Source: Curvibacter sp. PAE-UM (GTDB lineage Bacteria; Pseudomonadota; Gammaproteobacteria; Burkholderiales; Burkholderiaceae_C). From it: 64,000 nucleotides of DNA. The stretch lies in contig NZ_KQ483358.1 of the NCBI RefSeq assembly GCF_001432305.1, positions 2,787,710 to 2,851,709 of the forward strand, given 5' to 3'. The position numbers and the translations under genes are program-made. A model generated the notes under the pieces. The model did no database searches. It had not been told where the DNA came from and saw only the letters and a list, made by a program, of their open reading frames with translations. Shown here one piece after another: positions 1 to 64,000 of the stretch (position 1 is the stretch's first letter; the number at the start of each line of letters is the position of its first letter).

Positions 1-701
1 CTCGGGTCGGCCTTGGCGCCCACACTTTCGCGGCCCTCCACGTACTTCGGCCAATGGGTCTTGACCCATTCCGGCAGCAGGAAGTTGGCCGAGATCGGCT
101 GCCAGCCGCGCTTGGCCATTTCCGTCACGCCTTGGGAGAAAGGCGCCACCGCCGTGCCCACGATGAGGGGGTGGGGACGCTGGTAGGGCTTCATGATGAA
201 ACCCTGCCCGATCTCGGGAATCATGGTCTTGCCCACCGATACCTTCCAGAACTCGCCTTCCAGGTCATAAGGCGGATCGGAGGCCCAGATCTTGAGCACC
301 ATGTTGATGCCCTCGACGAACATGGCGTTGCGGTCGCGGCCGAAGTTGCCGAAGACCTCGGCATCCGACATCAGGCCGCCGGGGCTGATGCCCATGATGA
401 AACGGCCCTTGAGCATGTGGTCCAGCATGGCCGCCTGCGCGGCAATGGCGGCCGGGTGCGAGTTGGGCACGTTGATGGTGCCGGTGCCCAGCATGATGTT
501 CTTGGTCTCGGCCACCAGGCTGGCCAGGAACATCATGCTGGAGGTGACGGTCTCGGCCGCGTCGGTGACATGCTCGCCCACAAAGGCCTCGCTGTAGCCC
601 AGGCGGTCGGCCAGCAGGACCGCCTCGCGGTCCTCGGCCAGGGTCTGCCCGATGTCACGCCCCAGCGCGTGCAGTGGCATCATGAACATGCTGTGTTTCA
701 A
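1..701 (-). CDS. LLM-class flavin-dependent monooxygenase, C-terminus cut by window edge
   Basis: The visible 233 residues are the N-terminal part of a luciferase-like monooxygenase, a TIM-barrel enzyme that uses reduced FMN delivered by a separate reductase to oxygenate an organic substrate. Recognisable stretches are an early LADRLGYSEAFVGEHV segment, GTGTINVPNSHP and GRFIMGISPGG, all typical of the family. I start at TTG (701-699) because AGGAG lies 6 bases upstream; an in-frame ATG four codons later (689) is the alternative. It lies 26 bases downstream of the flavin reductase gene on the same strand, so the two are probably an operon and a two-component monooxygenase. The substrate cannot be told from sequence. 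The end of the gene lies outside the window. Confidence 0.88.
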   Translation of the reverse strand, partial: MKHSMFMMPLHALGRDIGQTLAEDREAVLLADRLGYSEAFVGEHVTDAAETVTSSMMFLASLVAETKNIMLGTGTINVPNSHPAAIAAQAAMLDHMLKGRFIMGISPGGLMSDAEVFGNFGRDRNAMFVEGINMVLKIWASDPPYDLEGEFWKVSVGKTMIPEIGQGFIMKPYQRPHPLIVGTAVAPFSQGVTEMAKRGWQPISANFLLPEWVKTHWPKYVEGRESVGAKADP

Positions 702-727
702 CGTGGACTCCTAAGGAATGGACGGGA

Positions 728-1231
728 TCAGGCCGTGCTGCATTCGGCGCCCTGCACATAGGCGCCCTGGCAAAACAGCAGGGAGGGCTTGCGCTGGTAG
801 GTGTAGTTTTCGACCTGCCCCAAAAACAGCACATGGTCGCCCACCAGCAGGCGTTCGGTGGTCCGGCATTCGATGGTGGCCACGCAGTCCTGCAGCACGG
901 GCAGCCCCTCCAGCCCGGGCGTGAACGCCACGCCTTCGAACTTGTCGGCGACCGAACTGGCAAAACGCCTGGAGAGGGGGAGCTGGTCGACGGACAGGAT
1001 GTTGATGACAAAACGGCCCGCGCGGTCAAAGACGTCCAGGCTCGGGGACGCTGCCAGCAGGCTCCACGAGACGATGGGGGGCGACAGCGACACCGAGCTG
1101 AAGGAATTGGCCGTGACACCCACCCGGCGGCTGGCCGCCTGGCCCGAGGTGACCACGGTCACACCCGTGCCAAAACTTCCGAAGACGTTGCGCAGCTCGC
1201 GCGCGTCGAAGGCGGTTCGTTGGGTGTTCAT
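728..1231 (-). CDS. Flavin reductase domain protein (reductase component)
   Basis: A 167-residue protein of the HpaC/NtaB flavin-reductase-like family (split barrel binding FMN). These use NAD(P)H to reduce free FMN, which diffuses to a partner monooxygenase. Family signatures visible are FGTGVTVVTS near residue 20, GVTANSFSSVSLSPPIV near residue 40 and a C-terminal GDHVLFLGQV. Length matches the family. The gene immediately precedes the LLM monooxygenase, which needs exactly this partner. The 95-base gap upstream contains two palindromes (1246-1261 and 1295-1311) that could be operators for the TetR gene next door. Function as reductase is well supported; pathway is not known. Confidence 0.92.
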   Translation of the reverse strand: MNTQRTAFDARELRNVFGSFGTGVTVVTSGQAASRRVGVTANSFSSVSLSPPIVSWSLLAASPSLDVFDRAGRFVINILSVDQLPLSRRFASSVADKFEGVAFTPGLEGLPVLQDCVATIECRTTERLLVGDHVLFLGQVENYTYQRKPSLLFCQGAYVQGAECSTA

Positions 1232-1245
1232 GTGATCACTTTAGG

Positions 1246-1261
1246 TTGACCACTTGATCAA
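1246..1261. promoter_or_regulatory. Inverted repeat, candidate operator of the monooxygenase operon
   Basis: TTGACCACTTGATCAA is a 7-2-7 inverted repeat (TTGAYCA facing TGRTCAA) 15 bases upstream of the flavin reductase start. TetR-family proteins bind such short palindromes, and a tetR gene lies just upstream on the same strand. The assignment to that regulator is inference. Confidence 0.4.
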
Positions 1262-1294
1262 CAGCACTGGGGATTTCCCTTAGGGCCGGTTAAT

Positions 1295-1311
1295 CATCAT
1301 TTCAAATGATG
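1295..1311. promoter_or_regulatory. 17-bp perfect palindrome between tetR and the reductase gene
   Basis: CATCATTTCAAATGATG reads identically on both strands around a central base. It sits between the tetR stop codon and the flavin reductase start. It may be a second operator for the TetR regulator; it has no T-tract and is too short to be a convincing terminator. Confidence 0.4.
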
Positions 1312-1325
1312 CGTGCTAGCCGGCC

Positions 1326-2015
1326 CTAGCCGCGCTTTTTTGTGCGGGCTTTCGCCGGCGCCGCCACGCCCAGGATCTGCGGCAGCACGACGCGCGCGCC
1401 GGCCATGAAATGGGCAATGGTCAGACGGATCATCTCGTTCACATCACCCTCGATCGGCACATCGAAGATCCAGCGCCGCTGCCCGAAATAGAAAACGCGC
1501 GCATTGATGCTCCACACCAGCTCGATCTCGGCGGTCTTCAGGGGCAGCGTCTTCACATCGGGCAGTTGCAGCGCGTGGCGCAGCTCCAGCGCGATGGGCT
1601 CCAGGATGCGCCGGCGCAGCACCTCCAGGTACTTCTTGTTGATGCTTTCGCCGCGCAGACCGGAGAACATGAAGATGCGCACCCAGTCGCGCGTCAGCGC
1701 AACCTTGGAGTACTCGATGTAAAGGCTGACCAGGCGCTCTTCCAGGGGAATGCTGCGGTCGCGGATGACCGACTCCCAGAAGGGATTCCAGCGTCCCAGG
1801 TAGACCTCCTGGTAGACCCGATCGATCAGCGCGTCCTTGTTGGGGAAATACTTGTAGATCAGGGACTGGGTCACCCCCAGTCGGCGCGCCAGCTCACGCG
1901 TGTCGCCGCCCATGCCCACTTCCGAGAAGAATTCGACCGCCCCGCGCAAGATCTGCTGCTCGCGCTCCGGCCCGCTCAATCGCGTCTTGCGCGGTGCGCT
2001 GTGCTTGGTGCTCAT
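1326..2015 (-). CDS. TetR/AcrR family transcriptional regulator
   Basis: A 229-residue regulator with an N-terminal helix-turn-helix: EQQILRGAVEFFSEVGMGG followed by TRELARRLGVTQSLIYKYFPNKDAL (about residues 20-65), the classical TetR DNA-binding domain. The C-terminal part is the variable ligand-binding domain and does not name a ligand. The start ATG (2015) overlaps the stop of the upstream Gfo/Idh gene as ATGA, so the two are translationally coupled. A much longer reading frame continues upstream but lies over the Gfo/Idh gene. Likely controls the neighbouring oxidoreductase genes through palindromes at 1246-1311. Confidence 0.9.
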   Translation of the reverse strand: MSTKHSAPRKTRLSGPEREQQILRGAVEFFSEVGMGGDTRELARRLGVTQSLIYKYFPNKDALIDRVYQEVYLGRWNPFWESVIRDRSIPLEERLVSLYIEYSKVALTRDWVRIFMFSGLRGESINKKYLEVLRRRILEPIALELRHALQLPDVKTLPLKTAEIELVWSINARVFYFGQRRWIFDVPIEGDVNEMIRLTIAHFMAGARVVLPQILGVAAPAKARTKKRG

Positions 2016-3079
2016 GCCGGCGCCTGCAGGTCTGGTGCCGCCACGGGCACGATCTGGCCCGAGGCGACGGACGTCATGATGGCCTCCAGGGCCGCCACAT
2101 TGGCCAGCATCTCGCGGTGGCTCACAGGATAGGGGCGCTCCTGGCGGATGGCCGCCGCAAAGGCCTCCAGATTGGCGAGCACCGTGGGATGCGGCGGCGC
2201 AAAGCTGCGTACGGGCGCCTGGCCCCGCATCACGCGGCAGATGTCCCAGCCGGTGGGCTGCTCGGGATGCGTGCGGTCGCGGATCTCGAACCAGCCCTGA
2301 GAGCCATAGACCGCAAGGCGTCCTTCGAAGGGCGTGGCCAGGATGGCGCTGATCAGCGCATTGGCACCACCGGGGAAGGCCAGCATGAGGCCCAGGGTGT
2401 CGCCATTCTCGAAGTCGGAACCGCGTGTGGCCAGGCGCGCCCACACCGCCTCGCTGGGCCCCAGGATGGCGATGGCCAGGTCCACCAGATGGATGCCCGT
2501 GGCCGTCAGCGGGCCGACCGGGGCGTGCTGGTTCGACAGGCGCCAGTTGTCCTTGGGCAGCGCAAAAAATTTGTCCTGGCTGAAGTTCGCTTCGATCTGC
2601 AGGATGGTGCCGTAGACCCCTGCCTCAATTTCCTGACGCAGGGCGATCACCGTGGGCTCGAAGCGGCGCTCGTGCCCGATGCCCAGCACGCGCTGATGGC
2701 GCTCGCAGCTGCGGATGGCGCGGCGCGCGTCCTCCAGCGTGAGACACAGGGGCTTTTCGCAAAACACATGCTTGCCCGCCGCAGCGGCAGCCACGATCTG
2801 GTCGGCATGCTGCTGGTGCGGGGTGCACAGGATCACCGCCTCCATACCTCCCAGCGCCAGGAAGGCATCCATATCGGCCAGGACCTGCACACCGGCCAGC
2901 AAGGGATCGGACGCCATCTCGCGGCGCAGCTCGGCGCTCACCTCCACCACCGCCATGAGGGTCAGGCGATCGGACTGCGAAATCTGGCGGGCGATGGTCT
3001 TGCCCCACCAGCCGTAGCCCACCAGCCCCACGGTGACCGGGCTGCGGGAGGAAGCGGAGTTGGCGTCGGGTTGGATCAC
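2012..3079 (-). CDS. Gfo/Idh/MocA family NAD(P)-dependent oxidoreductase
   Basis: A 355-residue two-domain dehydrogenase. The N-terminal Rossmann fold shows VGLVGYGWWGKTIARQI near residue 16, and the family hallmark GKHVFCEKPLCLTLEDA lies near residue 100 (the EKP lysine is the usual catalytic residue). The C-terminal half is the Gfo/Idh alpha/beta substrate domain, with GPLTATGIHLVDLAIAILG. Members oxidise or reduce sugars, inositols and related alcohols; the substrate here is unknown. It is followed with a 4-base overlap by the TetR gene and faces away from the dehydrogenase at 3146. Confidence 0.88.
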   Translation of the reverse strand: MIQPDANSASSRSPVTVGLVGYGWWGKTIARQISQSDRLTLMAVVEVSAELRREMASDPLLAGVQVLADMDAFLALGGMEAVILCTPHQQHADQIVAAAAAGKHVFCEKPLCLTLEDARRAIRSCERHQRVLGIGHERRFEPTVIALRQEIEAGVYGTILQIEANFSQDKFFALPKDNWRLSNQHAPVGPLTATGIHLVDLAIAILGPSEAVWARLATRGSDFENGDTLGLMLAFPGGANALISAILATPFEGRLAVYGSQGWFEIRDRTHPEQPTGWDICRVMRGQAPVRSFAPPHPTVLANLEAFAAAIRQERPYPVSHREMLANVAALEAIMTSVASGQIVPVAAPDLQAPA

Positions 3080-3145
3080 GGCGGGAGCCCTCGGTGGATG
3101 TCTTGTTTTAGACTACGCAGGAATTTACACCAAATAGGAGATCAA

Positions 3146-4078
3146 ATGACCACCAAGAAAAAGACCGCGGCGCCCGCACCGGCCCCGACCACCCGCATCG
3201 GATTCCTGGGCCTGGGCATCATGGGCTCGGCCATGTCCGCCAATCTGCTGAAGGCCGGCTTCGAGGTCTTCGGCTTCGATCCCGACACCACGGCCCGCGC
3301 GCGCCTGAAGAAGGTCGGCGGCAAACCCTGCACCAGCATGGCGGATCTGGCCTCGCGGGTGGACGTGATCATCACCTCGCTGCCCAGCCCCCAGGCGCTG
3401 ATGGATGCCGCGCAGGCCGTGGCCCAGGCCGGAAACAAGGGCCTGATCGTGGTGGAAACCAGCACGCTGGAAGTGGACGACAAGTTGGCTGCGAAGAAAA
3501 TCCTGGCTAAAAAGGGCATCACGCTGCTGGACTGCCCGCTGTCTGGCACCGGGGCCCAGGCCGTGCGCAAGGACCTCTCGATCTATTCCAGCGGTCCGGC
3601 CAAGGCGGTCAAGCAGCTGGCACCGGTGTTCGAAGGTTTCGCCAAGGCCAATTACTACCTGGGCGAGTTCGGCAACGGCATGAAGATGAAGCTGATGGCC
3701 AATCTTCTGGTGGCCATCCACAACGTGTCGACCGCCGAGGTGCTGCTGTTCGGCCAGCGTTTCGGCATCGCCCCGGAACTCGCCGTCAAGGTCCTGTCCG
3801 ATGGCGCGGGCGGCTCAAGGATGCTTGATGTGCGCGGCCCCATGATGGTCGACCAGAGCTGGGACCAGGCCACCATGAAGGTCGGCATCTGGCAAAAGGA
3901 CATGAAGCTCATCAGCGCCGCCCTGGCGCAAACGCAGACCCCGGCGCCGCTGTTCGCCGCCACACTGCCGGTCTACAACGCCGCCATGGGCATGGGCCAT
4001 GCCGACAACGACACGGCAGCGGTGTTCGATGTGCTGGCGCAAATGTGCAGCCCCAGGAAGGCTGGCAAGCGCAAATAG
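3146..4078 (+). CDS. NAD(P)-dependent beta-hydroxyacid dehydrogenase (3-hydroxyisobutyrate type)
   Basis: A 310-residue enzyme of the 6-phosphogluconate/3-hydroxyisobutyrate dehydrogenase family. A lysine/alanine/proline-rich leader of about 15 residues precedes the Rossmann motif GFLGLGIMGSAM (glycines at 22, 24 and 27). CPLSGTGAQA matches the substrate-binding signature and GNGMKMKLMANLL carries the catalytic lysine. Start ATG follows TAGGAG by 5 bases. Divergent from the Gfo/Idh gene, with which it may share a pathway for a hydroxyacid. The exact substrate (hydroxyisobutyrate, tartronate semialdehyde or another) is not determinable. Confidence 0.9.
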   Translation: MTTKKKTAAPAPAPTTRIGFLGLGIMGSAMSANLLKAGFEVFGFDPDTTARARLKKVGGKPCTSMADLASRVDVIITSLPSPQALMDAAQAVAQAGNKGLIVVETSTLEVDDKLAAKKILAKKGITLLDCPLSGTGAQAVRKDLSIYSSGPAKAVKQLAPVFEGFAKANYYLGEFGNGMKMKLMANLLVAIHNVSTAEVLLFGQRFGIAPELAVKVLSDGAGGSRMLDVRGPMMVDQSWDQATMKVGIWQKDMKLISAALAQTQTPAPLFAATLPVYNAAMGMGHADNDTAAVFDVLAQMCSPRKAGKRK

Positions 4079-4154
4079 GGAACACGGCGGGCATGGCCCG
4101 CCTCCCCTGCCCGGCCCGGCCGCTGCGGCACCTGCACGGCTGACGCTGGAGCCG

Positions 4155-5474
4155 TCAGCCGTGCAGGTGGCGCAAGACCCCCTGCGCCGCCCGCCGGCCA
4201 CTGGCCAGGCAGGCCGTGAGCAGGTACCCCCCCGTAGGAGCCTCCCAGTCCAGCATCTCGCCTGCGCAGAACAGACCCGGCAGGGCCTCGCACATCAGGT
4301 CCGCATTCAGCACTTCGAACAGCACGCCGCCGGCGCTGCTGATGGCCTCGTCGATGGGCCGTGCCGCGACCAGTTGCAGCGGCAAGGCCTTGAGGGCTGC
4401 CGCGAGCTTGTGGCTGTCGTGCATGTCGTCCTTGCCCAGCAGCTCGTGCAGGACAGCGGCCTTGATGCCATCGATGCCCAAGCGGCTCTTGAGGTGGCTG
4501 GAGAGCGAACGCGAGCCGCGCGGGTGCATCACCTCGGCCAGCACACGTTCGGCCGTCATGTCGGGCAGCAGGTCCAGATGCAGTGTGGCGTGCCCGGTGC
4601 GGATGATCTCCTCGCGCAGCAGATGGGACGCCGCATAAACCAGGCTGCCCTCCACCCCGGTGGCGGTGGCGACGAACTCGCCCTTGCGTTCGAAGCTGCG
4701 GCCCAGGCCGTCCGTGCAGCGGATGGCCACGGTCTTGAAGGGCTGGCCGGCAAAACGGCTGGCGAAAAACGCGCTCCAGCCCGCTGGCGCCGGCACCGCC
4801 TGCACCGGCAGGGCCTGTCCCTCGGGCGGCAGTTTGCACTGCAGCGCCACGTCGAAACCGCAATTCGCCGGCAGCAAGGGCGCCACCGCCACGCCGCGTG
4901 CGGCCAGCAAGGGCACCCAGGCACCGTTGGAACCCAGCCGCGCCCAGCTACCGCCGCCCAGGGCCAGCACCACCGCGTCGGCCGGCACGCGCACCTCGCC
5001 TTCCGGCGATTCGAAACGCAGTTCGCGGCCGTCCTCGGACCAGCCCAGCCAGCGATGCCGCATGTGGAAAGCCACGCCCGACCCGCCATGCGCCGGATGG
5101 CGCAGGCGCTGCAACCAGGCACGCAGCAGCGGCGCGGCCTTCATGTCCTTGGGGAACACGCGGCCGGAACTGCCCACAAAAGTTTCGATGCCCAGGCCCT
5201 GCGCCCAGGCGCGCAGCTCGGGCGCACCGAAGTCGCGCAGCAGCGCCTCGATCTGCGTGCGACGGGCGCCGTAGCGCTCGGCAAAACGGTCCGCCGGCTC
5301 GGAATGCGTGAGGTTCAAACCGCCCTTGCCGGCCAGCAGGAACTTGCGGCCCACCGAGGGCATGGCGTCGTACAGGTCCACGGCCACGCCGGCCTGCACC
5401 AGCACTTCGGCCGCCATCAGGCCGGCCGGACCGCCGCCGATCACCACCACTTTTTTGTTCTGCATTTCAATCAT
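4155..5474 (-). CDS. HI0933/BaiN-like NAD(P)/FAD-dependent oxidoreductase
   Basis: A 439-residue flavoprotein. The N-terminus carries the FAD-binding dinucleotide fold VVVIGGGPAGLMAAEVLVQAG, then the family segment RKFLLAGKGGLNLTHSEP typical of HI0933-like proteins, and near the C-terminus GLFCAGEMLDWEAPTGGYLL, the second FAD contact. Members are cytoplasmic flavoproteins of uncertain role (BaiN acts on bile-acid intermediates in gut bacteria, but that should not be transferred here). Start is ATG 5474 or 5465; neither has a strong ribosome site. The adjacent genes do not suggest a pathway. Confidence 0.87.
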   Translation of the reverse strand: MIEMQNKKVVVIGGGPAGLMAAEVLVQAGVAVDLYDAMPSVGRKFLLAGKGGLNLTHSEPADRFAERYGARRTQIEALLRDFGAPELRAWAQGLGIETFVGSSGRVFPKDMKAAPLLRAWLQRLRHPAHGGSGVAFHMRHRWLGWSEDGRELRFESPEGEVRVPADAVVLALGGGSWARLGSNGAWVPLLAARGVAVAPLLPANCGFDVALQCKLPPEGQALPVQAVPAPAGWSAFFASRFAGQPFKTVAIRCTDGLGRSFERKGEFVATATGVEGSLVYAASHLLREEIIRTGHATLHLDLLPDMTAERVLAEVMHPRGSRSLSSHLKSRLGIDGIKAAVLHELLGKDDMHDSHKLAAALKALPLQLVAARPIDEAISSAGGVLFEVLNADLMCEALPGLFCAGEMLDWEAPTGGYLLTACLASGRRAAQGVLRHLHG

Positions 5475-5623
5475 TCCATTCACCGGCGCGCGACACCCAC
5501 GCCATGCATCCACCCAGACCAGGGGCACCACGGAACCGGCTCAGCCGGGCCGTTGGTGCCGCCCCCCTCCCGCCGCAGGCGAGAGAGGGGGGAGACGCGC
5601 AGCGGCTCAGGGGGTGTTTCACC

Positions 5624-8600
5624 TTATTTGATCTCTTCAAGGGTTCCCTGTGCGCTCAGAAAGGCGGCGCGCACCGGCTCGCCCGGACAGGCCGCCTGCA
5701 CCGCGGCACAGTAATCGCGCAGCTGCGACTGCAATTCCTCCTGGATCTGCGGCTGCGCAGCCGACTTGTAATCCAGCACCCACCAGCTGCCATCCATCTT
5801 GCGCACCAGCCGGTCGATCCGGCGCACGCTGCCCTGCAGCGTAACGGGCACCTCGTTGCCTTGCCACGCCACCTCGCCCGAGCGCCAGGCCCAGGCGCCC
5901 TCGCCCTGCAGGATGCGCAGGGCCATGGCCGCAGCCTGCCGGGCCTGCGCTTCGTCCAGGCCGAACTCGGTGCCGGCACGCTGCACCTGGGCTGCGGACC
6001 AGCCTGTGGCATCCAGCGCCGCCCACTCCAGCAGGCGGTGCATGGCCTGGCCCACCCGGGCCTCGGGCGTGGCGGCATCCTGGGAAGCTCCTTTTTTGAT
6101 AGCAAACGGCGCCAGCGCGGAAAACACCGGCAGAACGGGCAGGCTGATCACCCCCGGCGTCCGGGCCGTGGCGGGACCCGCCAGCTCGGGAATGTCCTCC
6201 CGCGCGATGGAATCGCAGCCGGCCTGCAGGCGCTGCCACCAGCTCGCACCATTGGCCTGGTGCGGCTGGACCGACGAGAGCACCAGGCCGCGCTGGGCCC
6301 GCGTCAAGGCCACGTACAGGGCGTTGAGCTCCTCGCGCTGGCGTGCCTGTTCCTCCACCTGCAGCGCCTCGCGCACGCTGGGCGGCACCCGGCTCTCGCT
6401 GGCCAGGAAGATGAAACAACGCGGTACTTCGTCCTCGCCCGGCCAGTCCAGCAAGACCCCCATGCTCTGGGCGCGCTGGGCCGGCGCGTCGGTGTCGAGC
6501 AGGAGCACCAGCCCGGCCTCCAGCCCCTTGGCGCCGTGCACGGTCAGCAGGCGAACCGCATCGGCATCGGCCAGTGCGGGCGCCGGCACCCCGCCGGCCT
6601 TGAGCGCCCGCACGAAAGCGTAAGGCGTGGCGTAGCGCGCGCCATCCACCTGCAGGGCCGCCGCCAGCAGAGCCTGCAGCTTGGTCCGCGCGGTCTCACG
6701 CAAGGTGGGCGGCGCGGCGGCCACAAAACGCGCCAGCACGTCACCATCGTCGTAGATGGCATGGAGCGCATCGTGCGGCGGCAGCGTATCCAGCCAGCGC
6801 TTCCAGCGCAGCAACTGCGGCGCGATGGCCTGCAGCGCTGGCGGCAAGCCCTGGCCCTGCTGCAGCAGGTCGAACCAGGGGGCACGGTGTTCGCGCTGGC
6901 GCAGCGCCAGCGCGATGAGATCGTCATCGCTGACGTCGAACAGCGGCGACTTGAGCGCACGCGCCAGCGACAGGTCGTGCGCCGGCGAGACCAGGGCATC
7001 GAGCAGGGCCACCAGGTCCTGCACCTCGGGCGCATCGCCCAGTTCGCTCTTCTCGGGTTGCTGGGCCGGGATGCCCAGCTCGCGCAACTCCTCCTGCATG
7101 ACGGCCAGACGATCCCGCTTGCGCGCCAGCACCATGATGTCCTGCGGCCGCAGGCCTTCGGCGATCTGCGCCGCCAGCCAGCGCGCCGCCTGGCGGCATT
7201 CCTGCGTGCGCAGCGTTTCCTCGGGCATGACACGCGGCTGGGTCAGGCTGTCGCGCCAGACCGCCGGGGCGTCCGCACCCTTCTCCGGCTTGTCGGGCCG
7301 CGGAATCTGCGGCAGGGCCCGCACGCTGCCCGTCTCTTGCGATTCGGTGGTGTGGGCCCGAAAACCTTCGTAATCGTTCTGTGCCTGGGCCTCTCCCATG
7401 GCCTGGTTCACCAGGGTCAGCACGGCGGGCGCATTGCGCCGCGTGTGGTCGCAGCTCAGCAGCTCGCCGCCGAGTTCGCGCACAAAGGCCTTGGCCGCCT
7501 TGAAGACCTGAGGCTCGGCGCGGCGGAAGCGGTAGATGCTCTGCTTGGGATCGCCCACGATGAAAAGCCGCGGTGCCACCGCGCCGCCACCGCTGCCCGC
7601 GTAGCTGCCGAGCCAGGCGTGCAGGGCCTGCCATTGCAGGGGGTTGGTGTCCTGGAACTCGTCGATCAGCAGGTGGCGGGTGCGCGCGTCCAGCCGCTCC
7701 TGCACCCAGCCGCCCAGCACCGGGTCGGCCAGCAGGTACAAGGCGGCGCGTTCGATGTCGCTCATGTCGACCCAGCCGCGCTCACGCTTGAGCATGGCGT
7801 ATTCGTCGATCAGCAGGCGCGTGAGCCGCATCAGACGCTGCTGGTAACGCCAGGCCTCGTGCTGCTGCTGCGCGGCGCACAGGCGCTGCAGCTCGGGCTC
7901 GGCCTCCTGCGCCGCGCCCACTTTCAGCAGGTGCTGCGTCAGGCGGTCCTCGTCCTTGACGAAAAAACCGGCGCGCAGGATCTGCAGTGCCTCGTCAAGC
8001 TGGGCTGCGCTGACCGCAGCGTCCAGCAAGGCATAGGCGTCAATGACGGCCGCCGCCGCCTTCTGCGGTGTCTTGTTCTTTTCCTGGCCCAGGGCCTGGG
8101 CCCGGGCCAGCCACCGGGCACGCACGGCCGGCTGGCGCAGCACGCGCGCCGGCGTGTCCTCGCCGCCCAGTTCGGGATAGAGCACCTCAAAGGCCGGCAC
8201 CGACGCCTCCACCGTGCCGGCGCCATCGGCCAGCAGAAACTCCACACGGCGCTGCAGGGCCGCGGTCAGCGCGTTCTCGGTCTGGAAACGGCCATGGCCA
8301 GCCACCACGGCCTCGTAGTCGGCCCGCGCTTCGGGTTCGCGCAACAGGCGCGCCTGGAAAGGCCGCCACACCTGCGCGATGGCCGGGGCATCGTCCTCCA
8401 GCAGTTCATAACCCGCCGGCAGGCCCAGCGTTTCCAGCACCGACATCGGCGCGTTGCGCAGCAAGGCCGCAAACCAGCTGTGGAAGGTCCGGATCTGCAC
8501 CGGCCGGCCCTGGGCCAGCAGCTGGCCGTAGAGCTGGCGCAGGGGTACGCACAACTCCCGCGCGCGCGCCGGCTCGACACCGCGGACCAGCAACTCCTTG

Positions 8601-8878
8601 TGCAATTGCTCGTCGCTGGCGTGGGCAAACTGCTCCAGCCACTCCATGAGACGCTGGCGCATCTCGCCGGCGGCCTTTTTGGTGAAGGTGATGGCCAGGA
8701 TCTCGTGCGGGGCGGCGCCCTCGAGCAGCGCACGCAGGATGCGCGAGACCAGCATCCAGGTCTTGCCGGCGCCGGCGCAGGCTTCCACTGCCACGTGACG
8801 GTTGGGGTCGCAGGCGATCTTGTAAAAGTCTTCTCTGGCGACTGGGTCGCCGTTGCGTTCGTAGGCGGGTTGGCTCAT
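5624..8878 (-). CDS. addA: AddA-like UvrD-type helicase/nuclease of double-strand break repair
   Basis: A 1084-residue UvrD/RecB-type protein. Walker A AGAGKTW lies near residue 35-41, motif II LLIDEFQDTNPLQW follows, then IVGDPKQSIYRFRRAEP and GVISLPV. The tail carries a PD-(D/E)XK nuclease core with WVLDYKSA. Together with the next gene it should form the AddAB enzyme, which unwinds and resects broken DNA ends up to Chi-like sites to load RecA. The start MSQPAYERNG is chosen because the dinucleotide motif begins soon after; a longer frame runs through the homopolymer island and is not credible. The partner subunit lies 407 bases upstream on the same strand, an unusually wide gap for this pair. 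Confidence 0.9.
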   Translation of the reverse strand: MSQPAYERNGDPVAREDFYKIACDPNRHVAVEACAGAGKTWMLVSRILRALLEGAAPHEILAITFTKKAAGEMRQRLMEWLEQFAHASDEQLHKELLVRGVEPARARELCVPLRQLYGQLLAQGRPVQIRTFHSWFAALLRNAPMSVLETLGLPAGYELLEDDAPAIAQVWRPFQARLLREPEARADYEAVVAGHGRFQTENALTAALQRRVEFLLADGAGTVEASVPAFEVLYPELGGEDTPARVLRQPAVRARWLARAQALGQEKNKTPQKAAAAVIDAYALLDAAVSAAQLDEALQILRAGFFVKDEDRLTQHLLKVGAAQEAEPELQRLCAAQQQHEAWRYQQRLMRLTRLLIDEYAMLKRERGWVDMSDIERAALYLLADPVLGGWVQERLDARTRHLLIDEFQDTNPLQWQALHAWLGSYAGSGGGAVAPRLFIVGDPKQSIYRFRRAEPQVFKAAKAFVRELGGELLSCDHTRRNAPAVLTLVNQAMGEAQAQNDYEGFRAHTTESQETGSVRALPQIPRPDKPEKGADAPAVWRDSLTQPRVMPEETLRTQECRQAARWLAAQIAEGLRPQDIMVLARKRDRLAVMQEELRELGIPAQQPEKSELGDAPEVQDLVALLDALVSPAHDLSLARALKSPLFDVSDDDLIALALRQREHRAPWFDLLQQGQGLPPALQAIAPQLLRWKRWLDTLPPHDALHAIYDDGDVLARFVAAAPPTLRETARTKLQALLAAALQVDGARYATPYAFVRALKAGGVPAPALADADAVRLLTVHGAKGLEAGLVLLLDTDAPAQRAQSMGVLLDWPGEDEVPRCFIFLASESRVPPSVREALQVEEQARQREELNALYVALTRAQRGLVLSSVQPHQANGASWWQRLQAGCDSIAREDIPELAGPATARTPGVISLPVLPVFSALAPFAIKKGASQDAATPEARVGQAMHRLLEWAALDATGWSAAQVQRAGTEFGLDEAQARQAAAMALRILQGEGAWAWRSGEVAWQGNEVPVTLQGSVRRIDRLVRKMDGSWWVLDYKSAAQPQIQEELQSQLRDYCAAVQAACPGEPVRAAFLSAQGTLEEIK

Positions 8879-9285
8879 TTTGTGTTGCCTCCCGCAGGGG
8901 TTGCTCTTCCCCCCCCCCCCCCCTCCCCCCCCCCGCCGGGGCGGGAAGGGGAGCCCGATTTGGCAATTGGTTGCTGGATACGCTTCTACAGCGCCAATGT
9001 CGCCACTGTGTTTTGGATGCCAGCATTCCAGGCTGACGGTCGTAGAGAACGCGCCGGGCTGTGCGTGCCCCCGGCTGGCAGCTGCGCGCCAGCGATCAAG
9101 CCGTTTACTACGACCGGTACCGAGAACTCTCGGCACGCAATTCCAGATCGCAAACTCACCCTCGTAGTAGCGTAGCCGGCGCGAAGAAACAAAATCAGGC
9201 TCCCCCTTCCCGCCCCGGCGGGGGCGGGAAGGGGGCGGGGGGGGATAGGGGGGGAAAGAGTCAGCCTTGCGGCAGCAAAACCAAC
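8879..9285. repeat. 407-bp homopolymer-rich inverted-repeat island between the add genes
   Basis: No credible gene. The left end holds a run of 15 C, one T and 10 C (about 8909-8934). The right end holds G5-C-G8 and a G7 run (9231-9254). Inside these, two GC-rich hairpins of the form CCCGCC/GGCGGG sit next to inverted copies of a GGGGAGCC-GATTT segment (8950-8964 and, on the other strand, around 9194-9212). The outer edges (GCTCTTCCC and GGGAAAGAG) also mirror each other. Such a structure may terminate or pause transcription between the two genes and is prone to slippage and assembly error. Confidence 0.6.
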
Positions 9286-11808
9286 TCATGACTCACTCCA
9301 AAAATCCCGCCGACACAAACCCCGCGCCGCACAAAACTCACAAACAGTCCCCTCCCCCAACGCTGGCATGCCCGCCCCCCCCGCAATGCGCTGCAAGTCG
9401 TCCACGATGCCGTGGATCAAGGCATCGCGCACCTCCACCACATCGTCCTGCTCGAACGTCCGTGTGCCGTCCTTCTCGCCCACGTTGACGTAAGCCGCGC
9501 GCAGCGTGTCCTGCGGCAGCAGTGCCGCGTAGAAGGCCAGCTGGGTGTCTTCCAAAGGCGTCTTGGTGCGCTCCCGCGTGACGCTCTGCGGTTCGGTCTT
9601 GTAGTCGATGACCATGAGCTCATCGCTGCTGGAACGGTCAACGCGGTCAAGCCGGCCCACCAGCGTCAGGCTGCCCAGCGGCTGCGCCGACTCGCGCTCG
9701 CCCTCGCTGAAGCGCAGCCCGGTCGCCTCGTGGCCGGCCAGCCAGTCCAGGTAACCCTCGCGCACCCGGGGCCAGGCGGCCTGGAAAGGCAGGAACTCGT
9801 CCTCGGCCAGGCGCATGGATTGCGTCACCTCGACCGCGGCCGCGTCGATCAGCGCACGCCGCTGCGCGGCATCAGCACTGAGATCTTCGTGCAAACGGTC
9901 GTGGAAGGCCTTGAGCACGGCGTGCAGCCAGAGGCCGAAGTCGCGCTTGTCGAGTTCCCCCTCGATCTCCTCCGCCTCCTTCAGGCCGAGCTGGCGCAAG
10001 GCAAAGAAACGGTAAGGGCAATGGCGCAGGTCCTGGTAGGCGCTGGCCGACAGGCGTGCCACGCCCAGCTGTGGCGCCATCGGCAGCGGCCGTGGCACCG
10101 GAGTGGGCACGATCTCGCGCCTGGCGCGCGGATCGTCGGCCTGGCCATCACCCGAGTCATGGCGGATCTGCTGCACCAGCGGGCTGGGCAACAGGGGCTC
10201 CCCCCCCTCGTCGCTGGTGCGCCAGAGCAGGTCCACCTGCGCCGTGCACAGGGCATCGCGCCAGGCCGCGCGCAGGGCGGCATCCAGCGCCTCGCGGGCG
10301 GGCAGGCCCAGGGCGGCACGCTGCGCGGCCGTCCACAGGCCGGGCGGCTCGGGCGAGGGATTCAGGCGGATCTCGTCACAGCCCGGCAGCACCGCGGCTG
10401 CGAAGGGACGGCCCAGCATCTGCGCCAGCGGCAGGATCACGACCTGCTCCTGCGCCGGGTAGTCGGGCTTGAAGCTCACGGCCTCCAGCACCTGGTCCAC
10501 CCAGTGCGTGAACTCGGGCAGCGCCAGGCGGCGCCGGGCCCACAGCGCATCGGGCGGCAAGGCTGCACCGCCCGGACCCAATCTCAGCGCGCCCAGGACC
10601 GCCTCGCCGGCCACGTCGTCCTGCAGCAAGGCCCACTGGCCGCTGCCTTGCAACAGCTCGCCCAGGGCCGTGAGCCATTGCGCCAGCGTACGACCGCGTT
10701 GCAGCGGCTCGCGGGCCGCCTCGACCTGAGCCAGCAAGGCGGCCAGCGCGGGCTGCTCGCGCGCGTCCAGCGTGGCCGGAACATGGCGCCAGGCGCGCTG
10801 CGGCTGGCGCCGCAGTGCGGCTTCGAGCTGGCGCACGGCCGCGGTGTCGCAGGCGGGCGAGTTCTTGAGCCAGTCCAGCACGGCGTCGCTGCTGGCATTC
10901 CAGGCGCAGGCACGCAAGGCGCCCATGAGCTGGGCCCCGGCCCGGCTGGTGGAGAGCTTCCAGCCGGTCTCATCCCGGATCTGGATGTCCTGTCCGGCCA
11001 GCATGGCGCGCACGCGGCGTGTCAGCGCCCGGTCGGTGACCACCAGCGCCACCGGCGCACGCCCGGCCTGCAGGTGGCGCAGCACGCAGGCGGCGGCCAG
11101 CTGCGCCTCGTCCTGCGCGTCCCGCGCGCGATGCAGGGCCGGCGTGGCCGGCGGGACCAACGCCGCCTCGCACGCCAGCACGAGCATGCGCTCGCCCCAG
11201 ACCGAGCGCAGGGCCGCGGGCAAGGGATCGGGCTGGAAACCAGGCACGGCGACCAGGCAGTCGGTGGACTCGATCACGCGCGATTCAAAAAGCACATCGC
11301 TGGGATAGGAAGAATTGGCAGCCCAGGCCACGGCCAGCTGCGCCACGGCGACCTCCAGCGCCAGGGCGCCGGCATCCATGCCGGTCATGGCCGCAGCGCG
11401 GGCCTGCACAGCCCAGGTGGCCCGCTGCGCCGGCGGCACGGCCGCGGCCAGGGGCGCCAGCTGCTGAGCGGCTTCAAGCAGCAAGGGGGTGGCGGCCTGC
11501 GCGCGTGTACCCAGACCGGCCTGCTCCAGCAGCGCCTGCGCCGTCAGCACGTCGAGCGCGGCATCGAAGCTGACATCGGTCGAGGCCGGGTGGTGCCCAC
11601 CCAGGCTGCGGCACCAGTTCTGCGTGGTTTCGAAGCGCGGCGCAAAGCCGTCCGGGTGCAGACGGGCCCACAGTCGCGCGGCCTGCGGCATCAGCTGCGC
11701 ATAGGGCAGCAGGACCACGGTGCGGGCCGGGTGCGCGCCGCGTGCGTGCATGTGGGCCTCGATGCCGGCAAGCCACTGTTGCCAACGAAAATCCGTGGTT
11801 TCTGTCAC
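9286..11808 (-). CDS. addB: AddB-like PD-(D/E)XK nuclease with iron-sulfur cysteines
   Basis: About 840 residues, the second subunit of the AddAB-type repair nuclease. The C-terminal nuclease domain shows the first cysteine in LRHCPYRFFALRQLGL, the nuclease core LMVIDYKTE and a terminal CEFCAARGLC. That Cys plus C-x2-C-x5-C layout matches the iron-sulfur staple of AddB nucleases. The N-terminal region resembles an inactivated helicase: I see no Walker A glycine-lysine loop. The start is uncertain: GTG 11808 (reading TETTDFRWQQWLAG) is favoured because it leaves the trxA promoter region free; ATG 11838 is the alternative. Divergent from trxA. Confidence 0.85.
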   Translation of the reverse strand: MTETTDFRWQQWLAGIEAHMHARGAHPARTVVLLPYAQLMPQAARLWARLHPDGFAPRFETTQNWCRSLGGHHPASTDVSFDAALDVLTAQALLEQAGLGTRAQAATPLLLEAAQQLAPLAAAVPPAQRATWAVQARAAAMTGMDAGALALEVAVAQLAVAWAANSSYPSDVLFESRVIESTDCLVAVPGFQPDPLPAALRSVWGERMLVLACEAALVPPATPALHRARDAQDEAQLAAACVLRHLQAGRAPVALVVTDRALTRRVRAMLAGQDIQIRDETGWKLSTSRAGAQLMGALRACAWNASSDAVLDWLKNSPACDTAAVRQLEAALRRQPQRAWRHVPATLDAREQPALAALLAQVEAAREPLQRGRTLAQWLTALGELLQGSGQWALLQDDVAGEAVLGALRLGPGGAALPPDALWARRRLALPEFTHWVDQVLEAVSFKPDYPAQEQVVILPLAQMLGRPFAAAVLPGCDEIRLNPSPEPPGLWTAAQRAALGLPAREALDAALRAAWRDALCTAQVDLLWRTSDEGGEPLLPSPLVQQIRHDSGDGQADDPRARREIVPTPVPRPLPMAPQLGVARLSASAYQDLRHCPYRFFALRQLGLKEAEEIEGELDKRDFGLWLHAVLKAFHDRLHEDLSADAAQRRALIDAAAVEVTQSMRLAEDEFLPFQAAWPRVREGYLDWLAGHEATGLRFSEGERESAQPLGSLTLVGRLDRVDRSSSDELMVIDYKTEPQSVTRERTKTPLEDTQLAFYAALLPQDTLRAAYVNVGEKDGTRTFEQDDVVEVRDALIHGIVDDLQRIAGGAGMPALGEGTVCEFCAARGLCRRDFWSES

Positions 11809-11854
11809 AATGCCGCAACTGTAGCCGCATTGCCTCATAGACCAAGGAGCCCTC

Positions 11855-12187
11855 ATGGCCAGCGACCTGATCAAGCATGTTTCCGACGCGTCCTTCGAAA
11901 CCGACGTCCTCAAATCCAGCCAACCCGTGCTGGTCGACTACTGGGCCGAGTGGTGCGGTCCCTGCAAGATGATCGCCCCCGTGCTGGACGAAGTGGCCGG
12001 CACCTACCAGGGCAAGCTGCAGGTGGCCAAGATGAATGTGGACGAGAACCGCGACATCCCCGCCAAGTTCGGCATCCGTGGCATCCCCACGCTCATGCTG
12101 TTCAAGGACGGCCAGCTGGCCGCCACCAAGGTCGGCGCCATGAGCAAGGCCCAGCTGACCGCCTTCATCGACCAGCAACTGGCCTGA
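11855..12187 (+). CDS. trxA: Thioredoxin 1
   Basis: A 110-residue thioredoxin with the redox-active WCGPCK (Cys34 and Cys37) and the cis-proline segment [14 protein letters not shown]. It reduces disulfides of cytoplasmic proteins such as ribonucleotide reductase and, possibly relevant here, thioredoxin-coupled arsenate reductases. Length and sequence are fully typical. The start ATG is preceded by AAGGAG. Followed by a rho-independent terminator at 12212-12246 and then rho, the common trxA-rho order of many proteobacteria. Confidence 0.98.
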
Positions 12188-12211
12188 AGCCACCCCATCC
12201 GCTCTGAACAG

Positions 12212-12246
12212 GGCCGCCGACGCAATACTGCGCGGCGGCCTTTTTT
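12212..12246 (+). terminator. Rho-independent terminator of trxA
   Basis: GGCCGCCG (12212-12219) pairs with CGGCGGCC (12233-12240), with an inner CGCA/TGCG extension around the loop ATAC, followed by six T. It ends the trxA transcript ahead of rho. Confidence 0.9.
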
Positions 12247-12377
12247 CCTGTCATAATCTCCAGCAATCGCCGGTTCCATCCTGAACCGGTTCGAGTTCCC
12301 GGCTGGCAAGACCCCGGCGTCTGCTCAGTTGCACACCCCCCCGATCGATATAGCCACACCCCACTGGGGCTCCATCC
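12247..12377 (+). promoter_or_regulatory. rho leader region with hairpin
   Basis: 130 bases between the trxA terminator and rho. A CATAAT (12252-12257) could serve as -10 element though no good -35 is visible. A small hairpin CCGGTTC/GAACCGG occupies 12270-12289. rho is autoregulated by Rho-dependent attenuation in its leader in E. coli, so this stretch may do the same; that is inference. Confidence 0.35.
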
Positions 12378-13640
12378 ATGCACTTAAACGAACTCAAGGT
12401 ACTGCACGTATCTGAAATCCTCCAGCAGGCCGAGGCCCTCGAAATCGAGAACACCGGCCGCATGCGCAAGCAGGAGCTGATGTTCGCGATCATCAAGAAG
12501 CGCGCCAAGACCGGTGAACAGGTGTTTGCCGACGGCGTGCTGGAGATCCTGCCCGACGGTTTCGGCTTCCTGCGCAGCCCTGATTCAAGCTACACCGCCA
12601 GCACCGACGACATCTACATCAGCCCCAGCCAGGTACGTCGTTTCAACCTGCACACCGGCGACATGATCGAAGGCGAAGTGCGCACACCCAAGGATGGCGA
12701 GCGCTACTTCGCGCTGAACAAGCTGGAGAAGGTCAACGGCGGTTCGCCCGAGACGAACAAGCACAAGGTGATGTTCGAGAACCTGACGCCGCTGTTCCCC
12801 AAGGTGCAGATGAAGCTGGAACAGGACATCAAGGGTGAGGAAAACATCACCGGCCGTGTCATCGACATCATCGCCCCCATCGGCAAGGGCCAGCGCGCCC
12901 TGATCGTGGCGCAGCCCAAGAGCGGCAAGACCGTGATGATGCAGCACATCGCGCACGCCATCTCGGCCAACTACCCCGACAGCTACCTGATGGTGCTGCT
13001 GATCGACGAGCGTCCGGAAGAAGTGACCGAGATGCAGCGCACCGTCAAGGGCGAGGTGATTGCCTCCACCTTCGACGAGCCGGCCGCCCGCCATGTGCAC
13101 GTGGCCGAGATGGTGATCGAGCGCGCCAAGCGCCTGGTCGAGTTGAAGAAGGACGTGGTGATCCTGCTGGACTCCATCACACGCCTGGCCCGCGCCTACA
13201 ACAACGTGGTGCCGTCGTCGGGCAAGGTGCTGACCGGCGGTGTGGACGCCAACGCCCTGCAGCGCCCCAAGCGTTTCCTGGGTGCCGCCCGTAACGTCGA
13301 AGAAGGTGGCTCGCTGACCATCATCGCCACGGCGCTGGTGGACACCGGCAGCCGCATGGACGAAGTGATCTTCGAGGAGTTCAAGGGCACCGGCAACTCC
13401 GAAATCCATCTGGACCGCCGCCTGTACGAGAAGCGCGTCTTCCCCTCCATCCAGCTCAACCGCAGCGGCACCCGCCGCGAAGAACTGCTGCTGCAACCCG
13501 AAATCCTGCAGAAGACCCGCATCCTGCGCCAGTTCCTCTACAACATGGACGAGATCGAGGCCATGGAAATGGTGCTCAAGCAGATGCGTGCCACCAAGAA
13601 CAACAACGAGTTCTTCGACATGATGCGTCGCGGCGGCTGA
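12378..13640 (+). CDS. rho: Transcription termination factor Rho
   Basis: A 420-residue hexameric RNA helicase that terminates transcription at C-rich untranslated RNA. Seen in order: N-terminal Rho domain ([19 protein letters not shown]), cold-shock RNA-binding domain with [12 protein letters not shown], the P-loop [26 protein letters not shown], and the Q/R-loop segments [11 protein letters not shown] and [14 protein letters not shown]. Length matches E. coli Rho (419). It stands between trxA and rpmE2 in its own transcription unit. Confidence 0.99.
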
Positions 13641-13678
13641 TCTCAACCGGAAATCAAGCCAAGTCCTTGATTTACTTG

Positions 13679-13684
13679 TATAAT
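13679..13684 (+). promoter_or_regulatory. -10 element (TATAAT) upstream of rpmE2
   Basis: A perfect TATAAT lies 64 bases before the rpmE2 start in the 108-base gap after rho. No convincing -35 hexamer is at the expected distance, so activity is inferred from the -10 only. Confidence 0.5.
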
Positions 13685-13748
13685 CTGCGTTTTTCGCGGA
13701 AAGTAGTCTGGATGGTCCAGGCCGGCTCCCGCACCTAGAGGAAGAATC

Positions 13749-14006
13749 ATGAAAGAAGGCATTCACCCGAACTACCGCGAAGTCTGCTTCGTGGACCTGT
13801 CCAACGGTTTCAAGTTCGTGACCCGTTCCTGCGCCAACGCCAAGGAAATGATCAAGATGGAAGACGGCCGCGAACTGCCGCTCTTCAAGCTGGACACCTC
13901 CAGCGAGTCGCACCCCTTCTACACCGGCACCCAGAAGTCGGTGGACAACATGGGCGGCCGCGTGGAGAAATTCCGCAACCGCTTCGGCAAGACTGCTGCC
14001 AAGTAA
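13749..14006 (+). CDS. rpmE2: 50S ribosomal protein L31 type B
   Basis: An 85-residue L31 beginning [16 protein letters not shown]. It lacks the CxxC pairs that bind zinc in type A L31, so it is the zinc-independent type B. It sits at the bridge between ribosomal subunits. In many bacteria the type B copy is induced by zinc shortage, but betaproteobacteria often carry it as the only copy; no Zur-like operator is evident here. The start follows AGAGGAAGA. A terminator follows at 14030-14058. Confidence 0.97.
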
Positions 14007-14029
14007 TCTGGTCGCCGTTTTCCAGTCGA

Positions 14030-14058
14030 GGGCAGCCCGGTTTACCGCGCTGCCCTTT
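14030..14058 (+). terminator. Rho-independent terminator of rpmE2
   Basis: GGGCAGC (14030-14036) pairs with GCTGCCC (14049-14055) and is followed by TTTT. Confidence 0.75.
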
Positions 14059-14114
14059 TCCATTCCCGAACCCTTCCAGCCCCTTAGCCCCATGTCCTCT
14101 GGCATGATCCGCGC

Positions 14115-15827
14115 GTGAACCAGCCCAGCCCCGCCATCGTCGCCCAGGGCGCCGTGCGCCGCCTGCCCCACCTGGCGCTCTGGCTCTTCGCCCTGGCCTA
14201 TCTGCTGCCCGGCTTCATCGGGCGCAGTCCCTGGCGCAGCGCCGACATCACCGCCTATGGCTACATGGCCGAACTGGCCGCCGGCCGCGCCAGCTGGTTC
14301 TCGCCCACCCTTCTGAACCAGCCCCCCGAGGTCGACGCCCTGCTGCCCTACTGGCTGGGCGCCTGGGCCCTGCAACTGGCGCCGTCCTGGATCGCAGCCG
14401 ACTTTGCCGCCCGCCTGCCCTTCATCGGCCTGCTGGCCCTGACCCTGATTGCGGTCTGGCAGGGCATCTACTACCTGGCGCGCAGCCCGCGGGCCCAACC
14501 CGTGGCCTTCGCCTTCGGTGGTGAAGCCCGCCCCAACGACTACGCCCGTGCCATGGCAGATGGCGGCCTGCTCGCCTTCATCGCCTGCCTGGGTCTGGCC
14601 CAGCTCTCGCACGAGACCACCCCGGCCCTGGCCCAGCTGTGCTTCACGGCGCTGAGCTTCTACGCCTTTGCCGCCCTGCCCTACCGGCGCTGGACGCCGA
14701 CCCTCTCGGCCCTGGTCGGCCTGACCGGCCTCACGCTCTCGGGCGGCCCGTCCATGGCCCTGCTGCTGGCCCTGGGCGCCCTGCTGGCGCACGTGCTGGA
14801 CCGCAGCCAGGCGCAGGAAAATACCAGCCACTACCGACGTGACCTGAAGCGGCTGCTGGCGCTGACCCTGGCGGTGGCCGTGCTGGCCAGCGCGCTTGAC
14901 CTCTGGCGCTGGCGCATCGGCCTGCCCGCGCCCACCTGGGCCGCCTGGCATGGCCTGGGCAGCCTGCTGCTGTGGTTCACCTGGCCCGCCTGGCCCCTGG
15001 TGCTGTGGACGCTGTGGCGCTGGCGCCGCCAGCTCTTCGACCGCCGGCCCAGCCGCCACCTCTCGCTGCCGCTGTGGTACACCACGATCACCGTGGGCGC
15101 CACGCTCATCACCCCGGCCGGCGACCGGGCCCTGCTGCTGGCCCTGCCGGCCCTGGCCACGCTGGCCGCCTTCGCCCTTCCCACGCTGGGACGCAGCGTG
15201 TCGGCCCTGATCGACTGGTTCACGCTGCTGTTCTTCACCACCTGTGCACTCGTCATCTGGGTGGTCTGGATCGCCATGTTGACCGGCTTCCCGCCCCAGC
15301 CCGCCGCCAACGTGGCGCGTCTGCTGCCCGGATTCGAGCCGCGCTTCGTCATCCTGCCCTTTGTCTTCGCCACCCTGGCCACCCTCGCTTGGGGCTGGCT
15401 GGTGAAATGGCGCATCGGCCGGCACCGCGCCGCGCTCTGGAAAAGCATGGTGCTGCCCGCCGGCGGCGCCGCCCTGTCCTGGCTGCTGCTGACCACGCTG
15501 TGGATGCCGGCGCTGGACTTTGCCCGCAGTTACGCGCCCCTGGTACGGCGCATCGAGGCCACCGTGCAGCCGGCCGGCTGCCTGGCGCACTTCGGTCTCT
15601 CCCGCGGTCAGCTGGCGGCCTTGCAGCTGCATTCGCGCCTGCGCCTGGAACCGGCCAACGACAGCGCCCGCTGCGACTGGCTGATCATCGATCGGGGCAT
15701 CGTGCGGCAGACACCCGAGATCCTCAGCCCGGCGCAGTGGCAGCTGCACAGCGAACTGGGCCACCCGCGCGAAGGCGAGGAAGATCTGGCCATCTACCGC
15801 CGTCTCCCGGCCACCGCCACCCGCTGA
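14115..15827 (+). CDS. Multi-pass membrane protein, GT-C/ArnT-like glycosyltransferase
   Basis: A 570-residue protein with roughly ten to twelve hydrophobic segments and a short periplasmic-type C-terminal domain. The first membrane segment is followed by a loop GRSPWRSADITAYGYMAELAAG, resembling the acidic first loop of ArnT/GT39 enzymes that move a sugar from a polyprenyl carrier to lipid A or protein. The acidic pair is less clear than in ArnT, so the activity is tentative. GTG start; the stop lies 4 bases before the GTG of the MATE gene, indicating co-transcription. Confidence 0.7.
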   Translation: MNQPSPAIVAQGAVRRLPHLALWLFALAYLLPGFIGRSPWRSADITAYGYMAELAAGRASWFSPTLLNQPPEVDALLPYWLGAWALQLAPSWIAADFAARLPFIGLLALTLIAVWQGIYYLARSPRAQPVAFAFGGEARPNDYARAMADGGLLAFIACLGLAQLSHETTPALAQLCFTALSFYAFAALPYRRWTPTLSALVGLTGLTLSGGPSMALLLALGALLAHVLDRSQAQENTSHYRRDLKRLLALTLAVAVLASALDLWRWRIGLPAPTWAAWHGLGSLLLWFTWPAWPLVLWTLWRWRRQLFDRRPSRHLSLPLWYTTITVGATLITPAGDRALLLALPALATLAAFALPTLGRSVSALIDWFTLLFFTTCALVIWVVWIAMLTGFPPQPAANVARLLPGFEPRFVILPFVFATLATLAWGWLVKWRIGRHRAALWKSMVLPAGGAALSWLLLTTLWMPALDFARSYAPLVRRIEATVQPAGCLAHFGLSRGQLAALQLHSRLRLEPANDSARCDWLIIDRGIVRQTPEILSPAQWQLHSELGHPREGEEDLAIYRRLPATATR

Positions 15828-15831
15828 TCCC

Positions 15832-17181
15832 GTGCCCGAGTTCAAGACCATCGCGCGCCATGCCGGCACCGTGCTGGTGGGCCAGCTGGCCACCATGGCC
15901 TATGGCGTGACCGACACCATCGTCGCCGGCCGCTACGCCGAGGCCTCGCTGGCCGCGCTGTCGGTGGGTTCCGCCATCTACATGAGCGTGTACGTCGGCT
16001 TGATGAGCGTGCTGACAGCCCTGCTGCCGGTCTGGTCCGAATTGCACGGAGCCCGCAAACCTGCGCAACTCGGACACTCCATCCGCCAGGCGCTGTACCT
16101 GTGGCTGGCACTGGTACTGGTCGGCCTGTCCATCCTGCTCAATCCAGGTTTCCTGCTCGACTGGGCCGATGTGCCGGTGGCGCTGCGCGCCGAGGTGCTG
16201 GCCTACCTGGGCGTGCTGGCGCTGGCCCTGCCAGCGGCGCTGATGTTCCGGCTCTACAGTACGTTCAACCAGAGCCTGGGCAAGCCCCAGCTGGTGACCT
16301 GGCTGCAGCTGGGCTCGCTCGGCGTCAAGGTGCCGCTCTCCATCTGGTTCGCTTTCGGCGGCCTGGGCCTGGAGGCCCGGGGAGCCGAAGGCTGCGCCTG
16401 GGCCACCCTGGTCGTGCACGTGGCCATGCTGTCCCTGGCCCTGTGGCTGCTGCGCACGCGCACCCTGTACGCGCCCTACCAGCTCTGGCACGCACCCGGC
16501 CGGCCCGACTGGAAAGTGCTCGCTGCCTTCGCCCGCCTGGGCGTACCCAGCGGCCTGACCATCCTGATCGAGGTGACCTCCTTCACGCTGATGGCGCTGT
16601 TCGTGGCGCGCCTGGGCACCACGGCGGCCGCCAGCCACCAGATCGCCGCCAACCTGGCCGCTGTGCTCTACATGGTGCCGCTGGCCATCGGCATCGCCAC
16701 CAGCGCACGCACCAGCTACTGGCTGGGCGCCGGCCAGGCGAGCAAGGCGCGTCATGCAGTGGGAGTCGGTTTCGTGCTCGTGCTGGGCAGCGCCGTTCTG
16801 CTGGCCACCACGTTGGTGCTGGTACGCGGCCCGCTGGCCCGGCTGTATGCCAGCAGCCCCGAGGTGGTGGCGCTGGCCGTGCCGCTGCTGTTTTGGACCG
16901 CGATCTACCACCTGTTCGACGGCCTGCAGGCCCTGGCAGTCTTCGTGCTGCGCTGCTGGCGCATCACGCTGGCCCCCTTCCTGATCTACGGCGTGCTGCT
17001 GTGGGGCCTGGGCCTGTATGGCGGCTTCCTGCTGGCCTATCGCGGTCTCGGCCCCTGGCCTGCGCTGCAGACCCCGGCGGCCTTCTGGATGGCCGGCGCC
17101 ACGGCATTGGCGCTCGCGGCCCTGAGCTTTTGGCTGATGATCTGGCAGGTGCTGCGGCGTGAACACCAGCCCGGCAAGTAG
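15832..17181 (+). CDS. MATE family efflux transporter
   Basis: A 449-residue integral membrane protein with about 12 hydrophobic helices and the twofold internal layout of the multidrug and toxin extrusion family. The start region VLVGQLATMAYGVTDTIVAGR is a typical MATE first helix. These antiporters use a sodium or proton gradient to export cationic drugs or metabolites. GTG start, 4 bases after the preceding membrane protein, so the two are likely expressed together; whether the pair forms a functional unit (for example lipid-linked sugar handling) cannot be told. Confidence 0.93.
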   Translation: MPEFKTIARHAGTVLVGQLATMAYGVTDTIVAGRYAEASLAALSVGSAIYMSVYVGLMSVLTALLPVWSELHGARKPAQLGHSIRQALYLWLALVLVGLSILLNPGFLLDWADVPVALRAEVLAYLGVLALALPAALMFRLYSTFNQSLGKPQLVTWLQLGSLGVKVPLSIWFAFGGLGLEARGAEGCAWATLVVHVAMLSLALWLLRTRTLYAPYQLWHAPGRPDWKVLAAFARLGVPSGLTILIEVTSFTLMALFVARLGTTAAASHQIAANLAAVLYMVPLAIGIATSARTSYWLGAGQASKARHAVGVGFVLVLGSAVLLATTLVLVRGPLARLYASSPEVVALAVPLLFWTAIYHLFDGLQALAVFVLRCWRITLAPFLIYGVLLWGLGLYGGFLLAYRGLGPWPALQTPAAFWMAGATALALAALSFWLMIWQVLRREHQPGK

Positions 17182-17197
17182 CCTCTGCGACTGACGC

Positions 17198-18535
17198 TCA
17201 GGACAGCTGGCGAACCCGGCTGGCCGGAAACAGGATGGAAAAGCGTGAGCCCTTGCCCGGGCTGCTCTCGATGTGCAATTCGGCGCCATGGCGCTGAGCC
17301 ACGTGCTTGACGATGGCCAAGCCCAGGCCGGTACCGCCGGTGTCGCGCGAACGGCTGCGGTCCACGCGGTAAAAACGTTCGGTCAGACGCGGAATGTGTT
17401 CGGGTGCGATGCCCGGGCCGCTGTCCTGCACGTAAAACTCCACGCGGCCGTCCTCCAGCATCAGCCAGCCGCAGCGCACCTCGCCACCGGCCGGCGTGTA
17501 GCGCACGGCGTTGCTGACCAGATTGGAGAGCGCACTGTGCAGCTCCGAAGGCCTGCCGGCCAGTTCACGGGCGGGCGCCGGCTCGAACACCAGCGTTTGT
17601 GCCGGGCCGGTCATGGGCGGATTCAGCACCGCCGAGAGGACTTGCGCTTCCTGCTCCACCTGCCCCATCAGCGCGGGCAATGACGACCACTCGGCAGCCC
17701 CGGGCAGTGGGCTGCCCTCCAGGCGCGAGAGCATCAGCAAGTCGCTCACCAGGGACTGCATGCGCCCGGCCTGCTGGGCCATCAGATCCAGGTAACGGGC
17801 GCGCTCGGTGGCGTCCAGCGGCAGGGTCTGCAGGGTCTCGACAAAACCGGAAAGCACCGTCAGCGGCGTGCGGATCTCGTGCGAGACGTTGGCCACGAAG
17901 TCGCGCCGCATGGCCTCGGCCTGCTCGAACATGGTGACGTCACGCGAAAGCAGCAGGCGCCGGCCCTCACCGTAGTCATGCAGGTGAACCGAAAGGCGCG
18001 AGGGATGGGCGCTGCTGTGGGCCCGCCCCTGCATGACCACGCTGGACTGGTAGTTCCCCCCAGAAACATAGGCCGTGAAAGCCGGATCACGCACCAGATT
18101 GACCATGTGCTGCAACAGGTCACGCCCCGAGTCCAGGCCGAAGTGCTGGGCTGCCGTCTGGTTGAACCATTCGATGCGCCCGTGCGCGTCCAGCAACACC
18201 ACCCCGTTGGGTGAAGCCTGCAGGGCCGCCAGGAAATCCTGCAGACGGCGATCGCTGTCGCGTGTTTCATGCTCGCGCTGGCGCACCAGCCGGCGCGCGC
18301 GCTCGGCGGCTTCACCCCACAGACCCAGCTTGAGCGGCACATCCGAGACGTCGCCGTTGCGCAGCCAATGCAGCACCCGCAGGCCACGCGTGAAATCGAC
18401 CAGCACCCACAGCAGCCCCATGACCAGCATGCCGGCCAGTCCGCCCCGGATCTGCAGGTCCTCAGGCGCCAGCCAGATGCCGATCACCGCCCCCAAAATC
18501 TGGAGCAGCAGAAAAAGTATGAGATGCAAAAGCAT
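17198..18535 (-). CDS. phoR: Phosphate regulon sensor histidine kinase PhoR
   Basis: A 445-residue sensor kinase. Two N-terminal membrane helices (residues about 2-20 and 32-47) with almost no periplasmic loop, as in PhoR; a PAS domain from about residue 100 (LQASPNGVVLLDAHGRIEWF); the H-box FVANVSHEIRTPL with His219; and the ATPase boxes SNLVSNAVRYTP, DSGPGIAP and GTGLGLAIVKH. It senses phosphate status through the Pst transporter and PhoU and phosphorylates PhoB. It is the last gene of the pstSCAB-phoU-phoB-phoR run, 30 bases after phoB. Confidence 0.97.
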   Translation of the reverse strand: MLLHLILFLLLQILGAVIGIWLAPEDLQIRGGLAGMLVMGLLWVLVDFTRGLRVLHWLRNGDVSDVPLKLGLWGEAAERARRLVRQREHETRDSDRRLQDFLAALQASPNGVVLLDAHGRIEWFNQTAAQHFGLDSGRDLLQHMVNLVRDPAFTAYVSGGNYQSSVVMQGRAHSSAHPSRLSVHLHDYGEGRRLLLSRDVTMFEQAEAMRRDFVANVSHEIRTPLTVLSGFVETLQTLPLDATERARYLDLMAQQAGRMQSLVSDLLMLSRLEGSPLPGAAEWSSLPALMGQVEQEAQVLSAVLNPPMTGPAQTLVFEPAPARELAGRPSELHSALSNLVSNAVRYTPAGGEVRCGWLMLEDGRVEFYVQDSGPGIAPEHIPRLTERFYRVDRSRSRDTGGTGLGLAIVKHVAQRHGAELHIESSPGKGSRFSILFPASRVRQLS

Positions 18536-18565
18536 GAAACGACGACCCCGGGGACGGGACCGCCC

Positions 18566-19279
18566 TCAGCCACGCAGCGCGGCGGGAACCGGCACGGGCT
18601 GCGCCGACAAGCGATAGCCGGCACCACGCACGGTCTCCACCATGGCAGCCGCCTCGCCCAGGGCTTCGCGCAAGCGCTTGATGTGCACGTCCACCGTGCG
18701 CTCCTCGATGAAGACGTGGTCACCCCAGACCTTGTCCAGCAGTTGTCCCCGGCTGTGCACGCGCTCGGCGTGGCTCATCAGGTACTGCAGCAGCTTGAAT
18801 TCGGTGGGCCCCAGCTTGAGCGCCTGCTCCGCGTAGCTCACACGGTGCGTGGCCGTGTCCAGCTTGAGGCGGCCGATCTCCAGCGTCACCACACCCTGGT
18901 CGGGCGCGCGTCGGCGCAGCAGGGCGCGGATGCGCGCCAGCATCTCCTTGGTGGAGAAAGGCTTGGCCATGTAATCGTCGGCACCGGCATCCAGGCCTGC
19001 CACGCGGTCGGCCTCGTCACCACGCGCCGTCAGCATGATGATGGGCACGGCCTTGGTCCGCGGATCGTTGCGCCAGCGGCGCGCCAGGCTCAGCCCGCTC
19101 TCGCCGGGCAGCATCCAGTCCAGCAGCACCAGGTCGGGCAGCACCGCGTCGATCTCGCGCTGCGCGGTCAGACCATCGGGCGCCACGGTGGGCTGGAAAC
19201 CGTTATGGCGCAGGTTGACAGCGATCAACTCGGCGATCGCCGGCTCGTCTTCCACCACGAGTACAGCAGGCTGTTTCAT
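18566..19279 (-). CDS. phoB: Phosphate regulon response regulator PhoB
   Basis: A 237-residue OmpR-type regulator: receiver domain with acidic pair at 10-12, phospho-acceptor Asp54 in LVLLDWMLPG and the conserved lysine in AKPFSTKEML, then a C-terminal winged helix ending HIKRLREALGE. Phosphorylated PhoB binds Pho boxes in front of phosphate-starvation genes; the boxes noted elsewhere in this window are its presumed targets. Its start ATG overlaps the phoU stop by 4 bases. Confidence 0.98.
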   Translation of the reverse strand: MKQPAVLVVEDEPAIAELIAVNLRHNGFQPTVAPDGLTAQREIDAVLPDLVLLDWMLPGESGLSLARRWRNDPRTKAVPIIMLTARGDEADRVAGLDAGADDYMAKPFSTKEMLARIRALLRRRAPDQGVVTLEIGRLKLDTATHRVSYAEQALKLGPTEFKLLQYLMSHAERVHSRGQLLDKVWGDHVFIEERTVDVHIKRLREALGEAAAMVETVRGAGYRLSAQPVPVPAALRG

Positions 19280-19977
19280 TTGAGGACGGATTCGATCTCT
19301 TCGATCGAAGAATGGCGCACGTCGGCACCCTTGACGATGTAGATGATGAGCTCGGCGATGTTCTTGGCGTGGTCGCCGACACGTTCGATGGCCTTGGCCA
19401 GGAAGAGCAGGTCCAGGCTGGGCGAGATGGTGCGAGGGTCTTCCATCATGTAGGTGATCAGCACGCGCACGAAGCTGTCGAACTCCCTGTCGATCAGGTC
19501 GTCTTCCTTCAGGATGGCCACGGCGTTCGTCGTATCGAGCCGGGCGAAGGCATCCAGCGCCTTGCGCAGCTGGCCCGCGGCCAGATCGGCCGCCGTGCGC
19601 AGCTCGGAGGCCGGCAGGGCGCGCGGCGCTCCGTTGTGGATGATGGACAGCACCATGCGCGCCATCTTCTCGGCCTCATCCCCGGCGCGTTCCAGGTTGG
19701 CGATGGCCTTGGAGATGGCCATCAGCAGGCGCAGGTCGCGGGCGGTGGGCTGACGGCGCGCGATGATGGAGGAGATCTCGTGATCGAGTTCGATCTCCAT
19801 GGTGTTCACCCGGTGTTCCAGCTCGATCACCTGGCGGGCTTCCTCGGCGTTGAACTGGCCCAGGGCCTGGACCGCCTGCTGGACCTGGGCTTCGACCAGG
19901 CCGCCCATTTCCATGACGCGGCTGGAGACGGAACTCAGTTCGCTGTCGAACTGGGTGGAGAGATGTTTTTCGGGCAT
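19276..19977 (-). CDS. phoU: Phosphate transport accessory regulator PhoU
   Basis: A 233-residue all-helical protein with two repeated PhoU domains; it begins MPEKHLSTQFDSELSSVSSRVMEMG, the usual PhoU start. It links PstB to PhoR and keeps the regulon off when phosphate is plentiful, and also restrains polyphosphate build-up. I choose ATG 19977 rather than 19983 because GGAGG lies 8 bases before it and only 2 before the other. Overlaps phoB by 4 bases. Confidence 0.96.
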   Translation of the reverse strand: MPEKHLSTQFDSELSSVSSRVMEMGGLVEAQVQQAVQALGQFNAEEARQVIELEHRVNTMEIELDHEISSIIARRQPTARDLRLLMAISKAIANLERAGDEAEKMARMVLSIIHNGAPRALPASELRTAADLAAGQLRKALDAFARLDTTNAVAILKEDDLIDREFDSFVRVLITYMMEDPRTISPSLDLLFLAKAIERVGDHAKNIAELIIYIVKGADVRHSSIEEIESVLK

Positions 19978-19990
19978 GTGCATTTCCTCC

Positions 19991-20776
19991 TTAGCCGAAG
20001 CGGCCGGTGATGTAGTCTTCAGTTTCCTTGCGCGTCGGCTTGAAGAACATCTGCTCGGTGGAGCCGAACTCCACCAGATCGCCCAGGTACATATAGGCCG
20101 TGTAATCGCTGCAACGCGCCGCCTGCTGCATGTTGTGCGTGACGATCACCACCGTGTAGTCGTCCTTGAGCTCGGTGATCAACTCCTCGATCTTGGCGGT
20201 GGAGATCGGGTCCAGCGCGGAACAGGGCTCGTCGAGCAGGATCACCTCGGGCTTGATGGCGATGCCGCGTGCGATGCACAGGCGCTGCTGCTGGCCGCCC
20301 GATAGGCTGGAGCCGCTCTGCTTGAGTTTGTCCTTGACCTCGTTCCACAGGGCGGCCTTGCGCAAGGCCCATTCGACGCGCTCTTCCAGATCGGTGGCGC
20401 TGAGCGATTCGAACAGCTTGATGCCGAAGGCGATGTTGTCGAAGATGGACATCGGGAAGGGCGTGGGCTTCTGGAACACCATGCCGACCTTGGCGCGCAG
20501 CAGGGCTACGTCTTCCTTGCTGGTCAGCAGATTCTCGCCGTCGAGCAGCACCTCGCCCTGGGCACGCTGGTCCGGGTAAAGCTCGAACATGCGGTTGAAC
20601 ACGCGCAGCAGGGTGGACTTGCCGCAGCCGGAGGGGCCGATGAAGGCCGTCACCTTGTTCTGCGGAATGTCCAGGTTGATGTTCTTGAGCGCATGGAATT
20701 TTCCGTAGAAGAAATCCAGGTTGCGCACCGAGATCTTCGGGGCAGGCGTTTCGGCCGGGTTGGAAATCGGTTCCAT
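19991..20776 (-). CDS. pstB: Phosphate ABC transporter ATP-binding protein PstB
   Basis: A 261-residue ATPase with Walker [16 protein letters not shown] signature [10 protein letters not shown], Walker [15 protein letters not shown] and the switch histidine in [10 protein letters not shown]. It powers phosphate import through PstA/PstC. A longer in-frame start (GTG 20812) exists, but ATG 20776 has AAGG at proper spacing and gives the normal length. Lies between pstA and phoU. Confidence 0.97.
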
Positions 20777-20816
20777 GTTTTGCCTTGCAGGAGAGTATTC
20801 GCTGGTGTACACGTGG

Positions 20817-21674
20817 TCAGCCCTTGTGGCGCGTCAGCACACGCGCAATGATGTTGAGCCCGAGCACGGTCACGGTGATCAGCAGCACTCCGGCCCAGGC
20901 CAGTTGCTGCCAGTTCTCGTACGGGCTCATGGCGAACTTGAAAATGGTGACCGGCAGGCTGGCCATCGGGTCCGACAGGTTCGAGGTCCAGAACTGGTTG
21001 CTCAGCGCCGTGAACAGCAGCGGTGCCGTCTCGCCCGAGATGCGGGCCACGGCCAGCAGCACACCGGTGACCACACCGGCGCGCGCAGCGCGCAGGGTGA
21101 TCATCAGGATGACCTTCCACTTGGGCGTGCCCAGCGCGTAGGCGGCCTCGCGCATGGCAGAGGGCACCAGCTGCAGCATGTTCTCGGTGGTGCGGATCAC
21201 GACCGGGATCACGATCAGCGCCAGTGCCATCACGCCGGCCCAGCCGGAGAAGGACTTGAAGCGCGTCACCACCACCGCATAAACGAACAGGCCGATCACG
21301 ATGGAGGGGGCCGACAGCAGGATGTCGTTGACAAAACGTGTCACCTCGGCCAGCCAGCCCTTGGGCTCGTACTCGGCCAGGTAGATGCCCGCCATGATGC
21401 CGATGGGCGTGCCCACAAAGGTGGCGAGCAACACCATGAGGAAGGAGCCGTAGATGGCGTTGGCGATGCCGCCCGCTTCGTTGGGCGGCGGGGTCATCTG
21501 CGTCACGGTGGCCCACACCAGGCCGTCCAGGCCCAGGCGGAAGGTTTCCCAGAGGATCCAGAACAGCCAGAACAGGCCAAAAGCCATGGCGCCCATGGAC
21601 AACGCCAGGGCCAGGAAGTTGACACGCTTGCGGCGCTGGAAGGCGCGGCTGCGGATCTGGTCTTGCGCGTTCAT
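20817..21674 (-). CDS. pstA: Phosphate ABC transporter permease PstA
   Basis: A 285-residue inner-membrane permease with about six helices and the EAA-type loop [19 protein letters not shown]. With PstC it forms the membrane channel of the high-affinity phosphate importer. Begins [12 protein letters not shown]; its ATG overlaps the pstC stop as ATGA. The same frame continues open upstream over pstC but that is not coding. Confidence 0.96.
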
Positions 21675-22636
21675 GACTTGGTGCCTTCGCTCTTCTTGAG
21701 TTGCTGCAGCAGCAGCTTGGACAGGGTCAGCACGACAAAGGTGATGAAGAACAGCACCAGGCCCAGATAGATCAGCGACGCCTGGTGGATGCCGGCGGCG
21801 GCCTCGGCGAACTCGTTGGCCAGGGCCGAGGTGATGCTGTTGGCCGCATCGAACAGGCTCAGCGTGTCGAGCTGGTTCATGTTGCCGATGACGAAGGTGA
21901 CCGCCATGGTCTCGCCCAGGGCACGGCCCAGGCCGAGCATGATGCCGCCGACCACACCGGCCTTGGTATAGGGCAGCACCACCTTGGAGACCACCTCCCA
22001 GGTGGTGGAGCCCAGGCCGTAGGCCGACTCCTTGAGCAGCGGCGGTGTGACCTCGAACACGTCGCGCATCACGGCGGCGATGAAGGGGATGATCATGATG
22101 GCCAGGATGATGCCGGCCGACAGGATGCCGATACCCACCGGCGGCCCCGACACCAGGGCGCCCAGATAGGGCACGCCGGCAAACAGCTTCTGCAACGGCA
22201 CCTGCACATAGGTGGCCAGGATGGGACCGAAGACCAGCAGGCCCCACATGCCATACACGATGGAGGGCACGGCCGCCAGCAACTCAATGGCGGTGCCCAG
22301 CGGGCGCTTGAGCCAGGCCGGGCACATCTCGGTCAGAAACAGGGCGATGCCGAAACTGACCGGAACGGCGATCAGCAAGGCGATGAAGGAGGTGGCCAGG
22401 GTGCCGTAGATCATCACCAGGCCGCCGAAATTCTCCTGCACCGGGTCCCACACCGGGCTGGTCAGGAAACCCAGACCATAACGTTCGATGGCGGGCCAGG
22501 CGCCGACCATCAGGGAAGCAATGATGCTGGCCAGCAGCGCCAGAGTCACCCACGCCGCCCCTTGGGCCAGCCAGCCGAACAGGACATCGAACCAGGCACC
22601 GGTCCGGGACCGGGGAGCAGACGGGAGTGAACTCAT
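21671..22636 (-). CDS. pstC: Phosphate ABC transporter permease PstC
   Basis: A 321-residue permease with six helices and the family loop [21 protein letters not shown] that contacts PstB. Partner of PstA. 24 bases downstream of pstS and overlapping pstA by 4 bases, so clearly one operon controlled by the Pho box at 23757-23774. Confidence 0.97.
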
Positions 22637-22660
22637 GGCGTACGGACGCTTTCTCTCTAC

Positions 22661-23704
22661 TTACTTGTAGGCGACGGGCTTGCCGGAGGCGTCCTTGATC
22701 TGGCTCCAGGACTTCTCAATGGCGGCCTTCACGCTGGCGGGCATGGGCACATATTCCAGGTCGCTGGCCATGGTGTCGCCATTCTTGTAGACCCACTGGA
22801 AGAACTTCAGGGTCTGGGCGGCGTTGGCCGGCTTGTCCTGCACCTTGTGCATCAGGATGAAGGTGGCGCTGGTGATCGGCCAGGCATTCTTGCCCGGCTT
22901 GTTGCCCAGGACCTGGAAGAAGGTCTTGTCCCAGTCGGCGCCTGCAGCGGCAGCCTTGAAGCTGTCGTCGCTGGGCTGGACGAACACACCATCGCGGTTC
23001 TGCAGCTGGGTGTGGGCCATCTTGTTCTGCTTGGCGTAAGCGAACTCGACGTAACCGATGGAGTTGGGCAGGCGGCCAACGAAGGCGGAGACGCCTTCGT
23101 TGCCCTTGCCGCCGGCGCCCACGGGCCAGTTCACAGCGGTGCCTTCACCGACCTTTTCCTTCCACTCCGGGCTGACCTGGCTCAGGTAGTTGGTGAAACC
23201 GAAGGTGGTGCCGGAACCGTCGGCGCGGCGCACCGGAGCGATGGCGGCGTCGGGCAGGTCCAGGCCGGGGTTCAGGCTGGTGATGGCCTTGTCGTTCCAC
23301 TTGGTGATCTTGCCCAGGTAGATGTCAGCCAGCACCGTGCCGGTCAGCTTGAGCTGGCCCGGGGCAATGCCCTTGATGTTCACCACGGCCACGGTACCAC
23401 CCATGACAGTGGGGAACTGCAGCTGGCCCTTCTTGGCCAGCACGTCGTCGGTCAGCGGCATGTCGGAAGCGCCGAAATCAACGGTCTTGGCGTCGATCTG
23501 GCGGATGCCGGCACCGGAGCCCACCGACTGGTAGTTGATCTTGATGCCGGTGGCCTTGTTGTACTCGGAAGCCCACTTGGCGTAGACAGGCGCCGGGAAG
23601 CTGGCGCCGGCGCCGGTCACGTCCTGGGCGACTGCGGCACCCGCCCACAGAAGGGTCGAGCTGGCAGCGAGGCCCAGCAGGGAAGATTTCAGGCTGGTTT
23701 TCAT
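22661..23704 (-). CDS. pstS: Periplasmic phosphate-binding protein PstS
   Basis: A 347-residue periplasmic protein. Signal peptide at 1-27 with cleavage after AAVAQ; mature start DVTGAGASFPAPVYAKW, with GADM-like and SGTTFGFTNYLS segments that form the phosphate pocket. It captures phosphate for PstCAB. First gene of the pst-pho operon; the promoter region carries a 13-of-14 Pho box. Confidence 0.98.
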   Translation of the reverse strand: MKTSLKSSLLGLAASSTLLWAGAAVAQDVTGAGASFPAPVYAKWASEYNKATGIKINYQSVGSGAGIRQIDAKTVDFGASDMPLTDDVLAKKGQLQFPTVMGGTVAVVNIKGIAPGQLKLTGTVLADIYLGKITKWNDKAITSLNPGLDLPDAAIAPVRRADGSGTTFGFTNYLSQVSPEWKEKVGEGTAVNWPVGAGGKGNEGVSAFVGRLPNSIGYVEFAYAKQNKMAHTQLQNRDGVFVQPSDDSFKAAAAGADWDKTFFQVLGNKPGKNAWPITSATFILMHKVQDKPANAAQTLKFFQWVYKNGDTMASDLEYVPMPASVKAAIEKSWSQIKDASGKPVAYK

Positions 23705-23756
23705 GGAATGGCTCCTGGTTGGTTACTTGAAAGCAAACCAAATTTACGAATCTTTT

Positions 23757-23774
23757 GTGACAGGATCGTGACAT
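23757..23774 (-). promoter_or_regulatory. Pho box of the pst-pho operon
   Basis: Read on the minus strand: ATGTCAC GATC CTGTCAC, two heptamers 11 bases apart matching the PhoB consensus CTGTCAY-N4-CTGTCAY at 13 of 14 positions. A -10-like TAAATT follows 10 bases downstream (23746-23741), the arrangement expected of PhoB-activated promoters. Confidence 0.88.
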
Positions 23775-23818
23775 GAGCCGACACATGGAGTGTAGCGCGG
23801 CCCACACTTTTCAAATTA

Positions 23819-23836
23819 CCGTCATCTTGCTGTCAC
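23819..23836 (+). promoter_or_regulatory. Pho box of the fasciclin lipoprotein gene
   Basis: CCGTCAT CTTG CTGTCAC matches 13 of 14 consensus positions and points towards the gene at 23881. A weak -10 (GATAGC) lies 9 bases downstream. It is separate from, and opposite to, the pstS box 45 bases away. Confidence 0.8.
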
Positions 23837-23880
23837 AGGCCTCCGATAGCCTTCGAACTTTCTCACCCAAGGAGCCTGCA

Positions 23881-24372
23881 ATGAACAAGACCGCCTTCAC
23901 CCGCCGCCTGATGCTTGCCACCGCCGTGGCCTGGGGCCTGGCCGGCTGTGCGAGCATGAACCAGCCCGTCACCCTGGCCGACACCCTGGCCCGTGACCCC
24001 CAGCTCAGCACCCTGAACAGCCTGGTGGAAAAGGCCGGCCTCGCGGACACGCTCAAATCCGGCAGCTACACCGTCTTCGCCCCCAGCAATGAGGCCTTCA
24101 AGGCCGTCCCGGCCAAGACCCTGGAAGAGCTCGCGGCCAACCCGGCCCGCCTCAAGGAGGTGCTGACGTATCACGTGGTGGCCGGCAAGGTCATGGCCGC
24201 CGACGTCAAGAACGGCCCGGTCAAGACCGTGCAGGGCGCTAACGTGGCCCTGGCCCGCGCCGGCGCCTTCGTCACCGTGGAAGAGGCCATGGTGATCAAG
24301 GCCGACATGACGGCTACCAACGGCGTGGTGCACGTGGTCGACCGCGTGCTCATGCCGCCCGTGCGCCGCTGA
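23881..24372 (+). CDS. Fasciclin (FAS1) domain lipoprotein, probable Pho-regulon member
   Basis: A 163-residue secreted protein: short signal peptide ending in lipobox LAGC (Cys at about residue 21), then one FAS1 domain with YTVFAPSNEAFKAVP, TYHVVAGKVMAADV and TNGVVHVVDRVLMP. FAS1 domains mediate adhesion or matrix contacts; in bacteria the role is mostly unknown. The frame is open upstream but ATG 23881 has AAGGAG at 8 bases and gives an intact lipoprotein signal. Divergent from pstS with its own Pho box, so a role under phosphate starvation is likely. Confidence 0.92.
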   Translation: MNKTAFTRRLMLATAVAWGLAGCASMNQPVTLADTLARDPQLSTLNSLVEKAGLADTLKSGSYTVFAPSNEAFKAVPAKTLEELAANPARLKEVLTYHVVAGKVMAADVKNGPVKTVQGANVALARAGAFVTVEEAMVIKADMTATNGVVHVVDRVLMPPVRR

Positions 24373-24418
24373 AGCTCGTCCCGCAGGCCCGCCGTGGCCG
24401 GCACGCCTTCCCTCTCGT

Positions 24419-24444
24419 GCAGGCCCACCCCCCGGTGGGCCTGC
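24419..24444 (+). terminator. Strong hairpin after the fasciclin gene (no T-run)
   Basis: GCAGGCCCACC (24419-24429) pairs perfectly with GGTGGGCCTGC (24434-24444) around CCCC. There is no U-tract, so it may protect or slow transcripts rather than terminate them intrinsically. Confidence 0.5.
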
Positions 24445-24477
24445 GCACTTGCGATACCCGAATTCAGTGCCCTCATC

Positions 24478-25629
24478 GTGACCCGACTGCCCCCGCCCCC
24501 TGCCCCCACCCGCCGCCAGCTCCTGCTCGCCGCCGCCAGCCTGCCCCTGCTGGGCGTCGCCCAGGCCCAGCCGGCACGGGCTACCCCCGCCACGCGCACC
24601 CCGGAGATCGTGCAGTTGGTCGACAGCGCCGCCGACCAGCTCGATGTCTCGCGCGACTTCCTCATCGGCTCTCGCGCCGCCTGGCAGGAGTTCAACGCCC
24701 GCGGCGGCTGGCGCGGCCGAGCCGTGCAGCACACCGTGCTGGAGGTGGACGGCAGCCCCGCCAGCCTGCGCCAGGCCGTGGAATCCGTGCGTGCCCTGCC
24801 CAACTGCCTGGCCTTGTGCGGCACCGCCGGCGACCGCACCGCCGCGCAACTCGTCGAGTTGCTGCGGCAGGATCCGCTGGAGATCGCCCATGCCGCGCCC
24901 TGGCTGCACCAGGACCTGGCAGCCGGCGCCGAGCAGCGCACCTTTCCCATCTTCGCCTCCCGCCAGGAGCAGATCGCGCACGCGCTGCGCTCACTCTCCG
25001 TCATCGGCGTGCCGGAACTTGGGGTGGTCTATGCCTCGGCGCAGGAACAGCGCCTCTACGAAAACGAGGTCCAGCGCATCGTGCGCTCGCTGCAGCTGCG
25101 CCTGCAGACCTATGCGCCCGGCGGCGACCTGCAGGAGCTGGGGCGCAAGCTCACGCCCCAGACGCCGCCCATCCTGCTGTTCGTCGGCGGCACACCCGAA
25201 CTCGCCCAGTTCACCCTGGGCCTGGGCCGGCAGGAGCGCCAGCGTTACGTCATCGGCCTGGCCGACGTGAACCTGCAGACACTCAACCAATTGGGCGCCT
25301 CGCGCAACACACCCGTCATGGCCACCCAGGTCGTGCCCATGGTCACGGCCGGCCTGCCCATCGTGCGCGCCTACCGCGAGACCCTGGCGCGCCTGTTCGA
25401 CGAACCCCCCACGCCGCAAAGCCTGGCCGGCTACATCGCCGCGCGCTACGCGCAGGATGTACTGCAGAGTGTGGAGCCCACGGCCACCCGCGCCCAGGTG
25501 CTGCAGGCTTTCCGCCAGCGCAGCCAGCTTGACCTGGCGGGCTTTCGCATCACCTTCCAGGCCCAGCGTCGCAGCAGCGCCTACGTCACACAAAGCATGC
25601 TGACCGCTGATGGCCGCATCCTGGGGTGA
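24478..25629 (+). CDS. Periplasmic binding protein type 1 (leucine/branched-chain ABC receptor-like)
   Basis: About 383 residues from a GTG start: a signal peptide with a TRRQLLLAAASLPLLG core, cleaved after AQA, then a PBP1 two-lobed receptor. Segments such as DFLIGSRAAWQEFNARGGWRGR and VIGVPELGVVYASAQEQ resemble LivK-type substrate-binding proteins (receptor family ligand-binding region). No permease or ATPase gene is adjacent, so it is an orphan receptor: either sharing another transporter or acting as a sensor. The ligand is unknown. The start is not certain; an upstream frame continues to 24394. Confidence 0.75.
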   Translation: MTRLPPPPAPTRRQLLLAAASLPLLGVAQAQPARATPATRTPEIVQLVDSAADQLDVSRDFLIGSRAAWQEFNARGGWRGRAVQHTVLEVDGSPASLRQAVESVRALPNCLALCGTAGDRTAAQLVELLRQDPLEIAHAAPWLHQDLAAGAEQRTFPIFASRQEQIAHALRSLSVIGVPELGVVYASAQEQRLYENEVQRIVRSLQLRLQTYAPGGDLQELGRKLTPQTPPILLFVGGTPELAQFTLGLGRQERQRYVIGLADVNLQTLNQLGASRNTPVMATQVVPMVTAGLPIVRAYRETLARLFDEPPTPQSLAGYIAARYAQDVLQSVEPTATRAQVLQAFRQRSQLDLAGFRITFQAQRRSSAYVTQSMLTADGRILG

Positions 25630-25683
25630 ACTTGTGAATAGATCCACTGCGCGACCCGCTCACTGCGATTTCTTCACAAGTTC
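25628..25683. repeat. 11-bp inverted repeat between the PBP gene and ppx
   Basis: GAACTTGTGAA (25628-25638) mirrors TTCACAAGTTC (25673-25683), separated by 34 bases. The left arm overlaps the stop codon of the receptor gene. It could fold as a stem-loop at the mRNA end or be a regulator site for ppx. Confidence 0.5.
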
Positions 25684-25726
25684 AACAGCCGGGTACCATC
25701 GACCCGATGAAGCTTGAGACCCGCGC

Positions 25727-27223
25727 ATGAAAAACGGAACCGAACTCGCCGCCATCGACCTGGGCTCCAACAGCTTCCGGCTTGAAATCGCCCAGCTCGA
25801 CCACGGCCTGCTCAAGCGCCGCGAATACCTCAAGGAAACCGTGCGCCAGGGCAACGGCCTGGACGCCGACCGCAACCTCGGTGACGACGCCATGCAGCGC
25901 GGCTGGGACTGCCTGGGCCGTTTTGCCGAACGCCTGGCCGGCTTCAAGAAGAACCAGGTACGCGCCGTCGCCACCCAGACCCTGCGCGAAGCCCGCAACC
26001 GCGAGGTCTTCCTGGAACGCGCGCAGAAGATCCTCGGCTTTCCCATCGACGTGATCTCCGGCCGCGAGGAAGCGCGCCTGATCTACCAGGGCGTGGCCCA
26101 TCTGCTGCCGCAGTCCGACGAACGCCGCCTGGTGGTGGACATCGGCGGACGCTCCACCGAACTCATCCTGGGCCAGGGCTACCGCCCGCGTTTCATGGAC
26201 TCCTACCGCGTGGGCAGCGTGGCCTGGTCCATGCGTTATTTCCCTGAAGGCACCTTCAGTGCCGAGGCCTTCGAGACCGCCGAGGTCGCCGCCCAGGCCG
26301 TGCTGGACGAAGCCCTCACCAGCTGCCGGCGCGAAGACTGGGATGTGGCCTACGGCTCCTCGGGCACCGTGGGCGCCGTAGGCGACGTGCTGCAGGCCGC
26401 CGGCTGGGCTGAGGGCCTGATCACACAGGAAGGCCTGGACTGGCTGCTGGAGCGCCTGCTCAAGGCTGGCAGCGCCGAGCGCCTGCGCATCGAGGGCATG
26501 AAGGACGACCGCCGCGCCGTCATCGGCGGCGGCGTCAGCGTGCTGCGCGCCCTCTTCGCCCTGCTGGACATCGAGGAGATGCACGTGGCCCAGGGCGCGC
26601 TGCGCCACGGCGCGCTCTACGACCTGCTGGACCGCGAACACGAACAGAGCGACCAGCGCAGCACCAGCGTGGCGCGTCTGGCGCGCAACTTCAACGCCGA
26701 CCCGGCCCAGGCCCGGCGCGTGAGCCAGGTGGCGCACCACCTGTTGCGCCAGCTGGCCGGCCCGGGCGAACCCGAGGAACTGGAACGCGCCCTGCGCAAG
26801 CTGGGCTGGGCCGCGCAGCTGCACGAGATCGGCAGCGCCATCTCGCACAGCGACTACCACAAGCACGGCGCCTACATCCTGGACAACGCAGATGCCGCCG
26901 GCTTCACCATGAACGAACTGCACCGCCTGGGCCAGCTCGTGCTGGGCCACCGCGGCAAGCTGCGCAAGCTGGACCTGGCGTTCGACGACGCGGCCTTCGT
27001 GCTGCAGCTGCTGGCCCTGCGCCTGGCCGTCATCCTCTGCCATGCGCGGCGTGATCCGGACCTGCAGGGCTTGCGCCTGGACTGGGATGGGGAGCGTGAA
27101 GTGCGGCTCGACTGCCGCGCCGACTGGGTCGCCAAGTACCCGCAGTCGGCGTATCTGCTGCAGGAAGAAATGCAGGCCTGGCAGAAGACGGCCTGGACGC
27201 TGGATGTCCTCAACGCGGACTGA
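25727..27223 (+). CDS. ppx: Exopolyphosphatase (Ppx/GppA)
   Basis: A 498-residue enzyme releasing terminal phosphate from polyphosphate (Ppx) or hydrolysing pppGpp (GppA). The actin-fold signatures AIDLGSNSFRLEIAQL at the N-terminus, VVDIGGRSTELILG near residue 140 and AYGSSGTVGAV are clear, followed by a C-terminal HD-like helical domain with HEIGSAISHSDYHKHGAYIL. Full length for Ppx. No Pho box is visible in front of it, unlike ppk at 43955. It fits the phosphate theme as the counterpart of ppk. Confidence 0.93.
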   Translation: MKNGTELAAIDLGSNSFRLEIAQLDHGLLKRREYLKETVRQGNGLDADRNLGDDAMQRGWDCLGRFAERLAGFKKNQVRAVATQTLREARNREVFLERAQKILGFPIDVISGREEARLIYQGVAHLLPQSDERRLVVDIGGRSTELILGQGYRPRFMDSYRVGSVAWSMRYFPEGTFSAEAFETAEVAAQAVLDEALTSCRREDWDVAYGSSGTVGAVGDVLQAAGWAEGLITQEGLDWLLERLLKAGSAERLRIEGMKDDRRAVIGGGVSVLRALFALLDIEEMHVAQGALRHGALYDLLDREHEQSDQRSTSVARLARNFNADPAQARRVSQVAHHLLRQLAGPGEPEELERALRKLGWAAQLHEIGSAISHSDYHKHGAYILDNADAAGFTMNELHRLGQLVLGHRGKLRKLDLAFDDAAFVLQLLALRLAVILCHARRDPDLQGLRLDWDGEREVRLDCRADWVAKYPQSAYLLQEEMQAWQKTAWTLDVLNAD

Positions 27224-27266
27224 GCCTGGCCGATAACGGCGCCGAGGCCGACGGCGCCCCGAAGGC

Positions 27267-27560
27267 CTAGCGCGAGATCTTGCGCTCGATTTCGACCACG
27301 GCCCCCGACCTGAAGGTGATGACCGTCAAGGTGTCCGGATCCTGCGCATGCGGGAAGTAGGTCCAGGTCTTCTCCTCGGGCAGGCCCCTGAGGGCGTTGT
27401 TGGCGACCACGGATTCGTGATCCGGCTTGCCCACACGCACGAGGACTTCGCCCTCGGACATGCCCCTGCGGATGAAGCCGCGTTCGCGGGCATCCTGGGC
27501 CAAGGCCGCAAAGCTGGCGATGAGGAGCAGAGGCAGGAGGAAAACTCGAAAGATGTTCAT
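27267..27560 (-). CDS. Small secreted protein with SmpA/OmlA-like repeat motif
   Basis: A 97-residue protein with a signal peptide (MNIFRVFLLPLLLIASFAALAQ). The mature part contains IRRGMSEGEVLVRVGKPD, which is the helix-loop motif of BamE/SmpA/OmlA-like domains, followed by a short beta-rich tail ending in VVEIERKISR. Such small periplasmic proteins often bind envelope partners. A longer frame starts at 27596, but ATG 27560 begins the signal peptide. No operon partner. Confidence 0.7.
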   Translation of the reverse strand: MNIFRVFLLPLLLIASFAALAQDARERGFIRRGMSEGEVLVRVGKPDHESVVANNALRGLPEEKTWTYFPHAQDPDTLTVITFRSGAVVEIERKISR

Positions 27561-27709
27561 GTGCCATTCCCTTCTGTTACGCGTTGGAGAGTGCACGGGA
27601 AGGGGTTTGACACCATGGCCAGACGGTCATCGCGTGTTCCTCCCATGCTTTGGGCAAGCGCTTATTTATATCTGAAATCGGCCACACGCAGGCTGAGCCA
27701 CGCCGGCCT

Positions 27710-28366
27710 TCAGGCGAGCCAGCCCACGCGGCGCAGCGTCTGCACCAGCCCTTCGGCAAACTGGCGGTAACCCTGGGCGTTGGCGTGCACACTGTCGGCA
27801 CGCAGGCTGGGGTTGGACAAGACGGTCGCCCAGCCGTCCGCGTGCAGCGGGAGCTTGAGCTCCTCCGCCAGCTCGGCGTACAGCGGGTGGTCTTTCAGGC
27901 TGCCCGTGCCGGCCGCCAGCAGCGAGGCCTGGGGCACGGCCACCAGCAGCACCTGGGCGCCACCCGCCCGGGCCGCGCGGCAGACCTCGCGGATGGTGTC
28001 TTTGGCCCCGGCCGCGCTCATCTGGCGCAGAAAATCGTTGCCGCCGATGCTCACGATGACCAGTGCGGGCTGGTGCTCCTGCAGCAGGGCCGGCAAACGC
28101 GACAAGGCCTGGGCCGAGGTATCGCCCGAGACGCCGCCGTTCACCACCTGCCATCCCGTGAGTGACTGCAGCACAGCGGGATAAGCCATATCCGCTGTGG
28201 CCCCTACGCCGGCCGTCAGCGAATCGCCCAGGGCCAGCACGGTGCTGCCGGCGGGCAGCGCCTGGGCTTTGGGCGTGCGTTTGCCGCAGGCGGACAGTAA
28301 GACGGCGAGGGCAAGGGCCCCGAGCAAATGGCGGCGAGGCCGATGAAGAAGAGAGTGAGAGAGCAT
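27710..28366 (-). CDS. tesA: TesA-like GDSL esterase/lysophospholipase, lipoprotein
   Basis: A 218-residue SGNH hydrolase: lipobox LLSAC with Cys27, block I VLALGDSLTAGVG (catalytic Ser49), block III GNDFL and a C-terminal DSVHANAQGY carrying the Asp/His pair. TesA-type enzymes hydrolyse acyl thioesters, arylesters and lysophospholipids in the periplasm. Its start codon lies only 4 bases from the last attC site of the cassette array, so its native promoter has apparently been displaced; transcription may now come from the array. In most relatives tesA is divergent from a Lol-type ABC ATPase gene, absent here. Confidence 0.88.
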   Translation of the reverse strand: MLSHSLLHRPRRHLLGALALAVLLSACGKRTPKAQALPAGSTVLALGDSLTAGVGATADMAYPAVLQSLTGWQVVNGGVSGDTSAQALSRLPALLQEHQPALVIVSIGGNDFLRQMSAAGAKDTIREVCRAARAGGAQVLLVAVPQASLLAAGTGSLKDHPLYAELAEELKLPLHADGWATVLSNPSLRADSVHANAQGYRQFAEGLVQTLRRVGWLA

Positions 28367-28369
28367 CAC

Positions 28370-28433
28370 GGGTAACGTAGAAGTAACAGGCCTGTACGAC
28401 TTTTCGCGTAGGTCCGTGACTTTCGGGTTATGC
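28370..28433 (-). repeat. attC site 3 (end of array, abutting tesA)
   Basis: On the minus strand it begins GCATAAC and ends GTTACCC. The arms TAACCCGAAAGTCACGGACC and the complement of the far end (TAACGTAGAAGTAACAGGCC) match at about 14 of 20 positions, with an inner hairpin TACG/CGTA. The final GTT is followed by non-consensus CCC, as expected where the array meets host sequence. Confidence 0.78.
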
Positions 28434-28436
28434 GTC

Positions 28437-29177
28437 TTACGCACCTTGGACCCAATGAGGGTTGAGGTCATCGGGTACGCAAGACTGCGCGAACATCTTT
28501 CCGAAACTCTCGAGAGCGATAACGCTCTTGATGTTTACGCCGGTCTGGCGGGAGGTGGCACCGTTCATAATCGGTTCTTGATTTCCGTCTTGCCAGATAC
28601 CTGCCAGATTGAGACTGTGGAGATGGTCCATATAGAGTCCGAAGTTTCCAGGGAACACGAGTTCGCTTAGCGGAAACTCATTGTGTGTCGTCGTTCTTGG
28701 TCCGAACGTACTCGATTCCTGACGATACACGGCATGCTGTCGGAAAGAAAAGGAGCGTCGTTTAAGGTGAAAGAGAATCAGCGCCTCATCGGGACTCAGC
28801 TGAGTGATCAATTGAGCGAACGCAGGATGAGCTTCGCTCACCCGCTCTCGGTCGATGGCTCGGGCTAGAAGGTTGAGGAAAAGCTCGGCATTGATGCTCG
28901 TCTCTTCGACATATTGGAGGCCAGCGAACACAGGACCCGCAAGTTGCGGATGCGCTTCAACCCTGCGCTCCTCTGGTACTTTCTCGGCGACGCGTTCGAG
29001 GTACCGTTTCCATCGCTGATGTTGAGCGGCTAGATAATCCACGGGTGCCAAGGCAAAACGCGCCACCTTCGCTGCATTTCCGAGCGCTTCGCCCACCTCT
29101 CTTGCAGCAGGTTGTGCTACGTCGCGGTAGACCTCGGCGATTGGTACAACCTTTCCAATGTCTTCAAGCCAGTTCAT
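28437..29177 (-). CDS. DUF4393 (Abi-alpha-like) protein in an integron cassette
   Basis: A 246-residue protein. The N-terminus VVPIAEVYRDVAQPAAREVGEALGNAA followed by FALAPVDYLAAQHQRWKRYLERV is the DUF4393 pattern; related proteins were named abortive-infection alpha after a lactococcal phage-resistance factor. The rest shows a helical region with ETSINAELFLNLLARAIDRE and no catalytic motif I recognise. It is a single-gene cassette bounded by attC sites at 29201-29282 and 28370-28433. A defence role is inference from family name and cassette context. Confidence 0.78.
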   Translation of the reverse strand: MNWLEDIGKVVPIAEVYRDVAQPAAREVGEALGNAAKVARFALAPVDYLAAQHQRWKRYLERVAEKVPEERRVEAHPQLAGPVFAGLQYVEETSINAELFLNLLARAIDRERVSEAHPAFAQLITQLSPDEALILFHLKRRSFSFRQHAVYRQESSTFGPRTTTHNEFPLSELVFPGNFGLYMDHLHSLNLAGIWQDGNQEPIMNGATSRQTGVNIKSVIALESFGKMFAQSCVPDDLNPHWVQGA

Positions 29178-29200
29178 ATCAACTTAGGGCCCTAATAGAC

Positions 29201-29282
29201 GCATAACGTGAAGATGACCGGCGGACAGTAGGGGGGGCGAAAGCCCGCCGATAGGACATCCGCGTCGATCGACATGTTAAGT
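29201..29282 (-). repeat. attC site 2
   Basis: On the minus strand it begins ACTTAAC (matches RYYYAAC) and ends GTTATGC. Inner arms TAACATGTCGATCGAC and the complement of the far arm TAACGTGAAGATGACC pair imperfectly, with a central GGCGGGC stem. 82 bases. The HNH gene stop codon TAA lies inside the first core box. Confidence 0.8.
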
Positions 29283-29999
29283 TGCATGCTCGTATCCGTT
29301 GGTGCGCTCGGCCAGTTCCGAGAAGAGCCAGCGATCTGGGCTTAGCCGTGCCTTCTTGGACTTTGGATTCGGGAAATGCACGACTGCCCACAACGACTTG
29401 TACATATCCATCATGCACCAGACCTTGCCGTTGTGCCTTGGGTCGCGCACGAAGACGTATGAGAACACGCCGCTTTGCACAGTACGCCAGCGCTTGCGTT
29501 GGAATCGTTCAGTGAAGGTGGCTATGAAGTATGGGAGCGGCCGCTGGTCGATTACGTTGTACGGGTAGACGGCCACAGGGCCAACGTGCTCCTGCGCGGG
29601 AGCCCACCCGTAGCGAAGTACGAAAAGACCAGTGGCCATCTTTCGAACGACCCGTTCGACTCGGTCATGCTCTGGCCGGATCAGCACACGGCCTGTCTCC
29701 TCGTCGACAGAGAGGGCCTGGAGCAGCTTCTCGTCCAGTGCGGGCGCGCGGCTCAATGTTCGGTCGATCTGTCCGCCTGGAGCCAGCTTCTCCTCAATAT
29801 GCGGCGAAGTCGCGATCTGCCCCAGCAAGACGAGAAAATACTGTTCATCCAATGACGCGCCACGGTTGCAGTGAACGCAACTCGGAACCTTGCGCAAGTT
29901 GTTCGGCAACGGTCGGGCGAGCAATGACTTCGGGGGGACGTGATCCCCCGTGCCCGCAAGGCCACCACAGTACACGCAGCGAGTCGCGATGGTTCCCAT
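29277..29999 (-). CDS. HNH-endonuclease-like zinc protein in an integron cassette
   Basis: A 240-residue protein. Cys8-x2-Cys11, Asp19-His20 in GDHVPPKSL and Cys41-x2-Cys44-Asn45 form the zinc-bound beta-beta-alpha layout of HNH nucleases. The remaining 190 residues, which include a region around YNVIDQRPLPYFIATFTERF, match no family I can name. The ATG lies 4 bases after attC site 1, so no separate ribosome-binding site fits. It is flanked by attC sites and has a base composition different from the chromosome. A DNA-cleaving role (possibly defence) is plausible, not shown. Confidence 0.75.
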   Translation of the reverse strand: MGTIATRCVYCGGLAGTGDHVPPKSLLARPLPNNLRKVPSCVHCNRGASLDEQYFLVLLGQIATSPHIEEKLAPGGQIDRTLSRAPALDEKLLQALSVDEETGRVLIRPEHDRVERVVRKMATGLFVLRYGWAPAQEHVGPVAVYPYNVIDQRPLPYFIATFTERFQRKRWRTVQSGVFSYVFVRDPRHNGKVWCMMDMYKSLWAVVHFPNPKSKKARLSPDRWLFSELAERTNGYEHAT

Positions 30000-30002
30000 G
30001 CA

Positions 30003-30062
30003 ATTTAACGTTTGAGATGAGTGAGAGCCGTAGGCGATCCACTCTCGATTGAAATGTTAGGT
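30003..30062 (-). repeat. attC site 1
   Basis: On the minus strand it begins ACCTAAC and ends GTTAAAT; both core boxes fit the consensus (RYYYAAC and GTTRRRY) exactly. The arms include a perfect GAGAGTG/CACTCTC pairing and a partly matched outer stem. 60 bases, typical attC length. Confidence 0.88.
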
Positions 30063-30072
30063 ACCACGGCCA

Positions 30073-30555
30073 TTAGTTCTTCAAGAGAATTTTTCTCAAG
30101 GACCATTCTGGAGCCGGCGAGTGGATGTCGTTGATTCTCCAGCCATCATCTGTGTGAACAACATCAAACGCCAAGGTGAATGACTTTTGGCCGGGGTAGA
30201 CAATCGAAACCGAAATTGCATTGCCTGGACCGATGCCTACGACACGAAACTTGGCACCTTCAGGGTCCTGACTATTCCAAATGGGTGAGAAGTCCAGTTG
30301 ACATATCTCACGAGTACGTTCGGCGCACTTCCTATCTTCAAGCAACAGGCGAGCCAAGGACTGGGTTAGATACTTGGTCAGGACACTCGATTTCTCGTTG
30401 AGAAACGGTGTGCGCTTAGAGATCCTAGGCCCAGTCTCCCACGTGTAGTCCTGATACAGACGTTCGACGACAGCAAGCCGAGCGTCCTCTGCCGCGTGGG
30501 CACTGAACAAAGTGAAGAGTGCCAGAAATATGGACGCTCGGAAAACGTTTCCCAT
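30073..30555 (-). CDS. Secreted hypothetical protein in an integron cassette
   Basis: A 160-residue protein with a signal peptide (MGNVFRASIFLALFTLFSAHA, cleaved before AEDAR). The mature part has an N-terminal helix ERLYQDYTWETGP, a charged middle, and a beta-rich C-terminal half with FTLAFDVVHTDDGWRINDIHSP that recalls DUF3828-like periplasmic proteins. I do not recognise a function. The frame is open further upstream, but ATG 30555 starts the signal peptide and lies 6 bases after the preceding attC-like core box. Its stop lies about 10 bases before attC site 1. Confidence 0.72.
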   Translation of the reverse strand: MGNVFRASIFLALFTLFSAHAAEDARLAVVERLYQDYTWETGPRISKRTPFLNEKSSVLTKYLTQSLARLLLEDRKCAERTREICQLDFSPIWNSQDPEGAKFRVVGIGPGNAISVSIVYPGQKSFTLAFDVVHTDDGWRINDIHSPAPEWSLRKILLKN

Positions 30556-30561
30556 TCGCGT

Positions 30562-30615
30562 ACCTAACGTAATGTGGACCGCAAAAATGCGGAATAACAT
30601 TGGCGACTGTTCATC
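30562..30615 (-). repeat. Degenerate attC-like site at the start of the array
   Basis: On the minus strand it ends in a perfect GTTAGGT core box and has an inner hairpin CCGC/GCGG flanked by AATGT/ACATT, but the other core box (GATGAAC) is imperfect. It is probably the site of a lost or eroded cassette. Confidence 0.45.
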
Positions 30616-30670
30616 CTGGCGCCTCCCTTGTTGCAAGCTAAGTGCTTGTTTTGCTTGAAGAATTCTGGCC

Positions 30671-30699
30671 AATATAGCGCAGTGTCGCGTCGCTAACAA
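30671..30699 (-). promoter_or_regulatory. Candidate promoter reading into the cassette array
   Basis: On the minus strand, -35 TTGTTA (30699-30694), 17-base spacer, -10 TATATT (30676-30671). It points into the cassettes and could serve the role of an integron Pc promoter, possibly also for tesA downstream. Confidence 0.5.
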
Positions 30700-30896
30700 A
30701 CCGTGTAACCTCGCGAAAGTGCGGCATAACATCGCCGCCACAGTCGCAGCTGTAAGGCTAGACGAACGCAAGTGCTTGTCGGCGCAGCGTTTTTCCCGCG
30801 TCAGTCATCAGCACGGCCAAATAAAAATCCGATAAACCCCGCAAGTTTTCCGTGCATGCAAGGGCTAGCCCTTGCCCAGCACGGCTCGGTTCTACC
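30700..30896. other. Non-coding stretch between array and psd
   Basis: No gene. It contains another GTTATGC-type core box on the minus strand (30724-30730) without a clear partner, perhaps an eroded attC. A hairpin at 30851-30883 has inner GCAAGGGC/GCCCTTGC arms and follows the psd stop codon on the minus strand, a likely transcript end for psd. Confidence 0.45.
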
Positions 30897-31760
30897 TTAA
30901 ACCTGTCGCAGCAAGGCCTGCCCCGCCCTCACCTCCGCCCCCGGCTCCAGGCCGTCCACCAGCTCCATACCCTTCGGCGCCAGCACCACGATGGTCGAGC
31001 CATGCTCGAACCAGCCCATCTCCTGCCCGCGCTGCAACTTCGCATCGCAGGCAATCACCTGCTCGCCCCGGTAGTCATGGTGCAGGTTCAGGCTCAGGAA
31101 GTGCAGGCGCACGCTGGCCACCAGGATGGCACCCACAGGCACGATGGTCAGGGCCTGGCCCGAGGGCAGCGCGGCCTCGATCACGGCACGATCATTTCGA
31201 CAGTAGAGGCTGGGCACGCGCTTGAGCGCAATGGGGTTGACGTTCCACATATCGCCCTGGATGTGCGTGACGCGTTTCACCGTGCAGTCGGTCGGTGCGT
31301 GAAAGCGGTGGTACATGCTGGCGCGCAGGCGCAGGGTGACGTAGCTGCCGCCCTGGTGTTTTTCCGCCAGCGCAGCACTGCCCAGCAACTCGGTCAGGCT
31401 GTAGGGCATGCCCTTGATCTGCAGCAGTTCGTCACCATCGATGCGGCCGTGGCCACCGACGATGCCGTCGCTGGGGCTGCAGATCACTTGCGGGTCAGCG
31501 TCGAAGGGCCGCGCGCCCTCTTTCAGTTCACGTACAAAACAGTCGTGCAGGCTGTCGAAGCTCTGTTTTTTGGCCTCACTCAGGTCCAGGTCACCAAAGA
31601 ACTGGAACAAAGCAATGGAGGCATCACGCACCAGCGGCTGGCGGATCTTGCTGAAACGGCCCATGAAACGCGTCAGCGCCACGCGGGGCAGGCGGTTGGT
31701 GAGCACGAAGTTCAGGCCTTCCTGTTGCAGGAGGCGGTCGAGCAATGTCTTGAATGTCAT
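30897..31760 (-). CDS. psd: Phosphatidylserine decarboxylase proenzyme
   Basis: A 287-residue enzyme making phosphatidylethanolamine from phosphatidylserine. It is processed by self-cleavage at the serine that becomes the pyruvoyl group; here the motif is HGST (Gly254-Ser255) instead of the more usual LGST. FHAPTDCTVKRV and the early SPSDGIVGGHGRI are typical. Length is normal. It is divergent from the aminotransferase gene. As supplier of the main phospholipid it fits the lipid-related neighbourhood (lplT, GT4, Mpo1-like). Confidence 0.95.
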   Translation of the reverse strand: MTFKTLLDRLLQQEGLNFVLTNRLPRVALTRFMGRFSKIRQPLVRDASIALFQFFGDLDLSEAKKQSFDSLHDCFVRELKEGARPFDADPQVICSPSDGIVGGHGRIDGDELLQIKGMPYSLTELLGSAALAEKHQGGSYVTLRLRASMYHRFHAPTDCTVKRVTHIQGDMWNVNPIALKRVPSLYCRNDRAVIEAALPSGQALTIVPVGAILVASVRLHFLSLNLHHDYRGEQVIACDAKLQRGQEMGWFEHGSTIVVLAPKGMELVDGLEPGAEVRAGQALLRQV

Positions 31761-31798
31761 CTGGTTTTCACATGCCTGTCAAATGGTTTGAATACAAA

Positions 31799-31816
31799 GA
31801 GTCATCGTCGTTTCAC
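31799..31816 (+). promoter_or_regulatory. Weak Pho-box-like site before the aminotransferase gene
   Basis: GAGTCAT CGTC GTTTCAC matches 10 of 14 consensus positions and ends 29 bases before the aminotransferase ATG. The half-sites resemble the better boxes at 34258-34344. No clear -10 follows. Confidence 0.35.
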
Positions 31817-31845
31817 ACGGCTGCCCCAAAGGAAACCGAAGGACC

Positions 31846-33489
31846 ATGACTTACGAACTTGCCTGGATTGCCGGCGCCGCCGGCCTCACCCTCCCCGCCC
31901 TCAAGCGCCGCCTGGAGCTCTCGCGCGCCAAGCACCCCTCGCTGGCCGGGCATTCGCGCACGGCCAAGCGCCTGGCGCGCTGGATCCCGGGCTACGCCTA
32001 CGACGAGGCCACCTTCTATGCCTGCGATGGCGCGCCCGATACCGTGGCGCAACAACGCCGCGCGGGCTTCTTTGCACTCGCCGGCCGGCTGCAGGCCAAG
32101 GCGCCACAGTCGATCGCGCTGACCAAAGCCGCGCGCGAAGGTCTGCCGGATCTGCGTTTCACGGGCGCCTACCGCGTGCCCTACCAGTTCAGCCCCTACC
32201 TGCGCCAGCATCTGCAGGTGGGTGGCTTCGTACAGGCCAGCGAGGGCGTGAGCGTGACGGACCTGGACGGCAACCGCTACATCGACCTCACGGGTTCCTA
32301 CGGCGTCAACGTCATGGGCATGGACTTCTACAAGTCCTGCATCGCAGCGGGCGCGCGTATTGCGCAGGACCTGGGCCCCGTGCTCGGTGCCTACCATCCC
32401 TGCGTGGCCGACAACGTGGCGCGGCTGCAGCAGATCAGCGGGCTGGACGCCGTGTCCTTCCACATGAGCGGCACCGAGGCCGTGATGCAGGCCGTGCGCC
32501 TGGCGCGTTACCACACGGGCAAACGCCACCTGGTGCGTTTCTGCGGGGCCTACCACGGCTGGTGGGAAGACGTGCAGCCGGGCCCGGGCAACCCCCTGCC
32601 CCCGCGCGAGACCTACACCCTGCGTGACATGCACGAGGCTTCGCTCAAGGTGCTGCGCACCCGCCGCGACATCGCCTGCGTGCTCATCAACCCGCTGCAG
32701 GCCCTGCACCCCAACAAGAACGCCCCGGGCGACTCCACCTTGCTCGACAGCAGCCGCAGCGCGGGCTACGACCGCGCGGCCTACACGCGCTGGCTGCAGC
32801 AGCTGCGCGAGGTTTGCACCGAACGCGGCATCGTGTTGATCTTCGACGAGGTGTTTCTGGGTTTCCGCCTGGCGGCGCGCGGCGCGCAGGAGTACTTTGG
32901 CGTGCAGGCCGATCTGGTGACCTACGGCAAGACCCTGGGCGGCGGCCTGCCCGTGGGCGTGGTTTGCGGCAAACAGGCGCTGATGCAGCGCTTCCGCGAG
33001 GACAAGCCCGCCGACATCTGCTTTGCACGCGGCACCTTCAACGCCCACCCCTATGTGATGGGGGCGATGAACGAATTCCTGCGCCGGCTGGATACGCCCG
33101 AGATCAGTGCGATCTACCGCGATCTGGATGGCACCTGGGATACACGACGCGAGCGCTTCAACGCCCGCATGCTGGTCGAGGGCCTGCCCCTGCAGGCGGC
33201 GAACATGAGCAGCGTCTGGACGCTGAGCTATACCCGCCCCTCGCGCTACAACTGGATGCTGCAGTATTACCTGCGCGATCATGGCCTGGCCCTGAGCTGG
33301 GTGGGCACGGGCCGTTTCATCTTCAGCCTGAACTTCAGCGAAAGTGATTTCGAGGACATGCTGGAGCGTTGTGTACAGGCCGGCCTGCAGATGCAGCGCG
33401 ACGGCTGGTGGTGGAAGGCCCCGGGCCAGACCAACAAGACCATCAAGCGCGGGTTGCTGCGGGAGATGCTGCGCCATCTGTGGCGCTAG
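31846..33489 (+). CDS. Class-III PLP-dependent aminotransferase (glutamate-1-semialdehyde mutase-like), long form
   Basis: A 547-residue fold-type-I PLP enzyme. About 120 residues of extra N-terminus precede the catalytic core, which starts at VTDLDGNRYIDLTGSYGVNVMG. Core motifs: SFHMSGTEAVMQAVRLAR, FCGAYHGWW, LIFDEVFLGFR (the PLP-ring Asp) and TYGKTLGGGLPVG with the PLP lysine. It is not HemL: it is much longer, and its neighbours are lipid genes. It likely transaminates an amino or keto group on an unknown substrate. It is convergent with the Mpo1-like gene and shares Pho-like upstream sites with it. Confidence 0.85.
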   Translation: MTYELAWIAGAAGLTLPALKRRLELSRAKHPSLAGHSRTAKRLARWIPGYAYDEATFYACDGAPDTVAQQRRAGFFALAGRLQAKAPQSIALTKAAREGLPDLRFTGAYRVPYQFSPYLRQHLQVGGFVQASEGVSVTDLDGNRYIDLTGSYGVNVMGMDFYKSCIAAGARIAQDLGPVLGAYHPCVADNVARLQQISGLDAVSFHMSGTEAVMQAVRLARYHTGKRHLVRFCGAYHGWWEDVQPGPGNPLPPRETYTLRDMHEASLKVLRTRRDIACVLINPLQALHPNKNAPGDSTLLDSSRSAGYDRAAYTRWLQQLREVCTERGIVLIFDEVFLGFRLAARGAQEYFGVQADLVTYGKTLGGGLPVGVVCGKQALMQRFREDKPADICFARGTFNAHPYVMGAMNEFLRRLDTPEISAIYRDLDGTWDTRRERFNARMLVEGLPLQAANMSSVWTLSYTRPSRYNWMLQYYLRDHGLALSWVGTGRFIFSLNFSESDFEDMLERCVQAGLQMQRDGWWWKAPGQTNKTIKRGLLREMLRHLWR

Positions 33490-33490
33490 G

Positions 33491-33529
33491 AAAGAAAAAA
33501 CCCGGTGCGACGGAACCCGCCGCACCGGG
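33491..33529 (-). terminator. Terminator between the convergent aminotransferase and Mpo1-like genes
   Basis: CCCGGTGCG (33501-33509) pairs with CGCACCGGG (33521-33529). Read on the minus strand it is followed by a T-rich tract (33500-33491), so it terminates the Mpo1-like gene intrinsically; it may also stop the aminotransferase transcript. Confidence 0.85.
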
Positions 33530-33538
33530 AACATGGCA

Positions 33539-34186
33539 TCAGGCCTGGTGACGGGCCAGCTCAGCCTCGTGCTCGGCACGTTCCTCGATCAGGTGCTCGG
33601 GCTTGGCGATCAGCTCGCCCTGCAGCAGGTACAGCGGCGACTTCCAGTAGAGCAGGATGTCGTGGAAAGGGTCGGTGATGATCTTGATGGCCCAGACGAT
33701 GCCGGTATAAAGACTTTGGGTCACGGCCAGTTGCAGCACGCGGAAGGCCAGGCCACCCACCCCCAGCCAGAGCCAGAGCCAGCCGACGTTGAGCACGTAG
33801 CCGCTGGGCTGGGTGTGCGCCTCCAGCAGGCCGAAGAAATCCGGCTGCAGCCAGAGCACCACGGGCAGGCCGGCCCAGACGGCCATGAGCACCACCTTGC
33901 GCTTGAGGTTGTAGCCCACCTTGATCTCTTCCTTGTACTCGTGGGTGGCGTGGTTCACCTCGTCATAGCCCTTGGGCTCGAAGAAGAAGTGGCCCGACTG
34001 ACGCGAGACCATGGAGATCAGCCAGGCGATCAGCGCGGCCACCGGCGGCTGGATGAAGAGGAAGGCATAGGCCACCAGGAAGGACACAGCGCTGATGAGG
34101 TGCAGCGACTGATTGATGCGGCTGTGGTGGTAATAGCGGTGGTCGTCCCAGCGCTGGACCTTCAGGGCTTGCAGAAATTGGCTCAC
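33539..34186 (-). CDS. Membrane protein resembling Mpo1/DUF962 family
   Basis: A 215-residue protein with about four membrane segments. Near the N-terminus YYHHSRINQSLHL fits the H-x-N-x3-H signature of Mpo1-like (DUF962) proteins and RQSGHFFFEPKGYD fits their GH-x3-E motif; further histidines follow in NHATHEYKEEI. In yeast Mpo1 is an iron-dependent dioxygenase that shortens 2-hydroxy fatty acids. I infer a lipid-modifying iron enzyme; the match is remote and by eye. GTG 34186 is chosen because AGGAG precedes it by 6 bases. A strong Pho box lies upstream (34258-34275). Confidence 0.6.
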   Translation of the reverse strand: MSQFLQALKVQRWDDHRYYHHSRINQSLHLISAVSFLVAYAFLFIQPPVAALIAWLISMVSRQSGHFFFEPKGYDEVNHATHEYKEEIKVGYNLKRKVVLMAVWAGLPVVLWLQPDFFGLLEAHTQPSGYVLNVGWLWLWLGVGGLAFRVLQLAVTQSLYTGIVWAIKIITDPFHDILLYWKSPLYLLQGELIAKPEHLIEERAEHEAELARHQA

Positions 34187-34257
34187 GGAGGCTCCTTGGT
34201 GTGTCGTGTTAACGGAGGGCAGCAAGGCTGCGCCTGGGGGCATGGTCGGGCCCGCGC

Positions 34258-34275
34258 GTGAAAGAACGATGACAG
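34258..34275 (-). promoter_or_regulatory. Pho box of the Mpo1-like gene
   Basis: Minus strand CTGTCAT CGTT CTTTCAC, 13 of 14 consensus positions, 72 bases before the GTG start. GACCAT about 10 bases downstream could be the -10. Confidence 0.75.
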
Positions 34276-34283
34276 CCGGTGGC

Positions 34284-34301
34284 CCGTCATCAAAATTTCA
34301 C
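34284..34301 (+). promoter_or_regulatory. Distal Pho-box-like site of the GT4 gene
   Basis: CCGTCAT CAAA ATTTCAC, 11 of 14 consensus positions, directed to the gene at 34367. It may cooperate with the proximal box 43 bases downstream (about four helical turns). Confidence 0.5.
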
Positions 34302-34326
34302 AGGCCTGCGATGCCGCGATACCACG

Positions 34327-34344
34327 CTGTCATCGAACTGAGAT
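34327..34344 (+). promoter_or_regulatory. Proximal Pho box of the GT4 gene
   Basis: CTGTCAT CGAA CTGAGAT, 12 of 14 consensus positions. A CAAGAT -10-like hexamer lies 10 bases downstream (34355-34360), placing a transcript start almost at the ATG. Confidence 0.65.
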
Positions 34345-34366
34345 AAATGCGCCGCAAGATGGGCGC

Positions 34367-35596
34367 ATGAAACCCGACACCACCGACATCCTGGTCGAAG
34401 ACCTGCCGCCCGCGCAGACGCATCTACGCATCGCCATCGTCACCGAGACCTACCCGCCCGAGATCAACGGCGTGGCGCTCACGCTGCAGCGTGTGGTCGA
34501 AGGCCTGCGCGAGCGCGGCCACCAGGTCCAGCTGGTGCGCCCGCGCCAGGCCAGCGAAGCCCCGGCGGGTGAATCGGGCGACGTGCTCATGCGCGGCATG
34601 CCCATCCCGCGTTACCCGCACCTGCAGCTGGGCCTGCCCTCGCGCCGCCAGCTCGAACCGCTGTGGATGCTCAAGCGGCCGGACCTGGTGCACATCGCCA
34701 CGGAAGGACCGCTGGGCTGGTCGGCGCTGCGTGTGGCGCGCAAGCTGCGCATCCCGGTCACCTCGGATTTCCGCACCAACTTCCATGCCTACAGCAGCCA
34801 CTACGGCATGGGCTGGCTGAGCAAGCCCATCATGGCCTACCTGCGGCGCTTCCATAACCAGACGCTGTGCACCATGGTGCCCACACGCGGCCTGGCCGAA
34901 CGCCTGAGCGAAGCCGGCTTCGAGCGACTGCAGGTGGTGGCGCGCGGCGTGGACAGCAGCATCTTCGACCCGGCCCTCCGCAGCGAGGCGCTGCGCGCCA
35001 GCTGGGGCGCCGGGCCCGACACCCCGGTGCTGCTGTGCGTGGGCCGCCTGGCCAAGGAGAAGAGCCTGCCGCTGCTGGTGCGCGCCTACGCCCAGGCGCG
35101 GCTGCTGCGACCCGACCTGAAACTGGTGCTGGTGGGCGACGGCCCGATGCGGGCCGAACTGCAGGCGCTGGCACCCGAGGCCATCTTCACCGGCACGCTG
35201 GCGCGCCCGGCCCTGGCGCAGCATTACGCCTCGGCCGACCTCTTCGGTTTTCCCAGCCAGACCGAGACCTTCGGCAACGTGGTGCTGGAGGCCATGGCCA
35301 GCGGGCTGGGCGTGGTGGCCTACGACTACGCCGCCGCCTCGGAAAACATCAAACCGGGCCAGAACGGCCTGCTGGCGCCGATGGACGACGACGAGACCTT
35401 CGTGCGCCTGCTGGTCGAACTGGTGCAGGACAGCGCCCTGCTGCAGCGCCTGCGCACGGCTTCGCGCGACGCGGCACGACAGAACGACTGGGCCGGCATC
35501 GTGGCACAGATCGAAAGCGTGATGAAGCTGGCTGTGGCCGGACACCTCGCGTCCGGCGGCCGGCCGCTTTCAATCCCTGCGCAGCAGGTGGCCTGA
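34367..35596 (+). CDS. GT4 glycosyltransferase, probable glycolipid synthase
   Basis: A 409-residue GT-B enzyme. The acceptor-side start IAIVTETYPPEINGVALTLQRVVEGL and HIATEGPLGWSALRVARKL are shared with SQD2/Agt/MgtA-type lipid glycosyltransferases; the donor domain shows VGRLAKEKSLPLLVRAY and the SQTETFGNVVLEAMASG motif with its EX7E-type glutamates. It is a paralogue of the Agt-like enzyme at 43966. Such enzymes move glucose, galactose, glucuronate or mannose to diacylglycerol. Two Pho boxes precede it. Its 3' end overlaps lplT by 27 bases (convergent). Confidence 0.85.
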   Translation: MKPDTTDILVEDLPPAQTHLRIAIVTETYPPEINGVALTLQRVVEGLRERGHQVQLVRPRQASEAPAGESGDVLMRGMPIPRYPHLQLGLPSRRQLEPLWMLKRPDLVHIATEGPLGWSALRVARKLRIPVTSDFRTNFHAYSSHYGMGWLSKPIMAYLRRFHNQTLCTMVPTRGLAERLSEAGFERLQVVARGVDSSIFDPALRSEALRASWGAGPDTPVLLCVGRLAKEKSLPLLVRAYAQARLLRPDLKLVLVGDGPMRAELQALAPEAIFTGTLARPALAQHYASADLFGFPSQTETFGNVVLEAMASGLGVVAYDYAAASENIKPGQNGLLAPMDDDETFVRLLVELVQDSALLQRLRTASRDAARQNDWAGIVAQIESVMKLAVAGHLASGGRPLSIPAQQVA

Positions 35597-36853
35597 CAGG
35601 GCCTTGAGCCCGGTCCGGCGGCTCCGGCGCCAGAGTGTGCCACCAATGAACAGGATCAAGCCCAGGCCGGCCAGCGCCATGACGTGCTGCGCCGGCAGCT
35701 CCAGCGCGATCAGCCCTGCATAGAGTCCCAGCAACACCAGGATGCTGAGGTTTTCGTTGAAGCCCTGCACCGCGATGGACTGGCCCGCCGTCAGCAGGCG
35801 GTGGCCGCGGTGCTGCAACAGCGCGTTCATGGGAACGACCATCATGCCGCCCAGCGCCCCCACGGCCAGCAGCACGGGCACGGCGGCGCGCCAGTCGGAG
35901 ATGAAGAGCGCACTCACCATGAAGGCCCCCATGAACTGCCCCAGCGGCAAAACCGCCGTGGCGTGGCGCAGGCGCAGGCGGCTGGCCACCAGCACGGCCC
36001 CGCCCACCACACCCAGGGCCACGACGCCCTGCAGATAGGCTGCCTGGTCCAGGCCCAGGCCCAGCGCCTGCACGGCCCACAGCAGCACGGCAAACTGCAG
36101 CATGGCGCCCAGGCCCCAGAACACCGTGGTCACGGTCAGCGAAAGGCCGCCGCTGCGGTCCCGCCAGAGCAAGGCATTGGCGTGCCGGAAGTCGGCCAGC
36201 ATCTGCGCCGGACGACGCCCGCGCACCGGGTAGGACGCGCCGCTGGGCACGATGCGCAGATTGCACAGGGCCGAAAGCGCATACAGCACGATCACGATGG
36301 CCATCGAGACGTTGAGCGCAGCCGAGGAAGCACCGGCCGAGAGCGGCCAAAGCGCGCCGGCCCCGGCCGCAGCAGAGGACTGCAGCCACAGCGGCGCCAC
36401 CAGCAGGCCGCCGAGCACCGTGCCCAGCAAGACCGAGAGCACCACGGCCGATTCCACCCAGCCATTGGCTGCCACCAGCGCGGCGGGCGGCACGCTTTCG
36501 GTCAGCAGCCCGTATTTGGCCGGCGCATAGGCCGAGGCGCCCAGGCCCACCAGGGCAAAAGCCAGCATGGGGTGCACGCCATACAGCAGGGCCAGCGCAC
36601 CCAGCAACTTGAGCCCGTTCATCCAGGCCATCAGGCTGCGCTTGCAGACGGCATCGGCCAGCGCGCCGATGAAGGGCGCGAGGAAGACATAGGACAGGGT
36701 GAAGGCGAACTTGAGCAGCGGCGCCCACCACAGCGGCGAGCCCAGGTGATGCAGGTGCGCAATGGCGACGATGAGCAGCGCGTTGTCGGCCAGCGAGGAG
36801 AGAAACTGGGTGGCCATGAGCCACCCGAAGCCGCGCGGTAACTGCCTAGACAT
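35570..36853 (-). CDS. lplT: Lysophospholipid transporter LplT
   Basis: A 427-residue major-facilitator protein with about 12 helices. MATQFLSSLADNALLIVAIAHL, LAPFIGALADAVCKRSLMAWMNGLKLLG and SAYAPAKYGLLTESVP match LplT, which flips lysophosphatidylethanolamine inward across the inner membrane. In E. coli its gene is joined to aas (re-acylation); no aas is here, instead ugd precedes it with an 8-base overlap. This links lysolipid return to the surrounding lipid genes. The long upstream extension of the frame is not used. Confidence 0.92.
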   Translation of the reverse strand: MSRQLPRGFGWLMATQFLSSLADNALLIVAIAHLHHLGSPLWWAPLLKFAFTLSYVFLAPFIGALADAVCKRSLMAWMNGLKLLGALALLYGVHPMLAFALVGLGASAYAPAKYGLLTESVPPAALVAANGWVESAVVLSVLLGTVLGGLLVAPLWLQSSAAAGAGALWPLSAGASSAALNVSMAIVIVLYALSALCNLRIVPSGASYPVRGRRPAQMLADFRHANALLWRDRSGGLSLTVTTVFWGLGAMLQFAVLLWAVQALGLGLDQAAYLQGVVALGVVGGAVLVASRLRLRHATAVLPLGQFMGAFMVSALFISDWRAAVPVLLAVGALGGMMVVPMNALLQHRGHRLLTAGQSIAVQGFNENLSILVLLGLYAGLIALELPAQHVMALAGLGLILFIGGTLWRRSRRTGLKALSGHLLRRD

Positions 36854-38303
36854 TCGCCATCGGACGGGCCGGTTCGGCCAGCCGGACCAGGCTCTCGGTG
36901 CCGGCGGCGCCAGCGAGAGCCAGTACGGCCAGCGCATTGCGCCGGCCGATGCCCTGGTAGGCGATGCCCTGCTCCTGCAACTGCTGCGGATCGTAGAGAT
37001 TGCGGCCGTCGATGATCAGCGGATGGCGCAGGGCCTGGCGGATCAGCCCGAAATCCGGGTTGTGAAAGAGCTTCCACTCCGTCACCACCAGCAGGGCGTC
37101 GGCACCGTCGAGCGCGGACATGGCGTCGCCCACGAGGGTGAGGCGCGACAGGCCGTCCGGAATGTCGGCCAGGTCCTCGGCCAGCACGGCCTGCGCCGCC
37201 TCCATGGCCACCGGGTCGTGGGCCACCACCTCGGCGCCGCGCAGGATGAGCTGGCGGATCAGGTGGCGGCTGGGGGCCTCGCGCATGTCGTCGGTCTGCG
37301 GCTTGAAGGCCAGGCCCCACAGGGCAAAACGACGCCCGTGCAGATCACTGCCGAAGTGGGCCATGACCCGGCGCGCCAGGATCTGGCGCTGGGCCTGGTT
37401 GACGCGCTCGGTGGCTTCCACCAGCTGCATCTGGCTGCCATGCTGTTGCGCCGTCTGCATCAGGGCGCGCGTGTCCTTGGGGAAACAGCTGCCGCCATAG
37501 CCGGTGCCGGCGTAGAGGAAGCTCGGGCCGATGCGGCTGTCGCTGCCGATGCCGCGGCGGATGGCGTCCACGTCAGCCCCCACCAGGTCGGCCAGGTTGG
37601 CCATCTCGTTCATGAAGGAGATGCGCGCAGCCAGCATGGCGTTGGCGGCGTACTTGGTGAGCTCGGCGCTGCGCACATCCATCCAGACCGTGCGCTCGTG
37701 GTGGCGGTTGAGCGAAGCGTAGAGCCGCGTCATGGCCGCGCGCGCCATCTCGCCGGGGGCACCGGCGGGCAGGCCGATCACGATGCGGTCCGGGTGCATG
37801 AAGTCGTCGATGGCCGCGCCTTCCTTGAGGAATTCGGGGTTGGAGATCACCGCAAAAGGCAGTCCGGAGCGGTCCCGCTCCTGCAGGGCTTCGGTGATCA
37901 CCGCCTCGACCCGCTCGGCCGTGCCCACCGGCACGGTGGATTTGTTCACGACGACCAGCGGATGCGTCAGGCTGCGGCCTACCTGTCGCGCCACGTCCAG
38001 CACGTGGACCAGATCGGCCGAGCCATCCTCCTTCGGTGGCGTGCCGACGGCGATGAACAGCACCTCGCAGGCCTCCAGCGCATCCGGCAGGCGGGTGGTG
38101 AAGAACAGCCGCTGGTCGCGGGTGTTGCGCTGGATCACGGTGTCCAGCCCGGGCTCGTAGATCGGCACCACACCCGAGCGCAGCAGCTCCACGCGCCGAG
38201 GATCGCTGTCCATGCAGACCACCTCATGGCCCATGTCGGCCAGACAGCTCGCCGTCACCAGGCCCACATAACCGGCACCGATCACTGATACTTTCATGGT
38301 CAC
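36846..38303 (-). CDS. ugd: UDP-glucose 6-dehydrogenase
   Basis: A 485-residue enzyme oxidising UDP-glucose to UDP-glucuronate with two NAD. The N-terminal fold KVSVIGAGYVGLVTASCLADMG, NKSTVPVGTAERVE and the catalytic Cys273 in GTGYGGSCFPKDTRAL are all present. UDP-glucuronate is used for capsule or for glucuronosyl-diacylglycerol, which Agt-type enzymes can make during phosphate starvation; its place in the cluster with GT4 and lplT favours a lipid use, by inference. Start MTMKVSVIG follows GGGGTGACC. Confidence 0.95.
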   Translation of the reverse strand: MTMKVSVIGAGYVGLVTASCLADMGHEVVCMDSDPRRVELLRSGVVPIYEPGLDTVIQRNTRDQRLFFTTRLPDALEACEVLFIAVGTPPKEDGSADLVHVLDVARQVGRSLTHPLVVVNKSTVPVGTAERVEAVITEALQERDRSGLPFAVISNPEFLKEGAAIDDFMHPDRIVIGLPAGAPGEMARAAMTRLYASLNRHHERTVWMDVRSAELTKYAANAMLAARISFMNEMANLADLVGADVDAIRRGIGSDSRIGPSFLYAGTGYGGSCFPKDTRALMQTAQQHGSQMQLVEATERVNQAQRQILARRVMAHFGSDLHGRRFALWGLAFKPQTDDMREAPSRHLIRQLILRGAEVVAHDPVAMEAAQAVLAEDLADIPDGLSRLTLVGDAMSALDGADALLVVTEWKLFHNPDFGLIRQALRHPLIIDGRNLYDPQQLQEQGIAYQGIGRRNALAVLALAGAAGTESLVRLAEPARPMANV

Positions 38304-38361
38304 CCCGCTAGTTTGTTGGGACGATCATGCAAGCGTCATGTGACCGCGGCATGTCTGCGCC

Positions 38362-38379
38362 ATGAACAATCGGTGACCG
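38362..38379 (-). promoter_or_regulatory. Weak Pho-box-like site before ugd
   Basis: Minus strand CGGTCAC CGAT TGTTCAT matches 10 of 14 consensus positions, 59 bases before the ugd start. Low specificity; listed because the rest of the cluster has better sites. Confidence 0.25.
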
Positions 38380-38402
38380 GGCCGACGGCCCGCGCCCACT
38401 GT

Positions 38403-40280
38403 TCAGGCCGGGACAGTCGCGCGCCGCGGCATCACGAACAGGCCGCTGCCCGCAAGCTTGGCCTCGCGTTTGGCCAGCGCGGCCTGGGTGGCCACCTCCT
38501 CCGCGTCGCGGTAGGCCTGGCACCCGACCTGCACCGCACCGATGGAGACCGTGGTGCAGGGGAAGAAGCGCATGACACCGTGCCGGTCCTCGGCATGGAT
38601 GCCGCCGCACAGGCGGGCCGCCTCGTCGAAAAGCTCGCGTGCCTGCTGGGCGAATTCGTCAACGATGCGCTCGCAGCGCTGCGCCCAGTCGTCGCTCTGG
38701 AACAGGATCATGAAGTCGTCGCCACCCACATGCCCGACGAAGTCGCGCTGCGGATCGCTGTGCGCCACGGCCAGCCGCGCCAGCAGGCGGATCATCTCGT
38801 CGCCGCGCCAGTAACCATACTGATCGTTGAAGGGCTTGAAGTTGTTCATGTCGATGTAACAGGCGACGAACTCGCCCTGGCTCTCGATCAGGCGTTTGAT
38901 GTGCAGGCTGATCGGGATGTTGCCCGGCAGCGAAGTCAGCGGGTTGGCGTGGCGGGCCGCCTCCAGGCGCAGCTCGGTGACCGATCGCACCAGTTGTTCG
39001 CCCGTGCCCAGGCCGACGTAACGACCGTTCTCGGTGACGATGAAACCGTCGCTCAGGTAACGCTGGTCCTGCGAGGTCAGGATGCCCACCAGTTCCTCGA
39101 TGTCGTGGCTGCGCTCGATCAGACGCGGCTGCTGGTTGGCGTGCAGCAGGCAGGACTTCTTGCCGAAGATCTCGCGGAAGTACAGCGTGGCGTAATGGTC
39201 CATGAACTGCTGGCGGTTGATGATGGCCTGCGGACGTTCGTCGTCCACCACCGCCACCGCGTGCAGCTCCGGATAGGCCTGGAAGATGGCCGCCACCTCG
39301 TCGTTGCTGGCGCGGCAGCCGATCGCAGGCGCATGGATGAGCGAAAGATGGCGCAGCTGCCCCATGCGGGCCACGTAGCGCTGCTCGGGCATCACCGCCA
39401 CCCGCGTGTCGTGCAGCACCTCCACCGCCGCTGCGAGGATTTCGGGCCGCACCTCGGCCCCCGGGTGTCCCAGGAAATAGCCCTGGCCATAGGCGATGCC
39501 GAGATCGCGGATGACACGCAGGTCGGCCTCGTTCTCGATGCCCTCGGCCACCAGTGCCGTGCCGAAGACATCGGCGATCTGCAGCAGGGCCTGCAGGGTC
39601 TTGAGCTTGTCAGCGCTGCAGCTGATGTCGCGGCTGAAGTACTTGTCGATCTTGACGATGTCGGGCCGGATCTGCGACCACAGGCGCAGGCTGGAGCGGC
39701 CGTCGCCGAAATCGTCGAGCGCCAGCGACAGGCCCACGGCGTGCAGCGCGCGGGCCACCTCGACCAGCCCGTCCATGTCATGCACACGCTCATGCTCGGT
39801 GATCTCCAGCACCACCATGCGCGGCGACACCTCCAGGGTGCGCATGGCCCGTGCCAGCGTCTGGGTGCCGTCCACCGCAACGAGACGCTCCAGCGCATGG
39901 GCGCTGATGTTGAGGAACAGCCGCCCCGGCTGGCGCTGCTGCCCCCACTGCCGCAGCGCCACGTAGACGCAGTAGAGCTCGAACTCATAGAGCAGGCCTT
40001 CGGCCTGGGCTGCGCCCAGCAGCGCATCAGCCGACTGCAGCCGGCTGCCTTGCGGCCCGCGGATCAACGCCTCGTGCGCGTGTACCGTCGCACTCTTGAG
40101 ATCGACGATGGGCTGGAACACCGGGTGCAGGGCATCGGCCCGCATCAGGCAGGCGAGCGGCCCCTCCCGACCGCTCAGCGCGGAGAGGAATTCATGGGCA
40201 AAAAGACGGACGTGGTCAATCATCGGCGGGCGTTGCGCAGCGTGCGCATCCTGCGTCGCAGCGAACAGGGTTTCCTGCAT
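38403..40280 (-). CDS. EAL-CBS-GGDEF cyclic-di-GMP signalling protein
   Basis: A 625-residue cytoplasmic protein without membrane segments. The EAL phosphodiesterase domain comes first: HEALIRG (Glu70), LNISAHALE, LEITEHE, ALDDFGDGRSSL, KIDKYF and AEGIENEADL, with all usual metal residues present. A middle region (about 300-430) looks like paired CBS-type modules. The C-terminal GGDEF domain reads VGGDDFMILF, i.e. GGDDF instead of GGDEF, which may still bind or make c-di-GMP. Order EAL first, GGDEF last is the less common arrangement. A weak Pho-like site precedes it. Confidence 0.88.
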   Translation of the reverse strand: MQETLFAATQDAHAAQRPPMIDHVRLFAHEFLSALSGREGPLACLMRADALHPVFQPIVDLKSATVHAHEALIRGPQGSRLQSADALLGAAQAEGLLYEFELYCVYVALRQWGQQRQPGRLFLNISAHALERLVAVDGTQTLARAMRTLEVSPRMVVLEITEHERVHDMDGLVEVARALHAVGLSLALDDFGDGRSSLRLWSQIRPDIVKIDKYFSRDISCSADKLKTLQALLQIADVFGTALVAEGIENEADLRVIRDLGIAYGQGYFLGHPGAEVRPEILAAAVEVLHDTRVAVMPEQRYVARMGQLRHLSLIHAPAIGCRASNDEVAAIFQAYPELHAVAVVDDERPQAIINRQQFMDHYATLYFREIFGKKSCLLHANQQPRLIERSHDIEELVGILTSQDQRYLSDGFIVTENGRYVGLGTGEQLVRSVTELRLEAARHANPLTSLPGNIPISLHIKRLIESQGEFVACYIDMNNFKPFNDQYGYWRGDEMIRLLARLAVAHSDPQRDFVGHVGGDDFMILFQSDDWAQRCERIVDEFAQQARELFDEAARLCGGIHAEDRHGVMRFFPCTTVSIGAVQVGCQAYRDAEEVATQAALAKREAKLAGSGLFVMPRRATVPA

Positions 40281-40359
40281 TCCATTCCAGAGGTAGCGCC
40301 CCAGCAGGCAGGCAAGACCTTACTGTGCCGGCGCCTCATGTCAGCGGCATGACGGACAT

Positions 40360-40377
40360 GTTTCAGTCCGATGACAT
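40360..40377 (-). promoter_or_regulatory. Weak Pho-box-like site before the EAL-GGDEF gene
   Basis: Minus strand ATGTCAT CGGA CTGAAAC, 11 of 14 consensus positions, 80 bases before the ATG. Needs independent support. Confidence 0.28.
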
Positions 40378-40464
40378 GACACCAGGCCGTGTGCGGTAGC
40401 GCATTGCCGCGCAGCGAGAAACTATATAAACTGTTTTTTGTTTCAACCCCAACGACGCTCGACC

Positions 40465-40833
40465 ATGCCAGCACCTGTCTCATCCCCCGCCACGCCCACC
40501 CGCGGCAAGACCCGAACCACCACCGCCAAAAAAGCAGCGCCCCGCAAGGCCGCGACCGGCAAGACCGCCGTCAAGACCGGCACGGCCCAACCGGTCAAGC
40601 AGGTCAAGCCCAAGAAACCCAAGCTGGTGCGCGACAGCTTCACCATCCCCAAGGACGAATACGGTGTGCTGGCCGAGCTCAAGCAGCGCTGCGCCAAGCT
40701 GGCACAGCCGAGCAAGAAGAGTGAGTTGCTGCGTGCCGGCATCCAGGCCCTGGCCGCCATGAGCGACAAGAGCCTGCTCGCCGCGCTCAAGGCAATCCCG
40801 TCGATCAAGACCGGCCGTCCGAAGAAAGCCTGA
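40465..40833 (+). CDS. Basic Ala/Lys-rich small protein with RHH-like C-terminus
   Basis: A 122-residue very basic protein. Residues 1-60 are a low-complexity Ala/Lys/Thr/Pro stretch resembling histone H1-like or polyhydroxyalkanoate-associated tails. The C-terminal part RDSFTIPKDEYGVLAELKQRCAK followed by KKSELLRAGIQALAAM has the strand-helix-helix pattern of ribbon-helix-helix DNA-binding proteins. A DNA-binding or nucleoid role is inferred. ATG 40465 is preferred to a TTG 27 bases upstream. Its stop codon touches the left end of the inverted-repeat element at 40833. Confidence 0.7.
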   Translation: MPAPVSSPATPTRGKTRTTTAKKAAPRKAATGKTAVKTGTAQPVKQVKPKKPKLVRDSFTIPKDEYGVLAELKQRCAKLAQPSKKSELLRAGIQALAAMSDKSLLAALKAIPSIKTGRPKKA

Positions 40834-41036
40834 AACTCGCAAAGAAATCGTAGCGAGCGGCCCGAGCGCAAGGCGGACGGAGCGCAGCCACCGGAACGTA
40901 CTTTCTGTACGTGAGGATGGCGACAACGAAGTTGCGGCGTAGGCTAACTTTCGCAAAGCGAAAGTTAAGCGCAGCGGCCGAAGCCAACACCGCCCAACGC
41001 AGCGATCGGGTCGCGCAGTAGATTTATTGCGAGTTT
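40833..41036. repeat. 200-bp element with imperfect terminal inverted repeats
   Basis: Ends AAACTCGCAAAGAAATC (40833-40849) and, inverted, GATTTATTGCGAGTTT (41021-41036). Inside is a strong hairpin TAACTTTCGC/GCGAAAGTTA (40945-40967) and a smaller GTAC stem near 40900. It fills exactly the space between the stop codons of two convergent genes. No protein. It looks like a dispersed intergenic repeat (MITE- or REP-like) that may also act as a bidirectional terminator. Confidence 0.65.
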
Positions 41037-41497
41037 TACAGCACGTCGGGCGACTGCACCGACACCAGGGTGGTCTGCGAGATGCCGTCGCGCAGGCGAT
41101 GGCGCAGCCACCAGACGGCGCCTTTTTTCACGCTGCACTCGCTGCCATGGATGGCGAGCAGACGCGCGATGGTCTGCCCCAGCACCGGCTGGTGCCCGAC
41201 CACCACGGTGACACCGCGACTGTCAGGCCATTGAACGGCCTGCAACAGTTGCTCGACCGTAGCACCGGGACCCAGTTCCTCGCGCAGCTTGAACTTGCGC
41301 CCCAGCGCCAGTGCCGTCTGCTCGGTGCGGCGTGCCGGGCTGACCAGGATGCGGGCACCTTCGGGCAGCTGGCGGTCCAGCCAGCCCGCCATGCGCGCCG
41401 CCTGTTTTTCGCCGCGCGGCGTCAGCAAGCGCGCAAGGTCATCCCCACCCGGCTGGGCCTCATGCGCTTCCGCGTGACGCCACAGCAGCAAATCCAT
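41036..41497 (-). CDS. sixA: SixA-type phosphohistidine phosphatase
   Basis: A 153-residue member of the histidine phosphatase superfamily: LLLWRHAEA at the N-terminus (Arg7-His8 catalytic), ILVSPARRTEQTA and VTVVVGHQPVLG with the second histidine. SixA removes phosphate from histidine of phosphotransfer proteins such as ArcB or nitrogen-PTS. Located downstream of ppk on the same strand, separated by the structured element 41500-41840, one arm of which carries its ribosome-binding site. Confidence 0.93.
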   Translation of the reverse strand: MDLLLWRHAEAHEAQPGGDDLARLLTPRGEKQAARMAGWLDRQLPEGARILVSPARRTEQTALALGRKFKLREELGPGATVEQLLQAVQWPDSRGVTVVVGHQPVLGQTIARLLAIHGSECSVKKGAVWWLRHRLRDGISQTTLVSVQSPDVL

Positions 41498-41499
41498 CT

Positions 41500-41840
41500 A
41501 GAACTTCCCCGCCCCTGATTTGAGGTCACGTTGGGGTGCAATCGGGATGAGTTGCCCGGCAACATTTCGCAGCATGGGCTGACCGCCCATGCAAGGAATT
41601 TGGTGGGAAAATCGCCCGCTCGCACAGCCGGCCGGCTGTGCGCCGTGCGACGGCCCCATAGGGGGCGCAAACGCGACCGCGTTTGCGGCACCCCAACCCG
41701 CAGGGCTCATGGTTTTTCGGGTGACCTGCCGCGTTGCAAAACCAGGCAAGGCGTCCAGCCTTGCCTTGGGTTTTGCGCCTTGCATTCCATCCCGAAAAAT
41801 CATGAGCGTGATCCTCAAATCAGGGGTGGGGAAGTTCTTA
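41500..41840. ncRNA. Structured intergenic element 1 (between ppk and sixA)
   Basis: No protein. Nested complementary segments: outer arms 41500-41530 with 41807-41838 (about 28 pairs); hairpin GCATGGGC/GCCCATGC (41572-41592); stem 41706-41721 with 41791-41806 (CTCATGGTTTTTCGGG and its near-perfect complement); and a long hairpin 41736-41776 with GGCAAGGC/GCCTTGCC. The last block is nearly identical to that of element 2 at 57264-57535, while the other stems differ in sequence but keep pairing. Whether it acts as RNA or as hairpin DNA is open. On the minus strand it lies between the ppk stop and the sixA start. Type given as ncRNA for lack of a better term. Confidence 0.6.
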
Positions 41841-43955
41841 GGCTCCACGCGGCTCGCGCAGCGCGTAACGCGCCATGAGTGCGTCCTGGGCGCTGATGGC
41901 CGGGCGTCCGGCCGCGGGAACAACCTTGGTGTAGCGCCCGTCCGGCTGCAACTCCCAGCTGCCCTGGGTGTCGCCCATGGCAGCCACCAGGCATTCGTCG
42001 ACGATGCGCTGGCGCAGCAGCGGGTCCAGCACCGGCCAGGCCAGCTCGACCCGGCGCAGCATGTTGCGGTTCATCCAGTCGGCGCTGGAGAGGTAGAGCT
42101 CCTCGGTCTCGCCGGCACGGAAATAGAAGACCCGCGCATGTTCGAGAAAACGTCCGATCAGCGAACGCACGCGGATGTTGCCGGTCTGTCCGGGCAGTTG
42201 CGCGGGCAGCATGCAGGCACCCCGCACGATCAGGTCGATCTTCGCGCCTTTCTGTCCGGCGGCGATCAAGGCGCGAATGAGTGCCTCGTCGGTCAGGGCG
42301 TTCATCTTGGCGACGATGCGCGCCGGCTGGCCGGCCGCAGCGGCGGCCCCCAGGCTCTCGATCTTCTCCAGCAGCTTGCGGTGCAGCTGGAAAGGCGCCA
42401 CCCACAGGTGCTTGAGGCGCGGCAGTCGGCTCTGGCCGGCCAGGTGCACGAAGACATGTTCGATGTCGGCGGTCAACCCCGCGTCGGCCGTGAGGTGGCT
42501 GAGGTCGGTGTAGAAGCGCGCCGTCGCCGGGTTGTAGTTGCCGGTGGACAGGTGGGCGTAGCGCCGGAAATGCCGGCCCTCGCGTCGTGTCACCAGCATC
42601 ATCTTGGCGTGGGTCTTGAGACCGACCACGCCATAGAGCACCTGCACACCGATGGATTCGAGCTGCTCGGCCCAGTTGATGTTGACCTCTTCATCGAAGC
42701 GCGCCTTGAGCTCCAGCACCACGGTCACTTCCTTGCCGCGGCGCACGGCTTCGCGCAGCAGGTCCATCAGGACGGAGTTGGCACCGGTGCGGTAGATGGT
42801 CTGCTTGATGGCCAGCACCTGGGGATCGCTGATGGCCTGGCGCAGGAAGTCCAGCACCCCGTCAAAGCTCTCGTAGGGCTGGTGGATCAGCATGTCGCCA
42901 CGCTTGAGCTGTTCGAAGATGGACTGCCCGCTCACCAGCTGGACCGGGTAGGACGGCTTGTAGGCCGGGAAGCGCAGGCGCGGCTCGTCCACCAGGTCGA
43001 CCAGCTGGCCCAGGCGCACCAGATTCACCGGCCCGTGCACGCGGTAGAGCGCGCCCTCGGGCAGCTCGAACTGACGCAGCAGGAAATCCGACAGGTACTG
43101 CGAGCAGCCGGCCGAGACCTCCAGCCGCACGGCCTGGCCGTAGTGGCGGTGCTGCAAACCCTGGCGCAGCGCGGTGCGCAGGTTCTTGACGTCGTCCTCG
43201 TCCACCGCCAGATCGGAGTGGCGCGTGACGCGGAACTGCGAGAACTGGCTCATGTCGCGCCCGGGGAACAGCTCGGCCAAGTGCGCGCGGATCACGCTGG
43301 AGAGCGAGACAAACAGCCGGCGCTTGCCGCACAGCTTCTCGGGCAGGCAGATCAGGCGCGGCAAGGCGCGCGGCACCTTGACGATGGAAACGTCGTTCTC
43401 GCGGCCGAAGGCGTCGTGCCCGCCCAGGCGAACGATGAAGTTGAGCGACTTGTTGGCCACTTGCGGAAAAGGGTGGGAGGGGTCGAGCCCCACCGGAATC
43501 AGCAGGGGCCGCACCTCCTGCTCGAAGTACTGCTTGACCCAGCGCCGCTGTGCGGTGTTGCGATCGCCGTGCGAGATGATCTTGATGCCTTCCTTCTCGA
43601 AGGCCGGCATCAGCTCGTCGTTGTACAGGGCGTACTGGCGCTCCACCAGGCTGTGGATGGCTACCGACATGGCATCGAAGGTCGCCGCGGTGTAGGTGCC
43701 CAACTGGTCCTGGCCCTGCTTGGCGCTCAAATGCGGTTCAGCCCGCACCTCGAAGAATTCATCGAGGTTGGAGGACACGATGCACAGGTAGCGCAGGCGC
43801 TCCAGCAGCGGCACCTCGGGCCGGCAGGCCCAATCAAACACACGCTCATTGAAGGCCAGGATGCTCTGGTCGCGGTCCAGCAGGGCGGGCACGGTGATGC
43901 GTTGGGCGCTTTCGGCAGGCACGGTCAGCTCCAGGCTGGAAGATTGCAAAGTCAT
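41838..43955 (-). CDS. ppk: Polyphosphate kinase 1
   Basis: A 705-residue enzyme that polymerises the terminal phosphate of ATP into polyphosphate. N-terminal SLLAFNERVF-like segment (SILAFNERVFDWA), SSNLDEFFEVRA, then the catalytic core with LYGVVGLKTHAKMMLV carrying the phosphorylated histidine and NPATARFYTDLSHLTAD. Full length. A Pho box at 43977-43994 precedes it inside the 3' end of agt. Together with ppx it manages the polyphosphate store within the Pho programme. Confidence 0.97.
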   Translation of the reverse strand: MTLQSSSLELTVPAESAQRITVPALLDRDQSILAFNERVFDWACRPEVPLLERLRYLCIVSSNLDEFFEVRAEPHLSAKQGQDQLGTYTAATFDAMSVAIHSLVERQYALYNDELMPAFEKEGIKIISHGDRNTAQRRWVKQYFEQEVRPLLIPVGLDPSHPFPQVANKSLNFIVRLGGHDAFGRENDVSIVKVPRALPRLICLPEKLCGKRRLFVSLSSVIRAHLAELFPGRDMSQFSQFRVTRHSDLAVDEDDVKNLRTALRQGLQHRHYGQAVRLEVSAGCSQYLSDFLLRQFELPEGALYRVHGPVNLVRLGQLVDLVDEPRLRFPAYKPSYPVQLVSGQSIFEQLKRGDMLIHQPYESFDGVLDFLRQAISDPQVLAIKQTIYRTGANSVLMDLLREAVRRGKEVTVVLELKARFDEEVNINWAEQLESIGVQVLYGVVGLKTHAKMMLVTRREGRHFRRYAHLSTGNYNPATARFYTDLSHLTADAGLTADIEHVFVHLAGQSRLPRLKHLWVAPFQLHRKLLEKIESLGAAAAAGQPARIVAKMNALTDEALIRALIAAGQKGAKIDLIVRGACMLPAQLPGQTGNIRVRSLIGRFLEHARVFYFRAGETEELYLSSADWMNRNMLRRVELAWPVLDPLLRQRIVDECLVAAMGDTQGSWELQPDGRYTKVVPAAGRPAISAQDALMARYALREPRGA

Positions 43956-43965
43956 GACAGATTGT

Positions 43966-45051
43966 TTACAGCATAGATGACATTGGTGTGACAGTATCGT
44001 CCGATGCCCCGGTCAGGACTGTGGCCTGCCGCACAGGCACCAGATGGGCCAGGAACTGCTGCGCCGCCTGCCCCCAGCTGAAGACCTCGGCCCGCTGGCG
44101 CGCCGCATGGCGCGGCACGGCCTGGGCCCGGTACCAGGCCTGCTGCAGGTCCTCGTCAAGCACCCCACCCCGGGCCCGGCCTTCGTGCTGGCCCAGCACT
44201 TCCAGCGGTCCATCCACCGGGTAGGCCGCCACGGGTGTGCCGCAGGCCATGGCCTCCAGCATGACCAGGCCGAAGGTCTCGGAGCGGCTGGGCATCACAA
44301 ACACATCGGCCGCCGCATACACCTGCGCCAGCTCGGCCCGCGGCAGGATGCCCAGCCAGTGCACCCGCTGGTAGCGGGCCTTGAGCGCGGTCTCCAGCGG
44401 CCCGACGCCGCAGACGATCTTGCAACCCGGCACATCGAGTTGCAGGAAGGCCTCGATGTTCTTCTCGTAGGAGACCCGCCCCACGAAAAGCGACACCGGC
44501 CGGGGCAGATCCTGCAGCCCGGCATACCTGCGCACCTCGTCCTGGTAGGGGAAGAGCCTGAGATCCACGCCGTGCGTCCAGGGCCGCAGATTCCTGAAAC
44601 CACGCTGTTGCAACAGATTCAGCACGCCTTGCGTGGGCACCAGCACGCCCGAAGATGGTCTGTGGAAGTGGCGGAACAGGGCATACCCCCAGGACAGGGG
44701 GACACGCAGCGCAGCCTGCAGGATTTCCGGGAAACGGGTGTGGTAAGCCGTGGTGAAGGCCAGGCCGTGCTTCAGGCAATAAGCCCGCGCCGCCCAGCCC
44801 AGGGGGCCCTCGGTGGCGATGTGGATGGCCTGCGGCGCCAGCGCGTCCAGACGCTGGCCGAGCGCCTTGCGTGGGCGCACGGCCAGGTCGATGCCGGCAT
44901 ACCCCGGACAGGGGCGCGTGCGGAACTGGCCGGGGTGGATCACCTCGACCTCATGCCCGGCGGCACGCACCTCACGCACCAGTTCCACCAGCGTGGTGAC
45001 CACGCCGTTGACCTGGGGCTCCCAGGCATCGGTGACCAGCGCGATCTTCAT
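43966..45051 (-). CDS. agt: Agt-like diacylglycerol glycosyltransferase (GT4)
   Basis: A 361-residue GT-B enzyme: MKIALVTDAWEPQVNGVVTTLVELV, HIATEGPLGWAARAYCL, AYHTRFPEIL and SRSETFGLVMLEAMACG. This matches the Agt enzymes of Agrobacterium and marine bacteria that make monoglycosyl- and glucuronosyl-diacylglycerol under phosphate limitation. It overlaps the PlcP-like gene by 4 bases (ATGA), the same coupling seen for plcP-agt pairs in other phyla. The substrate is inferred from family and neighbour. The ppk Pho box lies in its last codons. Confidence 0.85.
   Translation of the reverse strand: MKIALVTDAWEPQVNGVVTTLVELVREVRAAGHEVEVIHPGQFRTRPCPGYAGIDLAVRPRKALGQRLDALAPQAIHIATEGPLGWAARAYCLKHGLAFTTAYHTRFPEILQAALRVPLSWGYALFRHFHRPSSGVLVPTQGVLNLLQQRGFRNLRPWTHGVDLRLFPYQDEVRRYAGLQDLPRPVSLFVGRVSYEKNIEAFLQLDVPGCKIVCGVGPLETALKARYQRVHWLGILPRAELAQVYAAADVFVMPSRSETFGLVMLEAMACGTPVAAYPVDGPLEVLGQHEGRARGGVLDEDLQQAWYRAQAVPRHAARQRAEVFSWGQAAQQFLAHLVPVRQATVLTGASDDTVTPMSSML
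43977..43994 (-). promoter_or_regulatory. Pho box of ppk, inside the 3' end of agt
   Basis: Minus strand CTGTCAC ACCA ATGTCAT, 13 of 14 consensus positions, 22 bases before the ppk ATG. A TAAACA/AACAAT -10-like stretch follows 8-10 bases downstream. A further CTGTCAT half-site lies at 43954-43960. Confidence 0.82.
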
Positions 45052-45923
45052 GCGGTGGCGGCGCGCACAGAGGCGGTCTGCAGGGCCTGGGCCGGTGCCG
45101 CCTCGCCCCAGCGCACCAACTCCAGCCGGCCGTCGTGGTGCTCGACCAGGGCCGTCAGGCTTTCGACCCAGTCACCGTCGTTGCAGTAGAGGATGCCTTC
45201 GATCTCGCGGATCTCGGCGTGGTGGATGTGGCCGCAGACCACCCCCTGGTGACCGCGCTTTTTCGCCTCGTGCGCCACCGCCTGTTCGAAATCGCTGATG
45301 AAGTTGACCGCCTTCTTGACCTTGTGTTTCAGGTAGGCCGAGAGCGACCAGTAAGGCAGGCCGAACTTGGCGCGCAGGTGGTTGAGGTAGCGGTTGAGCT
45401 TGAGCGTGAACTCGTAGAGGTTGTCGCCCACATAGGCCAGCCACTTGGCGCACTGGATCACGCCGTCGAAATAGTCGCCGTGGGTGACCCACAGGCGCTT
45501 GCCGTCGGCCGTGAGGTGCACGGCATCGTCCACCACCTCGATGCCACCGAACTGGTGGCCGATGAAACCGCGCGCGAACTCGTCGTGGTTGCCCGGCACG
45601 AAGACCACGCGGCAGCCCTTGCGCGCGCGGCGCAGCAGCTTTTGCACCACGTCGTTGTGGGCTTGCGGCCAGTACCAGCGCCGGCGCAGCTGCCAGCCGT
45701 CGATGATGTCGCCCACCAGATAGAGGTGCTCGCTGGAGCTGGCCCTGAGGAAGTCCAGCAGGTCCTCGGCCCGGCAGCCGGGTGTGCCCAGGTGCAGGTC
45801 GGAGATGAAGACGGCGCGGTAGCGCTTGCCGCCGCCCTTGTCGTCGTCATGGTCGTCCTCATGCCCCTGGCGCACCATGGCCTGACCCAGCCAGCTGCTG
45901 CGGTGTTCGAGCTCGCTCTTCAT
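45048..45923 (-). CDS. plcP: PlcP-like metallophosphoesterase (phospholipase C type)
   Basis: A 291-residue calcineurin-fold enzyme. Metal motifs: ISDLHLG (Asp42, His44), GDIIDG, PGNHDEFARG, VTHGDYFD and GHIHHAEI. An acidic HEDDHDDDKGGG linker precedes the domain. Databases usually call such proteins UDP-2,3-diacylglucosamine pyrophosphatase-like, but LpxH proper is shorter and the coupling to an Agt-like gene points to PlcP, which cleaves phosphatidylglycerol or phosphatidylethanolamine to diacylglycerol during phosphate starvation. The released diacylglycerol would feed agt. Starts as TGATG with the stop of the acyltransferase gene. Confidence 0.82.
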   Translation of the reverse strand: MKSELEHRSSWLGQAMVRQGHEDDHDDDKGGGKRYRAVFISDLHLGTPGCRAEDLLDFLRASSSEHLYLVGDIIDGWQLRRRWYWPQAHNDVVQKLLRRARKGCRVVFVPGNHDEFARGFIGHQFGGIEVVDDAVHLTADGKRLWVTHGDYFDGVIQCAKWLAYVGDNLYEFTLKLNRYLNHLRAKFGLPYWSLSAYLKHKVKKAVNFISDFEQAVAHEAKKRGHQGVVCGHIHHAEIREIEGILYCNDGDWVESLTALVEHHDGRLELVRWGEAAPAQALQTASVRAATA

Positions 45924-46747
45924 CAGGCACCGAAGAAGTGTTTGCGGTAGCGCGCCGGCAGGTCGCTGATGCGCATCAGCATGGGCAGGTCCGCGCTGTT
46001 GAAGTCCGGGTCCCAGGCCGGGGCACCGAGCACCTTGGCGCCCAGGCGCAGGTAACCCTTGATCAGGGCCGGCGGCTCCACGTCCAGGCTGCTGTCGAGC
46101 TCGTCGACCGGCAGCGCCAGGCGCGGCCAGACCTGGTGCTCGATGGGCGCCATATGGGTCTCGCGCACCTGGCGCCAGATGCTGGCCGCCACGTCGCCGC
46201 TGATCACGCCGTTGTGCAGCATGGGGATGCTGGCGCAGCCGATCATGGTGTCCAGCTTGTTGCGCACCATGAACTCGGCCAGCGCACCCCACAGGGCCAT
46301 GATGATGCCGCCGTGGCGGAAATCCGGGTGCACGCAGCTGCGGCCCAGCTCCACCATGCGCTCGCGCAGGGCGCGCAGGCGCGTCAGGTCGAACTCCAGC
46401 TCGCTGTAGGTGCTGCCGATGCGCTGGGCCTGCTCGGGCGTGAGCACGCGGTAGGTGCCGATGACCTGCTGGGTTTCCTGGTCACGCACGATGAGGTGCT
46501 CGCAGTAGTCGTCGAACAGGTCCACGTCGTGGCCGGGCACCGTGGTGGACAGGCGCGCGCCCATCTCGCCGACAAAGATGTCGTGCCTCAGGCGCTGCGC
46601 CGCACGGACTTCATCGAGGTGGCGCGCCCACGAAACTTCAAAACCGCCGCGCTCTTGCGCAGGGACCGACTGATGAGGGCGGTGAAGTGACCCCCGAGGC
46701 ATGGCAAGGGGTGACAGCGGGAAAGTGGGGTTCGGTAGTTCTTTCAT
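45923..46747 (-). CDS. OlsB-like GNAT N-acyltransferase
   Basis: A 274-residue GNAT-type acyltransferase of the OlsB/hemolysin-like group (acyl-ACP dependent). ELGRSCVHPDFRHGG, an AASIWR-like middle and the C-terminal PALIKGYLRLGAKVLGAP followed by DFNSADLPMLMRISDLP correspond to OlsB, which puts a 3-hydroxy fatty acid on ornithine to make lyso-ornithine lipid. A second enzyme (OlsA) must complete the lipid and is not in the window. First gene of the tightly packed olsB-plcP-agt operon; SD AGGAGAG. I see no Pho box before it. Confidence 0.75.
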   Translation of the reverse strand: MKELPNPTFPLSPLAMPRGSLHRPHQSVPAQERGGFEVSWARHLDEVRAAQRLRHDIFVGEMGARLSTTVPGHDVDLFDDYCEHLIVRDQETQQVIGTYRVLTPEQAQRIGSTYSELEFDLTRLRALRERMVELGRSCVHPDFRHGGIIMALWGALAEFMVRNKLDTMIGCASIPMLHNGVISGDVAASIWRQVRETHMAPIEHQVWPRLALPVDELDSSLDVEPPALIKGYLRLGAKVLGAPAWDPDFNSADLPMLMRISDLPARYRKHFFGA

Positions 46748-46791
46748 TTTTTCTCTCCTGTTTTTGATGGCTATGGATCGGTTTGGCGTGT

Positions 46792-46815
46792 AAAAAAGCC
46801 CCGGCTCGGCGGGGC
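46792..46815 (-). terminator. Terminator of the small gene upstream of olsB
   Basis: Minus strand AGCCCCG/CGGGGCT stem around CCGAGC followed by six T. It separates the hypothetical gene at 46826 from the olsB-plcP-agt operon. Confidence 0.88.
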
Positions 46816-46825
46816 TCGCAAGAAG

Positions 46826-47326
46826 TCAGGTGGCAACGGCGCCTCCATCACGGCGCCGCTCGACCAGGGTGGCCGTTTCGCCGTCGTGCAAGGTATTGAA
46901 GAAGATGAAGCGCCGGTCCGGCGTGCCCACGATGCTGGAGCGCAGGGCGGTCCGCCCCCCGGCGCGGGCCAGTGCCGCCACGGCCAGCGTGCGTGCGCGC
47001 AGGCTGTCGGGCATCACCAGCCAGCACCCCTGGCGCTCCAGTATCTCGATGGCACCGTGCAACTCCCCCTGATCCACGAACAGCGCCAGCACACCATGGC
47101 GGGGATTGCCGTCCAGCGGCTGGAACAGCAGGCCGGCGGCGCGCTGCCCGGGACTCAGCGCCCAGTGGTGCAGCACCTGAGTACGCCCGGGCTGCGGCAG
47201 CCCTTCGTCCCCCTGGAATACGGGCCACCAGCCGGCATCGCGCAGGCGGCCTGCCTCCCGGCCCATGGCCGGGCCGGGCCAGGCCTCGCCTGGTTCACGT
47301 GGGGTGGGGGTGCCGTAGTCCTGCAT
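46826..47326 (-). CDS. Hypothetical protein
   Basis: About 166 residues from ATG 47326, beginning MQDYGTPTPREPGEAW. No signal peptide or membrane segment and no motif I can name; the middle HWALSPGQRAAGLLFQPLDGN and LALFVDQGELHGAIEILERQGC look like a compact alpha/beta fold. It has typical host codon use and its own terminator, which support it being real. Divergent from arsR. Start uncertain; the frame stays open to 47419. Confidence 0.5.
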   Translation of the reverse strand: MQDYGTPTPREPGEAWPGPAMGREAGRLRDAGWWPVFQGDEGLPQPGRTQVLHHWALSPGQRAAGLLFQPLDGNPRHGVLALFVDQGELHGAIEILERQGCWLVMPDSLRARTLAVAALARAGGRTALRSSIVGTPDRRFIFFNTLHDGETATLVERRRDGGAVAT

Positions 47327-47412
47327 GCCTTGCAGTGTGCGCAGGCTTGATGACGGCTTTGTGGCTGTCGCATGACATCTCCATGACATCGACCACCCGA
47401 ATCCGACGGGGC

Positions 47413-47442
47413 TTGCCATTCATTCAATATTTCAAGTATTAT
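47413..47442 (+). promoter_or_regulatory. arsR promoter giving a probably leaderless mRNA
   Basis: -35 TTGCCA (47413-47418), 18-base spacer, -10 TATTAT (47437-47442). The expected transcript start falls on the A of the arsR ATG (47449), and no Shine-Dalgarno sequence is visible. Confidence 0.6.
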
Positions 47443-47446
47443 TGAA
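47423..47446. promoter_or_regulatory. Inverted-repeat operator for ArsR
   Basis: TTCAATA (47423-47429) and TATTGAA (47440-47446) form a perfect inverted repeat that covers the spacer and -10 of the arsR promoter, as expected for an arsenite-released ArsR repressor. Confidence 0.7.
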
Positions 47447-47448
47447 AC

Positions 47449-47799
47449 ATGAAAAAGACCAAGACCACCGAAAGCGAGGCCCTGCGCTCCCTGGCGGCAC
47501 TGGCCCAGGCACAGCGCCTGCGCGCCTTCCGCGCGCTGGTGGTGGCCGGCCCGGCCGGACTCACGCCCGGCCTGCTGGCGGTGCAGCTGGACATCAGCCC
47601 CAGCGCCCTGTCCTTCCACCTCAAGGAACTGGTGCAGGCCGGCCTGGCCAGCAGCGAACCCGATGGCCGGCACCTGGTCTACCACGCGAACTTCGCGCAG
47701 ATGGATGCCCTGCTGGCCTATCTGACTCTGCACTGCTGCCAGGGTGCCAGCTGTGAAGTCACACCGGCAGGCCGCAAGGCCTGCACGCCCGCCGCATGA
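47449..47799 (+). CDS. arsR: ArsR family arsenite-responsive repressor
   Basis: A 116-residue winged-helix repressor: RLRAFRALVVAGPAGLTPG and ISPSALSFHLKELVQAGLA form the DNA-binding helices. Cys96, Cys97 and Cys102 in HCCQGASC form the arsenite site, the C-terminal type known from the Acidithiobacillus repressor rather than the E. coli one. Binding arsenite releases it from the operator over its own promoter. Overlaps the next gene by 4 bases and heads the arsenic operon. Confidence 0.92.
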   Translation: MKKTKTTESEALRSLAALAQAQRLRAFRALVVAGPAGLTPGLLAVQLDISPSALSFHLKELVQAGLASSEPDGRHLVYHANFAQMDALLAYLTLHCCQGASCEVTPAGRKACTPAA

Positions 47800-49118
47800 A
47801 GCTGGCCGACACCCTGAACCTCGAGTGTGCCTGCCGCACGCTGGACGCGCAGCAGCTGCGCACCGAGCTGGAGACCACCCCGGCCCTGCGCGGCCTGGTC
47901 GATCAGCTCGCGCTGAGCCATCCCCACCTGTTCGCGGCCACCGTCGTCTTCCTGGATCCGAAGACACGCGACGAGATCGAGCAGGCCGTGGCCGCACTCG
48001 ATCGCGTCTGCGCCCTGCCCGCCTGGCAGGACCACGCCCTCGCAGGCGCCGATGCCCAGACCCGCCAAGACCACGGACCGCAGGGCGTGTTCATGGGCTA
48101 CGACTTCCACCTCAGCGCCGAGGGGCCCCGGCTGATCGAGATCAACACCAACGCGGGGGGCGCCTTCCTCAACGCGGCGCTGGCACGTGCGCACCGCGCC
48201 TGCTGCGGCGCCATGCCGGCTTTCATGGACCCGGCCGGCCAGCTGGACCGGACCGAGGCCGTGATCGTGGACATGTTCCGCAGCGAATGGCAGGCCCAGC
48301 GCGGTGAGCGCCCCTGGCGCAATGTGCTGATCGTCGACGACGAGCCGCTGGCCCAGTACCTGGCGCCCGAATTCACCCTGGCGCGCAACCTCTTTGCCGC
48401 GCAGGGCCTGCTGGCCGTGGTGGCCGATCCCCGGGAACTGCAGTGGCGCGACGGTGCGCTGTGGCACCCGGCCCTGCCCGCCAACCAGCCGGTGGACCTG
48501 GTCTACAACCGCCTGACGGACTTTGCACTGGCCCAGCCCGGCCACGCCGCCCTGCGCTCGGCCTGGGCCGCGGGCGCGGTCGTGCTCACTCCGCACCCGC
48601 GCGTCTACACCGTCGCCGCGGACAAGCGCCGCCTGATCGAGCTGTCCGACCCGGCCCGCCTTGAGGCGCTGGGCGTGACCGCGGCCGACCGTGCCCGGCT
48701 CGCACGCGTGGTGCCGGCCACACAGGCCGTCACGGCCGAAGGCGCCGAGGCGCTGTGGGCACGCCGGCGCGGCCTGTTCTTCAAACCTGCCACCGGCTTC
48801 GGCGCGCGCGCCGCCTACCGCGGCGACAAGCTCACGCAACGCGTGTGGCGCGAGATCGTCGCCGGCGACTACGTGGCCCAGGCCCTGGTGCCGCCCAGCG
48901 AGCGTCTGATCAGCGTCAACGGCCAGGCCCAGCGTCTCAAGCTGGACCTGCGCGCCTACGCCTACCGGGGCCAGGTTCAACTGCTGGCCGCGCGCACCTG
49001 GTCCGGCCAGACCACGAACTTCCGCACCGAAGGCGGCGGTTTCTCGCCCGTCGTGGTGCTACCCGATTCCCTCCAACCCGACGGCCCCGCCGTTGCCATG
49101 TCGTCTGACTCCGCATGA
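47796..49118 (+). CDS. Circularly permuted ATP-grasp-like protein inside the arsenic operon
   Basis: A 440-residue cytoplasmic protein. GVFMGYDFHLSAEGPRLIEI leads into EINTNAGGAF (about 98-124), and GLFFKPATGFGARAAYRG lies at about 326-343. The acidic EIN metal motif before the K-P/G-rich loop is the reversed order seen in circularly permuted ATP-grasp enzymes such as glutathionylspermidine synthase-like ligases. No arsenic-binding cysteine cluster is obvious, apart from Cys11, Cys13 and CC at 136-137. It overlaps both arsR and arsC by 4 bases, so it is an integral operon member. Its reaction is unknown; ligation of a peptide or thiol for arsenic handling is a guess. Confidence 0.68.
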   Translation: MKLADTLNLECACRTLDAQQLRTELETTPALRGLVDQLALSHPHLFAATVVFLDPKTRDEIEQAVAALDRVCALPAWQDHALAGADAQTRQDHGPQGVFMGYDFHLSAEGPRLIEINTNAGGAFLNAALARAHRACCGAMPAFMDPAGQLDRTEAVIVDMFRSEWQAQRGERPWRNVLIVDDEPLAQYLAPEFTLARNLFAAQGLLAVVADPRELQWRDGALWHPALPANQPVDLVYNRLTDFALAQPGHAALRSAWAAGAVVLTPHPRVYTVAADKRRLIELSDPARLEALGVTAADRARLARVVPATQAVTAEGAEALWARRRGLFFKPATGFGARAAYRGDKLTQRVWREIVAGDYVAQALVPPSERLISVNGQAQRLKLDLRAYAYRGQVQLLAARTWSGQTTNFRTEGGGFSPVVVLPDSLQPDGPAVAMSSDSA

Positions 49119-49618
49119 ACTCACCTGCCCTGAACGTCCTCTTTCTCTGCACGCACAACTCCGCGCGCAGCATCCTGGCCGAGGCCACACTCAACCACAT
49201 CGGCGGCGGCCGCTTCAAGGCGTATTCCGCCGGCAGCAGCCCGCGCGAGAACCAGCAACCCAACCCCCTGGGCCTCAAGGCCCTGCAAGCCGTCGGCATC
49301 GACACCACCGGCCTGCGCAGCAAGAGCTGGGACGAGTTCGCCGGCGCAAACGCACCGCAGATGGACCTGATCATCACGGTCTGCGACAACGCCGCGGGTG
49401 AGGTCTGCCCCATCTGGCCTGGCCACCCGGCCACCGCGCACTGGGGTTATGCCGACCCGTCCGAAGTACAGGGCACGGAAGAACAGCGGCTGGAGGCCTT
49501 CCGCCAGACCCTGCTGGCCATCCGCCGTCGCCTGGACCTGCTGGTCAACCTGCCGCCGGAGAAACTGGCCCGCCAGCTGATCCAGACCACGGCCCGTGAT
49601 CTGTCCGGGAGAACTTGA
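49115..49618 (+). CDS. arsC: Arsenate reductase, low-molecular-weight phosphatase type
   Basis: A 167-residue LMW protein tyrosine phosphatase fold enzyme reducing arsenate to arsenite. The P-loop CTHNSAR (Cys12 to Arg18) follows LNVLFL; PTP-type aspartate in WGYADPSEV. Thioredoxin- or glutaredoxin-coupled by family. Overlaps the ATP-grasp-like gene and is followed after one base by acr3. The arsenite formed is exported by Acr3. Confidence 0.93.
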   Translation: MNSPALNVLFLCTHNSARSILAEATLNHIGGGRFKAYSAGSSPRENQQPNPLGLKALQAVGIDTTGLRSKSWDEFAGANAPQMDLIITVCDNAAGEVCPIWPGHPATAHWGYADPSEVQGTEEQRLEAFRQTLLAIRRRLDLLVNLPPEKLARQLIQTTARDLSGRT

Positions 49619-49619
49619 G

Positions 49620-50696
49620 ATGAGCGCGCAATGTGAAGTGACCGCCAAGCAGGCCGCTGGCGCCCCCATGAGCGTGTTCGAGCGCTACCTCACGGTCTGG
49701 GTCATCCTGTGCATCGTGGCCGGCATCGCTCTGGGCCAGCTGATGCCCGAGCTGTTCCAGGCCATCGGCCGCATGGAACTGGCCCGGGTCAACCTGCCCG
49801 TGGGCGGGCTGATCTGGGTGATGATCATCCCCATGCTGGTCAAGGTGGACTTCGGCGCGCTGCACGAGGTGCGCCAGCATGTGAAGGGCATCGGTGTCAC
49901 GCTGTTCGTGAACTGGCTGGTCAAGCCCTTTTCCATGGCCTTGCTCGGCTGGTTCTTCATCCGGTATCTGTTCGCACCGCTGCTGCCGGCCGAGCAGATC
50001 GACAGCTACATCGCGGGCCTGATCCTGCTGGCCGCCGCGCCCTGCACGGCCATGGTCTTCGTCTGGAGCCGCCTGACCGGTGGCAACCCGCTGTTCACGC
50101 TGACGCAGGTGGCCGTGAACGACAGCATCATGGTCTTCGCCTTCGCACCGCTGGTGGCCTTGCTGCTGGGCCTGTCGGCCATCACGGTGCCCTGGGACAC
50201 CTTGCTGACCTCGGTCGTTCTGTACATCGTGATCCCGGTGATCCTCGCGCAGCTCTTGCGCGGGGCCCTGCTGGCCCGAGGGCAGGCCACCTTCGACGCC
50301 GCGATGCTCAGGATCGGCCCCTGGTCCATCTCGGCCCTGCTGGCCACCCTGGTGCTGCTCTTCGCCTTCCAGGGCGAGGCCATCCTGAAACAGCCGCTGA
50401 TCATCGCCCTGCTGGCCGTACCCATCCTGATCCAGGTTTTCTTCAACGCAGGCCTGGCCTACTGGCTCAACCGCGCCGTTGGTGAGAAGCACGAGATCGC
50501 CTGCCCCTCGGCGCTGATCGGGGCCTCCAACTTCTTCGAGCTGGCCGTGGCTGCCGCCATCAGCCTGTTCGGCTTCAACTCCGGTGCCGCGCTGGCCACC
50601 GTGGTCGGTGTGCTGATCGAAGTGCCAGTGATGCTGCTGGTGGTGCGCATCGTGAACCAGTCCAAGGGCTGGTACGAGCGCAGCGACACCGCCTGA
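49620..50696 (+). CDS. acr3: Acr3-type arsenite efflux transporter
   Basis: A 358-residue permease with ten helices. ERYLTVWVILCIVAGIALGQ at the start, the conserved cysteine in AAAPCTAMVFVWSRL and NFFELAVAAAISLFG are hallmark Acr3 segments. It exports arsenite (or antimonite) using the proton gradient. ATG 49620 immediately after the arsC stop; an upstream in-frame start inside arsC is not used. Last gene of the operon. Confidence 0.95.
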   Translation: MSAQCEVTAKQAAGAPMSVFERYLTVWVILCIVAGIALGQLMPELFQAIGRMELARVNLPVGGLIWVMIIPMLVKVDFGALHEVRQHVKGIGVTLFVNWLVKPFSMALLGWFFIRYLFAPLLPAEQIDSYIAGLILLAAAPCTAMVFVWSRLTGGNPLFTLTQVAVNDSIMVFAFAPLVALLLGLSAITVPWDTLLTSVVLYIVIPVILAQLLRGALLARGQATFDAAMLRIGPWSISALLATLVLLFAFQGEAILKQPLIIALLAVPILIQVFFNAGLAYWLNRAVGEKHEIACPSALIGASNFFELAVAAAISLFGFNSGAALATVVGVLIEVPVMLLVVRIVNQSKGWYERSDTA

Positions 50697-50699
50697 ACC

Positions 50700-52031
50700 T
50701 CAGGCGCGCAGGGTGGCGGCCAGGCGCTCGGCGCAGCCCTGAGCCTGGGCAGCATCACGCGCCTCCACCATGACGCGTACCAGCGGCTCGGTACCGCTGG
50801 CGCGGATCAGGACACGACCGCTGTCGCCGAGTTCGGCTTCCACAGCTTTCGTCTCCGAACCAAGCCGCGTGTTGGCCTTCCAGTCCTGGCCTGGCTGCAA
50901 ACGCACGTTGATCAGGGTCTGCGGGAACAGGGTCACGCTCGCCAGCAGCTGAGCCATGCTCTGGCCGCTGCGCACGCAGGTCTGCAGCACCTGCAGGGCC
51001 GACACCAGGCCGTCACCCGTGGTCTGTTTGTCCAGCGCCAGCAGGTGACCCGAGCCTTCGCCGCCCAGCAGCCACTTGTGCTTGTTCAGTTCTTCCAGCA
51101 CGTAACGGTCGCCGACCTTGGCGCGCACGAACTGCACACCGCGTTTCTTCAGTGCCACTTCGACAGCCATATTGGTCATGAGCGTGCCCACGACACCGGG
51201 CACGTGCTCGTCGCGGCCCAGCCGGTCGTCCACCATCAGGTAGAGCAGTTCGTCGCCGTTGTACAGGCGACCGTTGGCGTCGACCATCATCAGGCGATCG
51301 GCATCGCCATCGAGTGCCACACCGTAGTCGGCTTGGTGGGCCTTGACCGCGGCCACCAGCACCTCGGTGTGGGTGGCGCCGACCTCGTGATTGATGTTGA
51401 GGCCATCCGGCGCGCAGCCGATGGCGATCACTTCAGCGCCCAGCTCGTGAAAGACCTTGGGGGCGATCTGGTAGGCCGCACCGTGCGCGGCATCCACGAC
51501 GATCTTCAGGCCCTTGAGCGTGAGGTCCGTCGAGAAAGTGCTTTTGCAGAACTCGATGTACCGACCGGCTGCATCGTCGAGACGGCGCGCACGCCCCAGG
51601 CTGGCCGAGTCCACCCAGACCGGCGGCTCGTCCACCGCCGCTTCCACCGCCAGTTCCCACGCGTCAGGCAGCTTGCTGCCCTGGGCGCTGAAGAACTTGA
51701 TGCCGTTGTCGGGGTAGGCGTTGTGGCTGGCGCTGATGACCACCCCCAGCGAGGCACGCTGGGCGCGCGTCAGGTAGGCAACACCCGGCGTGGGCAGGGG
51801 GCCCAGCAGCACCACATCGACACCGGCGGAGTTGAAGCCGGATTCGAGCGCACTCTCCAGCATGTAGCCTGAAATGCGCGTGTCCTTGCCGATCAGCACC
51901 ACGGGGCGCTCTTCCGTGCGCTTGAGCACACGGCCCACGGCATGCGCCAGGCGCAACACGAAATCCGGGGTGATGGGGGCCTGCCCCACCGTGCCGCGGA
52001 TGCCGTCGGTGCCGAAGTATTTTCTGCTCAT
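50700..52031 (-). CDS. glmM: Phosphoglucosamine mutase
   Basis: A 443-residue enzyme converting glucosamine-6-phosphate to glucosamine-1-phosphate for peptidoglycan and lipopolysaccharide. Start [21 protein letters not shown], catalytic serine in [18 protein letters not shown], metal loop [11 protein letters not shown] and sugar loop [11 protein letters not shown]. Normal length. Follows folP on the same strand, the usual ftsH-folP-glmM order; only 3 bases from the acr3 stop (convergent). Confidence 0.98.
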
Positions 52032-52071
52032 ATTTCCATTCCCCTGCTCTGTCTTCGTTATTTAATGCTAC

Positions 52072-52935
52072 TTATTTTATAGCTGCCAGCACCTTCAGCG
52101 CCTGAGCGGTTTCCCGCACATCATGGACCCGCACGATGGCCGCGCCCCGCTCCACCGCCAGCAGCGCGGCCGCCACGCTGGGCGCCAAACGCTCGTGCTG
52201 GCCTGCCGGCACCGTGCTGCCCGGTGGCGGGCCGGCCACGGCCCCCCGGGAAGATTTGCGTGACCAGCCCGCCAGCAGAGGATAGCCGGCGGCCAGCAGC
52301 TCACTCTGGCGCGCCAGCAACGAGAAATTCTGCGCCACCGTCTTGCCGAAACCGATGCCGGGGTCGAGCACGATGCGCTCCCGGGCCACGCCCAGCGCGC
52401 GCAAGGCCTGCGCGGCCTCTTGCAGGAAAGCCTGGACGGCCGGCACGACGTCGCCCTCCATGGGCCTGACCTGCATGGTGCGGGGCTCACCATGCATGTG
52501 CATCAGGCAGACGCCGCAGTTCGGATGACGGGCGACGACCTGGCGGCCGTCCAGCGGATCGGCCGCAGCCTGCCAGCGTAGGGCCCAGATGTCGTTGACG
52601 ATGTCGGCCCCCAGGTCCAGCACGGCCTGCATGACCTGCGGTTTGTAGGTATCGATGGAGAGGGGAACGCCGAGCGTGAGCGCCTCGCGTAGCACCGGCA
52701 GCACACGCGCCAGCTCTTCGTCCAGCGGCACCTGCACGGCACCCGGGCGGGTTGATTCGCCACCGAGGTCCAGGATGTCAGCGCCGTCCTTGAGCAACTG
52801 TTCGCAGTGGACCAGCGCCGCGCGGGTGCTGGCATGACGGCCGCCGTCGGAAAAGGAGTCGGGCGTGATGTTGACGATGCCCATGACCTGCGGCCTGGCC
52901 AGGTCGATGGCGTAACGGGTGGTCTGCCAGATCAT
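52072..52935 (-). CDS. folP: Dihydropteroate synthase
   Basis: A 287-residue TIM-barrel enzyme joining p-aminobenzoate to dihydropterin pyrophosphate in folate synthesis, the sulfonamide target. GIVNITPDSFSDGGRH and LDLGGESTRPGAVQV are the two signature loops; GWSRKSSRGA carries the lysine/arginine contacts. ATG 52935 is chosen; the frame opens 21 bases earlier at TTG. Between ftsH and glmM as in most proteobacteria. Confidence 0.97.
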   Translation of the reverse strand: MIWQTTRYAIDLARPQVMGIVNITPDSFSDGGRHASTRAALVHCEQLLKDGADILDLGGESTRPGAVQVPLDEELARVLPVLREALTLGVPLSIDTYKPQVMQAVLDLGADIVNDIWALRWQAAADPLDGRQVVARHPNCGVCLMHMHGEPRTMQVRPMEGDVVPAVQAFLQEAAQALRALGVARERIVLDPGIGFGKTVAQNFSLLARQSELLAAGYPLLAGWSRKSSRGAVAGPPPGSTVPAGQHERLAPSVAAALLAVERGAAIVRVHDVRETAQALKVLAAIK

Positions 52936-52998
52936 GGAAAATCGGAGAGGGGCCAAACAAAACGGGGCGCTGGGCCCCGTTTGTGATTATCGCGCCGA

Positions 52999-54927
52999 TC
53001 AGGCAGCGGTTGGTGAAGGATCGGTCTTGACCGCCGGTGTGCCACCGGCATCACCACCGCCAGAGTTCGGCGTGCGCGGCGACCAGTCCTTCGGCGGACG
53101 CGGCTCCTTGCCGGCCATGATGTCATCCAGCTGCTCGGTATCGATGGTTTCCCACTCCAGCAGGGCCTTGGCCATGGCGTGCATCTTGTCGGCGTTGTCC
53201 TCGATCAGCTTGCGCGCCTCGGCGTACTGCTGGTCGATGATACGACGCACTTCGGCGTCGACCTTCTGCATGGTCTGCTCGCTGATGCTGGTGGTCTTGG
53301 TCACCGAACGGCCCAGGAACACTTCACCCTCGTTCTCGGCGTAGACCATGGGGCCCAGCGCATCGGTCATGCCATAGCGCATGACCATGTCGCGTGCGAT
53401 GTGGGTGGCACGCTCGAAGTCGTTGGAAGCGCCGGTGGTCATCTGGTTCATGAACACTTCTTCGGCGATGCGGCCGCCGAACAGCATGCTGATCTGGTTC
53501 AGCATGTACTCGCGGTCGTAGCTGTAACGGTCCTTTTCAGGCAGGCTCATGGTCACGCCCAGGGCGCGGCCACGCGGGATGATGGTGACCTTGTGCACCG
53601 GATCGCACTTGGGCAGCATCTTGCCGATCAGGGCGTGGCCGGACTCGTGGTAGGCCGTGTTGCGGCGCTCTTCCTCGGGCATGACCATGCTCTTGCGCTC
53701 GGGGCCCATGAGGATCTTGTCCTTGGCCTTCTCGAAGTCCTGCATCTCGACCACGCGCGCATTGCGACGCGCGGCCATCAGCGCGGCTTCGTTGCACAGG
53801 TTGGCCAGATCGGCACCGCTCATGCCGGGGGTGCCGCGGGCGATGATGGCCGGGGCCACGTCCTGCCCGATCGGGATCTTGCGCATGTGCACATTGAGGA
53901 TCTGTTCGCGGCCGCGGATGTCGGGCAGCGTGACGTAGACCTGGCGGTCGAAACGGCCCGGGCGTAGCAGGGCGGCGTCCAGGATGTCCGGGCGGTTGGT
54001 GGCAGCCACCACGATCACACCCAGGTTGGTCTCGAAACCGTCCATCTCGACCAGCATCTGGTTGAGGGTCTGCTCGCGCTCGTCGTTGCCGCCGCCCAGG
54101 CCAGCGCCACGCTGGCGACCGACGGCGTCGATTTCATCGATGAAGATGATGCAGGGCGCGTTTTTCTTGGCGTTCTCGAACATGTCGCGCACGCGGGCCG
54201 CGCCCACGCCGACGAACATTTCAACGAAGTCGGAACCAGAGATGCTGAAGAACGGCACCTTGGCTTCGCCGGCAATGCCCTTGGCCAGCAGCGTCTTGCC
54301 GGTGCCCGGGGGGCCGACCAGCAACAGGCCGCGCGGGATGCGCCCGCCGAGTTTCTGGAATTTCTGCGGGTCTTTCAGGAAGTCCACGACTTCCTTGACC
54401 TCTTCCTTGGCCTCGTCGCAACCGGCCACGTCCGCAAACGTGACCAGGTTGTTGTTCTCATCGAGCATGCGCGCCTTGCTCTTGCCGAAGCTGAAGGCGC
54501 CGCCCTTGCCGCCGCCCTGCATCTGGCGCATGAAGTAGATCCAGACACCGATCAGCAGCAGCATGGGGCCCCAGCTGACCAGCAGGGTCATGAGCAGGGA
54601 GCCCTCCTCGCGGGGCTTGACGTCGAACTTGACGCCGTTGTTGATCAGGTCGCCGACCAGGCCGCGGTCCAGGTAGGTGGCGGTGGTACGCACCTTGCGA
54701 TCATCGGTGGTGGTGGCAATGATTTCGGTGCCGCCGGGGCCTTCCTGGATCAGCGCGCTCTTGATGCGATTGCTGCGCACTTCCTCCAGGAAATCGGAGT
54801 AGCCCAGCGTGCCGGTCGCGGCGCCACTGCGGGTGTCGAACTGCTTGAACACCGTGAAGAGCACAAGCGCGATCACCAGCCAGACGGCGACTTTAGAAAA
54901 CCACTGATTATTCAAGTGCAGCTCCAA
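52999..54927 (-). CDS. ftsH: ATP-dependent zinc metalloprotease FtsH
   Basis: A 642-residue membrane protease with two N-terminal helices, AAA+ module (Walker [22 protein letters not shown] region with RPGRFDRQ) and zinc site HESGHALIG. It degrades membrane proteins and regulators such as LpxC. C-terminal tail is short and Gly/Ser/Pro rich. Full length. Lies downstream of rlmE on the same strand, the conserved rlmE-ftsH pair. Confidence 0.98.
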
Positions 54928-55081
54928 TAGGGATGCCAGGGAAAAACATAGCTTGTACCCATTTTAGGCGTTTCAAGCCTGGGCCCGATTGATTTTGCCT
55001 GCGACAGCCATTGATCATGGAGGGGATTTGGGGGCGATTTCACGCTTTACACCCCGCTCCTTTGCGCCACGGGGGAAAAGA

Positions 55082-55750
55082 TCAAGCGGCCGCCACTTGC
55101 TTCAGGCCCACGCCCACCAGGAAAGTTTCAGACGAACGGTCGCGCGAAGCCTTGGGTTTGACGGGTTTGACGGTCTGGAAATTGGCCCGGAAGTGCTGGA
55201 TGATCTCTTCGTAACCCCGGCCGTGGAAAACTTTGGCCACCAGGGCGCCCGAGGGCTTGAGATGGTGCTGGCAGAAATCAATCGCCAGCTCGATCAGGTG
55301 CTCCATCCGGGCCGCATCGACCGAGGACACGCCCGAGAGGTTGGGCGCCATGTCCGAGACCACCACATCGGCCTGGCGGCCCTGCAGCAGCTCTTCCAGC
55401 CGGGCCAGCACCTCGGGTTCGCCAAAATCACCCTGGATGTACTGCACGCCCTCGATCGGCTCCATGGCCAGCAGGTCCAGGCCGATGATGGTGCCCTTGA
55501 GTTCACCCACCGCCGCCCCGCCGGGCGCCATGCGGCGGCGCAGGTACTGGCTCCAGGCGCCGGGGGCGCAGCCCAGGTCCACCACCACCTGGCCGGGTTT
55601 GATCAGGCGCAGGGTTTCGTCGATTTCCTTGAGCTTGTAGGCCGCCCGCGCCCGATACCCCTCCTTCTGCGCCAGCTTGACGTAGGTATCGTTGACATGG
55701 TCGTTGAGCCAGGCCTTGTTGACCTTCTTGCTCTTGGTATTGACTTTCAT
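55082..55750 (-). CDS. rlmE: 23S rRNA 2'-O-ribose U2552 methyltransferase RlmE (FtsJ)
   Basis: A 222-residue SAM-dependent enzyme: [13 protein letters not shown]-like start ([16 protein letters not shown]), SAM motif [24 protein letters not shown] and the K-D-K-E tetrad including the lysine in [10 protein letters not shown]. It modifies U2552 of 23S rRNA late in assembly. ATG 55750 follows AAGGAAAG. Divergent from yhbY and upstream of ftsH. Confidence 0.97.
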
Positions 55751-55809
55751 TTCTTTCCTTCGGGACGGAACAAGTGTCCCCATCCCAACAATCCAACGAT
55801 AATACGGAC

Positions 55810-56283
55810 ATGCCCGCTATACAACTGACCCCTGCCGAACGCAAGGAATTCCGTGCCGACGCCCATCACCTCGACCCCGTCGTGATGATCGGCAACGACG
55901 GCCTGACGGCCGCCGTCAAGAAGGAAACCGACTCTGCCCTCAAGGCCCATGGCCTGATCAAGGTGCGTGTCTTCTCGGATGACCGCGCCGCACGCGAAAC
56001 CATCTTCCAGACGCTGGCCGAGGAGCTCAATGCCGCCCCCATCCAGCACATCGGCAAGCTGCTGGTGCTCTGGCGCCCCAAGCCGGAGAAAGAACGCGTC
56101 GAGGACGAGGACCGCAAACCCGGTCCGCGTGACGTCAAGGTGCTCAAGTTCAGCAAACGCGGCGGTCAGCGCCCCGAAGTCCAGGTGCTGCGCGTGCTGG
56201 GCAACCAGCGCCTGACACCCGGCGGCAAGGTCAAGCGGGCCAAGCCCAAGCAGACCAGCGTCAAGAAACGCAGTCAGACCTGA
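55810..56283 (+). CDS. yhbY: YhbY-family ribosome-assembly RNA-binding protein
   Basis: A 157-residue protein. Residues 1-97 are the CRM/YhbY domain ([28 protein letters not shown], then a GxxG-type turn) that binds pre-50S RNA. A basic tail of about 60 residues extends it past the E. coli protein (97 residues), ending [13 protein letters not shown]. Divergent from rlmE, a conserved pairing. Its 3' end overlaps the DUF4149 gene by 10 bases on the other strand. Confidence 0.95.
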
Positions 56284-56717
56284 CGTTTCCCCAGCCGCCA
56301 GAAAGTCAGGGCGGCAAACACCCACTGCGTGAAGTACATGGCACTGCCGATGCGGTGCCAGACCGCCAGGTTCTCCCGCGCCACGATGCGCGGTGCCACC
56401 GCGAACTCCGCCAGCAGGGCCAGCAGCAGCCCCCCCACGACGAGCAGCCGGGCGGCGTGCAGCGGAGGAGGGTCCCCCTCCTCCCCTTCTTGCGGACGTG
56501 AAGCCAGCAAGAGCAGCAAGGTACAGGCGACGGAGACCCAGGTCTGCGCCGTAAAGAACCTGGCCGCCAGCGTACCGGCCATGGTGCCGGGCAAATGTGC
56601 GAACAGCAGCGGCACCACCAGGAACCCGATGGTCGTCAGGCTGCCCCACCAAAGGGCGGCCGCCCAGCGCGGCAAGGCCTGAACGAAACGGGACAGGGGA
56701 GCGGAAATGACGTTCAC
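56274..56717 (-). CDS. DUF4149 membrane protein
   Basis: A 147-residue protein with four membrane helices. WAAALWWGSLTTIGFLVVPLLFAHLP at the start and FAVAPRIVARENLAVWHRIGSAMYF are characteristic of the DUF4149 (TMEM205-like) family; function unknown. Its start overlaps the greA stop by 4 bases, so it is co-transcribed with greA, an arrangement common in Burkholderiales. Confidence 0.85.
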   Translation of the reverse strand: MNVISAPLSRFVQALPRWAAALWWGSLTTIGFLVVPLLFAHLPGTMAGTLAARFFTAQTWVSVACTLLLLLASRPQEGEEGDPPPLHAARLLVVGGLLLALLAEFAVAPRIVARENLAVWHRIGSAMYFTQWVFAALTFWRLGKRQV

Positions 56718-57190
56718 CGGTAGCTGACGCCCACGATCTCGTAGCGCTTGATGCCACCCGGCGCCTGCACCTCGGCCGTGTCGCCCTCTTCCTTGCCGAT
56801 CAGGGCACGGGCGATGGGGCTGCCGACGTTGATCAGGCCCAGCTTGAGATCGGCTTCGTCCTCGCCCACGATCTGGTAGGTCACCGCGTCGCCGGTGGAT
56901 TCATCTTCCAGCTTGACCGTGGCACCGAACACCACCTTGCCGCCGGCATCGATGGAGGTCGGGTCGATGACCTGGGAGGCGGAGAGCTTGCTCTCGATTT
57001 CCTGGATGCGGCCTTCGATGAAACCCTGGCGATCCTTGGCGGCATCGTATTCGGCGTTCTCGCTCAGGTCGCCCTGGGCGCGCGCTTCGGCAATGGCATT
57101 GATCACCCCAGGGCGATCCACCGTCTTGAGACGGTGCAATTCGGCCTTGAGCTTTTCAGCGCCGCGGGTCGTGATCGGAATGGTGGCCAT
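56714..57190 (-). CDS. greA: Transcription elongation factor GreA
   Basis: A 158-residue factor that rescues backtracked RNA polymerase by stimulating transcript cleavage. N-terminal coiled coil with LSENAEYDAAKDRQGFIEGR (acidic tip Asp/Glu), C-terminal FKBP-like domain with LGLINVGSPIARALIGKEEGD. Normal length. Downstream of carB on the same strand, separated by the structured element 57264-57535. Confidence 0.98.
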   Translation of the reverse strand: MATIPITTRGAEKLKAELHRLKTVDRPGVINAIAEARAQGDLSENAEYDAAKDRQGFIEGRIQEIESKLSASQVIDPTSIDAGGKVVFGATVKLEDESTGDAVTYQIVGEDEADLKLGLINVGSPIARALIGKEEGDTAEVQAPGGIKRYEIVGVSYR

Positions 57191-57263
57191 GTCTCTGAGT
57201 TCTTAAGGGGTAAAAGTAAAGGGGACAGACCGGCGCCCGGCGCCAGCCTGCCCCCGGCAGGTG

Positions 57264-57535
57264 GGGATGCTCTGCGCGGATTTTAGCAGTGCGCGTTCGA
57301 GTCCAAAACGGGATGATTTGACCGCCAACACCACGCAGCGTGTGCTGCAGCACACGCAAGGGGTTTGGTGGGCAAAGGGCCCGTTTTGGTTCGAACCCGT
57401 AGGGGCGTGGTTTTGCGGGCGATCCGCGGCGTTGCAAAACCAGGCAAGCCGTCCAGGCTTGCCTTGGGTTTTGCGCCTTGCGGCTCATCCCGCAAAACAA
57501 CGCCGCGCGCCGCTAAAACCCACGCAGAGCATCCC
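57264..57535. ncRNA. Structured intergenic element 2 (between carB and greA)
   Basis: No protein. Outer arms 57264-57289 with 57510-57535 (about 22 of 26 paired). Inside: TTCGA-CCAAAACGGG (57296-57312) with its complement 57380-57395; hairpin GCGTGTGC/GCACACGC (57338-57357); stem GGCGTGGTTTTGCGGG (57404-57419) with 57489-57504; and hairpin 57434-57474 with GGCAAGCC/GGCTTGCC. It is the sibling of element 1 at 41500-41840: same order and loops, different bases in the stems, complementary in each. It occupies most of the 350-base gap between carB and greA. May be an RNA or a hairpin DNA repeat. Confidence 0.6.
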
Positions 57536-57540
57536 TTGAT

Positions 57541-60783
<3,243 letters not shown>

Positions 60784-60784
60784 G

Positions 60785-61948
60785 TTATTTCTTCTCCATC
60801 AGTGCCGTGAAGCGATCAAACAGGTAGGCAATGTCGTGCGGGCCGGGCGAAGCTTCCGGGTGGCCCTGGAAGCAGAAGGCCGGCTTGTCGGTGCGGGCCA
60901 GGCCCTGCAGTGTGCCGTCGAACAGGCTCACGTGGGTGGCACGCAGGTTGGCGGGCAGCGATTTCTCGTCCACGGCGAAACCGTGGTTCTGACTGGTGAT
61001 GGACACACGGCCACTGTCCAGGTCTTTCACCGGGTGGTTGGCGCCGTGGTGGCCAAACTTCATCTTGAAGGTCTTGGCGCCCGAGGCCAGCGCCATGATC
61101 TGGTGACCCAGGCAGATGCCGAAGGTCGGGATACCGGTCTCGATCAGCTCGCGTGCAGCTTTGATGGCGTAGTCGCAGGGCTCCGGATCACCGGGACCGT
61201 TGGAGAGGAAGATGCCGTCCGGCTTGTGCTTGAGCACCTCGGCCGCGGGCGTCTGTGCCGGCACCACGGTGACCTTGACGCCGCGGGAGGCCAGCATGCG
61301 CAGGATGTTCTTCTTGACGCCGAAGTCATAGGCCACGACATGGAACTTGGGCTTGTCCAGTGTGCCGTAACCCGAACCCAGTTGCCATTCGGTCTGGGTC
61401 CAGTCGTAACCCTTGGCGGTCGTGACCACCTTGGCCAGATCGAGGCCGGCCATATTGGGTGCGCCCTTGGCAGCGGCAATCGCCTGGTCGATCAGCGCCT
61501 GGGTCACCGGCTGGCCAGCGGCCAGCGCGACGATGGCGCCGTTCTGCGCGCCCTTGCTGCGCAGGTGGCGGGTCAGCTTGCGGGTGTCGAGGTTGGCAAT
61601 GGCCACGGTCTTCTCGCGCACCAGGTACTGAGAGAGCGTCTCGGTGCTGCGGAAGTTGGACGCCAGCAGGGGCAGGTCCTTGATGATGAGGCCGGCGGCA
61701 TGGATCTTCTCGGCTTCGATGTCCTCGGGGTTGATGCCGTAGTTGCCGATGTGCGGATACGTGAGGGTCACGATCTGCCGGCAGTAACTCGGATCAGTGA
61801 GGATTTCCTGGTAGCCGGTCATGGCGGTGTTGAACACCACCTCGCCGACCGTGGTGCCGGTGGCACCGATGGAATTGCCGATAAAGACCGTGCCGTCTGC
61901 GAGCGCCAGAATGGCGTGAGGGGTGGTTCCCTGGAGAGACAAAAGCAC
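60785..61948 (-). CDS. carA: Carbamoyl-phosphate synthase small subunit (glutaminase)
   Basis: A 387-residue class-I glutamine amidotransferase: N-terminal CPSase domain ([21 protein letters not shown]) and C-terminal triad with the nucleophilic cysteine in [16 protein letters not shown] and the His/Glu pair at the end ([13 protein letters not shown]). It passes ammonia through a tunnel to CarB. carA-carB is the usual order. Normal length. Confidence 0.98.
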
Positions 61949-62070
61949 TGGGTACTCCGTTGGTTACGGGCGCGCCCACGCACTTACAGGAACGGGTCCT
62001 GGCTGCTGCTTTTGAGAGGGATGTTCGGCCTGAAATGCGCTGGGGCGGCTGGATTTCTGAACAGTTCAAG

Positions 62071-62076
62071 ATTATA
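62071..62076 (-). promoter_or_regulatory. -10 element upstream of carA
   Basis: TATAAT on the minus strand, 123 bases before the carA start. No good -35 is at the standard distance. carAB operons are usually controlled by arginine and pyrimidine signals, but no ARG box is evident to me. Confidence 0.45.
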
Positions 62077-62146
62077 GCTTAGGGCCGATGTCCCCTCGCA
62101 GCCTTCGCCTTGCACGGGCCGCCTTGAAACCGCAGCAAGAAACGAT

Positions 62147-62926
62147 TCAGGTCGCAGCGACCGCCACGGCGCTGGCGTGCAGGCAGATGGCCGCAGCGGC
62201 GGCCACGTTGAGCGACTCCTCACCGCCGGGCTGGGCGATGCGCACGGAGAATGCGGCGCGGGCCATCAGCTCGGCGCCCACGCCCTGCCCTTCGTGGCCC
62301 AAAGCCCAGGCGCAGGGCCAGGGCAAGGTCTGCCGGTGGATCAGTTCACCCTGGTGCGAGCTGGTGACGATGATGGGCACGGCCAGCTCATCGAGCACCA
62401 CTGGCTCCACACTCTCGACCAGACGCAGTGCGAAATGCGCGCCCATGCCGGCGCGTAGCACCTTGGGACTCCACAAGGCCGCGGTGCCCTTGAGGGCAAT
62501 CACCTGCTGGAAACCGAAGGCCGCCGCACTGCGCAGGATGGATCCCACGTTGCCGGCGTCCTGCACGCGGTCGAGGATGACCGAGGCCAAGCCGGACTGC
62601 AAAGCCACGTCAACCGGCAGGTCAAACACAAAACCCAGACGCGCCGGCGATTCCAGGCCGCTGAGGCCGTCGAACAGCGCATCGGGCACCAGGAGGGTCT
62701 TGGCCGCAGACGCACCGAACTCAGCCGCCCAAACCGGCCAGGCCGATTCGGCGAACACGGCGATGGCTGGCTGGCGCCCACGCTGCAAGGCAGCGCGGCA
62801 GAGATGATCTCCCTCGATCCAGAAACGCCCTGCCTTGCGATAGGCCGTGCTGTCCTGCGCCAGGCGGCGCAACTCCTTGAGCAAGGGGTTGTCGCGCGAA
62901 CTGATGGAGACCGGCTCTTGGCTCAC
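62147..62926 (-). CDS. TrmH/SpoU family RNA 2'-O-methyltransferase
   Basis: A 259-residue SPOUT enzyme. The N-terminal substrate-binding part ([25 protein letters not shown]) precedes the trefoil knot with [34 protein letters not shown] and [20 protein letters not shown]. Such proteins 2'-O-methylate a ribose in rRNA or tRNA (RlmB/TrmH group); the exact target is not set. GTG start 62926 overlaps the rnhB stop as GTGA and has GGAGG 7 bases upstream. Operon with rnhB and lpxB. Confidence 0.93.
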
Positions 62927-63498
62927 CTCAACACCTCCGTCACCGGCGCAAAAGTCTTGCGGTGCTGTGGGCAGGCGCCGTGCGCGCGCAAGGCCGCCAG
63001 GTGCTCGGCCGTACCGTAGCCCTTGTGCGCAGCAAAGCCGTACTGCGGGAACTCGCGGTCGTATTCTGCGCACCAGCGATCGCGGTGCACCTTGGCCAGG
63101 ATGGATGCGGCGGAAATCGCCGGCACCGTGGCGTCGCCCTTCACGATCGCCTCGGCCAGCACGTCCAGCACCGGCAGGCGGTTGCCGTCCACCAGCACCT
63201 TGGCGGGCTTGAGGCGCAGGCCCTCGACGGCACGGCGCATGGCCAGCAGCGTGGCCTGCAGGATATTCAGCGTGTCGATCTCTTCCACGCTGGCTTCGGC
63301 GATCGAGCAGCACAGGGCCTTGGCGCGGATCTCGTCGTACAGCTTCTCGCGACGCGCGGCCGTGAGCTTCTTGGAATCGGCCAGGCCGGCGATGGGGTTC
63401 AGCTCATCCAGGATGACGGCGGCCGCCACCACCGGGCCGGCCAGCGGGCCGCGGCCGGCCTCATCCACCCCGGCGATCAAACCCGGGGTGTCCCACAT
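62923..63498 (-). CDS. rnhB: Ribonuclease HII
   Basis: About 191 residues removing RNA or single ribonucleotides from DNA. Catalytic DEDD signature: [16 protein letters not shown] near the start, ADSKKLTA, and the later [10 protein letters not shown] aspartate. A longer start at ATG 63540 would overlap lpxB; ATG 63498 avoids this and gives a normal length. Downstream of lpxB by about 13 bases, overlapping the methyltransferase by 4. Confidence 0.95.
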
Positions 63499-63511
63499 CA
63501 GCGTGGCCTGT

Positions 63512-64000
63512 TCAGCCTGCAAGAACTTGCGCGATCGCATCGGCAGCCAGTTTAGGTGTGTCGCGCTGCAATTCGGCATGCAGTGCCGTGAAGGTCTGCT
63601 CCAGCGCCGCGACACGTTCGGGCGCGTCCAGCCACTGCAGCGTGGCAGCAGCCAGCTTCTCAGGCGTGGCGTCATGCTGCAAGAGCTCGGGCACGACGAA
63701 ATCGCGGCACAGGACGTTAGGCAGGCCGACCCAAGGCTGCAGCTGCTTGCGCTTCATGATCTGGTAGGTCAGCCAGTTCACGGCATAGGAGATCACCATG
63801 GGCCGCTTGAACAGGGCGGCCTCCAGGGTGGCCGTGCCGCTGGCGATCAGGGTCACGTCACAGGCCGCCAGCACGGTGTGGGACTGACCGTCGAGGATGC
63901 GCAGGCGCCCTTCCATGCCCGCGGCGCGGGCGGCTTGCTCGATGCGCGCGCGCAGGGCGGGAATGGCCGGCACGATGAATTGCAGCTGCGGGCGGGACTG
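63512..64000 (-). CDS. lpxB: Lipid-A-disaccharide synthase LpxB, N-terminus outside the window
   Basis: The visible C-terminal 162 residues include [23 protein letters not shown] and [21 protein letters not shown], signatures of LpxB. It condenses UDP-2,3-diacylglucosamine with lipid X to form the lipid A disaccharide. The frame is open through base 64000, so the gene start lies off the window. lpxB-rnhB adjacency is common in proteobacteria and supports the assignment. Confidence 0.96.

Follow-up and report, generated by a model that had tools for sequence, protein, structure and literature searches.

A conserved gene module with a class-III aminotransferase and an Mpo1-like protein that may remodel membrane lipids at low phosphate

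Lipid remodelling is a means for bacteria to live on little phosphate, and among the known phosphate-saving lipid routes are PlcP with Agt, OlsBA and BtaAB. The window analysed here, a 64-kb stretch of DNA taken as a whole, encodes a class-III aminotransferase (AMT), an Mpo1-like protein and a GT4 glycosyltransferase close to Pho-box-like sites, which raises the question of whether these genes act together at low phosphate and, if so, on which lipids. The original prediction had grouped these three genes and missed a fourth member, psd2; the coordinates it gave for the three, for LplT and for ugd all hold. As judged from sequence, the unit is psd2, an AMT with a putative membrane anchor, an Mpo1-like membrane protein and GT4, and this conserved module looks like an undescribed enzyme route altering membrane lipids.

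The gene psd2 (30897..31760, minus strand) is divergent from AMT and encodes a second phosphatidylserine decarboxylase-like protein, which matches Pfam PF02666 (193.5 bits) and TIGR00163 (177.2 bits against a cut-off of 111.75) and retains SDG, YHRFH and GST, which we take to be the catalytic motifs; this genome has two PSD genes. AMT (31846..33489, plus strand), with 547 aa, matches PF00202 at 116.6 bits (cut-off 30.5), and its PLP lysine, K362, is invariant in alignments of 15 and 26 rows. None of the best 25 of its 67 NCBIfam matches reaches its own cut-off, and an assignment as glutamate-1-semialdehyde aminomutase was rejected, as hemL scored 163.2 of the required 527.3 bits. For a possible identity as an ethanolamine-phosphate phospho-lyase, the literature yielded only papers of a general kind. 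The N-terminus forms an extra helical region, with helices seen in the predicted model, and contains a predicted membrane anchor; the best 15-residue hydropathy there is at least 1.5 in 86 of 95 AMTs, with starts chosen by script. The closest solved relative, by both sequence and fold, is the aminotransferase domain of MycA (6kfm), and the solved relatives also include class-III sugar C-6' aminotransferases.

The Mpo1-like protein (33539..34186, minus strand, GTG start) consists of 215 aa in long helices and misses the PF06127 cut-off of 24 bits, with 21.0 bits from the GTG start and 20.8 from the long start, while three relatives score 20.6-23.8 bits. The match spans only residues 16-70 of 215, and the region outside it has conserved motifs of its own. 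Residues H16, H20, H29, H66 and E70 are invariant in the alignment. Two paralogs from the same genome align only partially, and the predicted model (pLDDT 87) has no structural counterpart in the PDB at E<=0.001. GT4 (34367..35596, plus strand) carries Pfam GT4 domains and is of the lipid-glycosyltransferase type (Agt-like); its best NCBIfam matches, GlcN_PG_synth (147.2 bits) and MGlcDAGSynMgs (115.5 bits), are both below cut-off.

Gene content, order, co-occurrence and fusion could be read directly from related genomes, using fetched stretches of up to 8 kb on either side of 80 loci. The order psd< amt> mpo< gt4> is found at 69 of these loci, near-duplicates being among them; three loci have the order gt4< mpo> amt> psd>, and contig ends interrupt the module in the other eight. 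A psd gene is present at 79 of the 80, the sole exception being a contig end. Among 60 relatives, AMT was found in 24 and Mpo in 23, every one of them AMT-positive, so that AMT occurs once without Mpo and Mpo never without AMT. At least two PSD matches were found in 23 of the 24 AMT-positive genomes vs 1 of the 36 AMT-negative ones. In one distant genome (L163) AMT and Mpo are fused as a single protein of 738 aa (hhalign probability 99.2, E 1.1e-19), which keeps all five invariant residues; the co-occurrence and this fusion bear out the link between the two proteins. In another stretch (L161) AMT, GT4, psd and mpo follow one another on the same strand, with ends overlapping or near-touching. 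The carriers of the module include Limnohabitans and Hydrogenophaga, among them Hydrogenophaga flava, as well as Hylemonella gracilis, and Sphingomonas also has psd-amt-mpo. GT4 is absent from genome G038, though AMT and Mpo are present, and it occurs in 4 of the 36 AMT-negative relatives. The distant genomes G150 and G144 encode AMT and Mpo yet have one PSD only, which indicates that psd2 is not indispensable.

The genes around the module are less constant. LplT, a lysophospholipid transporter (35570..36937, minus strand; NF008397 443.7 bits vs a cut-off of 297), is a frequent neighbour, and was rejected as a core member because it is present at only 40 of 80 loci and its boxes are weak (at least 11/14 in 10 of 40, with 0 for the reversed motif and 3.6 for random segments). 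The UDP-glucose 6-dehydrogenase-like gene ugd (36846..38303, minus strand; TIGR03026 423.2 bits vs 189.8) is a variable neighbour, found at 24 of 80 loci. When the neighbours were clustered, without domain annotation of the clusters, no additional family reached beyond 16 of the 95 loci; by eye, some of the clusters resemble phoU, phoB, ppk and PhoX. A pst/pho, ppk, phosphatase, plcP or olsB gene lies within the fetched stretch at 40 of 80 loci, or at 24 of 80 when plcP and olsB are left out of the count. The window itself holds a phoR-like kinase gene, phoB, phoU, permease genes and pstS (17198..23704, minus strand), with phoB matching TIGR02154 at 18605-19273 (325.3 bits vs a cut-off of 296.2). 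Further along on the minus strand lie a second GT4 (43966..45051), a PlcP-like metallophosphoesterase (45048..45932), and an OlsB-like acyltransferase (45923..46747) scoring below the OlsB cut-offs.

Pho boxes were scored as CTGTCAY-N4-CTGTCAY over 14 positions, and the chance level was set with 30 first-order Markov sequences of the 64-kb window. These predict 0.03 sites at 13/14, 1.3 at 12/14 and 12.5 at 11/14, and we observed 4, 4 and 13, respectively. The sites at 13/14 and the clustered sites at 12/14 thus exceed chance, and a lone 11/14 site carries no meaning. Genome-wide there are seven one-mismatch sites, four of them within the window and one of these upstream of pstS. The two facing boxes predicted for the gap 34187-34366 were confirmed, one at 13/14 for the Mpo1-like gene (34258..34275, minus strand) and one at 12/14 for GT4 (34327..34344, plus strand); both are above chance and conserved in relatives. 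The extra 11/14 site in the same gap is also present (34284..34301, plus strand), though alone it is not above chance.

The conserved boxes themselves can be counted directly at the related loci, near-duplicates among which make the counts non-independent. In the mpo-gt4 gap, sites of at least 11/14 are found in 70 of 72 loci (reversed motif 13, random segments 5.1) and of at least 12/14 in 41 of 72 (reversed motif 2, random segments 1.1). In the psd-amt gap, which in the window has two overlapping 11/14 sites (31754..31771 and 31765..31782, plus strand), 38 of 75 loci have a site of at least 11/14 (reversed motif 8, random segments 3.4), and in 35 of the 38 it lies on the strand of AMT. The remaining 37 of 75 gaps have none at this threshold, so control of psd2 can be proposed only from the shared gap. 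Of the four genes for which Pho-box sites had been claimed, mpo and GT4 therefore have good ones, AMT a weaker one and ugd none above chance: its 11/14 site (38340..38357, minus strand) is of a type expected 12.5 times per window, and relatives have sites of at least 11/14 in 6 of 21 vs 5 for the reversed motif, for which reason ugd was discarded as a PhoB target. In 15 further stretches, sites of at least 12/14 total 19 vs 6 with the reversed motif. Only four stretches (L156, L158, L166 and Sphingomonas L064, with one 12/14 site in the psd-amt gap) have them in a promoter gap of the module, and five (L160, L163, L164, L165 and L167) have no such site anywhere. The conserved boxes and the phosphate-gene neighbours support the predicted phosphate control of AMT, the Mpo1-like protein and GT4, and the module genes very probably switch on at low phosphate.

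The supposed separateness from plcP-agt is less clean, as PlcP lies within 20 of the 80 fetched stretches and in genome G055 the GT4 ortholog abuts PlcP, with matches overlapping by 16 bases. This pairing makes it probable that the module takes part in PlcP-Agt lipid renovation; PlcP is present in 42 of 60 genomes overall and is common also among AMT-negative genomes. The hydrophobic N-terminus of AMT and the GT4 kin beside PlcP are consistent with the predicted lipid role.

At the level of the module, PhoB-controlled lipid remodelling is likely; that it is carried out by PhoB-run AMT, Mpo1-like protein, GT4 and psd2 as set out below, our favoured explanation overall, we regard as an even call. 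We infer PhoB binding, membrane placement, the metal, the substrates and every reaction. When phosphate is exhausted, phospho-PhoB would act at two divergent promoter regions to switch on AMT, GT4, the Mpo1-like gene and probably also psd2, alongside the plcP-agt-olsB set. The N-terminal helix would tether AMT to the cytoplasmic membrane, where AMT and the Mpo1-like membrane metalloprotein would work as one two-step unit on an aminophospholipid supplied or processed by Psd2. The chemistry is most likely of the amine-carbonyl type on an aminophospholipid, combined with glycosylation of diacylglycerol. Psd2 would convert phosphatidylserine to phosphatidylethanolamine, AMT would swap the head-group amine for a carbonyl, and the Mpo1-like protein, metal- and O2-dependent, would oxidise the carbonyl product; this would remove the head group and release phosphatidate or diacylglycerol, and GT4 may glycosylate the diacylglycerol to a phosphorus-free glycolipid. 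In exactly this form, from Psd2 through AMT and the Mpo1-like protein to GT4, the route is rather unlikely. The nearest characterised kin of AMT are of the beta-ketoacyl/GSA type, which speaks against a head-group role, and PlcP, a phospholipase C, already yields diacylglycerol from phospholipids, so that a second stripping route looks redundant. We propose only tentatively that AMT pairs with the Mpo1-like protein as a new membrane enzyme working in two steps, which under phosphate starvation would use oxidation to take off or rebuild the amine head group of a membrane lipid. This enzyme would either convert aminophospholipid to phosphorus-free lipid independently of phospholipase C or belong to an unknown phosphorus-free aminolipid pathway in Burkholderiales and Sphingomonas.

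The same genes could instead build a lipid. The module would then make a new phosphorus-free aminolipid or amino-glycolipid replacing phosphatidylethanolamine, with GT4 forming the glycolipid, the Mpo1-like protein creating a carbonyl by oxidation at a carbon of the lipid or sugar, AMT adding the amine there and Psd2 decarboxylating a lipid intermediate that bears an amino acid. The nearest relatives of AMT, the mycosubtilin synthase aminotransferase domain and the beta-transaminases, install amines at carbonyl carbons, and the sugar C-6' aminotransferases among its solved relatives, the GT4 inside the tight L161 run and the DUF3419 and methyltransferase genes beside the L163 fusion, with homologs in L135, all point the same way. 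We nevertheless consider this synthesis unlikely, as Psd2 retains ordinary phosphatidylserine decarboxylase motifs, which do not indicate another substrate, and the link of GT4 to AMT is not strict; we know of no phosphorus-free aminolipid of this type from these bacteria. The mycosubtilin domain, top match by sequence and fold, would also suit an editing of acyl chains, in which AMT makes beta-amino acyl groups from 3-oxoacyl thioesters and the Mpo1-like protein trims 2-hydroxy chains, Mpo1-type enzymes acting, in keeping with the Pfam name, on 2-hydroxy fatty acids. This leaves a dedicated psd2 unexplained, and the neighbour clusters offer no additional recurrent family, so we judge it improbable.

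It is also quite unlikely that phosphate control is common to the genes and the pathway is not, with Psd2 tuning phosphatidylethanolamine, GT4 serving as a second Agt and AMT-Mpo performing an unrelated amine or phosphate-scavenging step. The genes have their own promoters, AMT and mpo are convergent in most loci, GT4 is found without AMT, and G150 and G144 have AMT-Mpo but just one PSD; against this, the three-way co-occurrence is nearly strict near home, and the AMT-Mpo fusion and same-strand runs argue for a joint function. If PhoB-run remodelling by the four genes is true, it would mean new lipid chemistry in Limnohabitans, Hydrogenophaga and similar groups, a testable role for bacterial Mpo1-like proteins, and marker genes for phosphate stress.

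Several known systems resemble parts of the module. AMT has GTFN-HP in common with the mycosubtilin synthase domain (6kfm), but it is a free-standing protein with a predicted membrane anchor and an additional region at its N-terminus, and the identity between the two is about 27%. Yeast Mpo1 is a 2-hydroxy fatty acid dioxygenase, and the likeness to it lies in GHxxxE, the spaced histidines of the Pfam family and a helical protein of membrane type, whereas the Mpo1-like protein scores below the Pfam cut-off over a match limited to its residues 16-70. BtaA and BtaB, a DUF3419 protein and a methyltransferase, synthesise betaine lipids, and the pair adjoining AMT-Mpo in L163 recalls them; a DUF3419 search gave no match in the genome of the window and one in 60 genomes searched, so betaine-lipid synthesis was rejected as the job of the module here. 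No paper on a psd2-AMT-Mpo-GT4 module was found among the open-licence papers listed, which is weak evidence of novelty. In phosphate-starved Caulobacter, glycolipids and glycosphingolipids are formed (PMC6445935), and the PhoB-controlled glycosyltransferases and phosphorus-free lipids are alike; the main text of that paper mentions neither an aminotransferase nor a decarboxylase. PlcP-Agt lipid renovation under phosphate starvation, described for Pseudomonas aeruginosa PA3219/PA3218/PA0842 in a paper whose main text does not contain the word aminotransferase (PMC8528852), resembles the window in its Pho boxes, GT4-type lipid glycosyltransferases and PlcP-like phosphoesterase, and what sets the module apart is the presence of psd2, the Mpo1-like protein and the class-III aminotransferase.

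The genes of the region 30897-38303, in which open frames were scanned, follow the order psd2 (30897-31760, minus strand), encoding a second phosphatidylserine decarboxylase (PSD), a class-III aminotransferase (AMT; 31846-33489, plus), an Mpo1-like membrane protein (mpo; 33539-34186, minus), an Agt-like GT4 glycosyltransferase (34367-35596, plus), LplT (35570-36937, minus) and ugd (36846-38303, minus); the first four form the module discussed here. We took the GTG at 34186 as the mpo start, because the relatives' proteins begin there, a purine-rich AAGGAG directly precedes it, and a start at the ATG at 34243 would put the Pho box only 14 bases upstream. The pstS, two permease, phoU, phoB and phoR-like kinase genes lie 7-14 kb to the left of this region, and ppk, a second GT4, a PlcP-like phosphoesterase and an OlsB-like acyltransferase to its right. 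Two open frames from psd2 stands an Abi_alpha (abortive infection) gene (28437-29177, minus).

The AMT belongs to PF00202, and among the matches listed neither it nor three relatives reach an NCBIfam cut-off. Its nearest solved relative, by sequence and by fold (model pLDDT 84), is the aminotransferase domain of mycosubtilin synthase, followed by glutamate-1-semialdehyde aminomutases and beta-transaminases. The N-terminus carries a conserved hydrophobic segment and then a basic stretch; with script-chosen starts, the best 15-residue hydropathy is at least 1.5 in 86 of 95 cases. The Mpo1-like protein, scoring slightly below the Pfam cut-off, is predicted to form long helices, and a search for a solved fold relative found none. 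Psd2 shares 33% identity with the genome's other PSD and retains the motifs of a standard PSD, and GT4 resembles lipid glycosyltransferases at scores below cut-off.

The original prediction proposed checking whether the gene order is conserved, and it is: tblastn with the window's proteins on 80 loci, the best of at least 578 relatives found with an AMT alignment, gave psd< amt> mpo< gt4> (arrows denote strand) in 69 and gt4< mpo> amt> psd> in 3. The remaining 8 hold partial gene sets, with a contig end near the AMT gene. The GT4 match of one locus (L110) is the other GT4, so the true GT4 count is 73/80; L085 runs 1.3 kb past AMT without mpo, which lies 2.4-3.3 kb off in L077, L079 and L084. 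Three metagenome records titled Akkermansia, Klebsiella and Bordetella (L113, L127, L138) carry module versions resembling those of Comamonadaceae and kin, the match figures of L113 being identical to those of Limnohabitans L112; these titles look wrong.

In a set of 60 genomes, made up of the window's genome plus 59 relatives, AMT, counted at 54% identity or more, occurs in 24, and Mpo in 23 of these and 0/36 AMT-negative genomes; in the exception (G021), AMT is truncated by a contig end. At least two PSD matches, some being fragments from incomplete genomes (G015, G019, G022), occur in 23/24 AMT-positive vs 1/36 AMT-negative genomes, the AMT-positive exception (G017) being 83% complete. With kinship ignored, Fisher p is about 1e-15 for AMT-Mpo and 2e-14 for AMT-PSD. 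AMT is present in 17/26 genomes of the window's genus and, at E <= 1e-90, in 9/274 genomes of the class, the window's own counted. The module is not strict, since G150 and G144 have AMT and Mpo with one PSD and GT4 is not strictly tied to AMT, being absent from G038 and found in four AMT-negative relatives. In G055 the GT4 ortholog match overlaps a PlcP match by 16 bases. The G038 stretch (L164) has no GT4 match and no Pho box of 12/14 or better; close to its psd-AMT-mpo set is a gene (12606-13184, minus) that by eye, from its histidine clusters, looks like a fatty-acid hydroxylase. In Sphingomonas parapaucimobilis psd-AMT-mpo is plasmid-borne, with a single 12/14 site in the psd-AMT gap.

A plain consensus scan for the Pho box (CTGTCAY-N4-CTGTCAY) found 4 sites matching 13/14 positions, 4 matching 12/14 and 13 matching 11/14 in the 64 kb window, where 0.03, 1.3 and 12.5 are expected. 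Allowing up to two mismatches, the whole genome (3.63 Mb) holds 45 sites vs 22 with the pattern reversed; of the 7 best, 4 fall in the window. Good boxes had been noted between mpo and GT4, and the relatives bear this out: with each gap widened 30 bases into the flanking genes, 70 of the 72 measurable mpo-gt4 gaps hold a site of at least 11/14, vs 13 for the reversed motif and 5.1 for random segments. These counts overstate independence, since the 80 loci, chosen as the best of at least 578, include near-identical pairs. The site noted at AMT holds in part: among the same best 80, 38/75 psd-amt gaps have such a site (reversed 8, random 3.4); 37/75 have none, and none reaches 13/14. With different gap boundaries and shuffled sequences as controls, the counts were 71/73 for the mpo-gt4 gap and 29/76 for the psd-amt gap. 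The proposed ugd box failed the comparison (6/21 vs 5 reversed). Another 15 stretches, part of them taken from distant genomes, together held 19 sites of 12/14 or better vs 6 reversed, and 4/15 have one within a module promoter gap.

Pho-box-like sites were also seen elsewhere in the window. Three overlapping ones (12/14, 11/14, 11/14, in 11-base steps; 40338-40377, minus) stand directly upstream of a GGDEF-EAL (cyclic-di-GMP) gene (38403-40280, minus); at this position L067 has an 11/14 site, L070 only 10/14, and L065 is not scorable. At the ppk start and extending upstream from it (43943-43994, minus) are sites of 13/14, 12/14 and 11/14, partly within the 3' end of the second GT4 gene; one of 12/14 with two of 11/14 (47350-47389, minus) precedes the olsB-plcP-GT4 set by about 600 bases.

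Two gene arrangements are strong evidence for a single pathway. In one, at L163 (genome G150), AMT and an Mpo1-like domain share a single 738-aa frame; the Mpo part, which Pfam alone does not report, aligns over 167 columns (probability 99.2) and retains H16, H20, N25, H29, G65-H66 and E70. A DUF3419 gene, a methyltransferase, PlcP-like, Agt-like GT4 and alkaline phosphatase genes neighbour the fusion (L163:5460-14662). In the other, at L161 (genome G104), all four genes run in the same direction in the order AMT, GT4, psd and mpo: AMT and the GT4 gene overlap by 4 bases, 1 base separates the latter from psd, and 38 bases lie between psd and mpo. The GT4 here forms the C-terminal part of a 902-aa protein (L161:10844-13552), whose long N-terminal part has no Pfam match; by eye, the first residues of this protein resemble a PHP-type phosphoesterase.

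Very probably, the module as a whole is under phosphate control and directed at lipids, with AMT, Mpo and Psd2 working together and GT4 acting on DAG. As to the chemistry, our tentative preference is a head-group reaction on an aminophospholipid, because Psd2 retains the usual active-site motifs and, near home, almost always accompanies AMT and Mpo. The likeness of AMT to enzymes that place amines on carbonyl carbons would instead favour a role in making an aminolipid. Betaine-lipid synthesis is ruled out as the module's role in the window's genome, which has no DUF3419 match. Among the papers listed, our literature search found none on the module. The module would work like PlcP-Agt lipid renovation and sits beside it, adding three proteins that the passages on that system in PMC8528852 do not name.
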